NCBI RefSeq assembly: GCF_003231275.1
Contig: NZ_QKVL01000015.1
Location: forward strand, 1-64,000
From: Pseudomonas huaxiensis
GTDB lineage: Bacteria > Pseudomonadota > Gammaproteobacteria > Pseudomonadales > Pseudomonadaceae
Direction of reading: 5' to 3'
Length of the DNA stretch: 64,000 nt
The translations under genes and the position numbers were made by a program. Numbering within the stretch: the first letter of the stretch is position 1; the number at the start of each line of letters is the position of its first letter. Below, in pieces: positions 1 to 64,000 of this stretch. The notes under the pieces are model-generated. The model was not told where the DNA came from and did not search any database. It saw only the letters and a list, made by a program, of their open reading frames with translations.

Positions 1-41
1 GGCGGTTTTCGTCTATTTTGCCAAGAAAAAATAGACCCGCC
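1..41. repeat. Inverted repeat at the window edge
   Basis: GTCTATTTT (11-19) pairs perfectly with AAAATAGAC (28-36) around an 8-base loop, and GGCGG (1-5) can pair with CCGCC (37-41) across a 5-base bulge. It may be the transcription terminator of a gene to the left of the window, but that gene is not visible. Confidence 0.4.
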
Positions 42-113
42 GTAGAGGCGGAAGGGGCCGGCAGCCTCGCCACATCGAATGGATAAGCTCCCAGCGCCCA
101 AGCCCAAGACCAT

Positions 114-143
114 AAAAAAAGCCGGCCTACGAATGAGGCCGGC
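114..143 (-). terminator. Rho-independent terminator of xenA
   Basis: GCCGGCCT (121-128) and AGGCCGGC (136-143) form a perfect 8-bp stem with a 7-base loop. On the minus strand it is followed by seven T (A tract 114-120). It lies 27 bp past the xenA stop. Confidence 0.85.
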
Positions 144-169
144 GTACAGAGAGTGCAGCTCGCTATGAC

Positions 170-1261
170 TCAGCGATAACGCTCAAGCCAGTGCGCGTAA
201 GGCGCCGGCAGAACCCACGATGCTTTATCCACACCCAATTCCTTCGCCGCGAAATACGCCCAGTGCGGATCGGCCAGATGGGCGCGGCCCACCGAGACGA
301 TGTCCAGTTGGCGCGAACTCACGGCCTCTTCCGCCAGTTGCGGCGTGCCGAAGCCCCACGCGGAGGTGACCGCCAGACCGCTTTCGTCACGCACACGGCG
401 GGAGATTTCACCGAGGAAGGCAGGGCCCCACGGAATGTTGGTTTCAGCGATGGTGAAGCCGACGCTGACGCTCAGCAGATCGAGGCCACCGGCCTTGAAG
501 CGGCGGGCCAGTTCGATGGATTCGCTGAGGGTCTGCTCGTCGCGACCGTCGTATTCGATCACGCCGAAACGCGCGGTCAGCGGCAGGTGCTCAGGCCAGA
601 CTTCACGCACGGCGGCGAGGGTTTCCAGCAGGAAACGGCTGCGGTTGTCGAAGCTGCCGCCGTAGGCATCGGTACGTTTGTTGGAGTGCTCGGAGAAGAA
701 GCTTTGCGCCAGATAACCGTGGGCGAAGTGCAGTTCGATCCACTCGAAGCCGGCTTCAAGGGCGCGACGGGCACCATCGACGAACTCTTGCTTGACCCGG
801 GCGATGTCGTCCAGGGTCATTTCCCGCGGCACTTTCGGCAGGTGGTGACCGAAGGCGATGGCCGACGGCGCGATGGTCTGCCAGCCACCGGCGTCGTCTT
901 CGGCGATATGGTCGTCACCTTCCCAAGGGCGGTTGGCACTGGCCTTGCGGCCGGCGTGGGCGATCTGGATGCCCGGCACCGAACCCGCGGCCTTGATGGC
1001 CTTCACCACCGGCACGAACGCCTGGGCATGCGCGTCGCTCCAGATACCGGCGCAACCGGGGCTGATGCGGCCTTCAGGCGCCACGGCAGTCGCCTCGACC
1101 ACCACCAGACCGGCACCGCCACGGGCCATGCTGGCGTAGTGAACGTGGTGCCAATCGTTGACGATGCCGTCTTCGGCCATGTACTGGCACATCGGCGGGA
1201 TGGCGATGCGATTGCGCAGGGTGAGGTCTTTCAAGGTGTAGGGTTGGAAGAGTTTGGACAT
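170..1261 (-). CDS. xenA: NADPH-dependent xenobiotic reductase XenA (old yellow enzyme family)
   Basis: This 363-residue FMN-dependent ene-reductase is recognisable along its whole length as XenA, which reduces activated alkenes and nitro-compounds such as nitroglycerin and 2-cyclohexenone in the cytosol. The TIM-barrel N-terminus carries Cys25 (PPMCQY), which tunes the flavin in the YqjM/XenA class. The substrate-binding pair His178/His181 followed by Tyr183 sits in LHFAHGY. The length equals known XenA. The ATG at 1261-1259 has a modest CGGAG upstream. It is divergent from an ArsR-type gene, with a short dyad-containing gap between them, so that regulator probably controls it. A clear terminator follows. 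Confidence 0.95.
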   Translation of the reverse strand: MSKLFQPYTLKDLTLRNRIAIPPMCQYMAEDGIVNDWHHVHYASMARGGAGLVVVEATAVAPEGRISPGCAGIWSDAHAQAFVPVVKAIKAAGSVPGIQIAHAGRKASANRPWEGDDHIAEDDAGGWQTIAPSAIAFGHHLPKVPREMTLDDIARVKQEFVDGARRALEAGFEWIELHFAHGYLAQSFFSEHSNKRTDAYGGSFDNRSRFLLETLAAVREVWPEHLPLTARFGVIEYDGRDEQTLSESIELARRFKAGGLDLLSVSVGFTIAETNIPWGPAFLGEISRRVRDESGLAVTSAWGFGTPQLAEEAVSSRQLDIVSVGRAHLADPHWAYFAAKELGVDKASWVLPAPYAHWLERYR

Positions 1262-1292
1262 GCAGGAGGCTCCGACAGGTTTTGATACGATT

Positions 1293-1313
1293 GTTCGATA
1301 GTATTCGAACTAT
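1293..1313. promoter_or_regulatory. Dyad operator between xenA and the ArsR gene
   Basis: GTTCGA (1293-1298) and TCGAAC (1305-1310) form a 6-6-6 dyad. It overlaps a second one, ATAGT (1298-1302) / ACTAT (1309-1313). Its position between the divergent starts and its size fit an ArsR-family binding site. The function is inferred. Confidence 0.55.
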
Positions 1314-1347
1314 GGCATTTAGTGAAGCCTCCGTTATCATCAGCACC

Positions 1348-1647
1348 ATGCGCGCCTACAAACACCCCGACCCCAAAGACTTCGTACTCGAACGTATCCT
1401 CTACGCTCTGAGTGACCCTGTTCGCATGGAAATCGTTCGCTGCCTGGCCGGTGTCGCCGAAGCCACCTGCGGCGAACTCGACGGCGGGCGACCGAAGTCG
1501 AGCATGTCCCATCACTTCCGTGTACTGCGTGACGCCGGTCTGGTGCAGACCCGCTCGGTCGGCACCACGCACATGAACTCCTTGCGCCTCGACGCGCTGG
1601 ACGGACGCTTTCCGGGGTTGATCGGCGCGATCCTGTCGCACAAATGA
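1348..1647 (+). CDS. ArsR-family transcriptional regulator, probable XenA regulator
   Basis: This 99-residue winged-helix repressor is of the ArsR/SmtB class. The sequence LSDPVRMEIVRCL starts the HTH domain and SSMSHHFRVLRDAGLVQ is the recognition helix and wing entry. No metal-binding CxC motif typical of ArsR or SmtB is present, so the signal is probably not a metal; this is inference. ATG 1348 is chosen because the protein then begins just before the family N-terminus. An ATG at 1312 in the same frame would overlap the dyad operator. It is divergent from xenA and convergent with the next gene, with only 7 bp between stops. Neither start has a strong ribosome site. Confidence 0.85.
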   Translation: MRAYKHPDPKDFVLERILYALSDPVRMEIVRCLAGVAEATCGELDGGRPKSSMSHHFRVLRDAGLVQTRSVGTTHMNSLRLDALDGRFPGLIGAILSHK

Positions 1648-1654
1648 GGCGGGC

Positions 1655-2872
1655 TCAGGCCGGCGCCGACTGACGCTCGCGCAACCGCCAGTAGCCCAAC
1701 ACCGCCACCAGCAGCACCGCGCCGCCGGCCGCCAGCGCCACCGCGAATCCAGCCTGCGCTCCGCCCTCGTCCAGCACCTGCCCGGACAACGCCGCGCCCG
1801 CCGCCACGCCGACATTCAACCCGGCCAGCAGCCAGGTCATGCCTTCGGTCAGCCGCTGTTCCGGCACCACCCGCTCCACCAGCGACATCGCCACGATCAT
1901 CGTCGGCGCGAAGAACGCTCCTGCCACCAGCACCGCCGCCATCAACCCGGCAATACCGCCAACCAGCGACAACGGCACCGTCGTCGCCGCCGTCGCCAGA
2001 CCGCCCAACAACAACAGGCGATGCAGCGGCTGATTCAAGCGCAGCGCGCCGAATACCAGCCCCGCCACACACGAGCCCAACGCATAGGCCGACAGCACCA
2101 GGCTCGCGGCGGCCGGTTGTCCGAGTGCTGCGGCGAAGGCCACGCTGACGATATCGACGGTGCCGACGATCACGCCCATGGCCACCATCAGCAGCGTCAA
2201 CAAGCGCACCTCGCCCAGGCCAATCACCGAACCGCCGTCGCGCCCCGCCTCCCCCGTCGCCAACACCGGCGGCTCGCTGCTGCGCTGCGCCACCAGCGCC
2301 AGCACACCGATCACCAGCAACAACGCTGCCGCCAAAGGCCCGGCCTGGGGGAACCACGTCACGCACAACCCCACTGACAGCGGCGGCCCGGCGATAAAGC
2401 TCACTTCATCCAGCACGGTCTCCAGCGAATACGCTGTCTGCAACTGCGGCTGCCCGCGATAGAGCGCCGTCCAGCGCGCCCGCACCATCGCCGACAGGCT
2501 CGGCATGAAACCGCTGAGCGTGGCGCCGAGAAACAGGCTCCAGTCGCCCGCCGGTCCGCCGCTGCCGAGCAGCAGCAAGGCCATGCCCAGCACGCTGATC
2601 GCGGTCGCCAGCGGCAATACCCGGCGCTGCCCATGGCGGTCCACCAGCCGGGAAATCTGCGGCGACAGCAGCGCGTAGGTCAGCACGAAAGTCGCCGACA
2701 CCGCACCGGCCAGCGCATAGCTACCGCGCAGTTGCGCCAGCATCGTGATGATGCCGATGCTGGTCATGGGCAGAGCAAGGCGAGCCAGCAGCCCGGCCAG
2801 GACAAAGCTCCGGGTACCGGGGTGGTCAAAAAGTGATCGATAAGGGTTGTTCAATTTCGCGCTCCTTGGCAT
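1655..2872 (-). CDS. MFS transporter, TetR-controlled
   Basis: This 405-residue major facilitator has about 12 hydrophobic segments, starting at FVLAGLLARLALPMTSIGI. The conserved loop-2 region SRLVDRHGQRRVLPLA matches the MFS motif A (DRxGRR). The substrate is unknown. The frame is open further upstream, to 3271, but that extension runs through the operator and the divergent tetR gene. ATG 2872, starting MPRSAKLNNPYR, is therefore preferred. The gene is divergent from a TetR regulator across a gap with a large palindrome, the usual layout for a drug or metabolite exporter kept off until its ligand inactivates the repressor. Confidence 0.85.
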   Translation of the reverse strand: MPRSAKLNNPYRSLFDHPGTRSFVLAGLLARLALPMTSIGIITMLAQLRGSYALAGAVSATFVLTYALLSPQISRLVDRHGQRRVLPLATAISVLGMALLLLGSGGPAGDWSLFLGATLSGFMPSLSAMVRARWTALYRGQPQLQTAYSLETVLDEVSFIAGPPLSVGLCVTWFPQAGPLAAALLLVIGVLALVAQRSSEPPVLATGEAGRDGGSVIGLGEVRLLTLLMVAMGVIVGTVDIVSVAFAAALGQPAAASLVLSAYALGSCVAGLVFGALRLNQPLHRLLLLGGLATAATTVPLSLVGGIAGLMAAVLVAGAFFAPTMIVAMSLVERVVPEQRLTEGMTWLLAGLNVGVAAGAALSGQVLDEGGAQAGFAVALAAGGAVLLVAVLGYWRLRERQSAPA

Positions 2873-2907
2873 CTCGCGCTTGCCATCGCGGCAGGCTGCG
2901 GGAAAAA

Positions 2908-2957
2908 TACATACGGCTCGTATGAATAAAAGCCTATTTACATACGAGCCGTATGTA
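2908..2957. promoter_or_regulatory. Double palindromic operator of the TetR/MFS pair
   Basis: TACATACGGCTCGTATG (2908-2924) is repeated as its exact 17-base reverse complement at 2941-2957, with a 16-bp spacer. Each arm is itself a palindrome, CATACG-N3-CGTATG. The site lies between the divergent MFS and tetR starts and is probably bound by two TetR dimers. Confidence 0.8.
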
Positions 2958-2980
2958 AACCCCTCACCCAGGAGAAACCG

Positions 2981-3565
2981 ATGGCTCGCCGCACCCGTGC
3001 CGAAATGGAACAAACCCGTGCTGCCCTGCTGGCCACGGCCCGCAAGGCGTTCAGCGAAACCGGCTACGCAGCGGCTTCGATGGACGAACTCACCGCACAG
3101 GCCGGCCTGACCCGCGGCGCGCTTTACCATCATTTCGGCGACAAGAAGGGTTTGCTGGCGGCGGTGGTCGAGCAGATCGACGGGGAAATGGACGAGCGCC
3201 TGAACGCTATTTCCGACACTGCCGAAAACACTTGGGACGGCTTCCGCACGCGTTGTGAGGTGTATCTGCAAATGGCCCTGGAACCGGAAATCCAGCGCAT
3301 CGTTCTGCGCGATGCCCGCGCCGTGCTGGGCGGTGCGTCGGCGGAGTCACAGCAGCACTGCATCGCGTCGATGCAGGCGCTGATCGAGCAATTGATCGCG
3401 GAGAAAACCGTCGTGGCGCTGGACCCACAAGCGCTGGCGCGGCTGATCTACGGCAGCCTGGCGGAAGCGGCGGTGTGGATCGCTGAAACTGAAGCGGGCG
3501 ATGAGCGCCTGGCTCAGGCGAGCGAGGCGTTAGGGGTGTTGTTGCGGGGTATTTTGAGTCGCTAG
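2981..3565 (+). CDS. TetR-family transcriptional repressor
   Basis: This 194-residue protein has an N-terminal TetR HTH: FSETGYAAASMDELTAQAG followed by LTRGALYHHFGDKKGLL, which is close to the family consensus and spans about residues 10-57. The rest is the all-helical ligand and dimer domain, with the C-terminal arrangement seen in AcrR/TtgR-like repressors of efflux pumps. GGAGA at 2971-2975 lies 5 bases before the ATG and fixes the start. The gene is divergent from the MFS transporter, and the operator 25 bp upstream suggests it represses both itself and the exporter. The ligand is unknown. Confidence 0.9.
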   Translation: MARRTRAEMEQTRAALLATARKAFSETGYAAASMDELTAQAGLTRGALYHHFGDKKGLLAAVVEQIDGEMDERLNAISDTAENTWDGFRTRCEVYLQMALEPEIQRIVLRDARAVLGGASAESQQHCIASMQALIEQLIAEKTVVALDPQALARLIYGSLAEAAVWIAETEAGDERLAQASEALGVLLRGILSR

Positions 3566-3588
3566 TCGACAGATTTGCAGCGCCCTCT

Positions 3589-3840
3589 AGATCGAGCGCC
3601 GCCCGCGCGGCGCATCGCGAGCGAGCTCGCTCCTACAGTGGTTGCAACGTGCCATGGCCTGTGAGATTGGCGGTGCCAGCCTTGGTGCATGGCCGCAGAG
3701 TGCGAGGCGGCTGAGGCGCCAACCTCAAAATCGAGCTGTGCTACCAGAGCGATCAACCATGGCCTGACAGGCATAGGCACGTTGCAACCACTGTAGGAGC
3801 GAGCTCGCTCGCGATGCGCCGCGCGGGCGGCGCTCGATCT
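3589..3840. repeat. Long REPIN-like element, copy 1
   Basis: A perfect 65-base inverted repeat (3589-3653 and 3776-3840) flanks a 122-bp centre. Each arm contains the REP core CGCGAGCGAGCTCGCTCC and a tail GGTTGCAACGTGCC. The gap 3566-3900 contains nothing else that can be recognised. A diverged copy with a related centre lies at 43151-43393. Confidence 0.85.
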
Positions 3841-3900
3841 TGAGAGCGCTAAAGATCTATCGGCTAGCGCCTGGAGGCCCCGAACCGCCCCCCCCAACCC

Positions 3901-5058
3901 TCACTCCGCCACCGACACCCGATACGCCTTCCTATTCGCCGACCGCGCAAAGCACACGAACAACGCCGCCATCACCGCCAGCGCCATCGGCAACCCATGC
4001 GGCGCCACGTCCATCGCCGCGCCGCTGAGCAGCGGCCCGATCAGGCTACCCACGCCCCACAGCAAACCAACACTGGCGTTGGCCGTCACCAGATCCTGTC
4101 CCTTGAACTGCTGCCCGATCAGCACCAGCGCCAAGGTATAAACCCCGCCCGCCACCGCGCCGAGCAACACCAGCGCCGGCCACAACAGCCACTGCACCTG
4201 GATCAACCAGGGCAGCGCCAAACCGATCAGCATCGCCACCACGCCGCACACCAGATGCACCAGGGTCCGCTCGCAACGGTCGGCGAGCCAGCCGATAGGC
4301 AACTGGAAGAGCATGTCGCCCGTCAGAATCACCGTCACCATCAACGCCGCCACGCCCACCGCGTAAGCGTGGTTGGTGGCGTAGACCGGTAGCAGCGAGA
4401 GGATCACCGCGTCGAAGAAGGAGAAGAACAGCACGCCCATGCACAGCGCAGGGGCGACGCGGAAGAAGCCCGCGAGAGAGAAACTCTTTTCACCGTCCTC
4501 ACCATGCTCGACATGATCGTTCGGCACCGTCCAGACGATGCACGCCAGCGCCAGCGCATACCCCACCGACACCATGACGATCAGCCATGGCCCCTGCGCA
4601 CCCAGCAGCGACAGCATGGCCGGACCGAGCATCTGGCAACCGGTGAACGCCGTGGCGTACAGCGCCATGACCTTGCCGCGGTTGTGTTCTTCGCTCAACT
4701 CGTTGACCCACGACTCGCCAAGGATGATCGCCACGCCCATGCCGATGCCCAGCCCGACGCGCAACGCGGCCAGCAGGTAGATCGAGGAAAACGCCCACTC
4801 GATCAACACCACGCTAAGGGCGCAGATGCTGAAACAGAGCAGGTAGAGGGTGCGCCGGGTCAGGTGGCGACAGCAGGCATCGACGAGAAACGCCGAGAGC
4901 ATCATGCCCGCAGCCGGCATCGCCGAGAGGATGCCGATGCGCAGGCTGCTGGCGCCGGACTCCAGCAGGCGCAGGGAGACCAGCGGCAAGGTAGCGCCGA
5001 GGCTGAAACCGATGATGGAAACGACAAACAACAGACCGCAAAGAAAACGCTTGTTCAC
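3901..5058 (-). CDS. MFS transporter (YcaD-like)
   Basis: This 385-residue major facilitator has about 12 hydrophobic segments. It begins LCGLLFVVSIIGFSLGATLP and has an acidic loop (DHVEHGEDGEKS) between the two six-helix halves. The arrangement resembles the YcaD family of putative permeases; the substrate is unknown. The start is GTG (5058-5056) with GGAG about 7 bases upstream. No regulator is adjacent. A 47-codon open frame (5163-5306) lies upstream on the same strand and might be a leader peptide. Its stop is followed downstream by the REPIN-like element. Confidence 0.8.
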   Translation of the reverse strand: MNKRFLCGLLFVVSIIGFSLGATLPLVSLRLLESGASSLRIGILSAMPAAGMMLSAFLVDACCRHLTRRTLYLLCFSICALSVVLIEWAFSSIYLLAALRVGLGIGMGVAIILGESWVNELSEEHNRGKVMALYATAFTGCQMLGPAMLSLLGAQGPWLIVMVSVGYALALACIVWTVPNDHVEHGEDGEKSFSLAGFFRVAPALCMGVLFFSFFDAVILSLLPVYATNHAYAVGVAALMVTVILTGDMLFQLPIGWLADRCERTLVHLVCGVVAMLIGLALPWLIQVQWLLWPALVLLGAVAGGVYTLALVLIGQQFKGQDLVTANASVGLLWGVGSLIGPLLSGAAMDVAPHGLPMALAVMAALFVCFARSANRKAYRVSVAE

Positions 5059-5162
5059 AACTCACTCCACAACCACCAACGCATGAGGCAAAGGGCTCAC
5101 GCGCGGGCACAGGCACGCTCGATGACAAAAACACGGACGGACCGGAAGCGGCCCGCGAGAGG

Positions 5163-5306
5163 TCAGCGGAGGGTGCGGTGTGGCGAGAAGGTGAAGGCGA
5201 ACAGCACGCTGCGCCGGCGCTTGAGCACCGTGTCACTCGGCCAGTCACGACGAACGGCCCGGACGACGGGCAGTTGAGCGGTGAAGGGAGAAGTCACGCA
5301 GATCAT
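5163..5306 (-). CDS. Possible 47-residue small protein or leader peptide
   Basis: The open frame starts at ATG 5306 and ends with TGA at 5165-5163. The peptide is basic, rich in Arg and Pro, with RRDWPSD, LKRRRS and FAFTFSPHRT segments. About four fifths of codons end in G or C, as in neighbouring genes. No Shine-Dalgarno sequence is visible, so it may be non-coding. It ends 104 bp before the GTG of the MFS gene on the same strand and could act as a leader ORF. The rest of the 5059-5402 gap holds nothing recognisable. Confidence 0.3.
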   Translation of the reverse strand: MICVTSPFTAQLPVVRAVRRDWPSDTVLKRRRSVLFAFTFSPHRTLR

Positions 5307-5402
5307 GGTTCGGCTACAGCGATGAAGGACTGGAGAGGGCCGGCACTCTAGGCCATGGGCTTCGGTGCCGTCAATCGGCCACTGGTCGAGCGGTCGACCC
5401 GG

Positions 5403-6767
5403 TCACGAAAGCCGCGACGGCATGGCATCTTCGTCAGGCGCCATGCCCACCACCAGGCGATTACGGCCCTCCTGCTTGGCGCGGTACAGCGCCAGATCCG
5501 CCACCCGCAGCAGTGCCGTGAGCGCCACGCTCTGGCCCGGGCGGCCAGGGTCGTGGCTGGCACTGCCGATGCTCAGGGTAACCCGGCCCAGCGGGCTGTC
5601 GACGTGGCTGAGATTGGCGTCATAGATTTCCTGGCACAGCTCGCGAGCGACAGTGCGCGCGCCATGGGCGTCGGTGTCGGGAAGGATCACCGCGAACTCT
5701 TCGCCGCCATAACGGCAGACCTGATCCCCCGGGCGCAGCAAGGACTGGCCGAGCAGCATGGCGATTTTGCGCAGGCATTCATCGCCCGCCTGATGGCCGT
5801 AGTGATCGTTGAACACCTTGAAGTGGTCGACGTCCACCATCAGCAGCGACAGCGGCCGGCTTTCGCGGCGAGAGCGGGCCTTTTCCTGCAGCAGCGCCTC
5901 GTCGAAGCGACGGCGGTTGGGCAAGCCGGTGAGGAAGTCTTCGCTGGCCAGCGCCTGCAGGCGCGCGTTGGCCTCGGCCAGTTGCGCATTGGTTTCGGCC
6001 AGGGCCTGGCGCATCAGGCATTGTTCGGTGATGTCACTGAGGGCCAGGGTCAGGCCGAGGACTTCGTTGTCGAGGTCGCGCACCGCACCGACTTTCATCA
6101 GGTAGGTGCGGCCCTGCCAGTTCACTTCACGGTCGGCCAGCACCTGGTCGCGCTCCAGATCAGCCAGGCACTGCGCCAGGTCCAGTTGCTCGACGGGCAA
6201 AAGCGCGGGCAGCGGCTGACCGACCAGTTGCGCGGCATCGCCGCCGAGCAGTTGGCCCAGAGCCCGGTTGACGTTGACCAGCACGCCCTGCCGGTCCACC
6301 AGCCCCAACGCCACGGACGCTGCGGCGTACAGCGCTTCGAGCTGCACTTCGCGGCGGTCCAGCGGGCCGATGCCGGGCGTGACGTCACGGTCGATGCCGC
6401 GGTAGCCGGTGAAGTTGCCCTGCGCGTCGAACAGCGGCACGCCGCTGGTTTCCAGCACCACCAGGCGGCCATCGGAACGGATATTGCGGTTGATCAACCC
6501 GGCGAAAGGACGCTGCTCGGCAACGATCCCGCCGAAGATCGCCCCGACCCGCGCGGCTTCGTCCGGTGGCATGAAATCGAACGGTGTCTTGCCCAGCACC
6601 TCGCTCGGCGCGAAGCCGAGCATCTGCCGGCTGTGCTCGGAGCAGAAGGTGTAGCGCCCCTGGCTGTCCACTTCCCAGAGCCAGTCGGAGTTGTGCGCGA
6701 TGATTTCCCGCAGGCGCAGGACTTCCTGTGCTTCGGGGAGTGGCTCAGGATCGGGGGCGTTGGGCAT
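5403..6767 (-). CDS. Diguanylate cyclase with two PAS domains
   Basis: This is a 454-residue cytosolic signalling protein. PAS 1 spans about residues 15-130 (HNSDWLWEVDSQGRYTFCS, with a PAC segment GNFTGYRGIDRDVT). PAS 2 covers about 145-255. A short helical linker (ALAETNAQLAEANARLQAL) leads to a GGDEF domain from about 285 to 445. The active site is RYGGEEFAVILP, and an RxxD inhibitory site (RPGD) lies exactly five residues before GGEEF, so it should make c-di-GMP and be feedback-inhibited. No EAL domain or membrane segment is present. ATG 6767 is preferred; a TTG at 6788 would add seven residues and neither has a good ribosome site. Confidence 0.9.
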   Translation of the reverse strand: MPNAPDPEPLPEAQEVLRLREIIAHNSDWLWEVDSQGRYTFCSEHSRQMLGFAPSEVLGKTPFDFMPPDEAARVGAIFGGIVAEQRPFAGLINRNIRSDGRLVVLETSGVPLFDAQGNFTGYRGIDRDVTPGIGPLDRREVQLEALYAAASVALGLVDRQGVLVNVNRALGQLLGGDAAQLVGQPLPALLPVEQLDLAQCLADLERDQVLADREVNWQGRTYLMKVGAVRDLDNEVLGLTLALSDITEQCLMRQALAETNAQLAEANARLQALASEDFLTGLPNRRRFDEALLQEKARSRRESRPLSLLMVDVDHFKVFNDHYGHQAGDECLRKIAMLLGQSLLRPGDQVCRYGGEEFAVILPDTDAHGARTVARELCQEIYDANLSHVDSPLGRVTLSIGSASHDPGRPGQSVALTALLRVADLALYRAKQEGRNRLVVGMAPDEDAMPSRLS

Positions 6768-6801
6768 AGGGGCTACTTCGGAGAACAACCGGGCGATTGC
6801 A

Positions 6802-6859
6802 AAGCGCCACGTTACTGGATCGGAGCCTCACCCGGCAAATCCGACGTAACGTGGCGCTT
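6802..6859. repeat. Inverted repeat between fsr-like and GGDEF genes
   Basis: AAGCGCCACGTTAC (6802-6815) is perfectly repeated in inverse orientation at 6846-6859, with a 30-bp spacer. It lies 9 bp after the MFS stop and before the GGDEF start, both on the minus strand. There is no T tract, so it could be a terminator, a processing site or a binding site. Confidence 0.5.
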
Positions 6860-6867
6860 CAGGCCTG

Positions 6868-8076
6868 TCAGCGCTTCTTCGTGGACGGCAGCAGGATCGC
6901 CAGAATCCCCAGCAGCGGCAGGAACGAGCACAGGTAGTAGACGTACTCGATGCCGTGGATGTCCGCGAGGTAACCCAATAGCGCCGCGCCGATGCCGCCG
7001 AAGCCGAACATAAGGCCGAAGAACACCCCGGCGATCATGCCGACATTACCCGGCACCAGCTCTTGCGCGTACACCACGATCGCCGAGAACGCCGAGGCGA
7101 GGATGAAGCCGATGATCACGCTGAGCACGCTGGTCCAGAACAGGTCCGCGTACGGCAGCGCCAGGGTGAACGGCGCCACGCCGAGGATGGAGAACCAGAT
7201 CACCGCCTTGCGGCCGATGCGGTCGCCGATCGGCCCGCCAAAGAAGGTGCCGGCCGCCACTGCCCCGAGGAACAGGAACAGGTGCAATTGCGAACTGCCC
7301 ACCGAGAGGTCGAACTTCTCGATCAGGTAGAAGGTGTAGTAGCTGGTCAGGCTGGACATGTAGAAGTACTTGGAGAACACCAGCAGCCCCAGTACCACCA
7401 GCGCGCCGATCACCCGCCCGCGGGACAGGCCGTGGGTCGCGGCCTGGCCGGCCTTGGCCTTGAACAGGTTGAGGTGCTCGCGGTACCAGCGGCTCAGGCC
7501 GTAGGTCACGATCACTGCCGCCACGGCGAACAGGCCGAACCAGGCGACATTGCCCTGGCCGAACGGAATGATGATCGCCGCCGCCAGCAGCGGGCCGAAC
7601 GCCGAACCGGCGTTGCCGCCGACCTGGAAGGTCGACTGGGCCAGGCCATAGCGCCCGCCCGAGGCAAGCCGGGCGATGCGCGAGGTTTCTGGATGGAAGG
7701 TCGATGAGCCGATGCCCACCAGCCCGGCGGCCAGCAGAATCATCGGGAAGCTGCCGACATAGGCCAGCATCACGATGCCCACCAGGGTGCACAAGGTGCC
7801 GAGCGGCAGCAGGTTGGGCATGGGCTTGCGGTCGGTGTAGAAACCCACCGCCGGTTGCAGCAGCGAGGCAGTGATCTGGAAGGTCAGGGTGATCAGGCCG
7901 ACCTGGGCGAAGCTCAGGTCATAGTTGGCCTTGAGCAGCGGATAGATCGACGGCAGCACCGCCTGGATCAGGTCGTTGATCAGGTGCGCCAGGGCGCAGG
8001 CGGCGATGATGCGCATCACCAGCGGGCTGCTCTGGCTGGCAGCGGACGCGGTTGGCGCGGCGGTACTTGAGGACAT
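6868..8076 (-). CDS. fsr: MFS transporter, fosmidomycin resistance protein (Fsr) family
   Basis: This 402-residue inner-membrane exporter resembles Fsr. The features seen are the N-terminal AHLINDLIQAVLPSIYPLLK segment, the FYTDRKPMPNLLP loop, and the GIGSSTFHPETSRIARL helix typical of this family. Fsr of E. coli exports fosmidomycin and perhaps other phosphonates; the natural substrate is unknown. About 12 hydrophobic segments are visible, with a basic central loop (AKAGQAATHGLSRGR). ATG 8076 follows a 146-bp gap shared with the divergent sigma-factor gene. No dedicated regulator is seen. Confidence 0.88.
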   Translation of the reverse strand: MSSSTAAPTASAASQSSPLVMRIIAACALAHLINDLIQAVLPSIYPLLKANYDLSFAQVGLITLTFQITASLLQPAVGFYTDRKPMPNLLPLGTLCTLVGIVMLAYVGSFPMILLAAGLVGIGSSTFHPETSRIARLASGGRYGLAQSTFQVGGNAGSAFGPLLAAAIIIPFGQGNVAWFGLFAVAAVIVTYGLSRWYREHLNLFKAKAGQAATHGLSRGRVIGALVVLGLLVFSKYFYMSSLTSYYTFYLIEKFDLSVGSSQLHLFLFLGAVAAGTFFGGPIGDRIGRKAVIWFSILGVAPFTLALPYADLFWTSVLSVIIGFILASAFSAIVVYAQELVPGNVGMIAGVFFGLMFGFGGIGAALLGYLADIHGIEYVYYLCSFLPLLGILAILLPSTKKR

Positions 8077-8164
8077 GGGACAACATCCATCGGAGGGCAG
8101 GAAAGGATCCGATTATGGCGAAATCGTTAGCAAGCGCACTATTCTTTTTACCGAGCACCTGCTT

Positions 8165-8179
8165 GTGAACAATTCTCAA
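8165..8179. promoter_or_regulatory. Possible Fur box before the first ECF sigma gene
   Basis: TGTGAAC-A-ATTCTCA fits the 7-1-7 Fur pattern (TGATAAT-N-ATTATCA) in its right half and more loosely in its left half. It lies 44 bp before the sigma-factor start. Confidence 0.45.
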
Positions 8180-8222
8180 TAACGTTAGCATCGCCGCTCA
8201 CTTCACCTGCGCGGCGCCCAGC

Positions 8223-8744
8223 ATGTCCGAGGATCAGGAAGACCGAAGCCTGGCGGGCCTCTACCAGCGCCACCGCAGCGAGCTGATGGCCTTTCTCACC
8301 CGCCGCACGCGCTGCCGCGAGACCGCCAGCGACCTGCTGCAGGATGCCTTTATCCGTCTGATGCACAGCGAGCGCGGCGACGTCGGCAACCTGCGCGCCT
8401 TCCTGTACCGCATCGCCAGCAACCTGAGCATCGACCACGCCCGCCGCAATCAGGTCCGCGGGGTCAATGACGAACAGGCGCTGGAACAATTGCTCACCGA
8501 AACCAGCCCGGAGCGCAGCGCCGTGGCGGGCAACACCCTGGCGCATCTGGAGCGGCTGATCGACGGCCTGCCCTCACCGACTCGCGAGGTTTTTCTGCTG
8601 GCCCGGGTCGAGCAAATGAGCTACAAGGACATCGCCGCGAAGCTGGGCCTGGAGCCCCGCGCCGTCGAGCGTCACTTGAACAAAGCCTTGAGCCACTGCG
8701 CAGCCGCCGCCTTGCATGCGCGCAACCAGACCGAATCGTCATGA
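8223..8744 (+). CDS. ECF sigma factor, FecI type (module 1)
   Basis: This 173-residue iron-starvation sigma factor should direct RNA polymerase to the promoter of the adjacent receptor gene when signalled. Region 2 covers about residues 10-80 (ASDLLQDAFIRLM and FLYRIASNLSIDHARR, close to the FecI/PvdS pattern). Region 4 covers about 110-160 (LPSPTREVFLLARVEQMSYKDIAAKLGLE). The stop overlaps the fecR start by 4 bases (ATGA), indicating translational coupling. A Fur-box-like site lies just upstream, so expression is probably iron-repressed. The start ATG 8223 has no strong ribosome site. Confidence 0.92.
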   Translation: MSEDQEDRSLAGLYQRHRSELMAFLTRRTRCRETASDLLQDAFIRLMHSERGDVGNLRAFLYRIASNLSIDHARRNQVRGVNDEQALEQLLTETSPERSAVAGNTLAHLERLIDGLPSPTREVFLLARVEQMSYKDIAAKLGLEPRAVERHLNKALSHCAAAALHARNQTESS

Positions 8745-9673
8745 CCGTCTCGCCCTCTTCCGCCGACCTCGCCGCCGATCCCGCGCAACAAGCGCTGGAC
8801 TGGTTCACCCGGCTGCGCGCCGAGGACCTGAGCTCGGCCGAGCGACAAGCGTTCGAGCAGTGGCGCGAGACGCCGGAAAACGCGCGGGCGTTCGCCGAGG
8901 TCGAATCGCTGTGGCAGGTGCTTGAGCTGCCGGCCCGGCGAGTGCGTAAAGCCGAGCGCGTGCGCGGCAAGCGCTGGCCTCAGTTGGCGACCGCCGCCTG
9001 CCTGCTGCTGGCGGCGGGTGTTGCCTGGCTGCAATGGCCGGCCCTGCAACGCCTGAACAGCGACTACGCCACCCGCGCCGGGGAACGCGGCAGCTTCACC
9101 CTGGCCGATGGCTCGCAACTGCGCCTGGACAGCAACAGCGCCGTGGATGTCGAACTGAACGGCGCGATTCGAACGCTGCACCTGCGTCAGGGGCGGCTGT
9201 TCCTGGAGGTGAAACACGATGGCCGGCCGTTCGTGGTCAACGTCGATGACGCCCAGGTGCGGGTGCTCGGCACCCGTTTCTCGGTCGCGCGCAGCGACGG
9301 GGTCGATGAAGTGGTGCTGGAAAGCGGCAAGGTGCAAGTGCTCGCCGGCACCCAGACCCAGGTCCTCATTCCTGGCCAGCGCCTGACGGTGCACGGCGAG
9401 CAGATCGATCCGCCGCAAGCGGTGGATGCCGAACGCCTGCTGGCCTGGCGCGACGGTCAGTTGCGCGTTCGTGATGTACCGCTGCGCGACGTCCTTCAGC
9501 GGCTGGCCGATTATCAGGGGCAATCCTTGCTGTTGCTCGACGCCACTGCCGGCCAGCGTCTGGTCAGCGGCAGCTTCAACCTCGACCAGGCCGACAACGC
9601 CCTCGACGCTCTGCTCAGCAGTCAGAAATTACGCGCTGACGCCCTCGCCGGACGCTGGCTGATCGTGCGCTGA
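8741..9673 (+). CDS. FecR-family anti-sigma factor / sigma regulator (module 1)
   Basis: This 310-residue inner-membrane protein transmits the state of the outer-membrane receptor to the sigma factor. The cytosolic N-terminus has the DUF4880-type sequence ALDWFTRLRAEDLSSAERQAFEQW. One transmembrane helix lies near residues 85-105 (LATAACLLLAAGVAWLQW). The periplasmic FecR domain follows (YATRAGERGSFTLADGSQLR and DAQVRVLGTRFSV). A C-terminal STN-like segment (RDVPLRDVLQRLADYQGQSL) should touch the receptor signalling domain. It overlaps the sigma gene by ATGA. The receptor starts 94 bp downstream. Confidence 0.92.
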   Translation: MTVSPSSADLAADPAQQALDWFTRLRAEDLSSAERQAFEQWRETPENARAFAEVESLWQVLELPARRVRKAERVRGKRWPQLATAACLLLAAGVAWLQWPALQRLNSDYATRAGERGSFTLADGSQLRLDSNSAVDVELNGAIRTLHLRQGRLFLEVKHDGRPFVVNVDDAQVRVLGTRFSVARSDGVDEVVLESGKVQVLAGTQTQVLIPGQRLTVHGEQIDPPQAVDAERLLAWRDGQLRVRDVPLRDVLQRLADYQGQSLLLLDATAGQRLVSGSFNLDQADNALDALLSSQKLRADALAGRWLIVR

Positions 9674-9767
9674 GAATTTTTTTCGCGGGCGTCCGGTAAT
9701 TCCAGAACCTGCTGCGTCACACCTCCACATAAGAAGCATTACCATTTGTATTCTTGGGGGAAGACCT

Positions 9768-12191
9768 ATGCAGTACCCATTCGATTTCACCTTCAAACGC
9801 TTGCCATTGGCCCGCGCCATCCTGGCCGCGACCCTGGTCACCGCGTTGCCGGCCGGCACCCTGCTGGCCGCCGAGACCAGCACCCGCGAAGCCCAGGCCC
9901 AGCGTTTCGACTTCACCATCGGCGCCCAGCCGCTGGCGGATGCGCTCGACCAGTTCAGCGCGCAGAGCGGCTATCAGGTGATCTACCAGAGCAGCCAGGT
10001 CGGCGGCCTGCGTTCGCCCGGCGTGCAAGGCCGGCTCAGCGCCGACGAGGCCATCCAGCGCCTCACCGAAGGCACCGGCGCGCGGCTGACCCAACCCAAC
10101 GCCAACAGCTTCCTCCTCGACCTGCCGATAAACCTCGGCGGCGGCAGCCTGCAACTGGATGCCCTGAGCATTTCCGGCAAGGCGCCGGGTTCGACCACCG
10201 AAGGCACCGGGCTGTACACCACTTATTCCTCCAGCAGCTCGACGCGGCTCAACCTCAGCCCGAAGGAAACCCCGCAGTCGCTGACCGTGATGACCCGCCA
10301 GCGCCTGGATGACCAGCGCCTGACCAACCTGTCCGACGCACTGGAAGCCACCCCCGGGATCATCGTCACCCGTGACGGGCTCGGCGCGGAAAGCGACGCC
10401 TACTGGTCCCGTGGCTTTGCGGTGCAGAACTACGAAATCGACGGCGTGCCCACCGTCGCACGCATGGACAACTACACCCAGAGCATGGCCATGTACGACC
10501 GCGTCGAAGTGGTCCGTGGCGCCAGCGGCCTGATCAGCGGCATGGGCAACCCGTCGGCGACCATCAACCTGATCCGCAAGCGTCCGACCTATGAAAGCCA
10601 GGCCAGCATCACCGGCTCGGTCGGTAACTGGGATCGCTACGGCGGCGGCTTCGATGTTTCCGGCCCGCTGAATGAAAGCGGCAACGTGCGCGGGCGGCTG
10701 GTGGCGGACATCAAGAGCGAGCACGCCTGGGTCGATCGCTACAAGCTCGATGCCCAGACGCTCTACGGCATCACCGAATTCGACCTGAGCGAAGACACCC
10801 TGCTGACCGCGGGCTTCAGCTACCAGCGCACCGACGTCGACTCGCCCCTGCGCACCGGCCTGCCCACCCGCTTCGCCACGGGCGAGCGAACCAACCTGAG
10901 CCGGTCGATCAACAGCGCGCCGACCTGGTCCTACAACGACCACGTGCAGACCAGCTTCTTCGCCTCGATCGAACATCAACTGGGCAACGGCTGGAGCGGC
11001 AAGGTCGAATTCAGCCATTCGGAAAACCAGTTCGACGAGCTGTTCGGCTTCCTGATGGGCAACCTCAACACCGATGGCAGCGGCCTGTCGCAATTGCCGG
11101 TGCGTTTTTCCGGCACCCCGCGCCAGAACAACCTCGACGCCTACCTGACCGGCCCGTTCAGCCTGCTGGGGCGCGAGCATGAGCTGATCACCGGCGTGAC
11201 CCTGTCGCAGTACCGCGAGCACGTGCCGAGCTGGGGCGGCTGGCGCTATGACTACAACGCCACGCCGGATGCGGCGGTGGGCAATATCTTTGATTGGGAT
11301 GGCAGGCAGCTCAAACCGGAGTTCACCGAATCCGGCAAGTCGCGCATGGAAGAAAACCAGTACGCCGCCTACGCCACCACGCGCCTGAACCTGACCGACG
11401 ACCTGAAACTGATCCTCGGCAGCCGGGTGATCGACTGGAAACGCGACACCGAGGACACCCCCTACGACGCGCCCAAGACCGAGGTCAATCGCAAGGAAAC
11501 CGGCGTGTTCATCCCGTACACCGGGGTGGTCTACGACCTGGACGACACCTGGTCGGTCTACGCCAGCTACACCAAGATCTTCAGCCCGCAGGGTTCGTGG
11601 GTACGCGACGAAGACAACAAACCGTTCGACCCGATGGAAGGCGTGGGCTACGAGATCGGCATCAAGGGCAGCCACCTGGACGGCAAGCTGAACTCCAGCC
11701 TGGCCGTGTTCAAGCTGGAGCAAGACAACCTCGCCATCTGGCAGCATGACAACGTGTACTCGGCCGAGCAGGACACCACCTCCAGAGGTGTGGAACTCGA
11801 GCTCAGCGGCGAATTGGCAGAAGGCTGGCAAGCGGCGGCAGGTTACGTCTACACCACCACCACGGACAAGGATGACCAGCGCATCTACACCATCCTGCCG
11901 CGACACAGCCTGAAGACCTACACCAGCTACCGCCTGCCGGGCGCGCTGGACAAACTGACGGTGGGGGGCGGCGTGAACTGGCAGAGCAAGGTGGGCAACG
12001 ACCTGCACACCTTCACCCAAGGCAGCTACGCCGTGACCAACCTGATGGCGCGCTACCAGATCAGCCAGAACCTGAGTGCGACGGTGAACCTGGACAACGT
12101 GTTCGACCGAAAATACTTCAGCATGACCAGCAGCTACGGCAACTACGGCACGCCGCGCAGCCTCATGACCGGCTTCAAATACGACTTCTGA
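9768..12191 (+). CDS. TonB-dependent siderophore receptor with signalling domain (module 1)
   Basis: This 807-residue outer-membrane transducer is of the FpvA/FoxA/FhuE type. A signal peptide ends near LLAAETS. An STN signalling domain follows at about residues 45-125 (FDFTIGAQPLADALDQFSAQ). The TonB-box and plug region begins near residue 140, with ETPQSLTVMTRQRLDDQ and YDRVEVVRGASGLISGMGN. The C-terminal barrel ends in Phe (TGFKYDF), as BamA substrates do. Together with the two preceding genes it forms a complete cell-surface signalling unit. The ferric siderophore cannot be told from sequence; similarity to FhuE/FpvA suggests a hydroxamate or pyoverdine-like ligand. Confidence 0.93.
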   Translation: MQYPFDFTFKRLPLARAILAATLVTALPAGTLLAAETSTREAQAQRFDFTIGAQPLADALDQFSAQSGYQVIYQSSQVGGLRSPGVQGRLSADEAIQRLTEGTGARLTQPNANSFLLDLPINLGGGSLQLDALSISGKAPGSTTEGTGLYTTYSSSSSTRLNLSPKETPQSLTVMTRQRLDDQRLTNLSDALEATPGIIVTRDGLGAESDAYWSRGFAVQNYEIDGVPTVARMDNYTQSMAMYDRVEVVRGASGLISGMGNPSATINLIRKRPTYESQASITGSVGNWDRYGGGFDVSGPLNESGNVRGRLVADIKSEHAWVDRYKLDAQTLYGITEFDLSEDTLLTAGFSYQRTDVDSPLRTGLPTRFATGERTNLSRSINSAPTWSYNDHVQTSFFASIEHQLGNGWSGKVEFSHSENQFDELFGFLMGNLNTDGSGLSQLPVRFSGTPRQNNLDAYLTGPFSLLGREHELITGVTLSQYREHVPSWGGWRYDYNATPDAAVGNIFDWDGRQLKPEFTESGKSRMEENQYAAYATTRLNLTDDLKLILGSRVIDWKRDTEDTPYDAPKTEVNRKETGVFIPYTGVVYDLDDTWSVYASYTKIFSPQGSWVRDEDNKPFDPMEGVGYEIGIKGSHLDGKLNSSLAVFKLEQDNLAIWQHDNVYSAEQDTTSRGVELELSGELAEGWQAAAGYVYTTTTDKDDQRIYTILPRHSLKTYTSYRLPGALDKLTVGGGVNWQSKVGNDLHTFTQGSYAVTNLMARYQISQNLSATVNLDNVFDRKYFSMTSSYGNYGTPRSLMTGFKYDF

Positions 12192-12244
12192 CGCCGCATT
12201 CGGCTAAGCGGTTGATAGCGCGCAAAATTTTTTGAAATAGAGTG

Positions 12245-12273
12245 TTGACAGATATTCGTTTCAGGCGAATAAT
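12245..12273 (+). promoter_or_regulatory. Sigma-70 promoter of tRNA-Met
   Basis: TTGACA (12245-12250) and AATAAT (12268-12273) are separated by exactly 17 bases. The tRNA begins 12 bases after the -10 box. Confidence 0.8.
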
Positions 12274-12284
12274 GCGCGCCACTT

Positions 12285-12361
12285 GGCTACATAGCTCAGT
12301 TGGTTAGAGCATAGCATTCATAATGCTGGGGTCCGGGGTTCAAGTCCCTGTGTAGCCACCA
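12285..12361 (+). tRNA. tRNA-Met (CAT), elongator type
   Basis: The 77-base gene includes the encoded CCA (12359-12361). The acceptor stem GGCTACA/TGTAGCC, D stem GCTC/GAGC, anticodon stem TAGCA/TGCTG with loop TTCATAA (anticodon 12319-12321) and T loop TTCAAGT are all intact. The acceptor sequence matches elongator tRNA-Met rather than initiator (which starts CGCGGG) or tRNA-Ile2 (GGCCCCT). Confidence 0.95.
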
Positions 12362-12403
12362 TACCCCGCCCTGAAGTTGCGAAAGCAATTTTGAGGCAAA
12401 CAG

Positions 12404-12430
12404 AAAAGCCCGCCTTGCGCGGGCTTTTTT
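12404..12430 (+). terminator. Terminator of tRNA-Met
   Basis: AGCCCGC (12407-12413) and GCGGGCT (12419-12425) form a stem flanked by an A run and a run of six T ending at 12430. Confidence 0.85.
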
Positions 12431-12525
12431 GTGCCTGACTGTCAGCCCCTCCTTGCCCGAGCCATTGCGGTGAAAGCGCTGCGCTCCCCAGAAACGGATG
12501 CCCGATTGTCATAAATCGTTACATG

Positions 12526-12548
12526 GATAATAATGAGAGATATTATCA
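12526..12548. promoter_or_regulatory. Fur box before the second ECF sigma gene
   Basis: GATAATA (12526-12532) and TATTATC (12541-12547) are an inverted pair, and TGAGAGA-T-ATTATCA (12534-12548) fits the 7-1-7 Fur pattern. The site is 19 bp before the sigma-factor start and is a strong iron-repression signal by eye. Confidence 0.75.
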
Positions 12549-12566
12549 TTTGTAGCGATCGTTCTT

Positions 12567-13079
12567 ATGGACGCCGGGATCAACACGTCAGCACCACTGG
12601 ATATCGAGCATCTTTACGGCGAGCACCACGGCTGGCTAAAGGGCTGGTTACGCACCCGCACCGGCAATAGCGCCGACGCAGCGGACCTGGCCCAAGATAC
12701 CTTCATGCGTATGCTGACCCTGCGCCAACTACCCGTTCTGCGCGAACCACGCCATTATCTGGTGACCATCGCTCGCGGCCTGCTGATTGACAAGGCACGG
12801 CGCAAAGCCCTTGAGCTGGCGTATCTGGAAGTGCTGGCCGCGCGGCCGGAATCACTTCAGGTTTCCCCGGAAACCTACCACATGATTATCGAATCGTTGT
12901 TGGCCATCGACCGTCTGCTCGACGGCCTGGGCATGCGAACCCGGCAGATCTTCCTCATGGTCCAACTCGAAGGCCTTAGCTATGTGCAGGTCGGCAAGCA
13001 GTTGGGCCTGTCAGTGACCACGGTAAAGAACCACCTGGGCAAGGCGCTGATGCAATGCATTCTGCTGATGGACGATTGA
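12567..13079 (+). CDS. ECF sigma factor, FecI type (module 2)
   Basis: This 170-residue iron-starvation sigma factor has region 2 at about residues 15-85 (DLAQDTFMRMLTLRQLP, with VTIARGLLIDKARRKALE) and region 4 at about 110-165 (LGMRTRQIFLMVQLEGLSY and LGLSVTTVKNHLGKAL). It should activate the receptor gene of the same module. A well-formed Fur box overlaps the promoter region. Its TGA stop overlaps the next gene's probable TTG start (TTGA), repeating the arrangement seen in modules 1 and 3. It lies just downstream of the tRNA-Met terminator, on the same strand. Confidence 0.92.
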   Translation: MDAGINTSAPLDIEHLYGEHHGWLKGWLRTRTGNSADAADLAQDTFMRMLTLRQLPVLREPRHYLVTIARGLLIDKARRKALELAYLEVLAARPESLQVSPETYHMIIESLLAIDRLLDGLGMRTRQIFLMVQLEGLSYVQVGKQLGLSVTTVKNHLGKALMQCILLMDD

Positions 13080-14023
13080 GCGCGCCCTCTGCACGTCCAC
13101 CCGCCAAGGCACACTTGCAAGCGGCGGTGCAGTGGTACCTGACGCTCAACGATAGCGACGTCAGCCCCGCCCAGCACCTCGCGTGGCAAGAATGGCTCGC
13201 CGCCGACCCCGAGCATGCCAGCGCCTGGGCCAAGGTCGAAAAACTCCAGCAACAACTACGCGGCGTTCCCCGGGATGTCGCCTTGCCCGTGCTGTCCCAG
13301 ATGGGCGTACAGAGACGCCAGGGTCTCAAGCTGCTGGTGTTGCTGGCTGCTGGCGCGGCAACCTTCGCAGGCTATCGCAGCTCCCCCTACAGCGCAGACT
13401 TCGCTACCCGCACCGGGCAGCGACGGCAAGTGACGCTGCCTGATGGCAGCAGCCTGGAATTGAACACCGACACCCAAGTCGATATCGCCTACACCGAACG
13501 AGAGCGGCTGATTCTTCTGCGCCAGGGCGAAATCCTGCTGACCACCGCATCCGACCCGTCACCCTCGCGCCCTTTGTCAGTCCAGACGCCCCACGGCAAG
13601 GTGCTCGCCCTGGGTACCCGCTTCGATGTGCGTCTGTTGCCAGGCTTCAGCACCGTCGAAGTTGAAAAACACGCGGTAGAAGTCAGCACCCGCGACGCAC
13701 CACACCTCGTGCAGCGGGTAGAAGAAGGCTGGGCACTGACCTTCGGCGCATCCCAGATCGGCAACTTGCGCCCCTCCACCACGGGCAGCAGCGCCTGGAC
13801 ACAAGGCTTGCTGGTGGCCCTCAATTGGCGCCTTGAGGACTTCATCCGCGAACTGGCGCGTTACCGCCCCGGCTATCTGGGGTGCGCTGCTGAAGTCGCC
13901 GATTTAAGAATTTCCGGTGCGTTCCGCCTGGACGATATCGAGGGTGTCCTGGCCAACTTGCCGGTTTCGCTGCCCGTGAAGGTGCGCCATGTTTCGAGGT
14001 ACTGGGCGCGGGTCGAGCCGTAG
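13076..14023 (+). CDS. FecR-family anti-sigma factor / sigma regulator (module 2)
   Basis: This 315-residue inner-membrane regulator has a cytosolic DUF4880-like N-terminus (WYLTLNDSDVSPAQHLAWQEW). One transmembrane helix lies near residues 80-97 (GLKLLVLLAAGAATFAGY). The periplasmic FecR domain follows (FATRTGQRRQVTLPDGSSLE, HGKVLALGTRFDVRLL), with a C-terminal receptor-contact segment. The TTG at 13076 is chosen because it overlaps the sigma stop as TTGA and gives exactly the length of the module 3 FecR. An in-frame ATG at 13055 would add seven residues. The receptor gene follows after 118 bp. Confidence 0.88.
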   Translation: MSAPSARPPAKAHLQAAVQWYLTLNDSDVSPAQHLAWQEWLAADPEHASAWAKVEKLQQQLRGVPRDVALPVLSQMGVQRRQGLKLLVLLAAGAATFAGYRSSPYSADFATRTGQRRQVTLPDGSSLELNTDTQVDIAYTERERLILLRQGEILLTTASDPSPSRPLSVQTPHGKVLALGTRFDVRLLPGFSTVEVEKHAVEVSTRDAPHLVQRVEEGWALTFGASQIGNLRPSTTGSSAWTQGLLVALNWRLEDFIRELARYRPGYLGCAAEVADLRISGAFRLDDIEGVLANLPVSLPVKVRHVSRYWARVEP

Positions 14024-14141
14024 GCGCAAAACCGGCGTGCAGACAAGCGAATGATTCATCTTGCCGATTCCATTTTTCGTTCGGCTCATCAGTAGAGCGG
14101 TCCATCAGCCGCCTTTACTGCAACGGCATAGGAAGTCATGC

Positions 14142-16610
14142 ATGAGCCACCCACGTCCCCTGAATAAAACCGCTTTGCGGCTGGGCCTTCATTCCAGGTT
14201 GTTGAGCATCAGCCTCGGCGGGGCCCTGTGCGCCACCACCCTTGCCCTCCCCGCCTGGGCGCAACAGGCCAGTGAGCAAATCGAGTACAACATTGCTGCA
14301 GGGCCACTGGATGCAGCGCTCACCCAGTTCGCGGCGGCCAGCGGCGTGACCTTGTCGTTTGGCTCAACGCAAACTGAAGGGTTGGTGACGGCGGGCATCA
14401 AAGGTCGATATTCCTTCGATGAAGGCATCGCACGGCTGCTGGCCAACAGCGGGATGCAGGCACGCCAGGAGGGGACGGGACGCTACAGCCTGGTCAAAAC
14501 GCAAAGCGGTTCGACGCTGGAACTCGGCGCCACCAACATCAACGGCGTAGTCCTGGGCGCCACGACGGAAAATACCGGCTCTTACACGACCGGTCCGATG
14601 CACTCCGCCACCAAGCTGGGCCTGACGATGCGCGAGACGCCACAATCGGTGTCGGTCGTCACCCGCCAGCGCATGGATGACCGGGGCATGCAGGACTTGC
14701 ACGATGTGATCAGAGACGTCCCCGGAATCACCGTGGAAAAAGACGGCCCCGAGCGCCCGACCTACTACGCCCGTGGCTTTCAGGTCGACAACATCATGTA
14801 CGACGGCCTGCCGACCACGGTGTCCAGTTACACGGCCCGCGACACCATTGCCGCCGCCGACACTGCCATGCTCGATCGGGTCGAAGTGGTGCGGGGTGCC
14901 ACTGGCTTGATGACCGGTTCCGGTAGCCCTTCAGCTGCCATCAACCTGGTGCGCAAGCGGCCAACCCGCGACGCCCAGGTCAGCGTTACCGGCTCTGCCG
15001 GAACCTGGGATGACTACCGTGGCGAACTGGATGCCTCCGGCGCCCTCAACGACAGCGGCAGCCTGCGCGGCCGTGCGGTGACAAGCTATCAGGTCAAAGA
15101 CAGCTTCCAGGATGTGGTGAACAAAGAACATGCCCTGTTCTACGCCATTGGCGAGGCTGACCTGAGCGATAGCACCACCCTGACCTTGGGCGCCTCGAAC
15201 CAGAACCTGAACAACAACACTTCATGGGGCGGCGTTCCCACGGCCAGCGATGGCGGTGATCTGAACCTGTCGCGCTCCACCTACCTGGGCAACGATTGGG
15301 GCCGCTGGGACCAGGACAACAACAGCCTCTTCAGCGAGCTGGAACACCGCTTCGACAACGGCTGGAAACTGCGCATAGCCGCCACCAAGATGTGGTCGAA
15401 GGTTGATCTGCTGGCGTCCTATGTCACTGCGGGCGCGGTCGACGGCAGCTTCGACCAGATGACGGGCAAGTTCAAATACACCAACGACCAGACCAGCTAC
15501 GACATGTTTGCCAGCGGGCCTTTCCAGTTGTTCGACCGGGAACATGAACTGGTAGTCGGCGCAAGCCGCCGCAAAGAGAACTTCAACGGCAATGGCACCA
15601 CGGTACGGTCGGCGTCGAATATCGACATCTACAACTGGAACCCCCACGTCACGCCCATCCCCATGTTCAACATGGGCGCCTGGCAACAGCAGAGCGAAAC
15701 CGAACAGACCGGTACTTACATCACTGGCCGTTTCAGCCTGGCCGACCCGCTGCACCTGATCCTTGGCGGACGCCTGGACTGGTACGACTACGAGATCAAG
15801 AACGCCAGCAACATCGCCGGCGTCAACCCGACATCCAGCCAGTACGACGTCACACGCAACCTGACCAAGTACGCCGGCCTGATCTACGACCTCAACGACA
15901 CCTACTCGGTGTATGTCAGCTACACCGACATCTTCACCCCCCAGGGTGTAGTGGATGCCGATAACAAGGCGATCAAGCCGATCGTTGGCAAGAACTACGA
16001 AGCCGGCATCAAGGCCGAGTACCTCAATGGGGCTTTGAACGCCAGTGCCGCGATCTTCCGTATCGACCAGGAAAACCGCGCCTCTGTAATCAATACCCCG
16101 GGGGTCTGCCAGTCACCGGCCGGCGTTTCCTGCTACCAGGCATCAGGCGAGGTGCGCAGCGAAGGTATAGAACTGGAAGTCACCGGAGCGCTGACCGAGC
16201 GCTGGCAAATGGCAGCCGGCTACACCTACAACTCGGCCAAATACCGCAAGGATGCCAACGCGGATAACGAAGGCCGGCTGTTCGCCAGCGACTTGCCCCG
16301 CCATCTGTTCAAGGCCAGCACCACGTACCAGCTGCCGGGTGAGTTCGAGCGCTGGCGGATCGGTGGCGGCATCACGGCCCAGAACACCATCTACAACCAG
16401 GGCAGTGGCTACCGCATCGAGCAGAAGGCGTACCGCATTGTCGATCTGATGGCGGGGTACAAAGTCTCGGAGAACGTCGACCTGCGCCTGAACGTCAACA
16501 ACGTGTTCGACAAGAAGTATTACCAGAGCATCAACAGCAATACGTGGAACGGTTTCAACGTCTATGGCGACCCACGCAACGCGATGATGACGGTGCGCTG
16601 GTCACTTTGA
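14142..16610 (+). CDS. TonB-dependent siderophore receptor with signalling domain (module 2)
   Basis: This is an 822-residue outer-membrane receptor. ATG 14142 is chosen over an in-frame ATG at 14061 because GGAAG lies 6 bases upstream and a normal signal peptide follows, cleaved near LPAWAQQ. The STN domain covers about residues 50-125 (YNIAAGPLDAALTQFAAASG). The plug starts near residue 160 (RETPQSVSVVTRQRMDDRG) and includes LDRVEVVRGATGLMTGSGS. The barrel ends MMTVRWSL. A cysteine pair in an extracellular-loop candidate (GVCQSPAGVSCYQ) may form a disulfide. It resembles FpvA/FhuE-type receptors, but the ligand is undetermined. Confidence 0.93.
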   Translation: MSHPRPLNKTALRLGLHSRLLSISLGGALCATTLALPAWAQQASEQIEYNIAAGPLDAALTQFAAASGVTLSFGSTQTEGLVTAGIKGRYSFDEGIARLLANSGMQARQEGTGRYSLVKTQSGSTLELGATNINGVVLGATTENTGSYTTGPMHSATKLGLTMRETPQSVSVVTRQRMDDRGMQDLHDVIRDVPGITVEKDGPERPTYYARGFQVDNIMYDGLPTTVSSYTARDTIAAADTAMLDRVEVVRGATGLMTGSGSPSAAINLVRKRPTRDAQVSVTGSAGTWDDYRGELDASGALNDSGSLRGRAVTSYQVKDSFQDVVNKEHALFYAIGEADLSDSTTLTLGASNQNLNNNTSWGGVPTASDGGDLNLSRSTYLGNDWGRWDQDNNSLFSELEHRFDNGWKLRIAATKMWSKVDLLASYVTAGAVDGSFDQMTGKFKYTNDQTSYDMFASGPFQLFDREHELVVGASRRKENFNGNGTTVRSASNIDIYNWNPHVTPIPMFNMGAWQQQSETEQTGTYITGRFSLADPLHLILGGRLDWYDYEIKNASNIAGVNPTSSQYDVTRNLTKYAGLIYDLNDTYSVYVSYTDIFTPQGVVDADNKAIKPIVGKNYEAGIKAEYLNGALNASAAIFRIDQENRASVINTPGVCQSPAGVSCYQASGEVRSEGIELEVTGALTERWQMAAGYTYNSAKYRKDANADNEGRLFASDLPRHLFKASTTYQLPGEFERWRIGGGITAQNTIYNQGSGYRIEQKAYRIVDLMAGYKVSENVDLRLNVNNVFDKKYYQSINSNTWNGFNVYGDPRNAMMTVRWSL

Positions 16611-16694
16611 GGCCAGCGTCCAGTGGCTAATCGAATCGTTCAAGGTGCTGCAGGTGGCTGAGAAGTAACAAACAAAAAAGCCGGCGGTTTGGGT

Positions 16695-16814
16695 AATGCC
16701 AGTCAGTTAAACCTGTTGAGGCCCTTCGCGAGCAAGCTCGCTCCTACACTGTAGGAGCGAGCTTGCTCGCGAAGGGCTGCAAAGCGGCCCCAATGGGTTT
16801 AACTGACAGGCATT
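16695..16814. repeat. REPIN-like palindrome downstream of the module 2 receptor
   Basis: A perfect 28-bp inverted repeat (16721-16748 / 16750-16777) carries the core CGCGAGCAAGCTCGCTCC. It is nested inside outer arms AATGCCAGTCAGTTAAACC (16695-16713) and their near-perfect complement at 16795-16814. It fills most of the 16611-16870 gap between two convergent genes and could also act as a bidirectional terminator. Confidence 0.8.
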
Positions 16815-16870
16815 ATGCGGTTTGAGCGGTATTTGCCAGCGATGAGACCTTTTCGGTACAACAAAGCCAA

Positions 16871-19168
16871 TCAGACCAACGACTTATCCCCCCGCAACTC
16901 CCGCGCCGCCGCCACCATGTTCACCAGCGCCGCCTCGGTCTCTGGCCAGCCCCGCGTCTTCAGCCCGCAGTCCGGGTTGACCCACAGACGCTCCGCCGGA
17001 ATCCGCTTCGCCGCCTTGCGCAGCAGTTTGACGATCTCTTCCTTGGCCGGCACGCGTGGCGAGTGGATGTCGTAGACGCCCGGGCCGATCTCGTTCGGGT
17101 AGTCGAACTTCTCGAAGGCCTCCAGCAACTCCATGTCCGAACGTGAGGTCTCGATGGTGATGACGTCGGCGTCCATCGCGGCGATCGACTCAATCACGTC
17201 GTTGAACTCGCTGTAGCACATATGGGTGTGGATCTGGGTTTCGTCACGCACACCTGAGGCGCACAGGCGGAAGGCTTCGGTCGCCCAATCCAGATAATGT
17301 CCCCACGCGCTCTGGCGCAGCGGCAGGCCTTCGCGGAAGGCGGCTTCGTCAATCTGCACGATCTTGATGCCGGCGGCTTCCAGGTCCACCACTTCGTCGC
17401 GGATCGCCAGCGCCAACTGCCGCGCCTGGACTTCACGGCTCACGTCTTCCCGCGGGAATGACCACATCAGCATAGTCACCGGGCCGGTCAGCATGCCCTT
17501 CATCACTTTGTCGGTCAGGCCCTGAGCGTAGCGAATCCACTCGACGGTCATGGCTTTCGGACGGCTCAGGTCACCGAAGATCACTGCCGGTTTCACGCAG
17601 CGCGAACCGTAGCTCTGCACCCAGCCAAAACGGGTGAAGACATAGCCGTCGATCTGCTCGGCGAAGTACTCGACCATGTCGTTGCGCTCGGCTTCACCGT
17701 GCACCAGCACGTCGAGGCCCAGTTGCTCCTGGATCTGCACGGCGTGGCGGATCTCGCTCTGCATCGCTTCGACGTAATCGGACTCGGTCAGCTTGCCCTG
17801 CTTGAAGGACTGCCGCGCCAGGCGGATCGCCGAAGTCTGTGGGAAAGAACCGATAGTGGTGGTCGGGAACGCGGGCAGATCGAGGCCGGCACGTTGCTTG
17901 GCGATGCGCTGTTCGAAAGCGGAAAGGCGCTGGCTGTCAGCAGGTTTGATCGCCGCCAGACGCGCCTGTACCGCTGGCTTGTGAATACGGGGCGAGGCGG
18001 CGCGGCTGGCCTGCACGGCATGGCTCTGTGCCAGGGCAGTAATCACGTCAGCAGCTTCCGGCTCGTTGATGGCCTTGGTCAGCACAGCGACTTCCTGGCA
18101 TTTCTGCACGGCGAAGGCCAGCCAGCTTTTCAGCTCGGTATCCAGCTTGTCTTCGCGGCCCAGGTCCACCGGGCTGTGCAGCAGCGAGCAGGACGGCGCG
18201 ACCCAGAGACGGTCACCCAAGCGAGCCGCAGCGTGGCGCAGGACGTCCAGTGCTTTTTCCAGGTCGCAGCGCCAGACGTTACGGCCGTTGACCACACCCA
18301 GGGACAACACTTTGTAAGCCGGCAGACGATCGAGGATGGTCGGGTACTGCTCCGGCGCGCGGACCAGATCGATGTGCAGGCCCTCCACCGGCAGATTGGC
18401 GGCCAGGCCGAGGTTGTCTTCCAGGCCACCGAAGTAGGTGGCGATCATCTTCTTCAGCGGCGCCCGCTGCAGGATGTTGTAAACGCGCTCGTAGGCATTC
18501 TTCCAATCCTGCGGCAGGTCGAGGACCAGAATCGGCTCATCGATCTGCACCCACTCTACGCCCTGTTCGGCCAGGCGATTGAAAATCTGGTCGTACAGCG
18601 GCAACAGGCGATCGACCAGATCGAGCTTGTCGAACTCGACGCCCTTGGTCTTGCCCAGCCACAGGTAGGTCAGCGGGCCGATCACCACCGGCTTGACCGC
18701 ATGGCCCAGGGCCTTGGCTTCTTCGACTTCATCGAACAGTTGCTCCCAGCTCAGTTCGAACTGCTGATCGTCGCTGAACTCAGGCACCAGATAGTGGTAG
18801 TTGGTGTCGAACCACTTGGTCATTTCCTGGGCATGGGCGCCGCCGCAACAACCGCCACTGACGCCACGGGCCATGGCGAACAGGGTCTGCAGGGTCGGCT
18901 TGGCATCGCCGTGGCTGCGGAAGCGCTCGGGGATCACGCCGAAGGTCAGCGAGTGGGTCAGCACCTGGTCGTACCAGGCGAAGTCGCCGACCGGCAGCAG
19001 CTCGATACCGGCGTCTTTCTGTGCCTGCCAATGGCTGGCGCGCAGATCGCGGCCAACAGCGCGCAGACCGGCTTCATCCAGTTCGCCTTTCCAGAACGCT
19101 TCCTGTGCCTTTTTCAGTTCACGGTCGCGTCCGATGCGTGGAAAGCCCAGGTTATGTGCCAAAGCCAT
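16871..19168 (-). CDS. metE: Cobalamin-independent methionine synthase MetE
   Basis: This 765-residue cytosolic enzyme transfers the methyl group of 5-methyltetrahydropteroyltri-glutamate to homocysteine. Both halves are intact. The N-terminal half begins [20 protein letters not shown]. In the C-terminal barrel the zinc ligands are at His649, Cys651, Glu673 and Cys734 (HTHMCY, ITIETS, NPDCGL), each offset by eight from E. coli MetE. ATG 19168 matches the family N-terminus; the frame is open further upstream. The Shine-Dalgarno GAGGGAA lies in a hairpin. It is divergent from a MetF-like gene, and no metR gene is adjacent. Confidence 0.97.
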
Positions 19169-19174
19169 GTGTAG

Positions 19175-19203
19175 TTCCCTCACCCTAAAAATGAATGAGG
19201 GAA
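19175..19203 (-). promoter_or_regulatory. Hairpin covering the metE ribosome-binding site
   Basis: TTCCCTCA (19175-19182) and TGAGGGAA (19196-19203) form a perfect 8-bp stem with a 13-base loop. In the metE mRNA the promoter-distal arm of the hairpin is the Shine-Dalgarno GAGGGAA, 6 bases before the ATG. This suggests translational control; the trigger is unknown. Confidence 0.5.
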
Positions 19204-19220
19204 TTGTCGGGATTCGCATT

Positions 19221-19239
19221 AAATGAGACAAACTCATTT
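19221..19239. promoter_or_regulatory. MetR-like dyad in the metE / metF-like gap
   Basis: AAATGAG (19221-19227) and CTCATTT (19233-19239) form a perfect dyad with a 5-base spacer. The inner TGAG-N5-CTCA resembles the enteric MetR site TGAA-N5-TTCA. It lies between the divergent genes. MetR binding is an inference. Confidence 0.45.
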
Positions 19240-19386
19240 TCTTAACGATGATCTAGAGATTCACTCATGTTCTGTTTTTCCGGGGATGTCTTTTTCAAAT
19301 CAGTTTCGTACGGTCTCGGGCATGGACTCGCCGCCAACATGGTCCAGAATGGCCGCACGGTCAGCCCGCGCGGGTAACGAGAAATC

Positions 19387-20862
19387 ATGAATGTGTTGAA
19401 ACAGGCGCTACGGCAAAAGCAGTTCGTGTGCGTCATGGAGTTCGTGCCCAAGCCGCAGCGTTTTGCCGCGTTCGAACAGGTGATGGCGCGTAGCGAGTTC
19501 CGCGGCTGGCCAATGATCGCGGCCATCGGCGATCGCGTGGGCAGCGCGTTCGACCTGTCGCCCGAAGAAGCCTTCACCACCCTCACCCGGCCCATCCCCG
19601 CCCTGCTGCACTTCTCCGGCAAGAACCGCGAGCGCCAGGACCTGCTGGCGCAACTGGAACGGATGGACGCCCTCGGCCTCGACCAGTTGCTGATGCTCAC
19701 CGGCGACCGCCTGCCGGGCCACGAACCCGGCCAACAGTCGGTGCGCTACCTGGAATCGGTACCGGCGTTGCAGATCGTTCGTCAGGCGCGGCCGGACTGG
19801 CTGCTCGGCGCCGCCCTCAACCCGTTCAAGTACCGCGAGGAAGAAGGCGGCGCGCAGTATTTCAAGGCCGAAAAGAAGCTGGCCGCAGGCGCGGACTTCA
19901 TGACCCTGCAACTGGGTTTCGACATGGACAAGTTCCGCGAAGCCTTCGACTGGATGAGCCGACAACCCTCACCCAAGCCGCTGCTGGCCTGCATCATGAG
20001 CCTCACCCGCGGGCGGGCGAGCATGCTCGAACAGGTCGCCGGGGTCACCGTTTCGCCGTCGATGCACGCGCTGATGGCGGCGGAAGAAGCCGTCTCGAAA
20101 GACCATGCCCAGGCCCGCAGCGTCGAGCGGCTGGCGCTGCAGATCATCGGGCTGCGGTTGATCGGCTATGCCGGCATCCACCTCTCCGGCATCCATGAGG
20201 AGCGACAGTTGCAGGCGCTGGAACAGGCGCTCGATCACTGGGAAACGAAGGTCCACACCTCGGAGCAATGGGCACAGGCCTGGGCCGCCAGTTGGCAAAT
20301 GCCGGGCGTACCGCCAGTGACGTTCCATCCGCCCGGCATGGACTGGCGCGCGGGCGAATCGCGGGTCAGCGCCTCGCCCACGGAAAAGCTCCGCTATCAC
20401 TTGCTGTCCGGTTTTCACGCGCAACTGTTCAGTCGCACCACCCTGCTGAGCCGCGCCTTCGGCTGGGCGGTGCAGCGACCGCTGTGGTCAACAGCCACGG
20501 GAGCACGCTGGCTGCACCGCATCGAACGCAGCCTGAAAAGGCCCTTGGTGGGGTGCGACACCTGCGGCCGCTGTCGCCTTGAAGACACCCTCTACACCTG
20601 CCCGGAAACCTGCCCGAAAGGCCTGGCCAACGGGCCTTGCGGCGGCACCCAGCTGAACCGTTGCGAGTTTGGCGACCGGGAGTGCATTCACAGCATCAAG
20701 TACCGCATCGCCAAAGCCGTCGGGCAGACAACGGTATTGAGCGAGCGGCTGATTCCCTGCGTGGAAGTGGGTGGACGGCATCAGAGTTCGTGGCCGCAGT
20801 GGTTCGAGGTGCAGACGCCGGCAGTGCCTTCTCGGGAATCCGTGACAACCATGGCACCGTGA
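19387..20862 (+). CDS. MetF-like methylenetetrahydrofolate reductase fused to a Cys-rich MTHFR_C domain
   Basis: This is a 491-residue protein. Residues about 1-300 resemble the flavin TIM-barrel of methylenetetrahydrofolate reductase (VCVMEFVPKPQR at the start, LLMLTGDRLPG as the MetF LxLxGD strand, LLGAALNPF, ADFMTLQLGFD). Residues about 389-434 hold eight cysteines (C390, C393, C396, C405, C409, C418, C426, C433) in GCDTCGRC and CPETCPKG arrangements, typical of the MTHFR_C/MetV domain that may bind zinc or an Fe-S cluster. It is longer than MetF (about 280-300). Being divergent from metE, it may supply or recycle one-carbon folate for methionine synthesis, or act in a demethylation pathway. 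The function is not established. Confidence 0.8.
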   Translation: MNVLKQALRQKQFVCVMEFVPKPQRFAAFEQVMARSEFRGWPMIAAIGDRVGSAFDLSPEEAFTTLTRPIPALLHFSGKNRERQDLLAQLERMDALGLDQLLMLTGDRLPGHEPGQQSVRYLESVPALQIVRQARPDWLLGAALNPFKYREEEGGAQYFKAEKKLAAGADFMTLQLGFDMDKFREAFDWMSRQPSPKPLLACIMSLTRGRASMLEQVAGVTVSPSMHALMAAEEAVSKDHAQARSVERLALQIIGLRLIGYAGIHLSGIHEERQLQALEQALDHWETKVHTSEQWAQAWAASWQMPGVPPVTFHPPGMDWRAGESRVSASPTEKLRYHLLSGFHAQLFSRTTLLSRAFGWAVQRPLWSTATGARWLHRIERSLKRPLVGCDTCGRCRLEDTLYTCPETCPKGLANGPCGGTQLNRCEFGDRECIHSIKYRIAKAVGQTTVLSERLIPCVEVGGRHQSSWPQWFEVQTPAVPSRESVTTMAP

Positions 20863-20963
20863 TCAGTGTGGTCAGCCAGCAGGTTCGAATGACCAGAAAC
20901 CTGGTCAAAGAGTCGATAAAAACGGCTTTCTGACTAGATTAGTGATCATTAGAAAATGCTTCG

Positions 20964-21296
20964 TTAGAAGACAACCACACCTCCCAACAACGGCCACCCC
21001 GCAACAGCCAGCCACACCGCCGTTCGCGCCCGATACGGCAACAACAGCACCAGCGCCAGCCCTGCCAACGAGATCAGCCCGAACCAGCCAATCGGTCCCA
21101 TCGCCCAGCCCCAGGCCGCGACACTCGCGGCGAAGCTGGCCAACAGCGCCAACCAGCCGCCAACCCGCAGCGCACGACTCAGCATCAGCGAGGGGACGCG
21201 CTGCCAGACCTGCTTGAAGTGCCGTTCCAGCCCCAGGCACAAACCCAGCATGCCGCTGTAGGCCAGCAGCCAGCCTGTAGATAACGCGATGCTCAT
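20964..21296 (-). CDS. DUF3325-like small membrane protein of an iron-uptake operon
   Basis: This 110-residue protein has three to four hydrophobic helices (LLAYSGMLGLCLGLERH; VGGWLALLASFAASVAAWGW; GPIGWFGLISLAGLALVLLL) and ends GWPLLGGVVVF. It is the last gene of a three-gene operon with DUF3649 and PepSY proteins, a combination that often accompanies siderophore receptors in Pseudomonas; the family assignment rests on this context and size. The ATG (21296) lies 1 bp from the end of the PepSY gene's stop codon, so translation is probably coupled. The molecular role is unknown. Confidence 0.7.
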   Translation of the reverse strand: MSIALSTGWLLAYSGMLGLCLGLERHFKQVWQRVPSLMLSRALRVGGWLALLASFAASVAAWGWAMGPIGWFGLISLAGLALVLLLPYRARTAVWLAVAGWPLLGGVVVF

Positions 21297-21297
21297 C

Positions 21298-22896
21298 TCA
21301 ATTCACCTCCAGGCTGGCGCTCGCGGCGCGCCGGGCGGGGCGTTCCTTGGGCGGCTGGCCGAGTTTCCAGCAACACCCGCCGAGCAAGGCGCCGATCAGT
21401 ACGGTGGTGATTTCCAGGAGGATGAAGTCGCCACGGTTGACGGTATGGAAGTTCAGCAACGGCAGGGTCAGGCACAGCAGCGCCGCCAGGCCGAGCTGTT
21501 CCTGCCAGGCACGCAGCCATGGCCGGACGATGGCGTGGCCGAGGGTCGCCAGCCAGATCAGGAAGAACACCCGCACCTCCCAGCCGCCGCGCTGCGCCAG
21601 TTCCACCGGCAGCAGGCGGTTGGCCCAGAGCAGGCCGATGCAGGCCAGCGACAGGCCGGCCACCACGGCGACGTTGAGCCGCTCGGCAACATGGTAGAGC
21701 AGCGCGCCGAGGGCGCCTTCGCTGTCGTGTCGGCGGCGGCGCTTGACGGTGAACAGCACCAGTCCGGTCGCGATCATCGCGCAACTCGCCAGGCCACAAA
21801 GGAAGTACAGCCAGCGCATCGGATAACCGCCGAACTGGGCGAAGTGCATGCCGGACATCACACGCTGGGTCAGCAGGCTCGGGCGGCTCTCGGCGGGCGC
21901 GCGCAGCACTTTGCCGCTGACGCCGTCGAAGACCATGCTCTGACCCTTGGTCAGTTCGATGCGGTTGCCGAGGATCGGCCGTACTTCGATACGCGCGTCG
22001 CTGCGCCCAGGGTTCTGGATCGACAACCCGGACAACGGGCCCATGGCCTTTTCCGCCTCGGCGAGTAGCGGCGCCAAGGGGGTCAACGGTGCCGCTTCAC
22101 CACGGGCCCTGCCCGCCTCACCGCCGCGTCCGCCGCCCGCATGTTCGCCGCGCGACTGCCCCTGCTGAGCAGCGTTTGCCGGCGCCGCATGTTGCGCCGC
22201 CGGCATGCCGCGCAAGGCCCGGTTCAGCGCATCGCGATCGCCATCGAACAGCGCGTCGGACGCCGCCGGCATATAGATCAGGTAGAAAATCACCAGCCCG
22301 GTGTAGGTGATCATCAGGTGGAAGGGCAGCACCAGCACGGCCGTGGCGTTGTGCGCGTCGAGCCAGGAGCGCTGGCCCTTGGCCGGGCGGAAGGTGAAGA
22401 ACTCCTTGAAGAATTTCTTGTGGATAACGATGCCGCTGATCAGCGCCGCGAGCATCGCCATGGCCGCCAGCCCGACCACCCAGATGCCGATGTTGCGCGG
22501 TAGGTTGAGGGTAAAGTGGAAGCGGAAGAAGAAACCGCCGCCCGCGGTTTCGCGCACGTCCAGCGGCTCGCCGGTGTGTGGGTCGAGCGCGGTGCCGCCG
22601 CCACGGCGCTGCTCGCCGGCGGAAACGGTGAGGTTCGGCGAACGCTCGCCAGGCAGGCCGATATTCCAGGCGCTGGCGCCGGGATGATTGCGTTGCAGGT
22701 AATCCAGCCCGCGCTGCACGGCCTCGTCCTGACTCAGATTGTGGGTCGGGATTTCCGGGCGCATCCAGCCGTCGATTTCCTTGTCGAACACCGCGAGGGT
22801 ACCGGTCAGGAAAATCGCAAACAGGACCCAGCCGAAGATCAGCCCGCTCCAGGTGTGCATCCACGAGAGCGATTGGGTGATGGTCTTCGGTTTCAT
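21298..22896 (-). CDS. PepSY-domain inner-membrane protein (PiuB-like)
   Basis: This 532-residue protein has PepSY-associated transmembrane helices. The first is WMHTWSGLIFGWVLFAIFLTG near residues 12-32 and carries the conserved HxWxG pattern. Others lie near residues 140-165, 190-215, 350-370 and in a C-terminal cluster. A periplasmic PepSY region (ALDPHTGEPLDVRETAGGGF) and an Arg/Gly/Ala-rich low-complexity stretch (RGEHAGGGRGGEAGRARGEA) are visible. Such proteins are proposed periplasmic ferric-siderophore reductases. The ATG overlaps the DUF3649 stop as ATGA. The operon runs DUF3649-PepSY-DUF3325, downstream of the FepA-like receptor on the same strand. Confidence 0.85.
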   Translation of the reverse strand: MKPKTITQSLSWMHTWSGLIFGWVLFAIFLTGTLAVFDKEIDGWMRPEIPTHNLSQDEAVQRGLDYLQRNHPGASAWNIGLPGERSPNLTVSAGEQRRGGGTALDPHTGEPLDVRETAGGGFFFRFHFTLNLPRNIGIWVVGLAAMAMLAALISGIVIHKKFFKEFFTFRPAKGQRSWLDAHNATAVLVLPFHLMITYTGLVIFYLIYMPAASDALFDGDRDALNRALRGMPAAQHAAPANAAQQGQSRGEHAGGGRGGEAGRARGEAAPLTPLAPLLAEAEKAMGPLSGLSIQNPGRSDARIEVRPILGNRIELTKGQSMVFDGVSGKVLRAPAESRPSLLTQRVMSGMHFAQFGGYPMRWLYFLCGLASCAMIATGLVLFTVKRRRRHDSEGALGALLYHVAERLNVAVVAGLSLACIGLLWANRLLPVELAQRGGWEVRVFFLIWLATLGHAIVRPWLRAWQEQLGLAALLCLTLPLLNFHTVNRGDFILLEITTVLIGALLGGCCWKLGQPPKERPARRAASASLEVN

Positions 22897-23180
22897 CTCA
22901 GGGTCTCCATCAGTTGCGGCCAGAAGCCGATCACCGCCAACGGCACTGCCAGCGCCAGCCCGGCCCAGACGCGGGCGGCGCTGCGGCAGGCGAAGGCCCA
23001 GAGGATAAAGGCGGTGTAGACGGCGAAGGACAGCAGGCTGGCGCTGATCAGGGCATCGACCTTGTCCAGCGGCAACAGCCGGGCCAGGGCGGCGGTGAAG
23101 GCGTAGGTGAAGGCGTAACCGCCCAGAATCGCGGCGACGATGCGGGAGAGCATCGGCCAGGAGAAGGTTGTTGTTTTCAT
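22893..23180 (-). CDS. DUF3649-like small membrane protein
   Basis: This 95-residue protein has about three hydrophobic segments (MLSRIVAAILGGYAFTYAFT; ALISASLLSFAVYTAFILWA; VWAGLALAVPLAVIGFW). It is the first gene of the iron-linked membrane operon, and ATG 23180 has GAGG about 7 bases upstream. Its stop overlaps the PepSY start by 4 bases. Proteins of this size and layout (DUF3649, sometimes called iron transporter) occur next to PepSY reductase-like proteins. The role is unknown. A REPIN separates it from the upstream FepA-like receptor gene. Confidence 0.7.
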   Translation of the reverse strand: MKTTTFSWPMLSRIVAAILGGYAFTYAFTAALARLLPLDKVDALISASLLSFAVYTAFILWAFACRSAARVWAGLALAVPLAVIGFWPQLMETLR

Positions 23181-23220
23181 GGGGGGCCTCATCAAAAAGA
23201 GGACGGAGCCGGGCCGCTTT

Positions 23221-23309
23221 GTGCTGGCCTCATCGCTGGCAAGCCAGCTCCCACAGGCCGGCGCACACCGATCCTGTGGGAGCTGGCTTGCCAGCGATGG
23301 GGCCAGCAC
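23221..23309. repeat. REPIN (GTGGGAGCTGGCTTGCC type)
   Basis: Two 37-base arms (23221-23257 / 23273-23309) are inverted copies with one mismatch. They contain the core TCGCTGGCAAGCCAGCTCCC. The element lies between the TonB receptor stop and the DUF3649 start. Confidence 0.85.
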
Positions 23310-23364
23310 AGGCGACCCCGATGCCCCTCCCTGACCATCACGGCGGCCAGGGAGGCAGGTCACA

Positions 23365-25584
23365 TCAGAAGCTGGTCGTCACCGACGCATAGAACGCACG
23401 ACCCGGTTCGTTGTACGTGCTCGCCCCCGAGCTGGTGCCGGCGCCTTCGCGGTACACGCGCTTGTCGAACAGGTTGTTGATGCCCGCACCGAACGACAGG
23501 TTCTTGTTCACTTCATACGTGCCGCCAACACCCCAGACATGGTACGGATCGAGGGTCTTCAGCTCGTTCTGCGCGGTGACGTCGACGTCACGGGTCGGGT
23601 TGAAGCGGCGCGGTTCCTGCTTGCCGTAGTAGGTGCCGGTCAGGCTCAGGGCCAGGGCCTGGGTCACCTGCCAGTCGAGCATGGTGTTGACGGTGTATTC
23701 CGGCACCACCGACAGCGGGTTGCCGTCGCTGTCTTCGTTGGAATCCATGTAGGTGAGGTTGCTGTTCCAGCTCAGGATCTCGCCGGCCTCGCCCAGCAGC
23801 GGCACGCCGATGTTGCCTTCCCAGCCCTTGACCACGGCATCCTTGGCGTTGTCCCAGCGCAGGATCGCTTCGTTGGCCGAGGTGCGTCCGGCGAGGTCGT
23901 TGGACGAGACGATCTTGTTCTCGTAGTCGTTGCGGAAGTAGGTCAGGCCGGCGCTCCAACCGTCGCGGGCAAAGCTGATGCCCAGCTCTTTGTTGATGCT
24001 GATTTCCGGGTCGAGGTTGGCGTTGCCCACCACGTAGCAGCCCGTCGAACTCAGGCTCGGCGCACAGCCGTTGCCATTGCTGCGGTACAGGTAGTTGGGG
24101 TTGGACTGGTACAGGTTCGGCGCCTTGAAGGCCCGGGCGACGCCACCTTTGAGGGTGATGTCATCGGTGAGCTTGTACGAGGTGTTCAGGCTCGGGCTCC
24201 AGTTGGCGCCGAACTGGTCGTGGTGGTCCAGGCGCAGGCCCGGCGTCAGGTACCAGTTGGGTGTGAGCTCGATGTTGTCTTCGGCATACACCGCCATGAT
24301 GGTGGAGTCCATGTCGGTGGCCCGCGCGCCCGCAGCGGAGTTCGGCAGGGTGGTGCCGATGGCGCGGTTCATGGTGCTCGGGTCGTCCAGTTCCTGGTAA
24401 TTCCACTCGGCACCGAGGGTCAGGGTCTGCGCCACCAGCACCTGCAGCGGGATGTCCAGTTGGCCCTGGACCAGGTAGCTGTCGTAGGTGCTCAGGGACT
24501 TGTCGTTGCCACTGATATCGCCGTCGACCGAACCGGTCTGGCCTTCCAGCAGGCGATCGTTGCGGGTCTTCTCGTACTGCGCGAGCAGGCGCGAGGTGCC
24601 GAATTCCCAGTCACCACGGTGGGTGACGGAGAAGTTCTGCCGGTACATCGTGTTGGTTTCGCGACCGAGCCACTGGTTGACCGTGCTGCCCGGGGTCAAC
24701 GAATCAGTGCCGCCGGTGCCGACGTCACCGGTGTAGATGTTGCCCTGGCGGCTGAAGCCGGTTTCGAAATCGAGGGTCTGCTGGTTGTCCAGCGCCCAGC
24801 TCAGCAGCGCGTTGACGTCCTTGTTGCGTACGCCTTCGCGGCCTGCGGCGAGGGACGCACCGGAAGCAGTGTCGGTGTGAGCCTGGTTGATGTCGGCGTC
24901 GTCGGCATCGGTCTTGTTCAGGTTGCCGTAGACGCGGAAGGTCAGCGAGTCGGTCAGCGGGCCGGCGAGGCTGAAGGTGGTGCGCTTGGTCACGCCCTCG
25001 GCGTCGTCTTCGGGCAGATTGGTGAAGGCCGAGATGCTGCCGGTCAGGGCCTGGGTCGGACGCTTGGTGATGATGTTGACCACGCCGCCCATGGAGCCGG
25101 AACCGTAACGCGCCGCGGCCGGGCCGCGCAGGACTTCGATGCTCTCGACTTCGTTGGCCGGCACCCAGTTGCTGTCGCCACGGGTGTCGCGTTCGCCGGA
25201 GCGGGTGTAGCGCACCGAGTTGCGTGACGTGACCGGCTTGCCATCGATCAGGATGAGGGTGTTTTCCGGGCCCATGCCGCGCAGGTCGATCTGCCGGTTG
25301 TTGCCACGGGTACCGCTGGCGCTGTTGCCAGTGAGGTTGACGCCGGGCATCTTGCGGACGATCTCGGACAGGTCGTTGACCGGCGGGCGTTTCTTGATGT
25401 CTTCAGCGGTAATCAGAGAGACGCCGGGCGCCTGCTTCAGCTCTTCCGCGGCAGTGGCCACCACATGGGTGTCGCTCAGCTCCAGCGCCTCTGCGGTCTG
25501 CGCGTCGGGCGCGGCCAGCAGGGTCGAAGGGGATGCGGCCAACAGGGCCAGGCAAAGATGGTTGAGCTTGAATCGGGGTTGCAT
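23365..25584 (-). CDS. TonB-dependent catecholate siderophore receptor, FepA/PfeA/PirA family
   Basis: This is a 739-residue outer-membrane receptor without an STN domain. The signal peptide MQPRFKLNHLCLALLAASP is cleaved near LLAAPDA. The plug has the FepA-type block GNNRQIDLRGMGPENTLILI and DGKPVTSRNSVRYTR, and ARYGSGSMGGVVNIITKRP at its end. The barrel includes a likely disulfide loop (NGCAPSLSSTGCYV) and ends FYASVTTSF. The length matches PfeA and PirA (about 742-746), which take up ferric enterobactin and related catecholates. The ATG at 25584 has GGAG upstream. The kinase and regulator just upstream on the same strand give the pfeRSA/pirRSA order. Confidence 0.92.
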   Translation of the reverse strand: MQPRFKLNHLCLALLAASPSTLLAAPDAQTAEALELSDTHVVATAAEELKQAPGVSLITAEDIKKRPPVNDLSEIVRKMPGVNLTGNSASGTRGNNRQIDLRGMGPENTLILIDGKPVTSRNSVRYTRSGERDTRGDSNWVPANEVESIEVLRGPAAARYGSGSMGGVVNIITKRPTQALTGSISAFTNLPEDDAEGVTKRTTFSLAGPLTDSLTFRVYGNLNKTDADDADINQAHTDTASGASLAAGREGVRNKDVNALLSWALDNQQTLDFETGFSRQGNIYTGDVGTGGTDSLTPGSTVNQWLGRETNTMYRQNFSVTHRGDWEFGTSRLLAQYEKTRNDRLLEGQTGSVDGDISGNDKSLSTYDSYLVQGQLDIPLQVLVAQTLTLGAEWNYQELDDPSTMNRAIGTTLPNSAAGARATDMDSTIMAVYAEDNIELTPNWYLTPGLRLDHHDQFGANWSPSLNTSYKLTDDITLKGGVARAFKAPNLYQSNPNYLYRSNGNGCAPSLSSTGCYVVGNANLDPEISINKELGISFARDGWSAGLTYFRNDYENKIVSSNDLAGRTSANEAILRWDNAKDAVVKGWEGNIGVPLLGEAGEILSWNSNLTYMDSNEDSDGNPLSVVPEYTVNTMLDWQVTQALALSLTGTYYGKQEPRRFNPTRDVDVTAQNELKTLDPYHVWGVGGTYEVNKNLSFGAGINNLFDKRVYREGAGTSSGASTYNEPGRAFYASVTTSF

Positions 25585-25703
25585 CGACGACGCTCCTTTC
25601 GCAATGAGGGCATGCAGAAAAGGAGCGAGAGGAATGGAAAAACGATGACATCCGACTCGCCCCAAGTCTGCCCGGGACGAGCGCGAATGCTATAGATTCG
25701 TAA

Positions 25704-25718
25704 ATGAGAGTAAATCTT
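25704..25718. promoter_or_regulatory. Weak Fur-box-like or response-regulator site before the FepA-like receptor
   Basis: TGAGAGT-A-AATCTTT loosely resembles a 7-1-7 Fur site. It lies in the 136-bp gap between the kinase stop and the receptor start. The same gap is where a PfeR-type activator would bind. Confidence 0.3.
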
Positions 25719-25720
25719 TT

Positions 25721-27064
25721 TTACATTTCATACATTTTCAGCCTGAGGTTTACGCGCAGCCCTGGCGTGCGGTTTTGCGCCCAGACTTCACCGCCCTGCA
25801 ACTGCACCACACTGCGCGCGATCGACAGCCCCAGGCCGAAACCGTCGCCGCCGGGACGCGCGGCGTTGAGCCGGGTGAAGGGCTGGAAAATGCTTTCCAG
25901 CTTGGCCGGTGCCACACCCGGGCCCTGGTCTTCGATCCACAGGTGCCAGTCATCGCCATCGCGGTTGCCACCCAGGCGCACGATCCCGCCGGGCGGCGAG
26001 TGGCGCACGGCGTTGCGCAGGATGTTTTCCATCGCCTGGGCCAGGCTGTTGAGGTTGCCGAGCACGGCGCAGCCCGCAGGCAGGTCGTTGTGCAACTGCT
26101 CGGCGGGCCAGCCGCTTTCGTAGCAGACGTCCTCACACAACACCTCCCACAAGCGCCCGATATCCACAGGTTCCAGCGGCAGCAGCGGGCGTTCGGTGTC
26201 GAGCCAGACCAGCTCAAGGGTGTCGTTGATCAGCCGCTCCATGCTCTGCACTTCCCGCTCAAGACGCTGACGCAGCGCGACGGTGTCCTGCTCGCGCTCG
26301 CCGGTGACGCGCAGACGACTCAAGGGTGTACGCAGTTCGTGGGACAGGTCGCGGAGCAACTGGCGCTGGAAGCCGACGGTGTTTTCCAGGCGCCCGGCCA
26401 TGTGGTCGAACGCCCTCGCCAGCTCGCCCAATTCATCACGCCGGCGAGTGAGTTGCGTGCCGACCCGGGCCGAGAGATTGCCGGTACTCAGGGCGTTGGC
26501 CTGGCGGCGCAGAATCACCATGGGCGCGATCACCGTGCGGTACAGCAACACGCCCAGACCCAGCGCCAGGCAGGCCGGCAACAGCCGCTCCAGCAACAGT
26601 CGCCACAGATGGTTGTACTTGCGCGGGTCCAGCCGCGGCGGCAGGTCCATCACCAGCCGGGCTTCGCTGTCACTGAACGGGATGTAGAACGTCGGCGTGC
26701 CACCGGGCCGGCCCACTGACCAGTCCAGAGTTCGCATGAAGTTGAGTTTCTTGCGCTCGCGCCCGCGTAACGGGCGTGACGACAACGACATGTCATGCTG
26801 CCCGACCACCGCCGCCCAGACGCCCTCTCGTTCCCTTAACGACGCCAGAAACTCATCCACACCGGGCGTGCCGTTTTCGGTCCAGGCGCTCTCTGCCTCG
26901 TGTGCGTAGTCGGCGAGAATCTGTCGGGTCGGCTCAGGCAATTTGGCGGTCGAGGTCTCGATGCGCTGGCTGACATCCACGTGCAGGCTGATGATCAACA
27001 GGCTCAACAGGGCAATGCCACCCACCAGTTTCCAGAACAGCGAATGGCGATCGGGCAGCGTCAT
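25721..27064 (-). CDS. Sensor histidine kinase, PfeS/PirS-like
   Basis: This 447-residue inner-membrane kinase has one transmembrane helix at about residues 10-27 (FWKLVGGIALLSLLIISL) and a periplasmic sensor of about 125 residues. A second helix covers about 157-178, and HAMP at about 180-232 contains DELGELARAFDHMAGRLE. The phospho-acceptor is His242 in RDLSHELRTPLSRLR. A HATPase domain follows with N box ENILRNAVRHSP, G1 EDQGPGV and G2 FGLGLSIA. The ATG overlaps the regulator stop (ATGA). With the receptor downstream it should sense the loaded siderophore in the periplasm and induce the receptor, as known for PfeS. Confidence 0.9.
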   Translation of the reverse strand: MTLPDRHSLFWKLVGGIALLSLLIISLHVDVSQRIETSTAKLPEPTRQILADYAHEAESAWTENGTPGVDEFLASLREREGVWAAVVGQHDMSLSSRPLRGRERKKLNFMRTLDWSVGRPGGTPTFYIPFSDSEARLVMDLPPRLDPRKYNHLWRLLLERLLPACLALGLGVLLYRTVIAPMVILRRQANALSTGNLSARVGTQLTRRRDELGELARAFDHMAGRLENTVGFQRQLLRDLSHELRTPLSRLRVTGEREQDTVALRQRLEREVQSMERLINDTLELVWLDTERPLLPLEPVDIGRLWEVLCEDVCYESGWPAEQLHNDLPAGCAVLGNLNSLAQAMENILRNAVRHSPPGGIVRLGGNRDGDDWHLWIEDQGPGVAPAKLESIFQPFTRLNAARPGGDGFGLGLSIARSVVQLQGGEVWAQNRTPGLRVNLRLKMYEM

Positions 27065-27786
27065 GGCGTCACGCGTTTGAGCACATAACCGGCGCCGCGC
27101 ACCGTCTCCACCCGGCCGGCGCTGTAGCCGATGGACTGCAATTTGCGGCGAATATGGCTGACGTGCATGTCGAGGCTGCGATCGTGGATCGAGTAGGCCC
27201 GGTGCAGCGCCTGCTGGTAAAGGAAGGTCTTGCTCAGCACTTCGTTGGGCGAGTGCAGCAGGGTTTCGAGGATGCGGTATTCGGTGCTGGTGAGATCCGC
27301 CCAGACACCGTTGTTGCACACATCGCTGCGCAGCGGATCGAAGGTCAGGTCAAGCGCCTGGCCCAGCGCCTCATGGCCGCTGTGATCTGCCCGCTCGTAG
27401 GCCACGCGACGCAGGATCGCGTCGATGCGCACATCCATCTCGCCCATGCTGAACGGCTTGGGGAGGTAGTCGTCGGCGCCCTGGCTGAACCCGACGATAC
27501 GGTCCTGCTCGGCCCCCAGCGCCGACATCAGAATCACCGGCACCCGCTGGCGCCGGCGCAATTCGGCGAGCATCTCCAGGCCATTGCTGTCCGGCAGCAG
27601 GATATCCAGCAGCACCAGGTCATAGGCGCCGTCGCGCACTAGCTCGACCACGTCACTGGCGTCATGCCGCACCGTCACGGCAAACCCGCGTTGGCCCAGG
27701 TGGCTGTCGATATGGGCGGACAACACCGGGTCGTCCTCGATGGCGAGGATACGGATCGGAGCGCGTGGGGAAGCAGCGGGCTGCAT
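27061..27786 (-). CDS. OmpR-family response regulator, PfeR/PirR-like
   Basis: This is a 241-residue protein. The receiver domain covers about residues 12-125 with the acidic pair in AIEDDPVL, phospho-acceptor Asp61 (LVLLDILLPDSNG) and the conserved Lys in YLPKPF. The winged-helix Trans_reg_C domain covers about 145-238 (LTSTEYRILETLLHSPNEVL; DRSLDMHVSHIRRKL; VRGAGYVL). ATG 27786 is used; a longer frame begins at 27855 but would run through the Fur-like site. It is the first gene of the regulator-kinase-receptor set. Known PfeR activates the receptor gene in response to siderophore. Confidence 0.9.
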   Translation of the reverse strand: MQPAASPRAPIRILAIEDDPVLSAHIDSHLGQRGFAVTVRHDASDVVELVRDGAYDLVLLDILLPDSNGLEMLAELRRRQRVPVILMSALGAEQDRIVGFSQGADDYLPKPFSMGEMDVRIDAILRRVAYERADHSGHEALGQALDLTFDPLRSDVCNNGVWADLTSTEYRILETLLHSPNEVLSKTFLYQQALHRAYSIHDRSLDMHVSHIRRKLQSIGYSAGRVETVRGAGYVLKRVTP

Positions 27787-27803
27787 GGGGGACACCTTGC
27801 AAA

Positions 27804-27818
27804 TGAGAATGTTTCTTT
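27804..27818. promoter_or_regulatory. Fur-box-like site before the response regulator
   Basis: TGAGAAT-G-TTTCTTT: the left half fits the Fur 7-mer well and the right half is weak. It is 17 bp upstream of the ATG, suggesting iron repression of the two-component operon. Confidence 0.5.
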
Positions 27819-27895
27819 GTCGCGCATTCTGACTAAAGATGGGGAAGATGCCCACAGGGTGATGTCTATTTTTTATTCGCTGATCCGGTACTGAT

Positions 27896-27926
27896 TAAAA
27901 CAGCCCCCCTCAGTGCATGAGGGGGG
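27896..27926 (-). terminator. Terminator after the interrupted module 3 receptor promoter side
   Basis: CCCCCCTCA (27904-27912) pairs with TGAGGGGGG (27918-27926) in a perfect 9-bp stem, followed on the minus strand by CTGTTTTAATC. It lies just past the module 3 receptor stop and before the response regulator. Confidence 0.75.
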
Positions 27927-27940
27927 ACAAGCCTACATTC

Positions 27941-30424
27941 TCAAAACTCCCACTTCGTCGTCACCATCACATTCCGCGGTTCTCCATAACTTCCGCTATA
28001 GAAGTTCTCATCCAGCGAACTCACGTACTTCTTGTCGAACAGGTTGTTGACCGTCGCGGTCGCCGACCATTGGGAGGTGAGCTGGTAGCGGGCCATCAGG
28101 CCGACCGTGGCGTAGTCGTCCTGCTTGTAGGTCGACGGCGATGGCAACATCCAGCTTTCGGAGGTGAAGTGGATGCTGCTCTGCCAGTTCACACCGCCGC
28201 CAACGGTCAGGCGCTCCAGCGCGCCGGGCAGGCGGTAGGTGGTCCAGAGTTTGAAGATGTCTGTCGGGATGATGGTCTTGATCCGCTCGCCTTCGCTGTC
28301 TTTGACCCGCGAGTGGCTGTAGCTGGCATCGACGTTCCAGCCCGGGAGGATCTCGCCGCTGACTTCCATTTCGAAACCACGGGTGGTGGTTTTCTTCGCG
28401 GCGTAGGCGGTGTCGTAGTCGGTGCCGATGATGATGCCGTCAGCCACGTTGTCGTTTTCCAGCTTCACCTCGAACAGCGCGATGGCGGTGTTCAGGCGAC
28501 CGTCGAAGTACTCGCCCTTGAGGCCGATTTCGTAGTTGTCGCCTTCTCGCGGGTCGAGCAGTTTGCCGCTCTGGTCCTTGTAGGTTTGCGGCTTGAAGAT
28601 GCTGGTGTAGCTGGCGTAGAGCGAGTGGTTGTCGTCGAGGTCGTAGACGACGCCGGCATAGGGCGTGACCTCGCCGCTGACCCGCACCGAATCGTCGGTG
28701 TTCAGGTAAACCATCGACGGCACGTTGTAGTGGTAGCTGGCACCGTATTTGTAGTTGCTCACCCGCGCACCGAGCACCAGCGAAAGGTCGTCGGTGGGCT
28801 TGAGGCGGGTCGCCAGGTAGGCGCCGTTCTGCCGCTGCTGCAGATTGTCGTCTTCGCGGTTGATGCTGTAGGTCGGGCGCGGGCCGTAGTTGTCCCAGGT
28901 GCGGATATTCACCGGCAGGCCGCTGACGAGGTTGTTGCTGCCACCGGACGCGGTGGGATGGCCGAAGCCGTTGCGGCGGTTTTCGTAGTCCTGATAGTTG
29001 AAGCCCATGACCAGTTCATGTTCGCGGCCGAAGGCCTGGAACGGGCCGGAGAGCATCAGGTCGAGGCCTTTTTGCTTCTGCCAGTTCTCGCCTTTGGTGG
29101 CGGTGTATTTCAGGCCGCTGCCAGTAACCGGATCAACGAAGCCGGTGGAGGTGCCGGCGATCACCGAATCCTAGTCGCGGGTACCGTAGAGGTAGCTGGT
29201 GGACAGTTTCAGGGTCCAGTCATTGGCCAGCTTTTGCTCGATGGAGGCGAAGCTGTTGATGATTTCCTGATGGTTGCTGCTGTCGCGGCTGGCCGGGTTG
29301 TCGGAGCGCGAGGTGCGCAGTTTGTTGCCGTAGCGATCAAGTAGCGGCAGGCCGGTGGTGGAGAACCCGCGCGGGTCGCTGTCCAGATAGTCCACGCCGA
29401 CGGTGAGCAAGGTGCTGTCGCTCAGGTCGAATTCGGTGATCCCGTAGAGGATGGTTTTTTCCTGCTGCAGGTGGTCGGTGAAGCTGTTGCCCTGTTGATA
29501 CGCCGCCACTGCCCGGCCACGCACGTTACCGCTGTCGGTCAGCGGGCCGGAGACGTCCACTTCAGTGCGGTACAGGTCCCAGGAGCCGAGGCCGGCGCTG
29601 ACATAGCCCTTGAAGGTGTCGGTGGGACGCTTGCGCACCAGGTTGACGGTGCCAGAGGGGTCGCCTGCGCCAGAGAGCAGGCCGGTGGCGCCGCGCACCA
29701 CTTCGACCCGGTCGTAGATCGCCATGTCCGCCAGCGCATGGGGCAGCGCCTGGCTGAAGGCGAAGGACGTGGTGGGCATGCCATCGAACTGATAGTTGTC
29801 GATGGCCAGGCCGCGGGAGAACACGTAGAGCCGGTCGCTGCCCGGGCTCTGCACGTTGAGCCCCGGCGCCTGTTCCAACACCTGGCCGATGCTGCGCAGG
29901 TTCTGGTCGTCGATGCGCTGGCGGGTCAGCACGCTCACCGACTGCGGGGTTTCGCGCAGGCTCATGTTCAATTTGGTGGCGGTGTTGGTGGCACCGGTGG
30001 TGTAGGAACCCGTGCCTTCGGTGGTGCTCCCCAGCCCCACGCCGGTGACACTGGTCGCGCCCAGTTCCAGCGCGCCGTTGACCTGTGGAATGTCGATCAA
30101 CACATAGCCGTCCGGGCTGGACTGGGCTTGCAGGCCCTGACCGCGCAGCAGCGTGGCGAAGCCTTCCGGCACGCCATAACTGCCTTGCAGACCAGTGCTG
30201 CGCTTGCGCGCCACCTGCTCGGCATTGAAGGAAATCGCCACGCCGGATTCGCGGGCATAACGGCTCAGCACATCACCCAGCGCGCCGGCCGGGATGTCGT
30301 AGCGCTGCACCTGTTGCTGGGCCTGGGCCGGCAAGGTCGCGAACAAAGGGGCGCCGACGATGGCGAAGTGGATGGCCAGCGCCAGGGCACTGCTGGCGTT
30401 GCGGGGGCGTAGCGATACAGACAT
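27941..30424 (-). pseudogene. TonB-dependent siderophore receptor interrupted by an in-frame TAG (module 3)
   Basis: The frame from ATG 30424 to 27941 would encode 827 residues but contains one stop, TAG, at 29173-29171 (codon 418). Both sides stay in the same frame and match one receptor. Before the stop are a signal peptide (near LPAQAQQ), the STN domain (YDIPAGALGDVLSRYARESG), the plug (RETPQSVSVLTRQRIDDQ; YDRVEVVRGATGLLSGAGD) and the first barrel strands, ending YLYGTRD. After it the barrel resumes DSVIAGTSTGF and ends TTKWEF. A single Tyr-to-stop change would explain it. A GTG at 29164 could start only a barrel fragment. The product is probably non-functional unless the stop is suppressed or is a sequencing error. 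Confidence 0.85.
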
Positions 30425-30498
30425 CTTGCGTAGTCCTCGTTAGGTGTTGGCTAGTACAAGGACGCACGGCAAACGATTAGTGGAAAAAGGTTTGAGAA

Positions 30499-31446
30499 CT
30501 ATTTCTGTTCGAGACGCACCCGGGTCAGCCACGGGGTGTAGTGCTCGACCTGAATCGGCAAGCTGCGCGCCAGCAAACGCAATGCACGCTCGCTGTCATC
30601 GGCGGGCAGCACTGCGGACACTTTCAGGCCGGCCAGCGCCTTCGCGTCATAGCTCAGGTAACCGCCATGATGACGGGCCAGACGCTCCAGCACCTGGTTC
30701 AGCGGCTGCTCGCGAATCACCAGTTGATGAGCGTTCCACGCCTGCTCCAGCCCGACACCGTCCACCGGTTGCGCCGGCTGGATGCCATGACCGTCGAACT
30801 GCACCTGCTGACCGGCCGGCACGGTGACGCTGTCGCCGGCGCTCTTCACTTCGGTGCTGGATTCGATCATCGCCAACCGCGTGGACTCACCCAGGCGCTC
30901 CACCACGAAGCGCGTGCCCAGGGCGCGCACGCTGCCGTGTTCGGTGAGCACCAGGAAGGGCCGGCTGGCATCCTTGGCCACATCGACGAGGATTTCGCCG
31001 CTGACCAGGCGCAGGGTGCGGGTTTGCCCATCGAATTGCAGGTCCACCGCCGAACGGCCATCAAGCTGGATACGGCTGCCGTCGGGCAGTTGCTGGCTGC
31101 TCCATTGGCCTACGCCCGTGCGGATATCGGCCAACAGATAGGCCGGCGGAAATTGCTGCAGCGTCAGCCCGGCGGGAATCGCCAGCAGCGCCGCGATGGC
31201 CAGCACCTTGAGGCTGCGCCGCGCCCGGGAACGCGGGACCACGGTGCCCAGCGCCGCGCGCACCGGCGCGCTCGGCAGATCATGCAGTGGCGCCAGACTA
31301 CCCTGTAGCGCCTGAACGGCCTTCAGATGGGCAGGATCGGCAGTCAACCAGACGCGGAAGGCTTCCCGCGCCTCGGCATCCGGTTCGTCATCCATACGCA
31401 CCAGCCATTTGGCCGCCTGACGCAGCACCGCCGCCGGGAGCTTCAC
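30499..31446 (-). CDS. FecR-family anti-sigma factor / sigma regulator (module 3)
   Basis: This 315-residue inner-membrane regulator has a DUF4880-like N-terminus (AAKWLVRMDDEPDAEAREAF). A transmembrane helix lies near residues 88-105 (VLAIAALLAIPAGLTL). The FecR domain follows (SQQLPDGSRIQLDGRSAVDL; HGSVRALGTRFVVER), with a receptor-contact C-terminus (REQPLNQVLERLARHHGGYL). The start is GTG 31446, which overlaps the sigma stop as GTGA; the frame is open to 31470, but that start would lie inside the sigma gene. The receptor it should monitor is interrupted, so signalling through this unit may be broken. Confidence 0.9.
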   Translation of the reverse strand: MKLPAAVLRQAAKWLVRMDDEPDAEAREAFRVWLTADPAHLKAVQALQGSLAPLHDLPSAPVRAALGTVVPRSRARRSLKVLAIAALLAIPAGLTLQQFPPAYLLADIRTGVGQWSSQQLPDGSRIQLDGRSAVDLQFDGQTRTLRLVSGEILVDVAKDASRPFLVLTEHGSVRALGTRFVVERLGESTRLAMIESSTEVKSAGDSVTVPAGQQVQFDGHGIQPAQPVDGVGLEQAWNAHQLVIREQPLNQVLERLARHHGGYLSYDAKALAGLKVSAVLPADDSERALRLLARSLPIQVEHYTPWLTRVRLEQK

Positions 31447-31955
31447 AGCACACCGCCGGCGGCGTGGCATTGCAGCAGTGCCTGGACCAGATCGTTCTGC
31501 ACGGTCTTGGTCGAGACGTTCAATTGCTCGGCGATCTGCGCATGGCTCAAGCCATCCAGATGGCGCAGGACGAACACCTGGCGCATACGCGGCGACATGT
31601 TTTCCAGCGCCCGGGCGATATGTTCCAAGGCCTGCACCGCAGCCATCACCTGTTCCGCAGACGGTACCTGTTCCATGAATTCGGCATGCCGCGCCAGCTC
31701 ATCGCGGTAAGCCTGCTCGAGCTTGTGTCGCCGGCTGCGATCCACCAACAGGCGCCGCGCCACGGTGGCGAGAAACGCCCGCGGCTCACGCGGCGTGACA
31801 TAGGCGCCCGCGCCCAGCAAACGGATGAAGGTGTCCTGGGCCGTGTCCGCGGCATTGTGCGGACAATCCAGGCGCCGCCGCAGCCAGCTCAACAGCCAGC
31901 CGTGATAGCCCTTGTACAACGCATCGAGACTGTCTGCTGGCGGAGTGGCTTTCAT
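31443..31955 (-). CDS. ECF sigma factor, FecI type (module 3)
   Basis: This 170-residue sigma factor has region 2 at about residues 12-80 (AADTAQDTFIRLLGAGAYV; FLATVARRLLVDRSRRHKLE) and region 4 at about 112-165 (MSPRMRQVFVLRHLDGLSHA; QLNVSTKTVQNDLVQAL). It resembles FecI-type iron-starvation sigma factors and should drive the downstream receptor gene. A Fur-like site lies just upstream of the ATG. It is the same length as the module 2 sigma factor and about equally divergent from both others, so the three modules are probably old paralogues rather than a recent duplication. Confidence 0.92.
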   Translation of the reverse strand: MKATPPADSLDALYKGYHGWLLSWLRRRLDCPHNAADTAQDTFIRLLGAGAYVTPREPRAFLATVARRLLVDRSRRHKLEQAYRDELARHAEFMEQVPSAEQVMAAVQALEHIARALENMSPRMRQVFVLRHLDGLSHAQIAEQLNVSTKTVQNDLVQALLQCHAAGGVL

Positions 31956-31971
31956 GGGACACAGGACTAAA

Positions 31972-31986
31972 TGGGAATGATTCTAT
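31972..31986. promoter_or_regulatory. Fur-box-like site before the module 3 sigma gene
   Basis: TGGGAAT-G-ATTCTAT fits the 7-1-7 Fur pattern with a few mismatches. It is 16 bp upstream of the sigma-factor ATG on the minus strand. Confidence 0.55.
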
Positions 31987-32019
31987 CTTACGGCGCTGAC
32001 ACAGAAAGTTGCAATCCGC

Positions 32020-32625
32020 TCAACGCACACTGGCGAACAGCACCGTCACGCCCAGCCCGAGCAGCGCCATGCCGATCACCCGGTCCACAAGCAGTTGACG
32101 CTCGATCATCACCCGGCGCAGCGGCGCACTGGAAAAGCCCAACGCCACCAGGCTGAACCACAGCCAGTGGGCCACGGACATGAACAGGCCGTAGCCGAAT
32201 TGCTGCGCCAGCGAGCTGCCCGGTCCGACCACCTGGGTGTAAGCGCTGACCACGAACAGCAGCGTCTTGGGATTGAGCGCGTTGGTGAGAAAACCCGCGA
32301 CGAAGGTGCCTCTGGCTGCGGGCGCTTCGCCATCCAGTGACAGGCGACGGGTGTTGGTCAGCGAGCTGTAGCCGAGGTAGATCAGGTAGCCGGCGCCGAG
32401 CACTTTCATCAACAGGAACAGCGTCGGCGAATGCTGCACCAGCACGGACACCCCGAGCACGGTGTACAACACATGCACCTGTACGCCACAGGCGATGCCG
32501 AGCGCGGCGAACAGGCCGCTGCGCCGGCCGAAGGCGTAGCTGGCCCGGGTGACCATGGCGAAATCCGGCCCGGGGCTGATGACCGCCAACACGGTGAACA
32601 GGGCAACGGCGATGAGTTCGTTCAC
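32020..32625 (-). CDS. LysE/RhtB-family amino-acid exporter
   Basis: This 201-residue inner-membrane protein has about six hydrophobic segments. It carries the family N-terminus ALFTVLAVISPGPDFAMVTR (PGPDxA/xV motif) and NALNPKTLLFVVSAY in the middle, both diagnostic of LysE/RhtB exporters. The start GTG 32625 has AAGGAAG 8 bases upstream and gives the usual family length; the frame stays open to 32685. It is divergent from a LysR regulator across a 130-bp gap with a dyad, so that regulator probably controls it. The substrate is unknown, but homologues export threonine, homoserine or basic amino acids. Confidence 0.9.
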   Translation of the reverse strand: MNELIAVALFTVLAVISPGPDFAMVTRASYAFGRRSGLFAALGIACGVQVHVLYTVLGVSVLVQHSPTLFLLMKVLGAGYLIYLGYSSLTNTRRLSLDGEAPAARGTFVAGFLTNALNPKTLLFVVSAYTQVVGPGSSLAQQFGYGLFMSVAHWLWFSLVALGFSSAPLRRVMIERQLLVDRVIGMALLGLGVTVLFASVR

Positions 32626-32701
32626 AACAGGCTTCCTTTCTGGATACGCGAGAAAATAGCGCAGATCGACTACGCGGGCCGACATTATCGAAAGCCTGCC
32701 T

Positions 32702-32718
32702 ATCGCTTAAAAAGCGAT
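32702..32718. promoter_or_regulatory. LysR-type operator dyad
   Basis: ATCGCTT (32702-32708) and AAGCGAT (32712-32718) form a perfect 7-3-7 dyad in the gap between the exporter and the divergent LysR gene. It probably binds that regulator. Confidence 0.6.
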
Positions 32719-32755
32719 TTATAGTGCGACAAATCCGCTAGTTTTCCTCACAGAT

Positions 32756-33625
32756 ATGAAATTGCCCGCGCTCACCGCTTTTCGCTATTTCGACGTTGCC
32801 GCACGCACCGGCAGCTTCGTCCGCGCCGCTGAACAGTTGCACGTTACCCATGGCGCGGTCAGCCGCCAGGTGCGCTTGCTGGAAGCGTCGCTGGGGGTGG
32901 AACTGTTCGAACGCCGCAACCGCGCGATCTTCCTCAATGCCGCCGGCAGAGCCTTGCTGGCAACCACCCAGTCGGTGTTCGAACAGCTCGAAGGCACGGT
33001 CTACCGCCTGCAACAACAGACCAGGGAAAACGTGCTGGTGTTGTCCTGCGAGCCTACCCTGGCGATGAAGTGGCTGATCCCGCGGCTGCCGGCGTTCCAG
33101 GCCGCGCACCCGGATATCCAGTTGCACCTGATGGCGGCTGGCGGCCCGGTGGACTTCGCCCGCAGCGGCATCGACCTGGCGCTGCGCCGCGACGACTTTC
33201 AGTGGGAAGACGGGCTGCACGTGCGGAAAATCTGCGACGAGTGGGTCGGGCCGGTCGTCAGCCCTTCGCGGTCGTTGCCCGCGCAGGGATTCACCGGCCA
33301 GCGTCTGCTGCACAGCACCACTCGCCCTGGCGCCTGGGCCACCTGGCTGCGCCTGAGCGGACAGCCGGACAACAGCGAAAGCCGCGCCGATTACGAACAT
33401 TTCTACCTGTGCATTCAGGCCGCGGTGGCGGGCCTCGGCGTGGCCATGGCGTCGCGAATGATGGTCGGCGATGAACTCGCCAGCGGCCAGTTGCAGGCGC
33501 CCCACGGCTTTGTTCGCGACGGCTCGGCGTATGTGCTGCTGTGCCCGCAGCCCTTGGAGGAATCGCAGACATGCCAGCGCTTTGCCGACTGGGTGATTGA
33601 GCAGACCCACAGCAACCCGGCGTGA
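32756..33625 (+). CDS. LysR-family transcriptional regulator (GcvA-like)
   Basis: This 289-residue protein has an N-terminal HTH at about residues 5-63 (FDVAARTGSFVRAAEQLHVT; HGAVSRQVRLLEASLGVELF). An effector-binding domain follows, with EPTLAMKWLIPRLPAFQAAH, which is characteristic of the GcvA/AmpR subgroup. The start ATG 32756 gives the usual N-terminus MKLPALTAFRYF. It is divergent from the LysE/RhtB exporter, and the dyad in the gap suggests auto- and cross-regulation. The effector is not predictable. It ends shortly before a small DUF2834-like gene on the same strand. Confidence 0.9.
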   Translation: MKLPALTAFRYFDVAARTGSFVRAAEQLHVTHGAVSRQVRLLEASLGVELFERRNRAIFLNAAGRALLATTQSVFEQLEGTVYRLQQQTRENVLVLSCEPTLAMKWLIPRLPAFQAAHPDIQLHLMAAGGPVDFARSGIDLALRRDDFQWEDGLHVRKICDEWVGPVVSPSRSLPAQGFTGQRLLHSTTRPGAWATWLRLSGQPDNSESRADYEHFYLCIQAAVAGLGVAMASRMMVGDELASGQLQAPHGFVRDGSAYVLLCPQPLEESQTCQRFADWVIEQTHSNPA

Positions 33626-33669
33626 AGTTACACTCGGCCCTCAGAATTTTCCGACGCAAGGACTGCACG

Positions 33670-34005
33670 ATGAACAAGCCCTGGCTGGCCCTGATCACCC
33701 TCCTCGCTTTCACCGGCTACACGCTCTACAGCATGAGCATTGCCGAACAATCACTGCTGCAGTTCGGTCTGCAACTGATGTCCAGCACTGACACCGCGCA
33801 GGTGGTGATCGACCTTTACATCATGGCCGGCCTCGCTTGCGCCTGGATGGCTCAGGACGCGCGAGCCAAAGGTCGCTCGCTGCTCAGCGTGCTGCCGTAT
33901 TTCCTGCTGACGGCGGTATTCGTGTCCATCGGTCCATTGCTGTATCTGGTGATCAACGGGTTTCGTCATTCGCCAGCCGTACACAGAACGACGAATCCGG
34001 GCTGA
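33670..34005 (+). CDS. DUF2834-like small membrane protein
   Basis: This 111-residue protein has three hydrophobic segments (WLALITLLAFTGYTLYSM; QVVIDLYIMAGLACAWMAQD; LPYFLLTAVFVSIGPLLYLV), fitting the DUF2834 family by length and pattern. The start ATG 33670 is preferred over an in-frame ATG at 33622 that overlaps the lysR end. Its last 53 bases overlap the 3' end of the convergent M15-like gene, an unusually long tail-to-tail overlap. The function is unknown. Confidence 0.7.
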   Translation: MNKPWLALITLLAFTGYTLYSMSIAEQSLLQFGLQLMSSTDTAQVVIDLYIMAGLACAWMAQDARAKGRSLLSVLPYFLLTAVFVSIGPLLYLVINGFRHSPAVHRTTNPG

Positions 34006-34546
34006 AGTCGCCACCCCAGGTGCGATAGCCGGCGGTGTCGATATGAATCCGCCCTGACGGGTAACGCCCCAGGCCCATATTCCAGACCTTTCCATAGCGC
34101 TGCCAGAAACGGCACAACGCTTGCGGGTCGCTGCCCTTGGCCAGCAGCAGATCGACGGCGAAGGCGCGGGTGTGGGCACTGCCGACCGCGCCGCCGGCGC
34201 AACGGTTGAGTGCCGGGGCACGGTAGGCCGACACCACTTCATAGGGTCCGAGGATCCGTTCATCACTGAGCAGGTCCAGCAACCGCAAGGTGCTGCGTAC
34301 ATCTGGCCATTGCGCCGCGGGCGGCACCGCGAAAGGCTCGGCGCGGCACTGGCGCCAGTCGCTGGCCGAACGCAACAATTGATACAGCGGCACTACACCG
34401 TACAGGCGTGCATCCACCAGCATTTCGCGGAAGGGCCGGGTCTGATGGTCCGCCGTCCATTGGGCAAACAGGCTGAGATCGCGCTCGTCCGCCTGGGCCG
34501 CAGTGCTGATCAACAAGACCGTAATCGCCCGTTTCCATTCGTTCAT
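33953..34546 (-). CDS. Secreted M15-type peptidase-like protein
   Basis: This 197-residue protein has a signal peptide (MNEWKRAITVLLISTAAQA). A C-terminal fold resembles the peptidase M15 (D-Ala-D-Ala carboxypeptidase) group: YRAPALNRCAGG, then SAHTRAFAVDLLL with the HxxxxxxD metal pair, and RIHIDTAG with the third ligand region. A periplasmic murein peptidase role is likely but not proven. The start ATG 34546 has GAAGAGG upstream. The 3' end overlaps the DUF2834-like gene. It is divergent from the conserved secreted protein at 34630. Confidence 0.72.
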   Translation of the reverse strand: MNEWKRAITVLLISTAAQADERDLSLFAQWTADHQTRPFREMLVDARLYGVVPLYQLLRSASDWRQCRAEPFAVPPAAQWPDVRSTLRLLDLLSDERILGPYEVVSAYRAPALNRCAGGAVGSAHTRAFAVDLLLAKGSDPQALCRFWQRYGKVWNMGLGRYPSGRIHIDTAGYRTWGGDFSPDSSFCVRLANDETR

Positions 34547-34629
34547 CCGCCCTCTTCCCATGGCCACGGCAACTCCCCCAGTATGGCAATCCTCCCGATC
34601 GGAGGGAGAAACCTGACAAGGAGTTAAGC

Positions 34630-35781
34630 ATGCATAAGATTGCACCGATCGCTTTGGGCCTGATCGCTCTCGCCGCTGCCAGCCAGGCAGTGGCCGACAC
34701 CCGGGTGGAGTTGGGCAGCCAGGAGCGCGTGACCCGGCTGTTCGCCTACCCCAACAACTGCAGCGTGATCTGCTTTCGCGACTGGTCGCTGGAAAAGACC
34801 GTCGAGCACTACCTGACTCAGAGCGTGCAACGCGACGGCTACCCGGCCGCGACGGTGAAGGTACGGCGTGACAACGACAAGCTGCATGCCGAAATCGGCG
34901 GCGTCCCGGCGGACTACGGCAAGCCGCTGACCGCCCTGCTCGACACCGGCGAGCTGGCCTACAACGGTGCGAAAAAGCTCAACGCCGATGGTAAATGGGC
35001 TTATAGCTGGTACCTGTTCCTGCCGCTGGGCATGGCCCTGGAAAACCGCCGCAGCATCGAGCTGCTGCACTTCCCCCCGGATTATTCGCTGACCCAGGCC
35101 CAGGACTACCTACGCTCCAACACCACTGATCGCTGGGCCAGCCTGCTGACCTTCAACGGCATCCCCGCCACAGAAACCCCGGCTTACCAGACCATCGTCG
35201 ATATCGCCCCGATCGCCGCGCCGGCCAGCGCCGGCAAGGACCTGGAAGGCGTCTACAGCTACTTCCAGGACTACCAGGTGCGCATGGTCAAGGAAGTCAC
35301 CCGCACCCAGAGTGGTGCCTCGCTGCCGATGGTGGCCTTCGGCTCGCCGGTACGTACCTGGATCCAGCAGCAGTACGGCCCGACCCTGAAAGTGCTGGGC
35401 CTGGTGACCATCAGCCCGACGCCCGGACAGCAAGTGCCGGTGCTGGGCTCGAACCACCCGAGCGCGATCTGGTATGCAGCGGACCCGGCCAACAACGGTG
35501 GTGATCAGGACAAGGCCGATGCGGCAGGCCTGAAGATGATGGGCCAGGACCTCAGCGCCGCCTGCTGGCAGGCTGGCGTGGGCCGCAATCCGAACGCCGA
35601 CCCGCAGGCGACACTGAACGCCTGCACGCAGAAGTGGCAGGTGACCGCGAAGAAGCAGACGTGTGAATTGTTCTACCGGACCATTCGCGAGATGACGCCA
35701 GAACAGGCGAGCGCGAAGTGCAATACCGGCGCGGTGACGCGCAAGCTGCGCGAGTTGCAGAAGCCGGTCGAAGAAATCTGA
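34630..35781 (+). CDS. Conserved secreted protein of unknown function (PA4677-like position)
   Basis: This 383-residue protein has a clear signal peptide cut near SQAVADTR and no further membrane segment, so it is probably periplasmic. Six or more cysteines (for example NNCSVICF, SAACWQAG, LNACTQ, KKQTCELF, AKCNTG) may form disulfides. No known domain was recognised. AAGGAG lies about 7 bases before ATG 34630. The neighbourhood (carbonic anhydrase, rimI, holD, mksFEB) is the one seen in P. aeruginosa near PA4676-PA4686, where an uncharacterised gene occupies this place. Confidence 0.75.
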   Translation: MHKIAPIALGLIALAAASQAVADTRVELGSQERVTRLFAYPNNCSVICFRDWSLEKTVEHYLTQSVQRDGYPAATVKVRRDNDKLHAEIGGVPADYGKPLTALLDTGELAYNGAKKLNADGKWAYSWYLFLPLGMALENRRSIELLHFPPDYSLTQAQDYLRSNTTDRWASLLTFNGIPATETPAYQTIVDIAPIAAPASAGKDLEGVYSYFQDYQVRMVKEVTRTQSGASLPMVAFGSPVRTWIQQQYGPTLKVLGLVTISPTPGQQVPVLGSNHPSAIWYAADPANNGGDQDKADAAGLKMMGQDLSAACWQAGVGRNPNADPQATLNACTQKWQVTAKKQTCELFYRTIREMTPEQASAKCNTGAVTRKLRELQKPVEEI

Positions 35782-35794
35782 GGATAACCTGACC

Positions 35795-35862
35795 CTGTGG
35801 GAGCTGGCTTGCCAGCGATGTTGCCCGGACTGACGCCATCGCTGGCAAGCCAGCTCCCACAA
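35795..35862. repeat. REPIN between convergent genes
   Basis: TGTGGGAGCTGGCTTGCC and onward (35796-35820) is repeated exactly in inverse orientation at 35837-35861. It sits between the stop of the secreted protein and the carbonic anhydrase stop and could serve as a bidirectional terminator. Confidence 0.85.
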
Positions 35863-35887
35863 GGGACCATGTGGCTCCGAAACAGGT

Positions 35888-36526
35888 TTACTCCTGCGGT
35901 CGCAACCGATACTGCGGCGGCAACTGGTCAAGCCCGCTGATGGTCACGTCCAGACTCTTCCAGCGACCATCCTTGATACCGTAGATGCAGCCATGCACCG
36001 ACAGCTCCTGGCCGCGATGCCAAGCGTTCTGGACGATGGTGGTATGGCCGACGTTGGCCACTTGCTGGATCACGTTCAGCTCGCACAGCCGGTCCACCTG
36101 CTCTTCCTCGGTGGGCAGCTTCGACAGCTCGACGCGGTGCTCGTAATACAGGTCGCGGATCGAACGCAGCCAGCCGTCGATCAGGCCGAACTGGCGGTCC
36201 TGCATCGACGCCCGTACACCACCACAACCGTAGTGGCCGGTCACCAGAATATGCCGCACCTTGAGCACATCCACCGCGTACTGGATCACCGACAGGCAGT
36301 TCAGGTCAGTGTGCAGCACCACGTTGGCAACGTTGCGGTGGACGAACAGGTCGCCCGGCAGCATGCCGACGATCTCGTTGGCCGGAACCCGCGCATCCGA
36401 GCAGCCGATCCAGAGGAATTCAGGCGTCTGCTGGTTCGCCAGCTTGGCGAAGAAATCAGGGTCCTTCTGGGTGATGCTGTCCGCCCAACGCGCATTGTTA
36501 TCGATCAGTTCTTGCAGGTCGTGCAT
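35888..36526 (-). CDS. can: Beta-class carbonic anhydrase
   Basis: This 212-residue cytosolic enzyme interconverts CO2 and bicarbonate. The zinc ligands are Cys42, His98 and Cys101 with the Asp44-Arg46 dyad (CSDARVP; GHYGCGG), the same numbering as E. coli Can. ATG 36526 is preferred, with GAGG about 8 bases upstream; a TTG at 36532 is also in frame. A REPIN lies at the 3' side. The position next to rimI and holD matches the P. aeruginosa PA4676 locus. Confidence 0.95.
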   Translation of the reverse strand: MHDLQELIDNNARWADSITQKDPDFFAKLANQQTPEFLWIGCSDARVPANEIVGMLPGDLFVHRNVANVVLHTDLNCLSVIQYAVDVLKVRHILVTGHYGCGGVRASMQDRQFGLIDGWLRSIRDLYYEHRVELSKLPTEEEQVDRLCELNVIQQVANVGHTTIVQNAWHRGQELSVHGCIYGIKDGRWKSLDVTISGLDQLPPQYRLRPQE

Positions 36527-36591
36527 GTTCAAGCCTCACGGAAATGATGCCTTGTTATGACAGGCCGCGACCCGAGCGGGTCACGCGCCCT

Positions 36592-37044
36592 TTATTCGAT
36601 GAGGGTGCAGGCCATCACCAGCGCATCTTCGCGGCCACCCGGCGCCGGGTAGTAATCGCGGCGCCGACCCACTTCGTTGAAACCATAGCGCTCATACAAG
36701 CGGTAGGCCGACTGGTTGCTGGCGCGGACTTCAAGGAAGCACTCACGACCGTTCGACTCATAGGCGCGCTTCATCAACTGTTCCAGCAGCGCCAGGCCCA
36801 GGCCGCGGCCCTGGCTCTCCGGCTTGACGGTGATGTTGAGCAGGTGCGCCTCGTCGATGATCACATTGATCACGCCATGACCGACCTGTTGCTCACCTTC
36901 GAACATCAACCAGACTTCATAGCTTTTCAGCGCGTCGAGGAAGATCCCGCGGGTCCAGGGGTGACTGAAGGCGGCGTATTCGATCTTCAGTACGCTATCC
37001 AGATCCGCCTCGGTCATCCGACGGAAGCTGAGGGTGTCACTCAT
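36592..37044 (-). CDS. rimI: Ribosomal-protein-alanine N-acetyltransferase RimI
   Basis: This 150-residue GNAT enzyme acetylates the N-terminal alanine of ribosomal protein S18. The acetyl-CoA pyrophosphate loop is PESQGRGLGLALLEQL (Q/RxxGxG/A), preceded by LLNITVKPE. The C-terminal SAYRLYERYGFNEVGRRRDY contains the conserved Tyr and the RRxYY block. It overlaps the 3' end of holD by 8 bp, the same holD-rimI arrangement as in E. coli. Confidence 0.95.
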   Translation of the reverse strand: MSDTLSFRRMTEADLDSVLKIEYAAFSHPWTRGIFLDALKSYEVWLMFEGEQQVGHGVINVIIDEAHLLNITVKPESQGRGLGLALLEQLMKRAYESNGRECFLEVRASNQSAYRLYERYGFNEVGRRRDYYPAPGGREDALVMACTLIE

Positions 37045-37849
37045 TGTGCGGTTTCCAGCGCGCCATCAGCCGGCGCATGGCTTTCCAGACGTCCGCCTTG
37101 CGCGGCGGCTCGTCCATCAACAATTCAAGGGACGGCAGCCCCCAGGCAGTGCCCAGGCCTTGCACCGCCCATTCACGGGTATAAGACGCTTCGTCGCCTT
37201 CGCCGGCAAAGCGGATGGCCGGCAGGCCGATCAACCACAGACAGGCGCACGGCACCTCTTCGAGCCGGGCCTGAATGAAGCCCTGGACGAAGTCCCGTGC
37301 GGCATCCGGGCCCTGGTCGAGGCTGCCGCGCACCAGCAGCGGCCAGCGCACCGGCTCGCCGACGATCTGCGGGCTGTCGGGAAGGCCGGCGGCACGCAGC
37401 ATGTCTTTGAGCAGCAGGTAGGACGGATCGCGACTCTGGAAGGCCTCGCCAGTTGCCAGTTCGACCAGCAGCAGGCAGTTGCCGGCACGCAGCAACTGCA
37501 AGGCGAAACGCGGTGGCGGCACGACCACGGCCTTGACCGGCGCGGGCGCGTCTTCCGGCGTCTCGACCGGTTTGACAGTCGCCTTGGCGGTGACGCTCGG
37601 GCGGGGAATCTCGATTTTCGGCCGCTCTGCCGGCTTCACCACGGGCTTAACAACAGACTGGGCAACAGCGGGAACTGCCCGGGCCGGCACTTCCGGTGGC
37701 AGTTCCTCGACCAGCGGCTCGAGCGGCAACAGCAGCTCCGGGCGCGACGGCGCGGCGAACGGCAGTTCGGCACGCGGCAGCCAGTGCACCACTTGCATGG
37801 CGTTCAGGTAAGCGCGGCGGCGGGACTCGGTCAGCAAGGAAGCGGCCAT
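37037..37849 (-). CDS. holD: Probable DNA polymerase III psi subunit HolD (divergent Pseudomonas type)
   Basis: This is a 270-residue protein. A short N-terminal region (RRRAYLNAMQVVHWLPR) resembles the psi N-terminus that contacts the clamp-loader. A long Pro/Val/Lys-rich linker follows (about residues 35-125), then a folded C-terminal domain (ALQLLRAGNCLLLVE onward; WPLLVRGSLDQGPDA) that would bind chi. It is about twice the E. coli HolD length (137), as expected for the cryptic pseudomonad psi subunit. Overlap with rimI supports the call. ATG 37849 is used; an in-frame ATG at 37873 is equally possible, and neither has a ribosome site. It could instead be an uncharacterised protein. Confidence 0.6.
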   Translation of the reverse strand: MAASLLTESRRRAYLNAMQVVHWLPRAELPFAAPSRPELLLPLEPLVEELPPEVPARAVPAVAQSVVKPVVKPAERPKIEIPRPSVTAKATVKPVETPEDAPAPVKAVVVPPPRFALQLLRAGNCLLLVELATGEAFQSRDPSYLLLKDMLRAAGLPDSPQIVGEPVRWPLLVRGSLDQGPDAARDFVQGFIQARLEEVPCACLWLIGLPAIRFAGEGDEASYTREWAVQGLGTAWGLPSLELLMDEPPRKADVWKAMRRLMARWKPHNE

Positions 37850-38013
37850 CTGTGGATAAGTCAGGGCGCACATTCTAACGCCGTTGCGCGCCGGGCGCCG
37901 CAGTCGATCGGCGGAAAAACGCCGGACACCCCCTGCAAACGATCAAGGGTGAAGCCAATCCCCCCCAATGCAGTACAATCGGCGCTTTTATTTGGCAGCG
38001 AGTCGAACCGCCA

Positions 38014-39291
38014 ATGATCGAACCCAAGCGCGTCCTGCGCGCCCTGGCTGAACACTGGAACCTGTTGGAACCGCTGTGCGAGCGGTTCGACGGAGGTACC
38101 CTCAGTCTGGGCGAACTGCGCCAGCAACTGGCTGCCCAGCAGCTTGAAAGCACGGTCCAGGACATCACCAACCTGCTCGACGTATGGATCCGCCTGGACA
38201 TTCTGGTCCCGGTGGCGAAAAGCCCCAACCGCTTCGAGCTGAACGCCCAGATCCACGATTTCCTCGCCTACCTGCGGCGCGAACACCGCCTCGGCCTGTG
38301 CCTGGAAATCGAAGCCTACCTGCGCCACCTCGAGCGCCTGGCCGGGCATATCCAGGATGCCTTCGACATCCGCGACGGCCACGACCTGGCCCGCCAGTTA
38401 CGCCTGCTGGACATGCGCGTGCGCGATGTCCTGAAGAAGCTCGACAACGACGAGCAGGCATTGGTCGGGGTGGCCGAGCGGGCCAAGACCAGCGACCGCC
38501 AGATTCCCCTGCGCCAGCGCTATGCCGAGGTACTGGCAACCTGGGACGAGTACGTCGAGCCGATGATCCAGTTGGTCAATGCCGACGGCGCCTTCGAACA
38601 AGGCGTGCGCAAGGTCGAGACCGTGCTGCTGCGCCTGCTCAGCGAGCAGGCCCGGCTCGGGCAACTGGTGGACGACGACATGCTGCTGCGTACCCACGCG
38701 CGCATCCTCGAAATGCAGACCAGTGCCCAGTTGACCCTGCGCCACGCCCGCGAACTGCTGCTGCCACTGCGCGAAGAAGCGCGCCGGCACAACGCCGTGA
38801 CCCGCGGCGCCGCCCTGGCCCTGTCGGTGATCCGCCGCAAAGGCATCGACGCCGTACCACAGGCGGCCATGCCGCTGTTCACCCGGCCGCAGAGCACCTT
38901 TCTCGGCAGTGCCAGCCAGGTCGAGGCCTACGTCTACGCCCTGGCCCGTTTCGAACCCAAGCCGGCGCAGTTCCCCAAGGCGCACAAGAGCCACAAGGGC
39001 GAGCCGACCCGGGCCCCGCGCACGGTCAAGGAAATGCTCGAACGCTGCGAAGACGCCCTGCCGCTGCCGGACCTGATGGTCTGGCTGCTGGAGCAGGAAC
39101 CCGAAGGCGCCACCGACGAGCTGCTCTACTGGTTCTCGCGCCTCTCGCGGGAAAAACGCTTCGCCCGCGAACGCCTCGACCGCCGTGACTACACCACCCG
39201 CGAACACCTGGTCAGCCTGCGCTCCTTCGCCCTGACATCCAGCCGCGAAACTTCGCCAGAGCCTACAGCGAGCCCTACCCATGCATCTTGA
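38014..39291 (+). CDS. mksF: MksF, kleisin subunit of the MksBEF condensin
   Basis: This 425-residue MukF-like kleisin has an N-terminal winged-helix region (LRALAEHWNLLEPLCERFDG) and a helical middle with heptad patterns (RQLRLLDMRVRDVLKKLDND). The C-terminal region should close the MksB ring at its head (LLYWFSRLSREKRFARERL). It is the first gene of the mksF-mksE-mksB operon, the same order as mukFEB. Its stop overlaps the mksE start by 11 bp. In P. aeruginosa MksBEF takes part in chromosome organisation alongside SMC. The gene lies divergent from holD-rimI. Confidence 0.9.
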   Translation: MIEPKRVLRALAEHWNLLEPLCERFDGGTLSLGELRQQLAAQQLESTVQDITNLLDVWIRLDILVPVAKSPNRFELNAQIHDFLAYLRREHRLGLCLEIEAYLRHLERLAGHIQDAFDIRDGHDLARQLRLLDMRVRDVLKKLDNDEQALVGVAERAKTSDRQIPLRQRYAEVLATWDEYVEPMIQLVNADGAFEQGVRKVETVLLRLLSEQARLGQLVDDDMLLRTHARILEMQTSAQLTLRHARELLLPLREEARRHNAVTRGAALALSVIRRKGIDAVPQAAMPLFTRPQSTFLGSASQVEAYVYALARFEPKPAQFPKAHKSHKGEPTRAPRTVKEMLERCEDALPLPDLMVWLLEQEPEGATDELLYWFSRLSREKRFARERLDRRDYTTREHLVSLRSFALTSSRETSPEPTASPTHAS

Positions 39292-39982
39292 TCTTTCCGA
39301 ACTGTCCCAGCTCGCACCGATCTTCCGCGAGCTGTTCAAGGGCTTCCACATCAGCCGGCGCGACCCGGAGCTGTACACCCAACTGTCGAACTTCCAGGAC
39401 CAGTACCGCGGCCTGTTCAAGGCCCTGGGCTACGAGCTGGTCTGCGATACCCGCGGCTTCTACTACTTCGTCCCCGAGCTGGCTGCCGCGCAGGTCAACA
39501 AGACCGCGCAGCGCCTGTCGCTGTTCACCTTCATCCTGGTGGAGCACCTGGCCGACCAGGGCCGCGACCCGATGTCGGTGCTCGACGGCGGCAGCCTCGG
39601 CCGCGACGAACTGCCCTCGCTGCTGGACAAGTACCGCGACCTGTTCCTCCAGGCCGAAGTACAGACCCCCGACGAGTTGGAAGAAAAGATCATGCGCCGC
39701 ATGACCCAGCTCGGCTTCGCCCACGAAGAAAACGGCATCTACCGCTTCCTGCCACCGATGCACCGCTTCCTCGATGTCTGCCTGTCGGTCCAGCAGGACC
39801 GCGACCTGGCCGCCAGCCTGCACAGCAACCTGCCGCTGCCCACGCCCGTACTGGTGGAAGAAGAAAGCCCCGAACAACTCAACAGCACCGACGACCCGCT
39901 CGATCTGGCGCCGTTCGAAGAAAGCGAAGAAGACGCCCTGGCCCGGGCCATCGCCGAAGAGCAACAGGAGATTGACGCATGA
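39281..39982 (+). CDS. mksE: MksE, accessory winged-helix subunit of the MksBEF condensin
   Basis: This 233-residue protein is of the MukE/MksE family with tandem winged-helix folds (ELFKGFHISRRDPELYTQLS; LDKYRDLFLQAEVQTPDELE; RRMTQLGFAHEENGIYRFLP). The C-terminus is strongly acidic (PFEESEEDALARAIAEEQQE). The acidic tail and short linkers should bind MksF. Overlap with mksF (11 bp) and with mksB (ATGA) indicates coupled translation and fixed stoichiometry. Confidence 0.9.
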   Translation: MHLDLSELSQLAPIFRELFKGFHISRRDPELYTQLSNFQDQYRGLFKALGYELVCDTRGFYYFVPELAAAQVNKTAQRLSLFTFILVEHLADQGRDPMSVLDGGSLGRDELPSLLDKYRDLFLQAEVQTPDELEEKIMRRMTQLGFAHEENGIYRFLPPMHRFLDVCLSVQQDRDLAASLHSNLPLPTPVLVEEESPEQLNSTDDPLDLAPFEESEEDALARAIAEEQQEIDA

Positions 39983-42810
39983 GCCAGGAACGCTACGGCA
40001 TCCGCCGCTTCGCATTGCTCAACACCGCCGGCTACAGCCTCGGCCTGTTCCCGCTGGAACACCCGCTGTCGGTTTACGGCGCGAACAACCTCGGCAAGAG
40101 CGCCTCGATCAACGCCCTGCAATTCCCGATTCTGGCGCGCATGTCGGACATGAGCTTCGGCAAATACAGCCTGGAGCAATCGCGACGCTTCTACTTTGCC
40201 AGCGACACCAGCTACATCCTCTGCGAAGTGAACCTGCCCCACGGCCCGCACGTGATCGGCGTGGTCGGCCGCGGCCCGGGCGGCGGCTTCGGCCACCAGT
40301 TCTTCGCCTACGCCGGCGAGCTGGACCTGGCCCACTACCAGCGCAACGACACCTGCCTGCGCCAGAAAGAGCTGTTCGCCAACCTCGAGCGCAACGGCCT
40401 GAAAGCCTATGAACTCAAGCCTGACGAACTGCGTCGGCTGCTGGTCGGCGGACATACCTCGATTCCGCTGGACCTGACCCTGATACCGCTGCGCTCCACC
40501 AGCGAGCAGAGCCTGAAGACCTTCCGCGCACTGTTCATCAACCTGCTGCACATGCGCGAGATCACCGCGGCCAAGCTCAAGCAACTGTTCCTCGACGCCT
40601 TCGAGCACAGCCTGCGCTCCGGCAGCGTCGACTATATCGCCGCGTGCGAAGAAGCCTTCCGCGACGTCCGCCGCATGGAGCAGGACTACAACTCGCTCGT
40701 CGCCGCCGGCCCGCTGGTCGAGGCCCTGGCCAACGGCGTGGCGCAGCGCGACATCCTGCGCGGCAAGCTGCATCGCCTGTCGCCGCTGCTCGATTCGCTG
40801 TTGGGCACCTGGCAGGATTACTCCGGCGCCCGCAAGGAAGAACTGGTCATCCAGGCCGAACACTACCGTGGCGAGCAGGACGCACTGCAGAACGACCAGC
40901 GCAGCGGCACCCAGGAGCTGATGCGCCTGGAGCGTGAAATCAGCGGCATTCAGCGCTGGCTTGGCGAACTGTCGGTGCTGAAGAACCGCTTCGCCCTGGT
41001 GGACGACGTGAAAGTGCTGGAACAGCAACTGCTGGCCGCCAAGGATGCCCACGACGAACTGGCCGGCGCCCTGGCGCAATCCCGTCAGTTCAGCGCCGAA
41101 GACCTCGAAGAGCGTCTGCGGGATCTGGAAAAACGCCTGAAGTCGGTGAAACAGCAACTCGATCACGCCGACAACAACAGCTACGCCCGTCTGCGCGAAG
41201 AGTTCTCGCAACAGGACGTCGAGCGCCTGATGCGCCTGTTCAACGGCGCGCTGTTCAGCCTGCCGCTGGGCGAGCGCGGCATCGAGCTGGATGACAGCGA
41301 CGTCTGGGTCAAGTCACTGGAAGCGGTACTGGACGGCTTCAAGGGCGAGCGCTTCGAAGTGCCCGGCCTGTCCATCGACCTGTCCCATATCGAGCCGCCC
41401 GCCCTGCAGGCTCTGGCCGACCGCGCCGCGCTGCGCGACCAGAAGGAGCGCCTGGAAAAGGAGCTCAAGCAGCTCAAGACCCAGCAGTCGGTGACCGCCG
41501 ACCGCGCCGCGAGCAAGACCCAGACCGAAGCCCTGTACCAACAGGTGCTGGACGCGCAGAAAGCACTGGAAGACTTCCGCCGCACCCAGACCCTGAGCGT
41601 CGAAGAAGGCGACAAGCTGGAGCAACTGGCACAACTGGAAGCCGCCCAGGACGAACTCAAGCGCTCCAGCGACGCCTTCACCGAACGCGTCCAGCAACTG
41701 TCCGCCAAGCTGCAACTGGTCGGCCGGCAGATCGCCGACATGGAAGCCAAGCAGCGCACCCTCGACGACGCCCTGCGCCGCCGCCAACTGCTGCCGTCAG
41801 ACCTGCCGTTCGGCACGCCGTTCATGGAGCCGGTGGACGACTCGATGGACAACCTGCTGCCGCTGCTCAACGACTATCAGGACAGCTGGCAGGGCCTGCT
41901 GCGAGTCGACAACCAGATCGAAGCGCTGTACGCCCAGGTACGCCTCAAGGGCGTGGCCAAGTTCGACAGCGAAGACGATATGGAGCGCCGCCTGCAACTG
42001 CTGATCAACGCCTACGCGCACCGTACCGACGAAGCGCTGACCTTGGGCAAGGCACGCCGCGCTGCGGTCACCGACATCGCCCGGACCTTGCGCAACATCC
42101 GCAGCGACTACGACAGCCTCGAGCATCAACTGGCGCTGTTCAACCGCGAGATCAACCGCCGTCAGGTCTCCAACCTGCAGAGCTTCCGCATCGTCCTCGC
42201 GCCGAACAAGGAAGCCCTCAAGCACATCGACCAGATCATCCACAGCGCCGGCCAGTACGAGGAAGGCGAGACCCTGTCGGTGTTCGACCTGAGCCAGAGT
42301 GCCGAGCAGGACAACAAGAACGAGGAAGCCAAGGAGTATCTGGCCCGCCTTGTTGCGGCGAACCACAACCAGCTTGGCCTCAAGGACCTGTTCGAACTCG
42401 CGTTCGAGATCACCAAGGTCAACGGCCAGCCGGTCATCCACACCGACATCGACGGCGCCGCCTCCAACGGCACCACGATGACCATCAAGGCGCTGACCAA
42501 CATGTACTTGTTGCTGCACCTGATGGACCGCGACCTCGCCGGCCGCGTGCGCCTGCCGTACTACCTCGACGAGGCCGCAGACATCGACGAACGCAACCAG
42601 GCCGCCCTGCTGGAAACCAGCCTGCAACTGGGCTTCGTACCAATCCTGGCGAGCGTGAAGCCGCAGGTGTCGGCACACGTGGCGATCGATCTGGAAGGCG
42701 GTAGCGGGCCGAACGGCATCTACATCGACGAGTCGGACTGGAAGTACATCAGCCGGCTGGATGTGGTTAAGGCGGTGGTGCGGGAAGAAGAGGAAGAGGC
42801 TTCGGTCTGA
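39979..42810 (+). CDS. mksB: MksB, SMC-like ATPase subunit of the MksBEF condensin
   Basis: This 943-residue ATPase has the Walker A motif at residues 34-41 (GANNLGKS). Two long coiled-coil blocks, at about 290-420 and 480-620, are rich in Glu, Gln, Leu and Arg heptads. The C-terminal head carries Walker B LDEAADID near residue 863. It is shorter than MukB (about 1480) because the coiled-coil arm is short, as in other MksB. No mksG-like gene follows: the next 850 bp hold only a Fic remnant, repeats and hairpins. This points to chromosome organisation rather than a Wadjet-type plasmid-defence operon. Confidence 0.92.
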   Translation: MSQERYGIRRFALLNTAGYSLGLFPLEHPLSVYGANNLGKSASINALQFPILARMSDMSFGKYSLEQSRRFYFASDTSYILCEVNLPHGPHVIGVVGRGPGGGFGHQFFAYAGELDLAHYQRNDTCLRQKELFANLERNGLKAYELKPDELRRLLVGGHTSIPLDLTLIPLRSTSEQSLKTFRALFINLLHMREITAAKLKQLFLDAFEHSLRSGSVDYIAACEEAFRDVRRMEQDYNSLVAAGPLVEALANGVAQRDILRGKLHRLSPLLDSLLGTWQDYSGARKEELVIQAEHYRGEQDALQNDQRSGTQELMRLEREISGIQRWLGELSVLKNRFALVDDVKVLEQQLLAAKDAHDELAGALAQSRQFSAEDLEERLRDLEKRLKSVKQQLDHADNNSYARLREEFSQQDVERLMRLFNGALFSLPLGERGIELDDSDVWVKSLEAVLDGFKGERFEVPGLSIDLSHIEPPALQALADRAALRDQKERLEKELKQLKTQQSVTADRAASKTQTEALYQQVLDAQKALEDFRRTQTLSVEEGDKLEQLAQLEAAQDELKRSSDAFTERVQQLSAKLQLVGRQIADMEAKQRTLDDALRRRQLLPSDLPFGTPFMEPVDDSMDNLLPLLNDYQDSWQGLLRVDNQIEALYAQVRLKGVAKFDSEDDMERRLQLLINAYAHRTDEALTLGKARRAAVTDIARTLRNIRSDYDSLEHQLALFNREINRRQVSNLQSFRIVLAPNKEALKHIDQIIHSAGQYEEGETLSVFDLSQSAEQDNKNEEAKEYLARLVAANHNQLGLKDLFELAFEITKVNGQPVIHTDIDGAASNGTTMTIKALTNMYLLLHLMDRDLAGRVRLPYYLDEAADIDERNQAALLETSLQLGFVPILASVKPQVSAHVAIDLEGGSGPNGIYIDESDWKYISRLDVVKAVVREEEEEASV

Positions 42811-42814
42811 CAGC

Positions 42815-42837
42815 ATGGGGCCTTTATTGAGCCCCAT
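42815..42837 (+). terminator. Hairpin after mksB
   Basis: ATGGGGC (42815-42821) and GCCCCAT (42831-42837) pair around a 9-base loop, 4 bases after the stop. A second hairpin, TGCCCGG/CCGGGCA (42849-42872), follows. No long T tract is present, so termination is plausible but not certain. Confidence 0.5.
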
Positions 42838-42939
42838 AGTTGCCAGGATGCCCGGGCGTATTCGGCCGGGCACGATCCTTCCTCGGCCAGAGATGGGTTG
42901 CTGCCTGCCGATAGATAGCCTGCGGGGGTCATTGAGGCA

Positions 42940-43140
42940 GGAAGGAAAATTAGCGTTTTGAGATACAAGATCTGTTTTATTAACGATTTTGATCAGGGAT
43001 TAGCGTTTTTCGGGCGGACCAGGCAGCCCGCATCCAACCATTTGCCCACGTCATCGCCCACCACTGCGGCCATATCCAGACAGGGGCATCTACACAACTT
43101 CTGGTCATGTAGTGGCCGCCATGTGCTAGTCCACACGTCT
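42940..43140. other. AT-richer intergenic stretch with an 11-base direct repeat
   Basis: ATTAGCGTTTT occurs at 42949-42959 and 43009-43019. This part is more AT-rich than its surroundings and has no recognisable gene. It lies between the mksB hairpins and the REPIN-like element and may be a remnant of lost sequence. Confidence 0.35.
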
Positions 43141-43150
43141 TCAGCCCCTA

Positions 43151-43393
43151 GAGATCGAGCCGCCCGCGCATCGCGAGCAAGCTCGCTCCTACAGTGGTTG
43201 CAACGTGCCGTGGCCTGTCAGAAGGGTGTTGCCCGCCCTTGGCGTTTGGCGAGGATTAGCGGGAAGGCTGCTGAGGTTGATTCGATACCGCGTCGTACAA
43301 ACAAGGCGCTCAACCATAGCCGGGCAGGCAGAGGCACGTTGCAACAACTGTAGGAGCGAGCTTGCTCGCGATGCGCGGGCGGCGCTCGATCTC
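43151..43393. repeat. Long REPIN-like element, copy 2
   Basis: The arms 43151-43209 and 43333-43393 are inverted copies (one mismatch, one 2-base indel) and share the REP core CGCGAGCAAGCTCGCTCC and the tail GGTTGCAACGTGCC with the element at 3589-3840. The centre is also related to that element, sharing CCTTGG, GGCTGCTGAGG-like and CAACCAT...GGCA stretches. It abuts the Fic-domain remnant. Confidence 0.75.
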
Positions 43394-43441
43394 AACGGCG
43401 CAGAGAAACTTCCGACATACACCTGTCGGCCATTACTCAGG

Positions 43442-43636
43442 AGGGACGGTAACGGACGGATCCATCGCTTCCTGATCAACGACACCCTCGCTCGCGACAA
43501 GGCCATACCAGACGGCGTGATCTTGACCGTCTCGGCCACCATCACCAGCTCAGCCGAATTCCGTGCAGGCTATGACCGCGCATTGGAGGTGTTCTCTCGT
43601 CCGCTCATACGACGGTATGCGAACACCTATCGGTAA
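43442..43636 (+). pseudogene. Remnant of a Fic-family (AMPylase) gene
   Basis: Only about 65 codons remain. RDGNGRIHRFLINDTLARD is the core of the Fic motif HPFxDGNGRxxR. The HPF part is lost (PLLRRDGNGR instead), so the catalytic His is missing. The downstream segment ATITSSAEFRAGYDRALEVF and SRPLIRRYANTYR then stop look like the helix that follows the Fic core in longer proteins. There is no start codon with a ribosome site, and the REPIN-like element lies immediately upstream. It is a decayed gene truncated at both ends. Confidence 0.65.
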
Positions 43637-43655
43637 GCCCAAGGAAGCCTTGGGC
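43637..43655 (-). terminator. Hairpin after creA
   Basis: GCCCAAGG (43637-43644) and CCTTGGGC (43648-43655) form a perfect stem with a 3-base loop, 8 bp past the creA stop. The T tract is poor. Confidence 0.5.
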
Positions 43656-43663
43656 CGGAGTGA

Positions 43664-44125
43664 TCACTGCGCCCAAGGCAAAATCGGAATCGCCGTCACC
43701 GCATTCTGCGGGCTGCCTTCGATCAGGCGGTCGCTGTACACCAGGTACACCAGCGTGTTGCGCTTCTTGTCGAGGAAGCGCACCACCTGCATGGTCTTGA
43801 ACACCAGCGAGGTGCGCTCCTTGAACACTTCCTCGCCATCCTTGAGCTGACCCTTGAAGTTGATCGGGCCGACCTGACGGCAGGCGATCGACGCTTCCGC
43901 GCGATCTTCTGCCAACCCCAGTCCGCCCTTCACGCCGCCAGTCTTGGCCCGCGACAGGTAGCAGGTCACGCCCTCGACCTTCGGGTCGTCGAACGCTTCG
44001 ACGACGATCCGGTCATTCGGCCCGACCAGCTTGAACACGGTGGACACCTGGCCGATTTCTTCAGCCGATACCAGTGCCGGCAAGGCCAGCAACGCAGCGA
44101 CAAACAGTCCTTTGATCACGCTCAT
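43664..44125 (-). CDS. creA: CreA-family periplasmic protein
   Basis: This 153-residue protein has a signal peptide ([19 protein letters not shown], cut near SAEE). The CreA family sequence follows: [20 protein letters not shown], then [20 protein letters not shown] and [20 protein letters not shown]. The molecular role is unknown even in E. coli. It starts 5 bp after the end of proB on the same strand, so it is probably cotranscribed with proB. Confidence 0.9.
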
Positions 44126-44130
44126 GTTCC

Positions 44131-45249
44131 TCAAACCAGAATCAGGTTGTCGCGGTGCACCAGCTCCGGCTCGGCGCTGTAGCCCAGCAGGCTCTCGATG
44201 GCATCCGACGGCTGGCCGATGATTTTCTGCGCTTCCAGGGCGCTGTAGTTGGCCAGGCCGCGGGCCACTTCCAGGCCGTCCGGGCCGACGCAAACCACCA
44301 TCTCGCCACGGCGGAAGCTGCCTTGCACGGTCTTCACACCCACCGGCAGCAAACTCTTGTTCGCTTGGCGCAGCGCTTGCACGGCACCAGCGTCCAGCAC
44401 CAGAGTGCCGCGAGTCTGCAAGTGGCCCGCCAGCCACTGCTTGCGCGCCGCCAGCATGCCGCGCTCAGGCGACAGCAGCGTGCCGATGCGCTCGCCGGCC
44501 TTGAGGCGATCCAGCACGCGCTCCAGGCGCCCGCCGATGATGATGGTGTGGGCGCCAGAACGGGCCGCGAGGCGTGCCGCGCGCAGCTTGGTCTGCATGC
44601 CGCCACGGCCCAGTGCACCGCCGGTACCGCCCGCCACGGCATCGAGGCTCGGGTCGTCGGCACGGGCTTCGTAGATCAGCTTGGCATCGGGGTTGTTGCG
44701 CGGATCGGCATCGAACATGCCGTCGCGGTCGGTAAGAATCACCAGCAGGTCGGCTTCGACCAGGTTGGCGACCAGCGCAGCGAGGGTGTCGTTGTCGCCG
44801 AAGCGGATTTCGTCGGTGACTACCGTGTCGTTCTCGTTGATCACCGGCACTACGCCCAGCTCCACCAGGGTGCGCAGGGTGCTGCGGGCGTTGAGGTAAC
44901 GCTTGCGGTCGGACAGGTCGTCGTGGGTCAGGAGGATCTGCGCGGTGTGCTTGCCGTGTTCGCCGAAGCTCGACTCCCAGGCCTGCACCAGGCCCATCTG
45001 GCCGATGGAAGCGGCCGCCTGCAACTCGTTCATCGCACTCGGTCGCTTGGTCCAGCCCAGACGGCTCATGCCGGCAGCCACGGCCCCGGAGGAGACCAGC
45101 ACCAACTCGACGCCCGCTTCACGCAGGGCCACCATCTGCTCGACCCAGACACCCATGGCCGCGCGATCCAGGCCCTTGCCATCCGCTGTCAGCAGGGCAC
45201 TGCCAATCTTCACGACCCAGCGCTGGGCACCTGTCACCTTGCTCCGCAT
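44131..45249 (-). CDS. proB: Glutamate 5-kinase ProB
   Basis: This 372-residue enzyme phosphorylates glutamate in the first step of proline synthesis. The amino-acid kinase domain covers about residues 8-255 ([65 protein letters not shown]). A C-terminal PUA domain covers about 280-360 ([40 protein letters not shown]). The length is standard. It follows obgE after a terminator-like hairpin and precedes creA. Confidence 0.97.
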
Positions 45250-45297
45250 CTTCTTCCAACCTATCGATCTGTGTGGATTCTGTAGATTTTTTAGATA

Positions 45298-45325
45298 ACA
45301 AAACGCCGCTTGAAAAAGCGGCGTT
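45298..45325 (-). terminator. Terminator between obgE and proB
   Basis: AACGCCGCTT (45302-45311) and AAGCGGCGTT (45316-45325) form a perfect 10-bp stem with a GAAA loop. On the minus strand TTTTGTTATC follows. It lies 18 bp past the obgE stop. Confidence 0.8.
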
Positions 45326-45342
45326 CAGTGTACTGCAACGGA

Positions 45343-46581
<1,239 letters not shown>

Positions 46582-46715
46582 TCAGTCGGACGAGTTGAAT
46601 GACACAAAGACATAAGGCTCTTGCAAAAATGAGCGCGGCGGCCCCCGTCAACGACCGTAACAACCAGCGCCGGCAGCCCATACAAACAGCTTTGCAAGAG
46701 ACTCACCCCAAAAAC

Positions 46716-46748
46716 GAAAAAGCCCCGTCGCGAGACAGGGCTTTTCCA
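46716..46748 (-). terminator. Terminator of rplU-rpmA
   Basis: AAAAGCCC (46718-46725) and GGGCTTTT (46738-46745) pair around a 12-base loop that can pair further, giving a U-rich end on the minus strand. It starts just after the rpmA stop. Confidence 0.75.
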
Positions 46749-46760
46749 GCGATCGCACGA

Positions 46761-47018
46761 TTACTCGGCGACAACGCTCACGTAACGACGACCGAAGGCG
46801 CCTTTTACTTCGAACTTGATCTTACCCGCGATCTTGGCGAACAGGGTGTGATCCTTGCCCATGCCAACGCCGTAGCCAGCGTGGAATTGGGTGCCGCGCT
46901 GACGGACGATGATGTTGCCAGGGATGATAGCCTGGCCGCCATACATCTTCACGCCAAGGCGTTTGGCTTCTGAGTCGCGACCGTTACGGGTACTACCACC
47001 AGCTTTTTTGTGTGCCAT
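46761..47018 (-). CDS. rpmA: 50S ribosomal protein L27
   Basis: This 85-residue L27 begins [20 protein letters not shown] and contains [20 protein letters not shown], both family hallmarks. The N-terminus reaches the peptidyl-transferase centre. It follows rplU by 35 bp in the same operon and is followed by a terminator before obgE. Confidence 0.98.
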
Positions 47019-47053
47019 GAGTTCAATTCTCCTGAAGGGGGATTAGGCTGAAA

Positions 47054-47368
47054 TTAAGCCTGAATACCGGTGATTTTGATCTCGGTGAACCACTGGCGGT
47101 GGCCCATACGCTTCATGTGGTGCTTACGGCGGCGGAACTTGATGATGCGCACTTTGTCGTGACGACCTTGCGAGATCACTTCAGCGACAACCTTGGCACC
47201 AGCAACGACTGGAGCGCCGATGTTCACGTCGTCGCCATTGGCGACCAGCAGAACGCGGTCGAAAGTAACGGATTCGCCAGTAGCGACTTCCAGTTTTTCG
47301 ATCTTCAGGTATTCACCTTCGGCGACTTTGTACTGCTTGCCACCGGTAACAATTACTGCGTAAGACAT
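47054..47368 (-). CDS. rplU: 50S ribosomal protein L21
   Basis: This 104-residue L21 begins [20 protein letters not shown] and carries the basic C-terminal [20 protein letters not shown]. The ATG at 47368 gives the standard length; the frame is open upstream but non-homologous. It is the first gene of the rplU-rpmA operon, with a sigma-70 promoter about 130 bp upstream. Confidence 0.98.
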
Positions 47369-47499
47369 GGGTATTTCTCCAATAATCCTGCTCACCCAGC
47401 TCTTTATAGTAAGAATATTGGCTGGCATGGCTGCATAGGGCTGGAACGGCCCAGTGCAATTGCGTAAGGCAGGTGCTGCCCAGGAAGTTAGGGTGCGCG

Positions 47500-47528
47500 A
47501 TTGTACGCAAGCCCATCCGGCCTTGCAA
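47500..47528 (-). promoter_or_regulatory. Sigma-70 promoter of rplU-rpmA
   Basis: On the minus strand, TTGCAA (47528-47523) and TACAAT (47505-47500) are spaced by 17 bases. The long leader of about 125 bases before rplU could hold autoregulatory structure. Confidence 0.7.
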
Positions 47529-47558
47529 GTCCCGCCCCAGTGGCCCGGGCAGCGCGCC

Positions 47559-47587
47559 TTGACAGGCCGGGACCCGCGACCTAGCAT
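47559..47587 (+). promoter_or_regulatory. Sigma-70 promoter of ispB
   Basis: TTGACA (47559-47564) and TAGCAT (47582-47587) have a 17-base spacer. The expected transcription start near 47594 leaves a short leader and supports the ATG at 47620. Confidence 0.65.
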
Positions 47588-47619
47588 GCCGCGCAACCTA
47601 TATGGAGCACCTGTGGCCG

Positions 47620-48588
47620 ATGCAACCCCAAGCTTTCTACCGCGCGGTAGCGGACGACTTCAGCGCCGTTGACGAGATCATCAAGAAACAGCTGACTTCC
47701 CGCGTCCCGCTGGTATCGAAAATCGGCGACTACATCACCTCGGCCGGCGGCAAGCGCCTGCGTCCGCTGCTGGTGCTGCTCTGCGGCAAGGCTCTGGGCC
47801 GTGAAGGCGATGACCTGCGCCTGCTGGCTGCGACCATCGAGTTCCTGCACACCGCCACCCTGCTGCACGACGACGTGGTCGACATGTCCGGCATGCGCCG
47901 TGGCCGCTCCACCGCCAACGCCCTGTGGGGTAACGCGCCAAGCGTGCTGGTGGGCGACTTCCTTTATTCCCGCTCCTTCGAAATGATGGTCGAGCTGGGC
48001 TCGATGCCGGTCATGCAGATCCTCTCCAAGGCCACCCGCGTGATTGCTGAGGGCGAAGTGCTGCAACTGTCGCGGATCCGCGACGCCAGCACCACCGAAG
48101 AGATCTACATGGACGTCATCCGCGGCAAGACCGCGATGCTGTTCGAAGCCTCGACCCACAGCGCCGCCGCCCTGGCCGGCGCCAGCGAAGACCAGCGTGA
48201 AGCCCTGCGCACCTTCGGTGACCACCTGGGTGTGGCCTTCCAACTGGTCGACGACCTGCTCGACTACAAGGGCGACGCACAGGAGCTGGGCAAGAACGTC
48301 GGCGACGACCTGGCCGAAGGCAAGCCAACCCTGCCGCTGATCTACACCATGCGTGAAGGCACCCCGGAACAGGCTGCCCTGGTTCGCCAGGCGATCCAGA
48401 AAGGCGGGATCGAGGACCTGGAGCGCATCCGCGACGCGGTCGACGCTGCCGGCGCCCTGGACTACACCGCACAACTGGCCCGCGAATACGTGGCTCGCGC
48501 CATCGCCTGCCTGGACGTCTTGCCGGCCAGCGAATACCGCGACGCCCTGGTCGAGCTCAGCGAATTCGCCGTAGCCCGCACCCACTGA
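47620..48588 (+). CDS. ispB: Octaprenyl/polyprenyl diphosphate synthase IspB
   Basis: This 322-residue trans-prenyltransferase builds the ubiquinone side chain from FPP and IPP. The first Asp-rich motif is [15 protein letters not shown] (DDxxD with the following RRG), and the second is [25 protein letters not shown] near residue 40 is the IPP-binding region. ATG 47620 gives the usual Pseudomonas N-terminus [14 protein letters not shown]; an ATG at 47602 adds six residues but lies only about 8 bases from the expected transcript start. It is divergent from rplU. In Pseudomonas the product is usually the UQ-9 chain (nonaprenyl). Confidence 0.95.
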
Positions 48589-48598
48589 TACCCCTCCC

Positions 48599-48626
48599 GG
48601 CCCGTCGTCCGACGGGCCCGATTTTC
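48599..48626 (+). terminator. Terminator of ispB
   Basis: GGCCCGTC (48599-48606) and GACGGGCC (48611-48618) form an 8-bp stem with a GTCC loop, followed by CGATTTTCC. Confidence 0.75.
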
Positions 48627-48687
48627 CTCTGTCAGGCAAAACCCTATACAATGTGGGCTTTCTGCACGCATGACCTGAGGAAACTTA

Positions 48688-49029
48688 GTGAGCACCTTGC
48701 CACCCTGCCCCAAATGCAATTCCGAATACACCTATGAAGATGGCGCTCAACTGATCTGCCCCGAGTGCGCCCACGAGTGGTCCGCCAGCGGCGATGCCGA
48801 AGCGGCCAACGACGATGTGGTGAAGAAGGACTCCGTCGGCAACGTCCTGCAGGACGGCGACACCATCACCGTGATCAAGGACCTGAAGGTCAAAGGCACC
48901 TCGCTGGTGGTCAAGGTCGGCACCAAGGTGAAGAACATCCGCCTGTGCGATGGCGATCACGACATCGATTGCAAGATCGACGGCATCGGTCCGATGAAGC
49001 TGAAATCGGAATTCGTGCGCAAGGTCTGA
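48688..49029 (+). CDS. yjdM: YjdM/PhnA-type zinc-ribbon protein
   Basis: This 113-residue protein has an N-terminal zinc ribbon with two CxxC pairs ([25 protein letters not shown]). A PhnA-like beta domain follows ([37 protein letters not shown]). The start is GTG 48688, with GAGG 8 bases upstream. It was once called alkylphosphonate utilisation protein PhnA, but its role in phosphonate use is doubtful. It stands alone between ispB and the Fur-box gene. Confidence 0.9.
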
Positions 49030-49116
49030 CCCCCTGCAAATCCGGAGGCGCGCCGCGACAAAGGCGCGCACCCCGGCAGAAAATGCAAAAAATTCCCAAT
49101 TGTCACTTGCTATTTT

Positions 49117-49138
49117 GATAATAAGAATTATTCTCATT
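49117..49138. promoter_or_regulatory. Strong Fur box before the 82-residue gene
   Basis: GATAATAAGAATTATTCTCA contains TAAGAAT-T-ATTCTCA (7-1-7) overlapping TGATAAT upstream. It sits in an AT-rich island 25 bp before the ATG. Confidence 0.8.
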
Positions 49139-49161
49139 GAACGCTTTCAAGGAGAATAGCC

Positions 49162-49410
49162 ATGACTTATCTGATCGACGCCTGGCTTGACCGCCCCCAA
49201 CCTTACCTGCGCATCCTCCACCGCGAGACCGGTGAAGTCTGTGCCGTGCTCGAAGAAGCGGCACTGGACGAACTGCGCGACCAGGGCGACCTGGATCTCA
49301 ATGGTCTGAATTCAAGTGAGCCGATCGTGCTCAAGGAACTGGTGAGGAACCTGTTCCTGTTCTGTTATGCACGGGCCTTGCGCCCGAACACCCCGCATAC
49401 CGGGTTCTGA
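49162..49410 (+). CDS. Small conserved protein, probably iron-regulated (PA4570-like)
   Basis: This is an 82-residue protein with no recognised domain or signal peptide. It begins MTYLIDAWLDRPQPYLRILH and has acidic stretches (LEEAALDELRDQGDLDLNGL). AAGGAGA lies 7 bases before ATG 49162. A strong Fur box covers the promoter region, so it should be induced by iron starvation. Its place after ispB matches PA4570 of P. aeruginosa, a gene of unknown function. The gene ends just before a perfect bidirectional hairpin shared with fklB. Confidence 0.8.
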   Translation: MTYLIDAWLDRPQPYLRILHRETGEVCAVLEEAALDELRDQGDLDLNGLNSSEPIVLKELVRNLFLFCYARALRPNTPHTGF

Positions 49411-49423
49411 TCGAAATACGAAA

Positions 49424-49456
49424 ATCGCGACGGTTCGGGCCCCGAACCGTCGCGAT
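49424..49456. terminator. Bidirectional terminator between the Fur-box gene and fklB
   Basis: ATCGCGACGGTTCGGG (49424-49439) is followed after one base by its exact reverse complement (49441-49456), a 16-bp stem between convergent genes. An A run precedes it. Confidence 0.75.
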
Positions 49457-49467
49457 CAGGGTGTGGC

Positions 49468-50085
49468 TTACAGAACGTCCAGCAGCTCGACGTCGAAGAC
49501 CAGAACGCTGTGCGGCGGGATGCTGCCAACGCCCTGGGCGCCGTAAGCCAGCTCGCTCGGCACGTACAGGCGCCATTTGCTGCCCGCGTTCATCAGTTGC
49601 AGGGCTTCGGTCCAGCCGGCGATCACGCCGCCAACCGGGAATTCTGCCGGCTGACCACGATCGTAGGAGCTGTCGAAGACAGTGCCGTCGATCAGGGTGC
49701 CGTGGTAGTGGGTGCGCACGTTGTCTTCACGGGTCGGCTTGGCGCCTTCACCAGCGGTCAGGACTTCGAACTGCAGGCCCGAGGCCAGGGTGGTGATGCC
49801 GTCACGCTTGGCGTTCTCAACCAGGAATTCCTTGCCGGATGCAGCGGCAGCTTCTGCCTTGGCAGCAGCTTCGGCCTGCATGACGTCACGGATAACCTTG
49901 AAGCTGGCGGACAGCTCTTCTTCGCTGACGCGGCTGGCCTGGCCAGAGAAGGCGTCGGTCAGGCCGGCGAGGATGGCTTCCAGGCTGACGCCCGGTGGCG
50001 GGTTGTCACGCAGTTGACCGCCCAGTTGACGGCCGATGCCGTAGCTGACGCGGGTTTCGTCGGTGGACAGGTTGATTTCGGACAT
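49468..50085 (-). CDS. fklB: FKBP-type peptidyl-prolyl isomerase FklB
   Basis: This 205-residue isomerase has an N-terminal dimerisation helix region (SYGIGRQLGGQLRDNPPPGV; AAKAEAAAASGKEFLVENAK) and a C-terminal FKBP domain from about residue 105. The domain contains VRTHYHGTLIDGTVFDSSYD, IAGWTEALQLMNAGSKWRLY and LAYGAQGVGSIPPHSVLVFD. There is no signal peptide, so it should be cytosolic like E. coli FklB (FKBP22). It lies downstream of the DUF6482-like gene on the same strand, corresponding to PA4572. Confidence 0.93.
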   Translation of the reverse strand: MSEINLSTDETRVSYGIGRQLGGQLRDNPPPGVSLEAILAGLTDAFSGQASRVSEEELSASFKVIRDVMQAEAAAKAEAAAASGKEFLVENAKRDGITTLASGLQFEVLTAGEGAKPTREDNVRTHYHGTLIDGTVFDSSYDRGQPAEFPVGGVIAGWTEALQLMNAGSKWRLYVPSELAYGAQGVGSIPPHSVLVFDVELLDVL

Positions 50086-50171
50086 TGGCTTGCTCCGCAG
50101 GAGGGCGCATAACCACTGCGCCCTTTATGAAAAGGGCCAGCAGCCTAGCACACTGCGGCGAAGCAGTTCAG

Positions 50172-50477
50172 CTACCAGGCGGAACGACGCGGCAGGGGCA
50201 GCTTGAGGTCTTCTTCGGCGAGATCGGCCATGCCGCACATTTCGTCCTGCACCGACCAATGCACGAGGTTCAGCGGCAACGCTGGCAAGCCCTCCAGCAG
50301 GTGGTGCGCCTCGACCATCGAATGCACTTTCAAACGGGTGCCCTGGATGTTGGTCAGCGGGTGCGCGTGACCACTGCATCGCGCTTCAAGCAGGAAATCA
50401 CCGCCTTCGATGGCGATCAGGTTGAGTTCCTCGACACGGCCCGCGCGGGCCTGCGTGTTCAATTCGTACAGGTTCAT
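50172..50477 (-). CDS. Conserved small protein (PA4573-like, DUF6482 candidate)
   Basis: This 101-residue protein begins MNLYELNTQARAGRVEELNL and contains CSGHAHPLTNIQGTRLKVHS and LVHWSVQDEMCGM. ATG 50477 has GAGGT 6 bases upstream; an in-frame ATG at 50501 is less likely. No catalytic motif is seen. Its place next to fklB matches PA4573. The DUF assignment is tentative. Confidence 0.7.
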   Translation of the reverse strand: MNLYELNTQARAGRVEELNLIAIEGGDFLLEARCSGHAHPLTNIQGTRLKVHSMVEAHHLLEGLPALPLNLVHWSVQDEMCGMADLAEEDLKLPLPRRSAW

Positions 50478-50550
50478 GACACTACCTCGCAACTGGAACA
50501 TTCGAGCGACCGTTCATTTTTTGTACAGCACGCCACAAAGTACAAGCCAA

Positions 50551-50588
50551 AAACGCAACCGCCCGTCCGTTTTGCAACGGACGGGCGG
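50551..50588 (-). terminator. Terminator of the UPF0114 gene
   Basis: CCGCCCGTCCGTT (50559-50571) and AACGGACGGGCGG (50576-50588) form a perfect 13-bp stem. On the minus strand TGCGTTTTT follows. Confidence 0.85.
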
Positions 50589-50613
50589 TGGATGACGCGC
50601 TTACCAGCAGCAA

Positions 50614-51102
50614 TCAGTGCTTGGTGAGCTTGTCCAGGTAACCCATGGCGAAGGCCGAAATCACGAAGGTCATGTGGATGATCACATACCACATCAGGTA
50701 GTCGGACTTGATGTTCTGGGCGTCCATGAACACCCGCAGCAGGTGGATCGAGGAAATTGCCACGATTGACGCAGCCACTTTCATCTTCAGCGAAGACGAG
50801 TCCATCTTGCCGAGCCAGCTGAGCTTTTCCTTGCTTTCATCGATGTCCAGTTGCGAGACGAAGTTCTCGTAGCCGGAGATCATCACCATCACCAGCAGAC
50901 CGCCCACCAGCGCCATGTCGATCAGCGACAGCAGCACCAGGATCAGGTCGGATTCGGCCAGGGAAAAGACATTCGGCAGAACGTGGAAGATCTCCTGGAA
51001 GAACTTCAATGCCAGCGCCAGCAAGCCCAGCGACAATCCAAAGTAGATCGGTGCGAGCAGCCAGCGCGAGGCGTACATCGCATTTTCGATAAAGCGTTCC
51101 AT
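50614..51102 (-). CDS. UPF0114 family membrane protein (YqhA-like)
   Basis: This 162-residue protein has four hydrophobic segments ([80 protein letters not shown]) and the family signature YENFVSQLD. It matches the TIGR00645/YqhA family in length and pattern. The function is unknown, though distant resemblance to channel-like proteins has been noted for the family. ATG 51102 with AGGTGA upstream is chosen over GTG 51114. Confidence 0.9.
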
Positions 51103-51235
51103 TGAGCTAGTCACCTGAAGGCGGGGGAAAATCGAGCGGGAGTATATCAGCCAGACGTGTGGGAAAAAGCCCGCGACGCGCTGCCGCAGGCACGGGAAAG
51201 ATCCCGAAGGATTCGGGATCTGGAAGGATCAGACG

Positions 51236-51553
51236 TCAGCCAACGTGATGCACGTGCCCGCCGTTGACGCGTCGTAACTGTGCCTGGAGGTGAACGCACC
51301 AGATCTGCGGATCGTTCGCCACCGTGTAACCGTGGAGGGTCAGACTGTCGACAATCGCATCGAGCACCGACTCGGCCACGAACGGACCGTGAAACGGCCC
51401 TTGGGCCTTGATGGCGGAAGGCTGTTCGCCAGCCATGCCGGCGGCGAAAAGCAGCGTCCACATGCCATTGTCTCCGGCCAGCGGACGAATGCTGCACTCA
51501 ATGCGGGTCACCAGGCCCAGGCATTGGCGGGTAAGGCTGAGGCTGCGCGGCAT
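51236..51553 (-). CDS. Conserved small protein of unknown function (PA4575-like)
   Basis: This 105-residue protein begins MPRSLSLTRQCLGLVTRIEC and continues LAGDNGMWTLLFAAGMAGEQ and PFVAESVLDAIVDSLTLHGY. It has no signal peptide and no recognised domain. Codon use and reading-frame length support a real gene, and the position between UPF0114 and the Lon-like protease matches PA4575. ATG 51553 is chosen because the conserved-looking part begins there. Confidence 0.65.
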   Translation of the reverse strand: MPRSLSLTRQCLGLVTRIECSIRPLAGDNGMWTLLFAAGMAGEQPSAIKAQGPFHGPFVAESVLDAIVDSLTLHGYTVANDPQIWCVHLQAQLRRVNGGHVHHVG

Positions 51554-51722
51554 GGCGACGACCCTCGGAAAGATCTCGTTCAACCTTCGACCACAAGGCT
51601 GTTCCGTCCTGCACCGACGACTATCCATGCCCTGAAGAATAGAAGAAAACCGCCGCCGGCAAGCGAGTGCCGGCAAGCGGGCGCCGAATGGTCATGACAA
51701 CACGGCGCCCGCAATGTTTCCC

Positions 51723-54161
51723 TCAGGCGGGTTTGACCTCCGCAAGCGCCTGTTCAGCCAGCTCTTTTTCGGCTTCCTTGAGGTCGTCTTCGCTGATCAT
51801 TTCGGCGATCACCCGCAGACGCTCGACCACCCGGGCGTTGACGCTGCCTTCCGGGAACTGGCCATCGGCATCCGGCTCGCCCGCCGGCTCACCCACCAAC
51901 AGGCTCAGGGCTTCATCGGCCTGGCTGACGGCGTAGATGTGGAACTGGCCGTTGCGCACAGCCTGCAGCACCCGCTCATCCAGCATCAGGGTGACGACGT
52001 TGGCTTTCGGAATGATCGCGCCCTGCTCTCCGGTCAGACCGCGGGCCTCGCAGAGTCGGAAGAAGCCTTCGATCTTCTCGTTGACCCCGCCCACCGCCTG
52101 GACTTCACCGAACTGGTTGATCGAGCCGGTAATGGCGAAGCACTGCTTGAGCGGGGTCTTCGACAGCGCCGAAATCAGCGTGCAGGCCTCGCCCAGCGAA
52201 GCGCTGTCACCGTCGACATAGCCGTAGGACTGTTCCAGGGCGATGCTCGCCGAAATCGCCAGCGGGAATTCCTGGGCGTAACGACTGCCCAGGTAACCGG
52301 TAAGGATCATCACACCCTTGGAGTGGATCGGCTGGCCGAGATTGACCTCACGCTCGATGTCGACAATGCCGCTGCCGCCCGGGTACACCGTGGCGGAAAT
52401 CCGCGCCGGCACACCGAAGGCCGAATCGCCCACTTCCAGCACGGTCAGGCCGTTGCACTTGCCTACCGCCGCGCCTTCGGTGTCGATCAGGATGATGCCG
52501 GCCAGCATGTCGTCGAGAATCCGCGCCGAGACCCGCCCGGTACGCGTAGCCTTGGCCTTGAGCGCGCGTTCGATGTGGCCGACGTCGGTCATCTCGTCAT
52601 TGGCCAGGTGGCGAATGAAATCCGCTTCGCTGACCAGCTGGAACAGGTCACCGATCCGCGCCGACAGACGCTTCTGGTTTTCCGCCAGGCGCGCGCTGTA
52701 GGTCGCCAGGCGGGCCACCGCATCGGCGGTCAGCGGCGCCATGCCTTCTTCACTGGTACGGGTTTTCAGCAACTGGGCGAACTGTTCCAGGCTCTCGTTG
52801 TGCATCGGGATCTCTTCGTCGAAATCCACCAGCACGCGGAACATCTCCTGGAAGTCCGGATCATGGTCCTGCAGCGCGTAGTAGAGCTGGCGAGAACCGA
52901 TGATGATGACCTTGACCTGCAGCGGGATCATCTGCGGCGTCAGCGTCACCGTGGCGATGCGGCCCAGCTCGCCCAGCGGCGATTCCATCTTCAGCTTGCG
53001 CGATTGCAGGGCGCGCTTGAGGGCATCCCAGACGAAGGGCTCGCCGAGCATTTTCTCCGCTTCGAGAATCAGGAAACCGCCATTGGCCCGGTGCAGCGCG
53101 CCCGGACGCAGTTGCCGGTAGGTGGTGTACAGCGCGCCTTGGTCGGTGCTGTATTCGATGCGGCCGAACAGGTTGTCGTAGGTCGGGTGCGGCTCGAACA
53201 CCACCGGCGCGCCGCCGCTGGCCGGATGCCCCACCACCAGGCTCGGTGCGTATTGCTCTTCGAGCAGCTTGCGCGCCACGGCGTCGGTCTTGGCGTCATC
53301 CACCAGTTGCTCGACCACGGTGCGCAGCAGGTTGACCTGCATGGCCTGCAGGTAGGCGCAGACCTCAGCGTTTTCCGAGTACTTTTCCGACAGCGGCGCC
53401 AGCAATGGCTGCAGCGCCAGGGTGATGGTTTCTTCGTTGAGCTGGCGCAGTTGGTTGTTCGATTCGCGTTTCCACTGCGGGAGGCTGGCGAGTTCTTCGT
53501 TCAAGCGCTCTTCGAGGATTGCGATGTCTTCGTGGAAACGCTCGCGCTCGGCTTCCGGCAACTGGGCGAACTCCGCTTCGTCCAGCGCCTTGCCGTCGCT
53601 CATCGGGGTGAAAGCGACGTTGGTGCTGTCGCGGTACAGCGCCACATCCTTCTCCAGCGAAGCGCGCTCGATCACGTCCAGCGCACGGTCATAACGCTGG
53701 TTGAACGCACGGTCGATGGCGCTTTTCTTCTGCTGGTAGGACGGGTGCTCGAAGACCGCCGGGAAGGTCGCCAGCAGGTTGTCGATCAGGCCGCCGATGT
53801 CGGCGATGAAGGTGTTCGCGCTGCCGGCGGGCAGTTCCACCGCGCGCGGCTCGCGCAGTTCGTCGAAGTTGCTGACGTAGACCCAGTCCGACGGCGTGTG
53901 CAGGCGCTTGCCTTCGGCTTTCAGGTAGCGTTTGACGAACGAGAAGCGGCCGGTACCCGGCTCGCCCATGACAAATACGTTGTATCCCGGACGTGGCATG
54001 GCGACGCCGAACTGCAAGGCTTCGACCGCACGTTCCTGGCCCAGCACACCGCGAAATGGCTCCAGATCATTGGTTGTGGAGAAGGCGAACTGTTCAGCGG
54101 AAAACGGCCGGGTCAGGGCTTCTGGCGCAAGACGCAGGCTCGCAGCGACAGGATCGGGCAT
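51723..54161 (-). CDS. Lon-like (AAA_32/LonB type) ATP-dependent protease family protein
   Basis: This 812-residue protein has Lon catalytic residues: Ser653 in DGDSASLGE and Lys696 in GGVNEKIEG, spaced by 43 exactly as Ser679/Lys722 of E. coli Lon. The N-terminal AAA region has a P-loop-like sequence GEPGTGRFSF, in which Arg replaces the usual Walker Lys. Long helical segments (AILEERLNEELASLPQWKRE) form an inserted coiled-coil domain. GGFLILEAEKMLGEPF resembles Walker B. It corresponds to the PA4576 type rather than canonical Lon, which is elsewhere in the genome. The substrate is unknown. Confidence 0.9.
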   Translation of the reverse strand: MPDPVAASLRLAPEALTRPFSAEQFAFSTTNDLEPFRGVLGQERAVEALQFGVAMPRPGYNVFVMGEPGTGRFSFVKRYLKAEGKRLHTPSDWVYVSNFDELREPRAVELPAGSANTFIADIGGLIDNLLATFPAVFEHPSYQQKKSAIDRAFNQRYDRALDVIERASLEKDVALYRDSTNVAFTPMSDGKALDEAEFAQLPEAERERFHEDIAILEERLNEELASLPQWKRESNNQLRQLNEETITLALQPLLAPLSEKYSENAEVCAYLQAMQVNLLRTVVEQLVDDAKTDAVARKLLEEQYAPSLVVGHPASGGAPVVFEPHPTYDNLFGRIEYSTDQGALYTTYRQLRPGALHRANGGFLILEAEKMLGEPFVWDALKRALQSRKLKMESPLGELGRIATVTLTPQMIPLQVKVIIIGSRQLYYALQDHDPDFQEMFRVLVDFDEEIPMHNESLEQFAQLLKTRTSEEGMAPLTADAVARLATYSARLAENQKRLSARIGDLFQLVSEADFIRHLANDEMTDVGHIERALKAKATRTGRVSARILDDMLAGIILIDTEGAAVGKCNGLTVLEVGDSAFGVPARISATVYPGGSGIVDIEREVNLGQPIHSKGVMILTGYLGSRYAQEFPLAISASIALEQSYGYVDGDSASLGEACTLISALSKTPLKQCFAITGSINQFGEVQAVGGVNEKIEGFFRLCEARGLTGEQGAIIPKANVVTLMLDERVLQAVRNGQFHIYAVSQADEALSLLVGEPAGEPDADGQFPEGSVNARVVERLRVIAEMISEDDLKEAEKELAEQALAEVKPA

Positions 54162-54434
54162 CGGGCTTCCTTACTTCGGCGGGGCAGATGTCAGCATTCT
54201 GGCGCCGCCCGCGCCCGCGTTGCAAGGCTCTTGGCGCATTTGCCTACAGGGCTGAATGAGCCGTGCACACGTGTGTTAAAGCAATATTTCGCAATTAATC
54301 ACGGAACCGCGGGATCGTGCCTAAACTCTACACTGCGCGGCCGGGTAGATAACCGGACCCGATCTGGCACCGCCAGTGCTGGCAGGCCAGACAACCCTGA
54401 CCTTTGGTTTGCACATCAAAAAGAGAACAAAGCT

Positions 54435-54923
54435 ATGAAACGGATTCTTCTGGGTACTCTGTTCACCGCGGTTTCGATCAACGCCATGGCCCAGGCGCCA
54501 GGCGGTCCGGACTGCGGTTGGGGCAACATGCTGTTCGAAGGCCAACGCGGCACTCCCGCTCACTTCCTCGCATCCACCACCAACGGCACTTCCGGCAACG
54601 CAACCTTCGGCATGACCTCGGGCACCAACGGCTGCTCGACCAACGCTGCGCTGACCTACGGCGGCAAATCCTGGATTGCCATGAACGGCATGATGAACGA
54701 GCTCTCCGAAGACATGGCCAAGGGCCAGGGCGAAGCCCTGACCACCTACGCCGTGGTTCTCGGTGTAGCACCGGAAGACCGCGCGCACTTCGCCGCAGTC
54801 ACCCATCAACACTTCCAGGACATCTTCAAGACCGCGGACGCCACCGCCGAAGACGTCCACACCAACACCCTCGCCGTACTCAAGTCCGACACTCGCCTGG
54901 CCAAGTACGCTACCCCGGCCTAA
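54435..54923 (+). CDS. Secreted DUF3015 protein
   Basis: This 162-residue protein has a signal peptide MKRILLGTLFTAVSINAMA cleaved at AQA. The mature part starts PGGPDCGWGNMLFEGQRGTP and continues HFLASTTNGTSGNATFGMTS, matching the DUF3015 pattern with Cys residues (PDCGWG, TNGCSTN). It is probably periplasmic; the function is unknown. It is divergent from the Lon-like gene, and its upstream region 54162-54434 holds no other gene. Confidence 0.85.
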   Translation: MKRILLGTLFTAVSINAMAQAPGGPDCGWGNMLFEGQRGTPAHFLASTTNGTSGNATFGMTSGTNGCSTNAALTYGGKSWIAMNGMMNELSEDMAKGQGEALTTYAVVLGVAPEDRAHFAAVTHQHFQDIFKTADATAEDVHTNTLAVLKSDTRLAKYATPA

Positions 54924-54933
54924 GCAGCGTCAC

Positions 54934-54959
54934 CCCGCCCCTCACCGGGGCGGGTTGTT
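54934..54959 (+). terminator. Terminator of the DUF3015 gene
   Basis: CCCGCCCC (54934-54941) and GGGGCGGG (54947-54954) form a perfect stem with a TCACC loop, followed by TTGTT. Confidence 0.8.
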
Positions 54960-54996
54960 CATCCCATTCGGCTTCATTCAGACGTAGTTGCCCGAC

Positions 54997-56850
54997 ATGC
55001 TCAAACGCCTTGCCTACCTGGCGCTCTGTGCCTGCGCCCCGCTGCACGCCGCACCTTTCATGGACGATTCGCGCCTGCAACGGCTGGCCGCTGATCCCTA
55101 CTGGATCAGCCTTGGCCACTACGAAACAGGCAAGCTCGGAGGCTGGCGCAGCTATGTCGACGACAAGCGTTTCTTCCTCGCCGAAGACGGCGCCCACCAC
55201 CCCGACCGGGAACTGGCGGCCACGTACAAGGCGCTCTATGACCCCGTCAGCAAGGGCGAGCAGCACGCGCAGTGCGTCTTCCCGGCACGCACCCGCTGGC
55301 TGCGCGAGCAACTGCAACTCAATGACCTGCCAGCGCCGGACTGCAAGGAGTATCGGCAGTGGTTCAAGGACGTCTCGCCGCACAGCGCGGTGCTGATTTT
55401 CCCCGCCGCCTACCTGAACAGCCCGTCGTCGATGTTCGGCCACACCCTGCTGCGCATCGACCAGGCTGATGTGCAAAGCAACGAGACCGCCCTGCTCAGC
55501 TACGCGGTCAACTTCGGTGCCTATATCGAAGGCAACGACAACAGCATTCTTTATGCCTGGAAGGGCCTGATGGGCGGCTACCCCGGGCTGTTCGCGCTGG
55601 TGCCCTACCAGGAAAAACTGTCCGAGTACCGTAGCCTGGAAAACCGTGACCTCTGGGAGTACCGGCTGAACCTCACGCCCGAGGAAACCGGGCGAATGGT
55701 CGAACACATCTGGGAGCTCAAGCAGATCCGCTTCGACTACTTCTTCTTCGACGAAAACTGCTCCTACCGCCTGCTGGAACTGCTGCAGGTGGCACGCCCG
55801 AGCCTGGACCTGACGTCGCAGTTCCCGCTGACGGCGATCCCGACCGACACAGTCAAGGCGGTCAAACACGCCGGGCTGGTGGAGCGCACCGACTACCGTC
55901 CGTCCCGCGAGCGCGAACTACTGGAACGCGCCGCACCTCTGGAAGAAACCGAGCAACAGCAGGTGTTGGCCCTCGCCGCCGATACCGGCCATCTGCAAAA
56001 CAATGAATTCACCGCCCTGCCCCGTGAACGTCAAGCGCTGGTACAGGATGCCGCCTACCGCCTGGAGCGTTACCGCGCCAACGGCCAGGAGCGTGATCCG
56101 GCACAAGCCAAACGCAGTTTCGAACTGCTGCGCGCAATCAACCGCAATCCACCACCGCCGTTGCAGGTTGAACGCCCCGGACTTCCGGAGGACGGCCATC
56201 AGTCGCGGACCTGGCAACTCGGCGTCGGCACCCGCGAAGACCGCGCCTTCGCCGAATATGGCCTGCGCATGGCCTACCACGACCTCAACGACAACCTCTA
56301 CGGTTTCCCATTGGGCGCGCAGATCGAGATCCTGCAGCTCAAGGTCCGCCAGTACGAGGGCAACGACTGGCAGGTGCAACGCCTCGACCTCGCGACCATT
56401 CGCTCGCTGACCCCGCGCAACGACCTGTTGCAGCCCTGGTCATGGCAGGTGGCGGGCGGCCTGGAGCGGGTGCCAGGCAAGCATGACGATGAAGTGCTGG
56501 TCAGCCATGTCAACGGCGGCGCCGGCGGCACCTGGGCATTGACCGACGAGATGCTCGGTTTCGCCCTCGGCACGGTGCGGGTCGAACACCACAACGACTT
56601 CTCCCAGTTCATCGCACCCGCGGCGGGCTTCAACACCGGGCTGCTATGGCGCAACGGGCTGGGCAACCTGAGCGTTGAGGCCAAAGGTGATTACTTCATC
56701 AACGGCGAAGTGCGGCGCAGCCTGAGCCTGAACCAGCAGTGGGAACTGAGCGACAGCCTGGGCCTGCGCCTGAGCGCCAAGCGCGAGTTCAGCCAACTGG
56801 CGACGGCGCAGAACGAAGTGATGCTGGAATTGAAGTGGTACAACTACTGA
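54997..56850 (+). CDS. DUF4105 (Lnb N-terminal domain-like) periplasmic / outer-membrane protein
   Basis: This 617-residue protein has a short signal peptide (LKRLAYLALCACAPLHA, cut near APF). The DUF4105 region covers about residues 110-280, with CVFPARTRWL and FPAAYLNSPSSMFGHTLLRI (a conserved Ser/His-bearing segment). YAVNFGAYIEGNDNSILYAW and FDYFFFDENCSYRLLELL (a DENCS Cys motif) follow. These Ser, His and Cys residues recall the thiol acyltransferase-like active site of Lnb. The C-terminal third has beta-strand patterns (LGVGTREDRAFAEYGLRMAY; EVMLELKWYNY) resembling an outer-membrane barrel. ATG 54997 is preferred to TTG 54988. The function is not established. Confidence 0.8.
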   Translation: MLKRLAYLALCACAPLHAAPFMDDSRLQRLAADPYWISLGHYETGKLGGWRSYVDDKRFFLAEDGAHHPDRELAATYKALYDPVSKGEQHAQCVFPARTRWLREQLQLNDLPAPDCKEYRQWFKDVSPHSAVLIFPAAYLNSPSSMFGHTLLRIDQADVQSNETALLSYAVNFGAYIEGNDNSILYAWKGLMGGYPGLFALVPYQEKLSEYRSLENRDLWEYRLNLTPEETGRMVEHIWELKQIRFDYFFFDENCSYRLLELLQVARPSLDLTSQFPLTAIPTDTVKAVKHAGLVERTDYRPSRERELLERAAPLEETEQQQVLALAADTGHLQNNEFTALPRERQALVQDAAYRLERYRANGQERDPAQAKRSFELLRAINRNPPPPLQVERPGLPEDGHQSRTWQLGVGTREDRAFAEYGLRMAYHDLNDNLYGFPLGAQIEILQLKVRQYEGNDWQVQRLDLATIRSLTPRNDLLQPWSWQVAGGLERVPGKHDDEVLVSHVNGGAGGTWALTDEMLGFALGTVRVEHHNDFSQFIAPAAGFNTGLLWRNGLGNLSVEAKGDYFINGEVRRSLSLNQQWELSDSLGLRLSAKREFSQLATAQNEVMLELKWYNY

Positions 56851-56993
56851 GCCCTTGAGGGCCTCATCGCTGCGGTTCGGCGCCCCGACAAGTCAGCGAT
56901 TGGCCCGCAACGCCTGCAACAGTTTCACGGCCTTTTGACAGCACACTGACATTCCCCCTCCTAGACTTTCCTTATCTTGTGGAGAGTCTTGTC

Positions 56994-57341
56994 ATGCGGC
57001 GGTACTGGCTGTGTTTTCTGTTGTTACTGGCGGGTTGCGAATCAACCCATCAGCAATTGATCAATCAGGGTTATCCAGCGCCCTACGCCGATGGCTTCCA
57101 GGATGGCTGCAGCAGCGGCCGCCAGGCTGCGGGCGTGATGGCTGGGGATTTTCGCAAGGATGTCCCGCGCTACCTGCACAACCACCAGTATGAATCCGGC
57201 TGGGACGACGGCTTCCGCCAATGCCAGGCGATGCAGCAGAACCAGGAGCAACAGAACTACTACAACCGCCACTGGGACGAGCGCGAAGAACAATGGCAAC
57301 ACGAAAAGGACCGCGATGCCGCGCGCGCCTATCGACGCTGA
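56994..57341 (+). CDS. Predicted lipoprotein of unknown function
   Basis: This 115-residue protein has a lipobox LLLLAGC ending at Cys near residue 15. The mature part has GYPAPYADGFQDGCSSGRQA and a similar second block YESGWDDGFRQCQ, suggesting an internal repeat of a GxxDGxxxC unit. The C-terminus is a highly charged, Gln- and Glu-rich helix (EREEQWQHEKDRDAARAYRR). ATG 56994 with GGAGAG 7 bases upstream is preferred to GTG 56979. It should be anchored in the outer membrane. Confidence 0.8.
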   Translation: MRRYWLCFLLLLAGCESTHQQLINQGYPAPYADGFQDGCSSGRQAAGVMAGDFRKDVPRYLHNHQYESGWDDGFRQCQAMQQNQEQQNYYNRHWDEREEQWQHEKDRDAARAYRR

Positions 57342-57411
57342 AAGGTCGCCTGTGGATAACCATTGAAACCACGGGCCTGTCAGCATGGTCTTCTGGCAAA
57401 GGAGACCCTTC

Positions 57412-57915
57412 ATGAGCCGTGCATTCGTCAACGAAGACCAGGCCGCCGCCCAGGCCAGCCAACCGGTGGAGCGCAAGGTCAGCGACCAGCCCAACTACGT
57501 CACCGCCCAAGGCCTGGCGCACCTGCAGCAGCGGGTGGCGCACCTCAATCGTCTACGCAGCGAACTGCTCGCCCAGGGTGAGCAGGCGGATAAACAGCGC
57601 ATGGCCGATATCGAACGCGACTTGCGCTATTTCAACGCAAGGCAACACAGCGCCCAGGTGGTGCCACCGGCGTTATCGCGCGACAAGGTACAGATCGGCA
57701 GCCGGGTGACCTACCTCGACGAGCAGGACCGGGAACACAAGGTGCAACTGGTGGGAGAAGATCAGGCCGACATCGCTGCCGGCCTGATCAACTGGGGTTC
57801 CCCGCTAGGCCGGGCGCTGCTGGGGGCAGGCCCGGGTGACGAGGTGGTATGGCGACGGCCTGTGGGTGATCAGTCGATCGAGGTCATCGCCATCGAGCCG
57901 GAGCCCGATGCTTAG
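57412..57915 (+). CDS. GreA/GreB-family transcription elongation factor
   Basis: This 167-residue protein has a short N-terminal tail, then a coiled-coil finger at about residues 25-75 (YVTAQGLAHLQQRVAHLNRL; DIERDLRYFNARQHSAQVV). The C-terminal GreA/GreB fold covers about 90-165 (RDKVQIGSRVTYLDEQDREH; INWGSPLGRALLGAGPGDEV). The finger tip lacks a clear DxxE acidic pair, so it may lack transcript-cleavage activity, as in Rnk- or Gfh1-like relatives. AGGAGA lies about 6 bases before the ATG. Its TAG stop overlaps the convergent gdhA stop by 4 bp. Confidence 0.8.
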   Translation: MSRAFVNEDQAAAQASQPVERKVSDQPNYVTAQGLAHLQQRVAHLNRLRSELLAQGEQADKQRMADIERDLRYFNARQHSAQVVPPALSRDKVQIGSRVTYLDEQDREHKVQLVGEDQADIAAGLINWGSPLGRALLGAGPGDEVVWRRPVGDQSIEVIAIEPEPDA

Positions 57916-59249
57916 ACCACGCCTTGAGCCAGCATGGCGTCGGCGACTTTCACGAAGCCGGCGATGTTGGCGCCTTTGACGTAGTTGATGCGGCCGTTTT
58001 CTTCACCGTAGTGAACGCAGGCGTGGTGGATCGACTGCATGATGTTGTGCAGCTTGCTGTCCACTTCACCGGCGGTCCACAGCAGACGCATGGCGTTCTG
58101 CGACATTTCCAGACCGCTGACCGCGACGCCACCGGCGTTGGAGGCCTTGCCCGGAGCGAAGAGCGTACCGGCTTCGATGAACAGGTCTACCGCTTCCAGC
58201 GTGGTCGGCATGTTCGCGCCTTCGGCTACACAGATGCAGCCGTTGGCCAGCAGGGCGCGAGCGTCTTCCAGGTCCAGCTCGTTCTGGGTCGCGCAAGGCA
58301 GCGCGATGTCGCACGGCAGGGTCCATGGGCGCTGGCCGGCACGGAATTCCAGACCGTACTGGGTAGCCAGTTCGCTCAGGCGGCCGCGCTTGACGTTTTT
58401 CAGCTCCATCAGCGCGTCCCACTGTTCGTCGGTCAGGCCGGATTCAGCGAACAGCGTGCCTTCGGAGTCCGACAGCGAGATCACTTTGCCGCCCAGGTCC
58501 ATGACCTTGCGCGCGGCGTACTGGGCGACGTTGCCCGAGCCGGAGATGGCTACGCGGCGGCCGTCGATGCGCTTGTCTTCACGCTTGAGCATTTCTTCGG
58601 CGAAGTACACGCAGCCGTAGCCGGTGGCTTCCGGGCGAATCAGGCTGCCGCCGTAGTTCATGCCTTTGCCGGTCAGCACTGAGGTGAACTGGTTGGCCAG
58701 GCGCTTGTACTGGCCGAACATGAAGCCGATTTCCCGCGCGCCCACACCGATATCGCCAGCAGGAACATCGAGGTCAGCACCGATGTGACGGTACAGCTCG
58801 CTCATGAACGCCTGGCAGAAGCGCATGACTTCCGCGTCGCTCTTGCCCTTCGGATCGAAGTCCGAGCCGCCCTTGCCGCCGCCCATGGGCAGCGAGGTCA
58901 GGGAGTTCTTGAACACTTGTTCGAAGGCGAGGAATTTCAGAACGCCGATGTTCACCGACGGGTGGAAGCGCAGGCCGCCCTTGTACGGGCCGATGGCGCT
59001 GCTCATCTGGATGCGGTAGCCGCGGTTGACCTGGACCTTGCCGTTGTCATCGACCCAGGAAACGCGGAACAGAATGGCGCGCTCAGGCTCGACCATACGT
59101 TCGAGGATGCCGGCTTCGAGGTAACGCGGGTTGGCTTCGAGGAAGGGCCAGAGGCTACGCAGGACTTCTTCCACTGCCTGGTGGAATTCGGGTTGGGCGG
59201 GATCGCGTTGCTTCAGACGTGCGAGGAAGTGGTCGACAGATTCGATCAT
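57912..59249 (-). CDS. gdhA: NADP-specific glutamate dehydrogenase GdhA
   Basis: This 445-residue enzyme aminates 2-oxoglutarate with NADPH. The substrate-binding domain shows YKGGLRFHPSVN, the active-site Lys region PMGGGKGGSDFDPKGKSDAE and DVPAGDIGVGAREIGFMFGQ. The nucleotide domain contains ISGSGNVAQYAARKVMDLGG. ATG 59249 is the family start; the open frame extends upstream but is unrelated. The leader contains a short ATG-TCT-ACT out-of-frame start 10 bases upstream, unlikely to matter. It is convergent with the Gre-like gene, and a REPIN lies upstream. Confidence 0.97.
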   Translation of the reverse strand: MIESVDHFLARLKQRDPAQPEFHQAVEEVLRSLWPFLEANPRYLEAGILERMVEPERAILFRVSWVDDNGKVQVNRGYRIQMSSAIGPYKGGLRFHPSVNIGVLKFLAFEQVFKNSLTSLPMGGGKGGSDFDPKGKSDAEVMRFCQAFMSELYRHIGADLDVPAGDIGVGAREIGFMFGQYKRLANQFTSVLTGKGMNYGGSLIRPEATGYGCVYFAEEMLKREDKRIDGRRVAISGSGNVAQYAARKVMDLGGKVISLSDSEGTLFAESGLTDEQWDALMELKNVKRGRLSELATQYGLEFRAGQRPWTLPCDIALPCATQNELDLEDARALLANGCICVAEGANMPTTLEAVDLFIEAGTLFAPGKASNAGGVAVSGLEMSQNAMRLLWTAGEVDSKLHNIMQSIHHACVHYGEENGRINYVKGANIAGFVKVADAMLAQGVV

Positions 59250-59393
59250 GAGTAGACATCTCACCGAGGGAGTTGGACTTTTTGGTTTTTTCGGGACTTT
59301 ACCAAGAAGCAATCGCACTGGAACAGGGCAAAATGTCGTTTTTATGAAATTATTTGGTGCATTTCTATAAGTGTATACACCGCAGGATGGTCG

Positions 59394-59474
59394 AATCGCT
59401 GGCAAGCCAGCTCCCACAGGCGGCGCTGCAGGCCACACGAATAGTGCTTTGTGGGAGCTGGCTTGCCAGCGATT
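59394..59474. repeat. REPIN upstream of gdhA
   Basis: AATCGCTGGCAAGCCAGCTC and onward (59394-59418) is exactly repeated in inverse orientation at 59450-59474. The 31-bp spacer has CG-rich palindromic parts. It fills part of the 59250-59551 gap between gdhA and the ettA terminator. Confidence 0.85.
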
Positions 59475-59503
59475 AGGGCCAATAGGGAACTCGAATTCAA
59501 GGC

Positions 59504-59531
59504 ACAAAAATGGGGCCTTGAAGGCCCCATT
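59504..59531 (-). terminator. Terminator of ettA
   Basis: AATGGGGCCTT (59509-59519) and AAGGCCCCATT (59521-59531) form an 11-bp stem. TTTTTG follows on the minus strand. Confidence 0.85.
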
Positions 59532-59551
59532 CCTGTGCATCAATTACCGGC

Positions 59552-61219
59552 TCACTGAGCCAGCTTCTTGTGCCGTACGCGGTGCGGTTGCGCCGCTGCT
59601 TCGCCAAGACGCTTCTTGCGGTCGGCTTCGTACTCGGTGTAGTTGCCTTCGAAGAACACAGCTTGCGAGTCGTCTTCGTACGCCAGGATGTGAGTCGCGA
59701 CGCGGTCCAGGAACCAGCGATCGTGAGAGATCACAATGGCGGCGCCCGGGAAGTCCAGCAGGGCTTCCTCCAGCGAACGCAGGGTTTCCACGTCCAGGTC
59801 GTTGGACGGTTCGTCGAGCAGCAGGACGTTGGCGCCCTCTTTCAGGGTCAGCGCCAGGTGCAGACGGCCACGCTCACCACCGGAGAGGTCCTTGACGAAC
59901 TTCTGCTGGTCGCCGCCCTTGAAGTTGAAGCGGCCCACGTAGGTACGCGACGGGATCTCGTAGTTGCCGATGCGAATCTGGTCGGAACCGTCGGAGATCT
60001 GCTGGAACACGGTCTTGTTGCCGTCCAGGTCGTCACGGCTCTGGTCAACGCAGGCCAGTTGCACGGTTTCACCGATCGAGATGCTGCCCGAGTCCGGTTG
60101 TTCCTTGCCCATCAGCATGCGGAACAGGGTCGATTTACCTGCGCCGTTACCACCGATTACGCCGACGATCGCGCCTTTTGGCATGACGAACGACAGGTTG
60201 TCGATCAGCACGCGGTCGCCGTAGCCTTTGCTGACGTTCTTGAACTCGATGACATTGTCACCGAGGCGAGGACCGGCCGGGATATAGATCTCGTTGGTCT
60301 CGCTGCGCTTCTGGAATTCCTGCGATTGCATTTCTTCGAAGCGTTGCAGACGGGCCTTGGACTTGGACTGGCGGGCCTTGGCGCCTTTGCGCACCCACTC
60401 CAGTTCTTCCTTCATGGCCTTTTCGTGAGCCGACTGCTGCTTGGACTCCTGGGCCAGACGGTCGGATTTGGCTTCCAGCCAGCCAGAGTAGTTACCCTCG
60501 TAAGGGATACCGGCGCCGCGGTCGAGTTCGAGGATCCAGCCAGCAACGTTGTCCAGGAAGTAACGGTCGTGGGTGATCGCGACCACAGTGCCCGGGAAGT
60601 CGTGGAGGAAGTGCTCCAGCCAGGCGACGGAATCGGCGTCCAGGTGGTTGGTGGGTTCGTCGAGAAGCAGCATGTCCGGTGCGGACAGCAGCAGGCGGCA
60701 CAGGGCCACGCGGCGTTTTTCACCACCGGAGAGGTGCTCGACCTTGGCGTCCCAGGCCGGCAGACGCAGCGCGTCGGCGGCGACTTCCAGTTGGCGCTCC
60801 AGGTTGTGACCGTCGCTGGCCTGCAGGATGGCTTCCAGCTTGGCCTGTTCGGCGGCCAACTTGTCGAAGTCGGCATCCGGTTCGGCGTAGGCGGCGTAGA
60901 CCTCGTCCAGGCGGGCCTGGGCGTTCTTGATCACGCTGACCGCTTCTTCGACCACTTCACGTACGGTCTTGGCCGGATCCAGTTGCGGTTCCTGCGGCAG
61001 GTAACCGACGTTCAGTTCCGGCATCGGACGGGCTTCGCCGTCGAACTCGGTGTCGACGCCAGCCATGATTTTCAGCAGGGTGGATTTACCCGAACCGTTC
61101 AGGCCGAGCACGCCGATCTTGGCGCCGGGGAAGAACGACAGGGAGATGTTCTTGAGGATTTCACGCTTGGGCGGAACAACTTTGCTCAGCCGGTGCATGG
61201 TGTAAACGTATTGAGCCAA
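59552..61219 (-). CDS. ettA: Energy-dependent translational throttle protein EttA (ABC-F)
   Basis: This 555-residue protein, the exact length of E. coli EttA, has two ABC domains. The first has Walker [10 protein letters not shown], signature LSGGEKRR and Walker [12 protein letters not shown]. The second has Walker [10 protein letters not shown], signature LSGGERGR and [12 protein letters not shown] basic linker between them ([20 protein letters not shown]) reaches the ribosomal E site. It gates the start of translation elongation according to the ATP/ADP level. The TTG start at 61219 has GAGGT 8 bases upstream and gives the family N-terminus [14 protein letters not shown] terminator-like hairpin lies in its leader. 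Confidence 0.96.
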
Positions 61220-61244
61220 AATGCGGACCTCGCTCGAATCGTTG

Positions 61245-61271
61245 GAAAAGCCCCGTCGCCAGGACAGGGCT
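61245..61271 (-). terminator. Terminator-like hairpin in the ettA leader
   Basis: AGCCCCGTC (61249-61257) and GACAGGGCT (61263-61271) form a 9-bp stem (one wobble pair) with a GCCAG loop, followed by TTTTCC on the minus strand. It lies 26 bp before the ettA start and may attenuate ettA or end a separate upstream transcript. The rest of the 61220-61645 gap has no recognised gene. Confidence 0.6.
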
Positions 61272-61645
61272 GGAACAAACCGGGTGTCAGGGGAAGGTGT
61301 CACTGGCCTGCGTCGCGGCGCTGCCGGTGTTTTCGCGGGGCAGGTGCGCGGCGGGCTCAGGCAACGGCCTCACCCTTGTCTATCTGGTAGTCGGAACCCG
61401 TAAGGTTACCCGAACTGGACGGCGGCGGGCAGGGGCTTCCCCGTTCAGCGTATCCCGGCGGTCGTGACGACCTTTCGTCGGGTCGAATCTTTGCGACGAA
61501 GAGGACTGGCACTTTGCCACAACTCAAGGCATGCTAGCCGCCCTTCGGGCGTCAGGCTTATAGTGCAGCCCTGGATCGCCGCCCGTGTGGCCGGCATTGC
61601 TCTCGCGCTGCTGGACCACGGCCAGCCATACCGCAGGATCACCGT

Positions 61646-64000
61646 TTGACCAATCTCACTCAGCCGTCCTCCTTGCGCAAAGCCTCCGCTGCGTCGGGTC
61701 AGTCCCTACGCGGGTCGCTGAAGGGCGCACTGGCGATCCTGGTGCTGCTTTTGCTGGCCCTGTTGTTCTGGCAGATGCTCGATCAATACCGGCACATCCT
61801 TGGCGATCGCCGCCAACACAGCGTCGATGCCGCCGCCGAACTGGCCGACCGCCTGAACCTGAATCTGGCCCTCGATGCCCAGTCCGCGCTGAACCTGCTG
61901 CAAGCCAATGCTGCGGTCCCGGACGAAGACGCCGTCCCCGCCCTGTTCACTCGCCTGCATAAACAGTTGCCGGCCCTGCACAGCCTCGCCTGGCTGAACG
62001 GCGATGGGCAGATCCTGCGTGACAGCATGGACAATTCCCCCGACCAGCCGGCGATGGCCGAGTTGCTCCGGCAGAACCGCGACAGCACCTACCGTTTCAG
62101 CAATGCTGACGACAATGCCTTTATTTATCTGTTGCTGCGCCAGCCGGGAGAAACCAGCAGCGGCTACTGGCTGCTGCGCCTGCAGCCAACCTGGTACCAG
62201 CAACTGGCCAGCCGCCTGGAGCATGCGGTCAAGCCGCAGTGGCAACTGGAAAACAGCCGGACCGGCGAAATCATCAGCACTCACCTGCAACCACGCCCGG
62301 AGACCTCGCCAAACAGTGAACAAGCGCCGCTGCAAAGCGTGATGCTGGCTTTCCTCGATAACAGCGACTGGCAACTGCGCGGCCTCTATGACGCCGAACG
62401 CAGCCGCCGCGACCTGCTTCCGGCGCTGGTCGGCAAAGCCATGCTGGTCGTGCTCTGTGCCCTGCTGCCACTGCTGGCGCTGATCAACATGCGTCGCCGC
62501 AATCGCGTTTTGCAGGAAGGCCGTCGGCGCTATCAGGACATTTTCGAAAGCACCGGTGTCGCCCTCTGCGTCCTCAACCTTTCCGGCCTTACCGCGATCC
62601 TCGAACGCCTGCGCCTGCGCAGCCGCAACGAACTGGAGCAACGCCTGGAGCTGGATCCGGCGCTGCGCGAAATTCTCCTGCACGAACTGAAAGTCACCGA
62701 AGTGAACCAGGTCGCCCTGCAACTGCTCGGGGTGGATTGCTGCGAGGGTGCCTGGCGGCAATTGGTCGCCGGCAGCGCGCTGGAAAACGATGGCATCGGC
62801 CTGCAACTGCTGGGAGCGGTGCTGGACAACCAGACGCAACTGGAACTGGAAGTGCGCCTGCCGACCGAGCAAGGGCTGGAGCAGCACCTGTGGCTGATGG
62901 TGCGGTTCCCGGAGGCGCGTCGCGATTATCACGCGGTGATCCTCAGCATCAGCGATATCACTAGCCGCAAACGCGTCGAACTGTCGTTGCTGGAACGCGA
63001 GAGTTTCTGGTCCGACGTGGTCCGTACCGTTCCTGACCAGCTCTACGTCCAGGACGTGCAGAGCCTGCGGATGATCTTCAGCAACCGCCACCTCGGCCAG
63101 ACCCTGGGCTACGCGCGCAACGAACTGGCGCAGATGGGCGAGTTCTTCTGGGAAGTCCTGCTGCATCCGGAAGACGCCGCGCTCTACAACGACCTGCGCC
63201 AGCAGCAGCGTCTGAGCGGCTACGTCGAGCAACTGCACTGTCAGTTGCGCTTCCGCCATCACGATCAGCGCTGGCGCCGCTACGACATCCGCGAACAGGC
63301 GCTGACCCGCGACGTGGCCGGCCATGTCACGCGGATCATCGGCGTGGCCAAGGACGTCACCGACCAGCTCGAAGCCAGCGAATCGCTGCGCGACAGCGAA
63401 CAACGCTATCGCATGCTCGCCGAAAGCATCAGCGACGTGATCTTCTCCACCGACGATCAGTTGCGCCTCAACTATGTCAGCCCGTCCGTGCGGGCGGTAT
63501 TGGGCTATGACGTCGAGTGGATCTTCAACAATGGCTGGCAATCGACCATCGCCAACCCGGCGCAACTGACCGGGCTGTCCGCCCTGGTCGAGCGGGTCAA
63601 CCGCGCCCTCGGTGACGCCGCGCAACTGGAAGCCCTGCGGACCCAAGTGCCGACCCAGTTGTTCCTGTTCGACTGCCTGCGCGCCGACGGCCGCAAGATC
63701 CCCATCGAACTGCGTCTGGTGCTGGTCTGGGACGAGCACGACCAGTTCGGCGGCATCCTCGGCGTCGGCCGCGATATCAGCCAGCAACGCCGCGCGGAAA
63801 AAGACCTGCGCATGGCGGCAACGGTCTTCGAGCACTCCACCTCGGCGATCCTCATCACCGACCCGGCCGGCTACATCGTCCAGGCCAACGAGGCGTTCAG
63901 CCGGGTCAGCGGCTATGCCGTGAGCGACGTGCTCGACCAGTTGCCCGGCATGCTTACCGTCGACGAACAACAGGAAGCGCACCTGCGCTACGTGCTCAAG
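61646..64000 (+). CDS. Membrane-anchored multi-PAS sensor, 5' part (runs off the window)
   Basis: An open frame of 785 codons reaches the window edge without a stop. It has a transmembrane helix near residues 29-44 (ALAILVLLLLALLFWQML) and a periplasmic region of about 200 residues. A second helix (ALVGKAMLVVLCALLPLLAL) lies near 265-285, followed by at least three PAS domains: RRYQDIFESTGVALCVLN; VVRTVPDQLYVQDVQSLRMI; RYRMLAESISDVIFSTDDQ. A fourth begins AATVFEHSTSAILITDP. Proteins of this layout usually end in GGDEF-EAL domains, but that part is not in the window. The TTG at 61646 is the likely start. Confidence 0.75.
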   Translation, partial: MTNLTQPSSLRKASAASGQSLRGSLKGALAILVLLLLALLFWQMLDQYRHILGDRRQHSVDAAAELADRLNLNLALDAQSALNLLQANAAVPDEDAVPALFTRLHKQLPALHSLAWLNGDGQILRDSMDNSPDQPAMAELLRQNRDSTYRFSNADDNAFIYLLLRQPGETSSGYWLLRLQPTWYQQLASRLEHAVKPQWQLENSRTGEIISTHLQPRPETSPNSEQAPLQSVMLAFLDNSDWQLRGLYDAERSRRDLLPALVGKAMLVVLCALLPLLALINMRRRNRVLQEGRRRYQDIFESTGVALCVLNLSGLTAILERLRLRSRNELEQRLELDPALREILLHELKVTEVNQVALQLLGVDCCEGAWRQLVAGSALENDGIGLQLLGAVLDNQTQLELEVRLPTEQGLEQHLWLMVRFPEARRDYHAVILSISDITSRKRVELSLLERESFWSDVVRTVPDQLYVQDVQSLRMIFSNRHLGQTLGYARNELAQMGEFFWEVLLHPEDAALYNDLRQQQRLSGYVEQLHCQLRFRHHDQRWRRYDIREQALTRDVAGHVTRIIGVAKDVTDQLEASESLRDSEQRYRMLAESISDVIFSTDDQLRLNYVSPSVRAVLGYDVEWIFNNGWQSTIANPAQLTGLSALVERVNRALGDAAQLEALRTQVPTQLFLFDCLRADGRKIPIELRLVLVWDEHDQFGGILGVGRDISQQRRAEKDLRMAATVFEHSTSAILITDPAGYIVQANEAFSRVSGYAVSDVLDQLPGMLTVDEQQEAHLRYVLK

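Follow-up and report, generated by a model that had tools for sequence, protein, structure and literature searches.

A fused MetF-MetV type gene of Pseudomonas huaxiensis and its genomic tie to B12-independent methionine synthesis

A gene of Pseudomonas huaxiensis encodes a single-chain MetF-MetV protein that resembles the two-subunit enzymes of acetogens. Its catalytic residues are intact, it coexists with a canonical MetF, and in one branch of its family the gene is tied to genes for B12-independent methionine synthesis. We propose that the fused enzyme is an accessory of this synthesis that does not use NADH and acts on 5-methyltetrahydrofolate (methyl-THF), most likely oxidizing it to methylene-THF, a reading to which we give a probability of roughly 0.38; the direction of the reaction and the electron partner are what we infer. 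The mesX-mesD-queH context of the gene is a new point, beyond what the window alone (the whole 64,000-nucleotide stretch analyzed, from contig NZ_QKVL01000015.1) could show. A folate enzyme that travels with MesX-MesD and with the B12-independent queH gene offers a handle on the fate of the methyl-folate pool in B12-free bacteria. Oxidation of methyl-THF by this enzyme, if it occurs, would give bacteria a way out of the methylfolate trap and would put the MetF-MetV couple, familiar from acetogens, to a new use in aerobes.

The fused gene and its protein

The gene, for which we coined the label metFV (single-chain MetF-MetV), is an open reading frame with an ATG start at 19387..20862 on the plus strand and encodes 491 amino acids. 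The original prediction of a MetF-like barrel fused to a Cys-rich MTHFR_C domain was borne out by a Pfam search, in which both domains scored above their cut-offs: PF02219, the MetF/MTHFR TIM barrel, at residues 4-275 (19396..20211, plus strand; E 6.7e-15, 55.6 bits against a cut-off of 24), and PF12225, the DUF5981/MTHFR_C (MetV-type) domain, at residues 376-458 (20512..20760, plus strand; E 1.2e-18, 67 bits against a cut-off of 23). Eight cysteines, predicted to be Fe-S and/or Zn ligands, lie at residues 390, 393, 396, 405, 409, 418, 426, and 433 (20554..20685, plus strand), as first noted, and do not vary among the 35 proteins aligned, namely, the window protein and proteins from 34 of 59 GTDB loci. 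Both the catalytic residues and all eight cysteines are conserved down to 37-43% identity. By cut-off and fold, the protein belongs to the PF02219 superfamily and it carries the DUF5981/MetV domain of MetVF-type enzymes; its MetF and MetV parts form one open reading frame and not two subunits, and it scores 39.9 bits against TIGR00676 (canonical MetF), below the equivalog cut-off of 293.7. A genome-wide search gave no second DUF5981 match.

In an alignment with the genome's own MetF, residues E18, H75, D107, K164, Q175, and D179 of the window protein fall at catalytic or flavin positions of MetF. None of the 36 rows differs from that MetF at the positions equivalent to E28, H88, D120, K172, and Q183, which we take to be the catalytic and flavin residues in E. 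coli numbering; the flavin- and folate-binding residues on which the original prediction depended are thereby kept. Other MetF positions differ in the fused proteins (R118 is Thr or Ser, and H156 is Asn). The position of Phe223, which in E. coli MetF presumably stacks NADH, is Leu, Ile, or Met in 35 of the 36 rows and Phe in one. This loss suggests that the fused enzyme is probably not NADH-linked and makes an electron donor other than NADH, as originally proposed, probable on the strength of the alignment.

An AlphaFold2 model built from 35 family sequences (pLDDT 84.8, pTM 0.86) is predicted to have the MTHFR fold. In a structure comparison whose rows span mainly residues 1-286, the barrel of the model matched Thermus MTHFR 1v93 (Z 25.9, rmsd 3.0, 276 aligned residues, 18% identity), with E. 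coli, human, and yeast MTHFR at Z 23-25 and lower scores (Z 17-19) for FAD-independent mycobacterial enzymes and the Sphingobium SYK-6 enzyme. The C-terminal domain folded on its own gave a low-confidence model (pLDDT 64.8, pTM 0.56).

The metE neighbor and a MetR-type dyad

As the original prediction stated, metFV is divergent from metE, the gene for cobalamin-independent methionine synthase (16871..19168, minus strand, with a probable ATG at 19168; the open reading frame extends over 16871-19237; TIGR01371, 1111 bits). A MetR-type dyad, ATGAGACAAACTCAT, at 19223..19237 conforms to the MetR consensus ATGAA-N5-TTCAT of PMC4239095, is the sole ATGAR-N5-YTCAT within the 64-kb window, and is most likely the metE operator. 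A dyad that serves both genes, as had been suggested, is unlikely. A like dyad was found at 12 of 12 metE or metE-remnant loci of relatives. It sits 56 bp from the metE ATG in the window and 55-59 bp from it at the 11 relative loci with an identified metE start, and its spacing from the fused gene is variable; at 10 of 10 GTDB loci that have no metE, the 250 bp preceding the fused gene contain no such dyad. It is retained in two genomes of the genus, G156 and G288, in which metE is not intact. The looser motif TGAR-N5-YTCA occurs in 15 of 66 stretches upstream of the fused gene versus 0.98 expected from Markov shuffles, many of these stretches being from near relatives. The MetR-type dyad mostly tracks metE and not metFV. 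At four P. putida-type loci (L018, L019, L030, and L044), metE remnants consisting of N-terminal parts only lie, with the dyad, beside an intact fused gene.

A MetR-type box, TGAAACCAATTCA, is also present 133 bp upstream of the genome's own mesX, and such boxes precede mesX at 13 of 23 loci tested (the own genome plus 22 of 24, L032 and L034 being left out), a count made without a shuffle control. The MetR targets given in PMC4239095 include metE and PF08908-metE2, the latter equated here with mesX-mesD by family; given this list and the boxes at both genes, metE and mesX probably form one regulon. A gene called "metF2" is named in the Pseudomonadaceae MetR regulons of the same source; if it is the fused gene, part of its regulatory link may already be in print.

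No riboswitch match was found within the window, and a cobalamin or other riboswitch upstream of the fused gene was rejected. Among eight relatives scanned, the sole riboswitch was an AdoCbl element in P. agarici (L020), ∼4 kb downstream of the fused gene's 3' end; there (13364-13717), the riboswitch and a small ORF pair, resembling cobalt transporter genes by eye, lie just past the mesXD-flavin reductase genes. The metE region of the window is flanked at 13055-16610 and 21298-25665 by a FecR-like gene, TonB-dependent receptors, and a PepSY-type membrane gene (by eye).

Gene context and distribution of metFV

Scanning the GTDB species genomes with a pattern yielded 59 loci, 47 at ≥56% identity and 12 at 38-42%. 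The P. putida-type group, which includes the nearest kin of the window gene, accounts for 22 of the 47; here, the fused gene lies beside metE at 8 loci (with a metE match split in two at L012), beside a metE remnant at 4, and beside neither at 10. In L004, metE is gone and the PepSY-type and TonB-receptor downstream flank is syntenic with that of the window. The records of L004 and L009 are titled Paucimonas and Pantoea; the tree places their fused genes among those of Pseudomonas, and the records may be mislabeled.

The other 25 loci come from Burkholderia, Paraburkholderia, Pandoraea, Herbaspirillum, Collimonas, Achromobacter, Alcanivorax, Nitrosomonas, a Burkholderiales MAG, and three Pseudomonas. 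At 24 of these 25, mesX, mesD, and a flavin reductase gene occur within 8 kb of the fused gene; the 25th, L024, is at a contig edge and retains the flavin reductase. The queH gene is on 11 of the 24 mesXD loci, with fragments in L022. Identities of MesX, MesD, the flavin reductase, and QueH were confirmed by family search on single examples, and for a single example of the LysR regulator at the locus the best NCBIfam match was MetR, below cut-off. QueH is the B12-independent counterpart of QueG (PMC10378866), so the fused gene shares its locus with two functions that substitute for B12 enzymes. Two fused genes at mesX-bearing loci, L124 6871-8364 (G569) and L023 8001-9428, have an in-frame stop and are perhaps pseudogenes.

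At the thresholds used, none of mesX, mesD, and the flavin reductase gene was found at the 12 loci of 38-42% identity, several of which are short contigs. One of them, L052 (41% identity), has FolD, GcvT-like, and PanB-like (ketopantoate hydroxymethyltransferase) genes on its locus (1927-17350), together with ABC-transporter ORFs recognized by eye, perhaps another C1 pathway; an Armatimonadota relative is convergent with a formate-THF ligase gene (L056 9532-11256).

The window genome (7.26 Mb, 241 contigs) encodes three methionine synthases, MetE, MetH (C112), and MesD (C79). Its mesXD genes (C79) are not adjacent to the fused gene (C57), and at this mesXD locus (L088 8257-11827) a gene for an FAD-dependent oxidoreductase (DAO) lies just before mesX. 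QueH has no match in the genome. The sole other MTHFR is a canonical metF on C185 (302 bits), the gene that the original prediction had proposed to look for elsewhere in the genome.

Among 298 Pseudomonas genomes, 44 carry a full-length fused gene, 64 carry MesX (in one, G291, as an interrupted match), and 29 carry both, a co-occurrence with a Fisher p of 2.6e-12 that is not corrected for phylogeny; 35 of the 64 MesX genomes lack the fused gene. (An initial tally of 47 carriers was reduced by dropping G082, G179, and G221, whose distant matches were in separate pieces.) With metE counted as intact where its best E-value in the genome table was 0, MesX is present in 23 of the 25 carriers without intact metE and in 6 of the 19 with it; conversely, 13 of the 15 carriers without MesX have intact metE. 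Because all carriers except G045 and G077 have MesX or intact metE, the fused gene stays whichever B12-independent synthase is present. Canonical MetF was found in 44 of 44 carriers. Replacement of metF by metFV was accordingly rejected, for these genomes as for the window genome, and the suggestion of a second route feeding methionine is doubtful.

A class sample of 369 genomes gave 30 profile matches, of which 7 were counted as carriers (G000, G352, G363, G471, G569, and G599 at full length, G569 with its in-frame stop, plus the fragment G305) and the rest were split or partial. MesX was over the cut-off in 6 genomes and occurred together with the fused gene in 2 (G000 and G569), that is, in 2 of 7 carriers.

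Relatives at 36.5-39.9% identity are carried by 24 Acinetobacter records in a plasmid collection. In 21 of the 24, mesX is ≤5 kb from the fused gene, and in 20, queH adjoins it. Two of the three records without a close mesX are chromosome-sized A. baumannii sequences in which mesX is far away; the third is a record of 11.6 kb that, judging by the matches listed, may or may not carry mesX. A mobilizable plasmid (L083 8001-17340) encodes, in order, the fused protein, QueH, MesX, methionine synthase, flavin reductase, TauE/SafE, and a LysR regulator, and the order in L126 (9001-14248) is alike as far as the flavin reductase. The mobilizable Acinetobacter plasmids look like a portable B12-independence set of fused gene, queH, mesX, mesD, and flavin reductase. 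Across the whole collection, MesX was found in 210 records and a match of any kind to the fused protein in 36; at least 174 of the 210 MesX records are without one.

In a tree of 53 rows, where the label "mesXD" included L024 with its flavin reductase only, the genes linked to mesXD fall into one supported set and the Acinetobacter branch, a long one whose placement is unsure. The linkage takes 2 changes on the tree, compared with a shuffled mean of 10.2, and is found both on that branch and in the Burkholderiales/Pseudomonas clade. With the midpoint root, which is no independent evidence, the mesXD linkage is probably the older arrangement and the metE neighborhood the later one.

Proposed role, alternatives, and known systems

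We propose the following mechanism. When B12 is short, MetH would be idle and methyl-THF would accumulate. MesD would make methionine without consuming methyl-THF, so the trap should be acute where MesD is the synthase. The fused enzyme, with a flavin- and folate-binding barrel, would work the pair of 5-methyl-THF and 5,10-methylene-THF, most likely in the oxidative direction, with electrons reaching or leaving the flavin via the metal center of the eight-cysteine domain (probably Fe-S clusters and/or Zn) and not via NADH. Methyl-THF would be returned to methylene-THF, and the methylfolate trap would be relieved. Such an oxidative, non-NADH MTHFR would explain the coexistence with MetF, the linkage to mesXD and queH, and the survival of the gene after metE loss. 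The argument is weaker beside metE because MetE itself consumes methyl-THF, and the oxidative reading fits the metE neighborhood less well than the mesXD and queH linkage. Sulfonamide-treated metH mutants of E. coli and P. aeruginosa accumulate methyl-folate (PMC5070874); P. aeruginosa encodes both metE and metH (PMC13059711), and E. coli, the other trap-forming species, also encodes metE (PMC7857596).

Further points in favor of trap relief are the folate genes on the loci of more distant relatives (L052 and L056) and the ability of one type II MetVF enzyme to oxidize methyl-THF (PMC8760232). Against it, PP_4638 of P. putida, probably a member of the family, had no significant phenotype in the 101 fitness experiments described in PMC7857596, and MesD plus MesX function in E. 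coli, even in the absence of metF, without any fused gene being supplied (PMC7857596). MesX is also far commoner than the fused gene, carriers without MesX exist in both surveys, the 12 distant loci, several of them short contigs, show none of the mesXD genes, the window gene lies apart from mesXD, and the fused gene has no MetR box of its own at the 10 metE-less GTDB loci. More tentative is a broader form of the proposal, in which mesX, mesD, flavin reductase, queH, and the fused gene would constitute a portable B12-free one-carbon module of aerobes, sometimes on mobilizable plasmids, and the fused enzyme would be an MTHFR run in reverse through its Fe-S domain, oxidizing 5-methyl-THF and springing a methylfolate trap that MesD cannot relieve.

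A backup methylene-THF reductase, which would supply 5-methyl-THF to MetE or MetH with electrons from reduced flavin (via the flavin reductase) or ferredoxin in place of NADH, is possible but doubtful. Consistent with it are the kept catalytic Glu and Asp, the divergent metE, whose product needs methyl-THF, the flavin reductase neighbor in 24 loci, and the reduction of methylene-THF by type II MetVF enzymes with ferredoxin and, in one case, also FADH2 (PMC8760232). However, every carrier already has a canonical MetF, the fused gene persists where metE is lost, and the partner to which it is most strongly linked is MesD, a synthase that requires MesX and oxygen, does not depend on metF or methyl-THF, and has a flavin reductase nearby (PMC7857596). 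Furthermore, the fitness of P. putida metF tracks that of metH (r 0.96), from which the authors of PMC7857596 conclude that PP_4638 provides no MTHFR activity in those conditions.

A direct accessory of MesX-MesD, which would prepare or recycle a methyl precursor or a flavin for MesX and share the flavin reductase as its electron source, is unlikely. The near-constant mesX, mesD, and flavin reductase neighborhood outside the P. putida-type group, the close mesX of the Acinetobacter records, and the presence of this linkage on both parts of the midpoint-rooted tree, one of them a long branch, speak for it; the sufficiency of MesD plus MesX in E. coli and the 15 Pseudomonas carriers without MesX, 13 of them with intact metE, speak against it.

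A role in oxidizing methyl groups released by a demethylation pathway, which had also been suggested and would be expected for a split MetF and DUF5981 pair beside MttB-type methyltransferases, is improbable: such a pair in S. meliloti does lie among methyltransferase, corrinoid, and methyl-THF:cobalamin methyltransferase genes, and L052 shares its locus with FolD, GcvT-like, and PanB-like genes, yet by eye no demethylase or corrinoid gene was recognized next to the fused gene in the clade of the window gene, where some ORFs are unidentified. That metFV is a decaying paralogue without an important role is equally improbable, since the lack of a phenotype for PP_4638, the patchy distribution (44 of 298 in the genus), and the two copies with stop codons (G569 and L023) are set against catalytic residues and cysteines conserved across distant relatives and retention of the gene while the neighboring metE is lost. 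Taken as a whole, the original interpretation holds for the barrel and MetV domains, the kept residues, and the probably non-NADH donor and is doubtful for the shared dyad, the second methionine route, and demethylation.

In the open-access literature, where subscription papers could be missed, we found no paper besides PMC7857596 that deals with MTHFR and MesX together. That paper describes ACIAD1783 and PP_4638 as diverged MetF relatives, probably with another function, that are 39% identical over their full length; they probably belong to the fused-gene family. For ACIAD1783, it reports that the N-terminal part of PF02219 is missing and considers another function likely; in contrast, the catalytic Glu has an aligned counterpart both in the window protein and in a relative from an Acinetobacter plasmid. 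In A. baumannii, B12 strongly represses the DUF1852 gene (log2 about −8) and also represses a flavin reductase gene (log2 −2.5) (PMC12892962).

Compared with canonical MetF (TIGR00676), the window protein has the same catalytic residues and a fold close to that of solved flavin MTHFRs (Z 23-26) but has an extra eight-cysteine domain and falls short of the family score (39.9 versus 293.7 bits). The S. meliloti pSymB pair shares LTGD and NPF motifs, a DUF5981 partner, and the Glu, Asp, Lys, and Gln catalytic positions with it but is encoded by two genes and has Gln, not His, at the H88 position. In architecture, the window protein resembles the type II MetVF of acetogens, with its MetF barrel and DUF5981/MetV-type Cys domain. 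As described in PMC8760232, MetV carries Fe-S and predicted Zn, and the type II MetVF enzymes do not accept NAD(P)H and usually draw electrons from ferredoxin; that of C. formicoaceticum could also be supplied by FADH2 and oxidized methyl-THF with FAD or rubredoxin. By analogy, the window protein, which has lost the NADH-stacking residue, should pass electrons through its eight-cysteine domain. Unlike acetogen MetVF, it is one fused chain in aerobic Proteobacteria that also have a canonical MetF, and its family is linked to B12-independent methionine synthesis rather than to acetogenesis.
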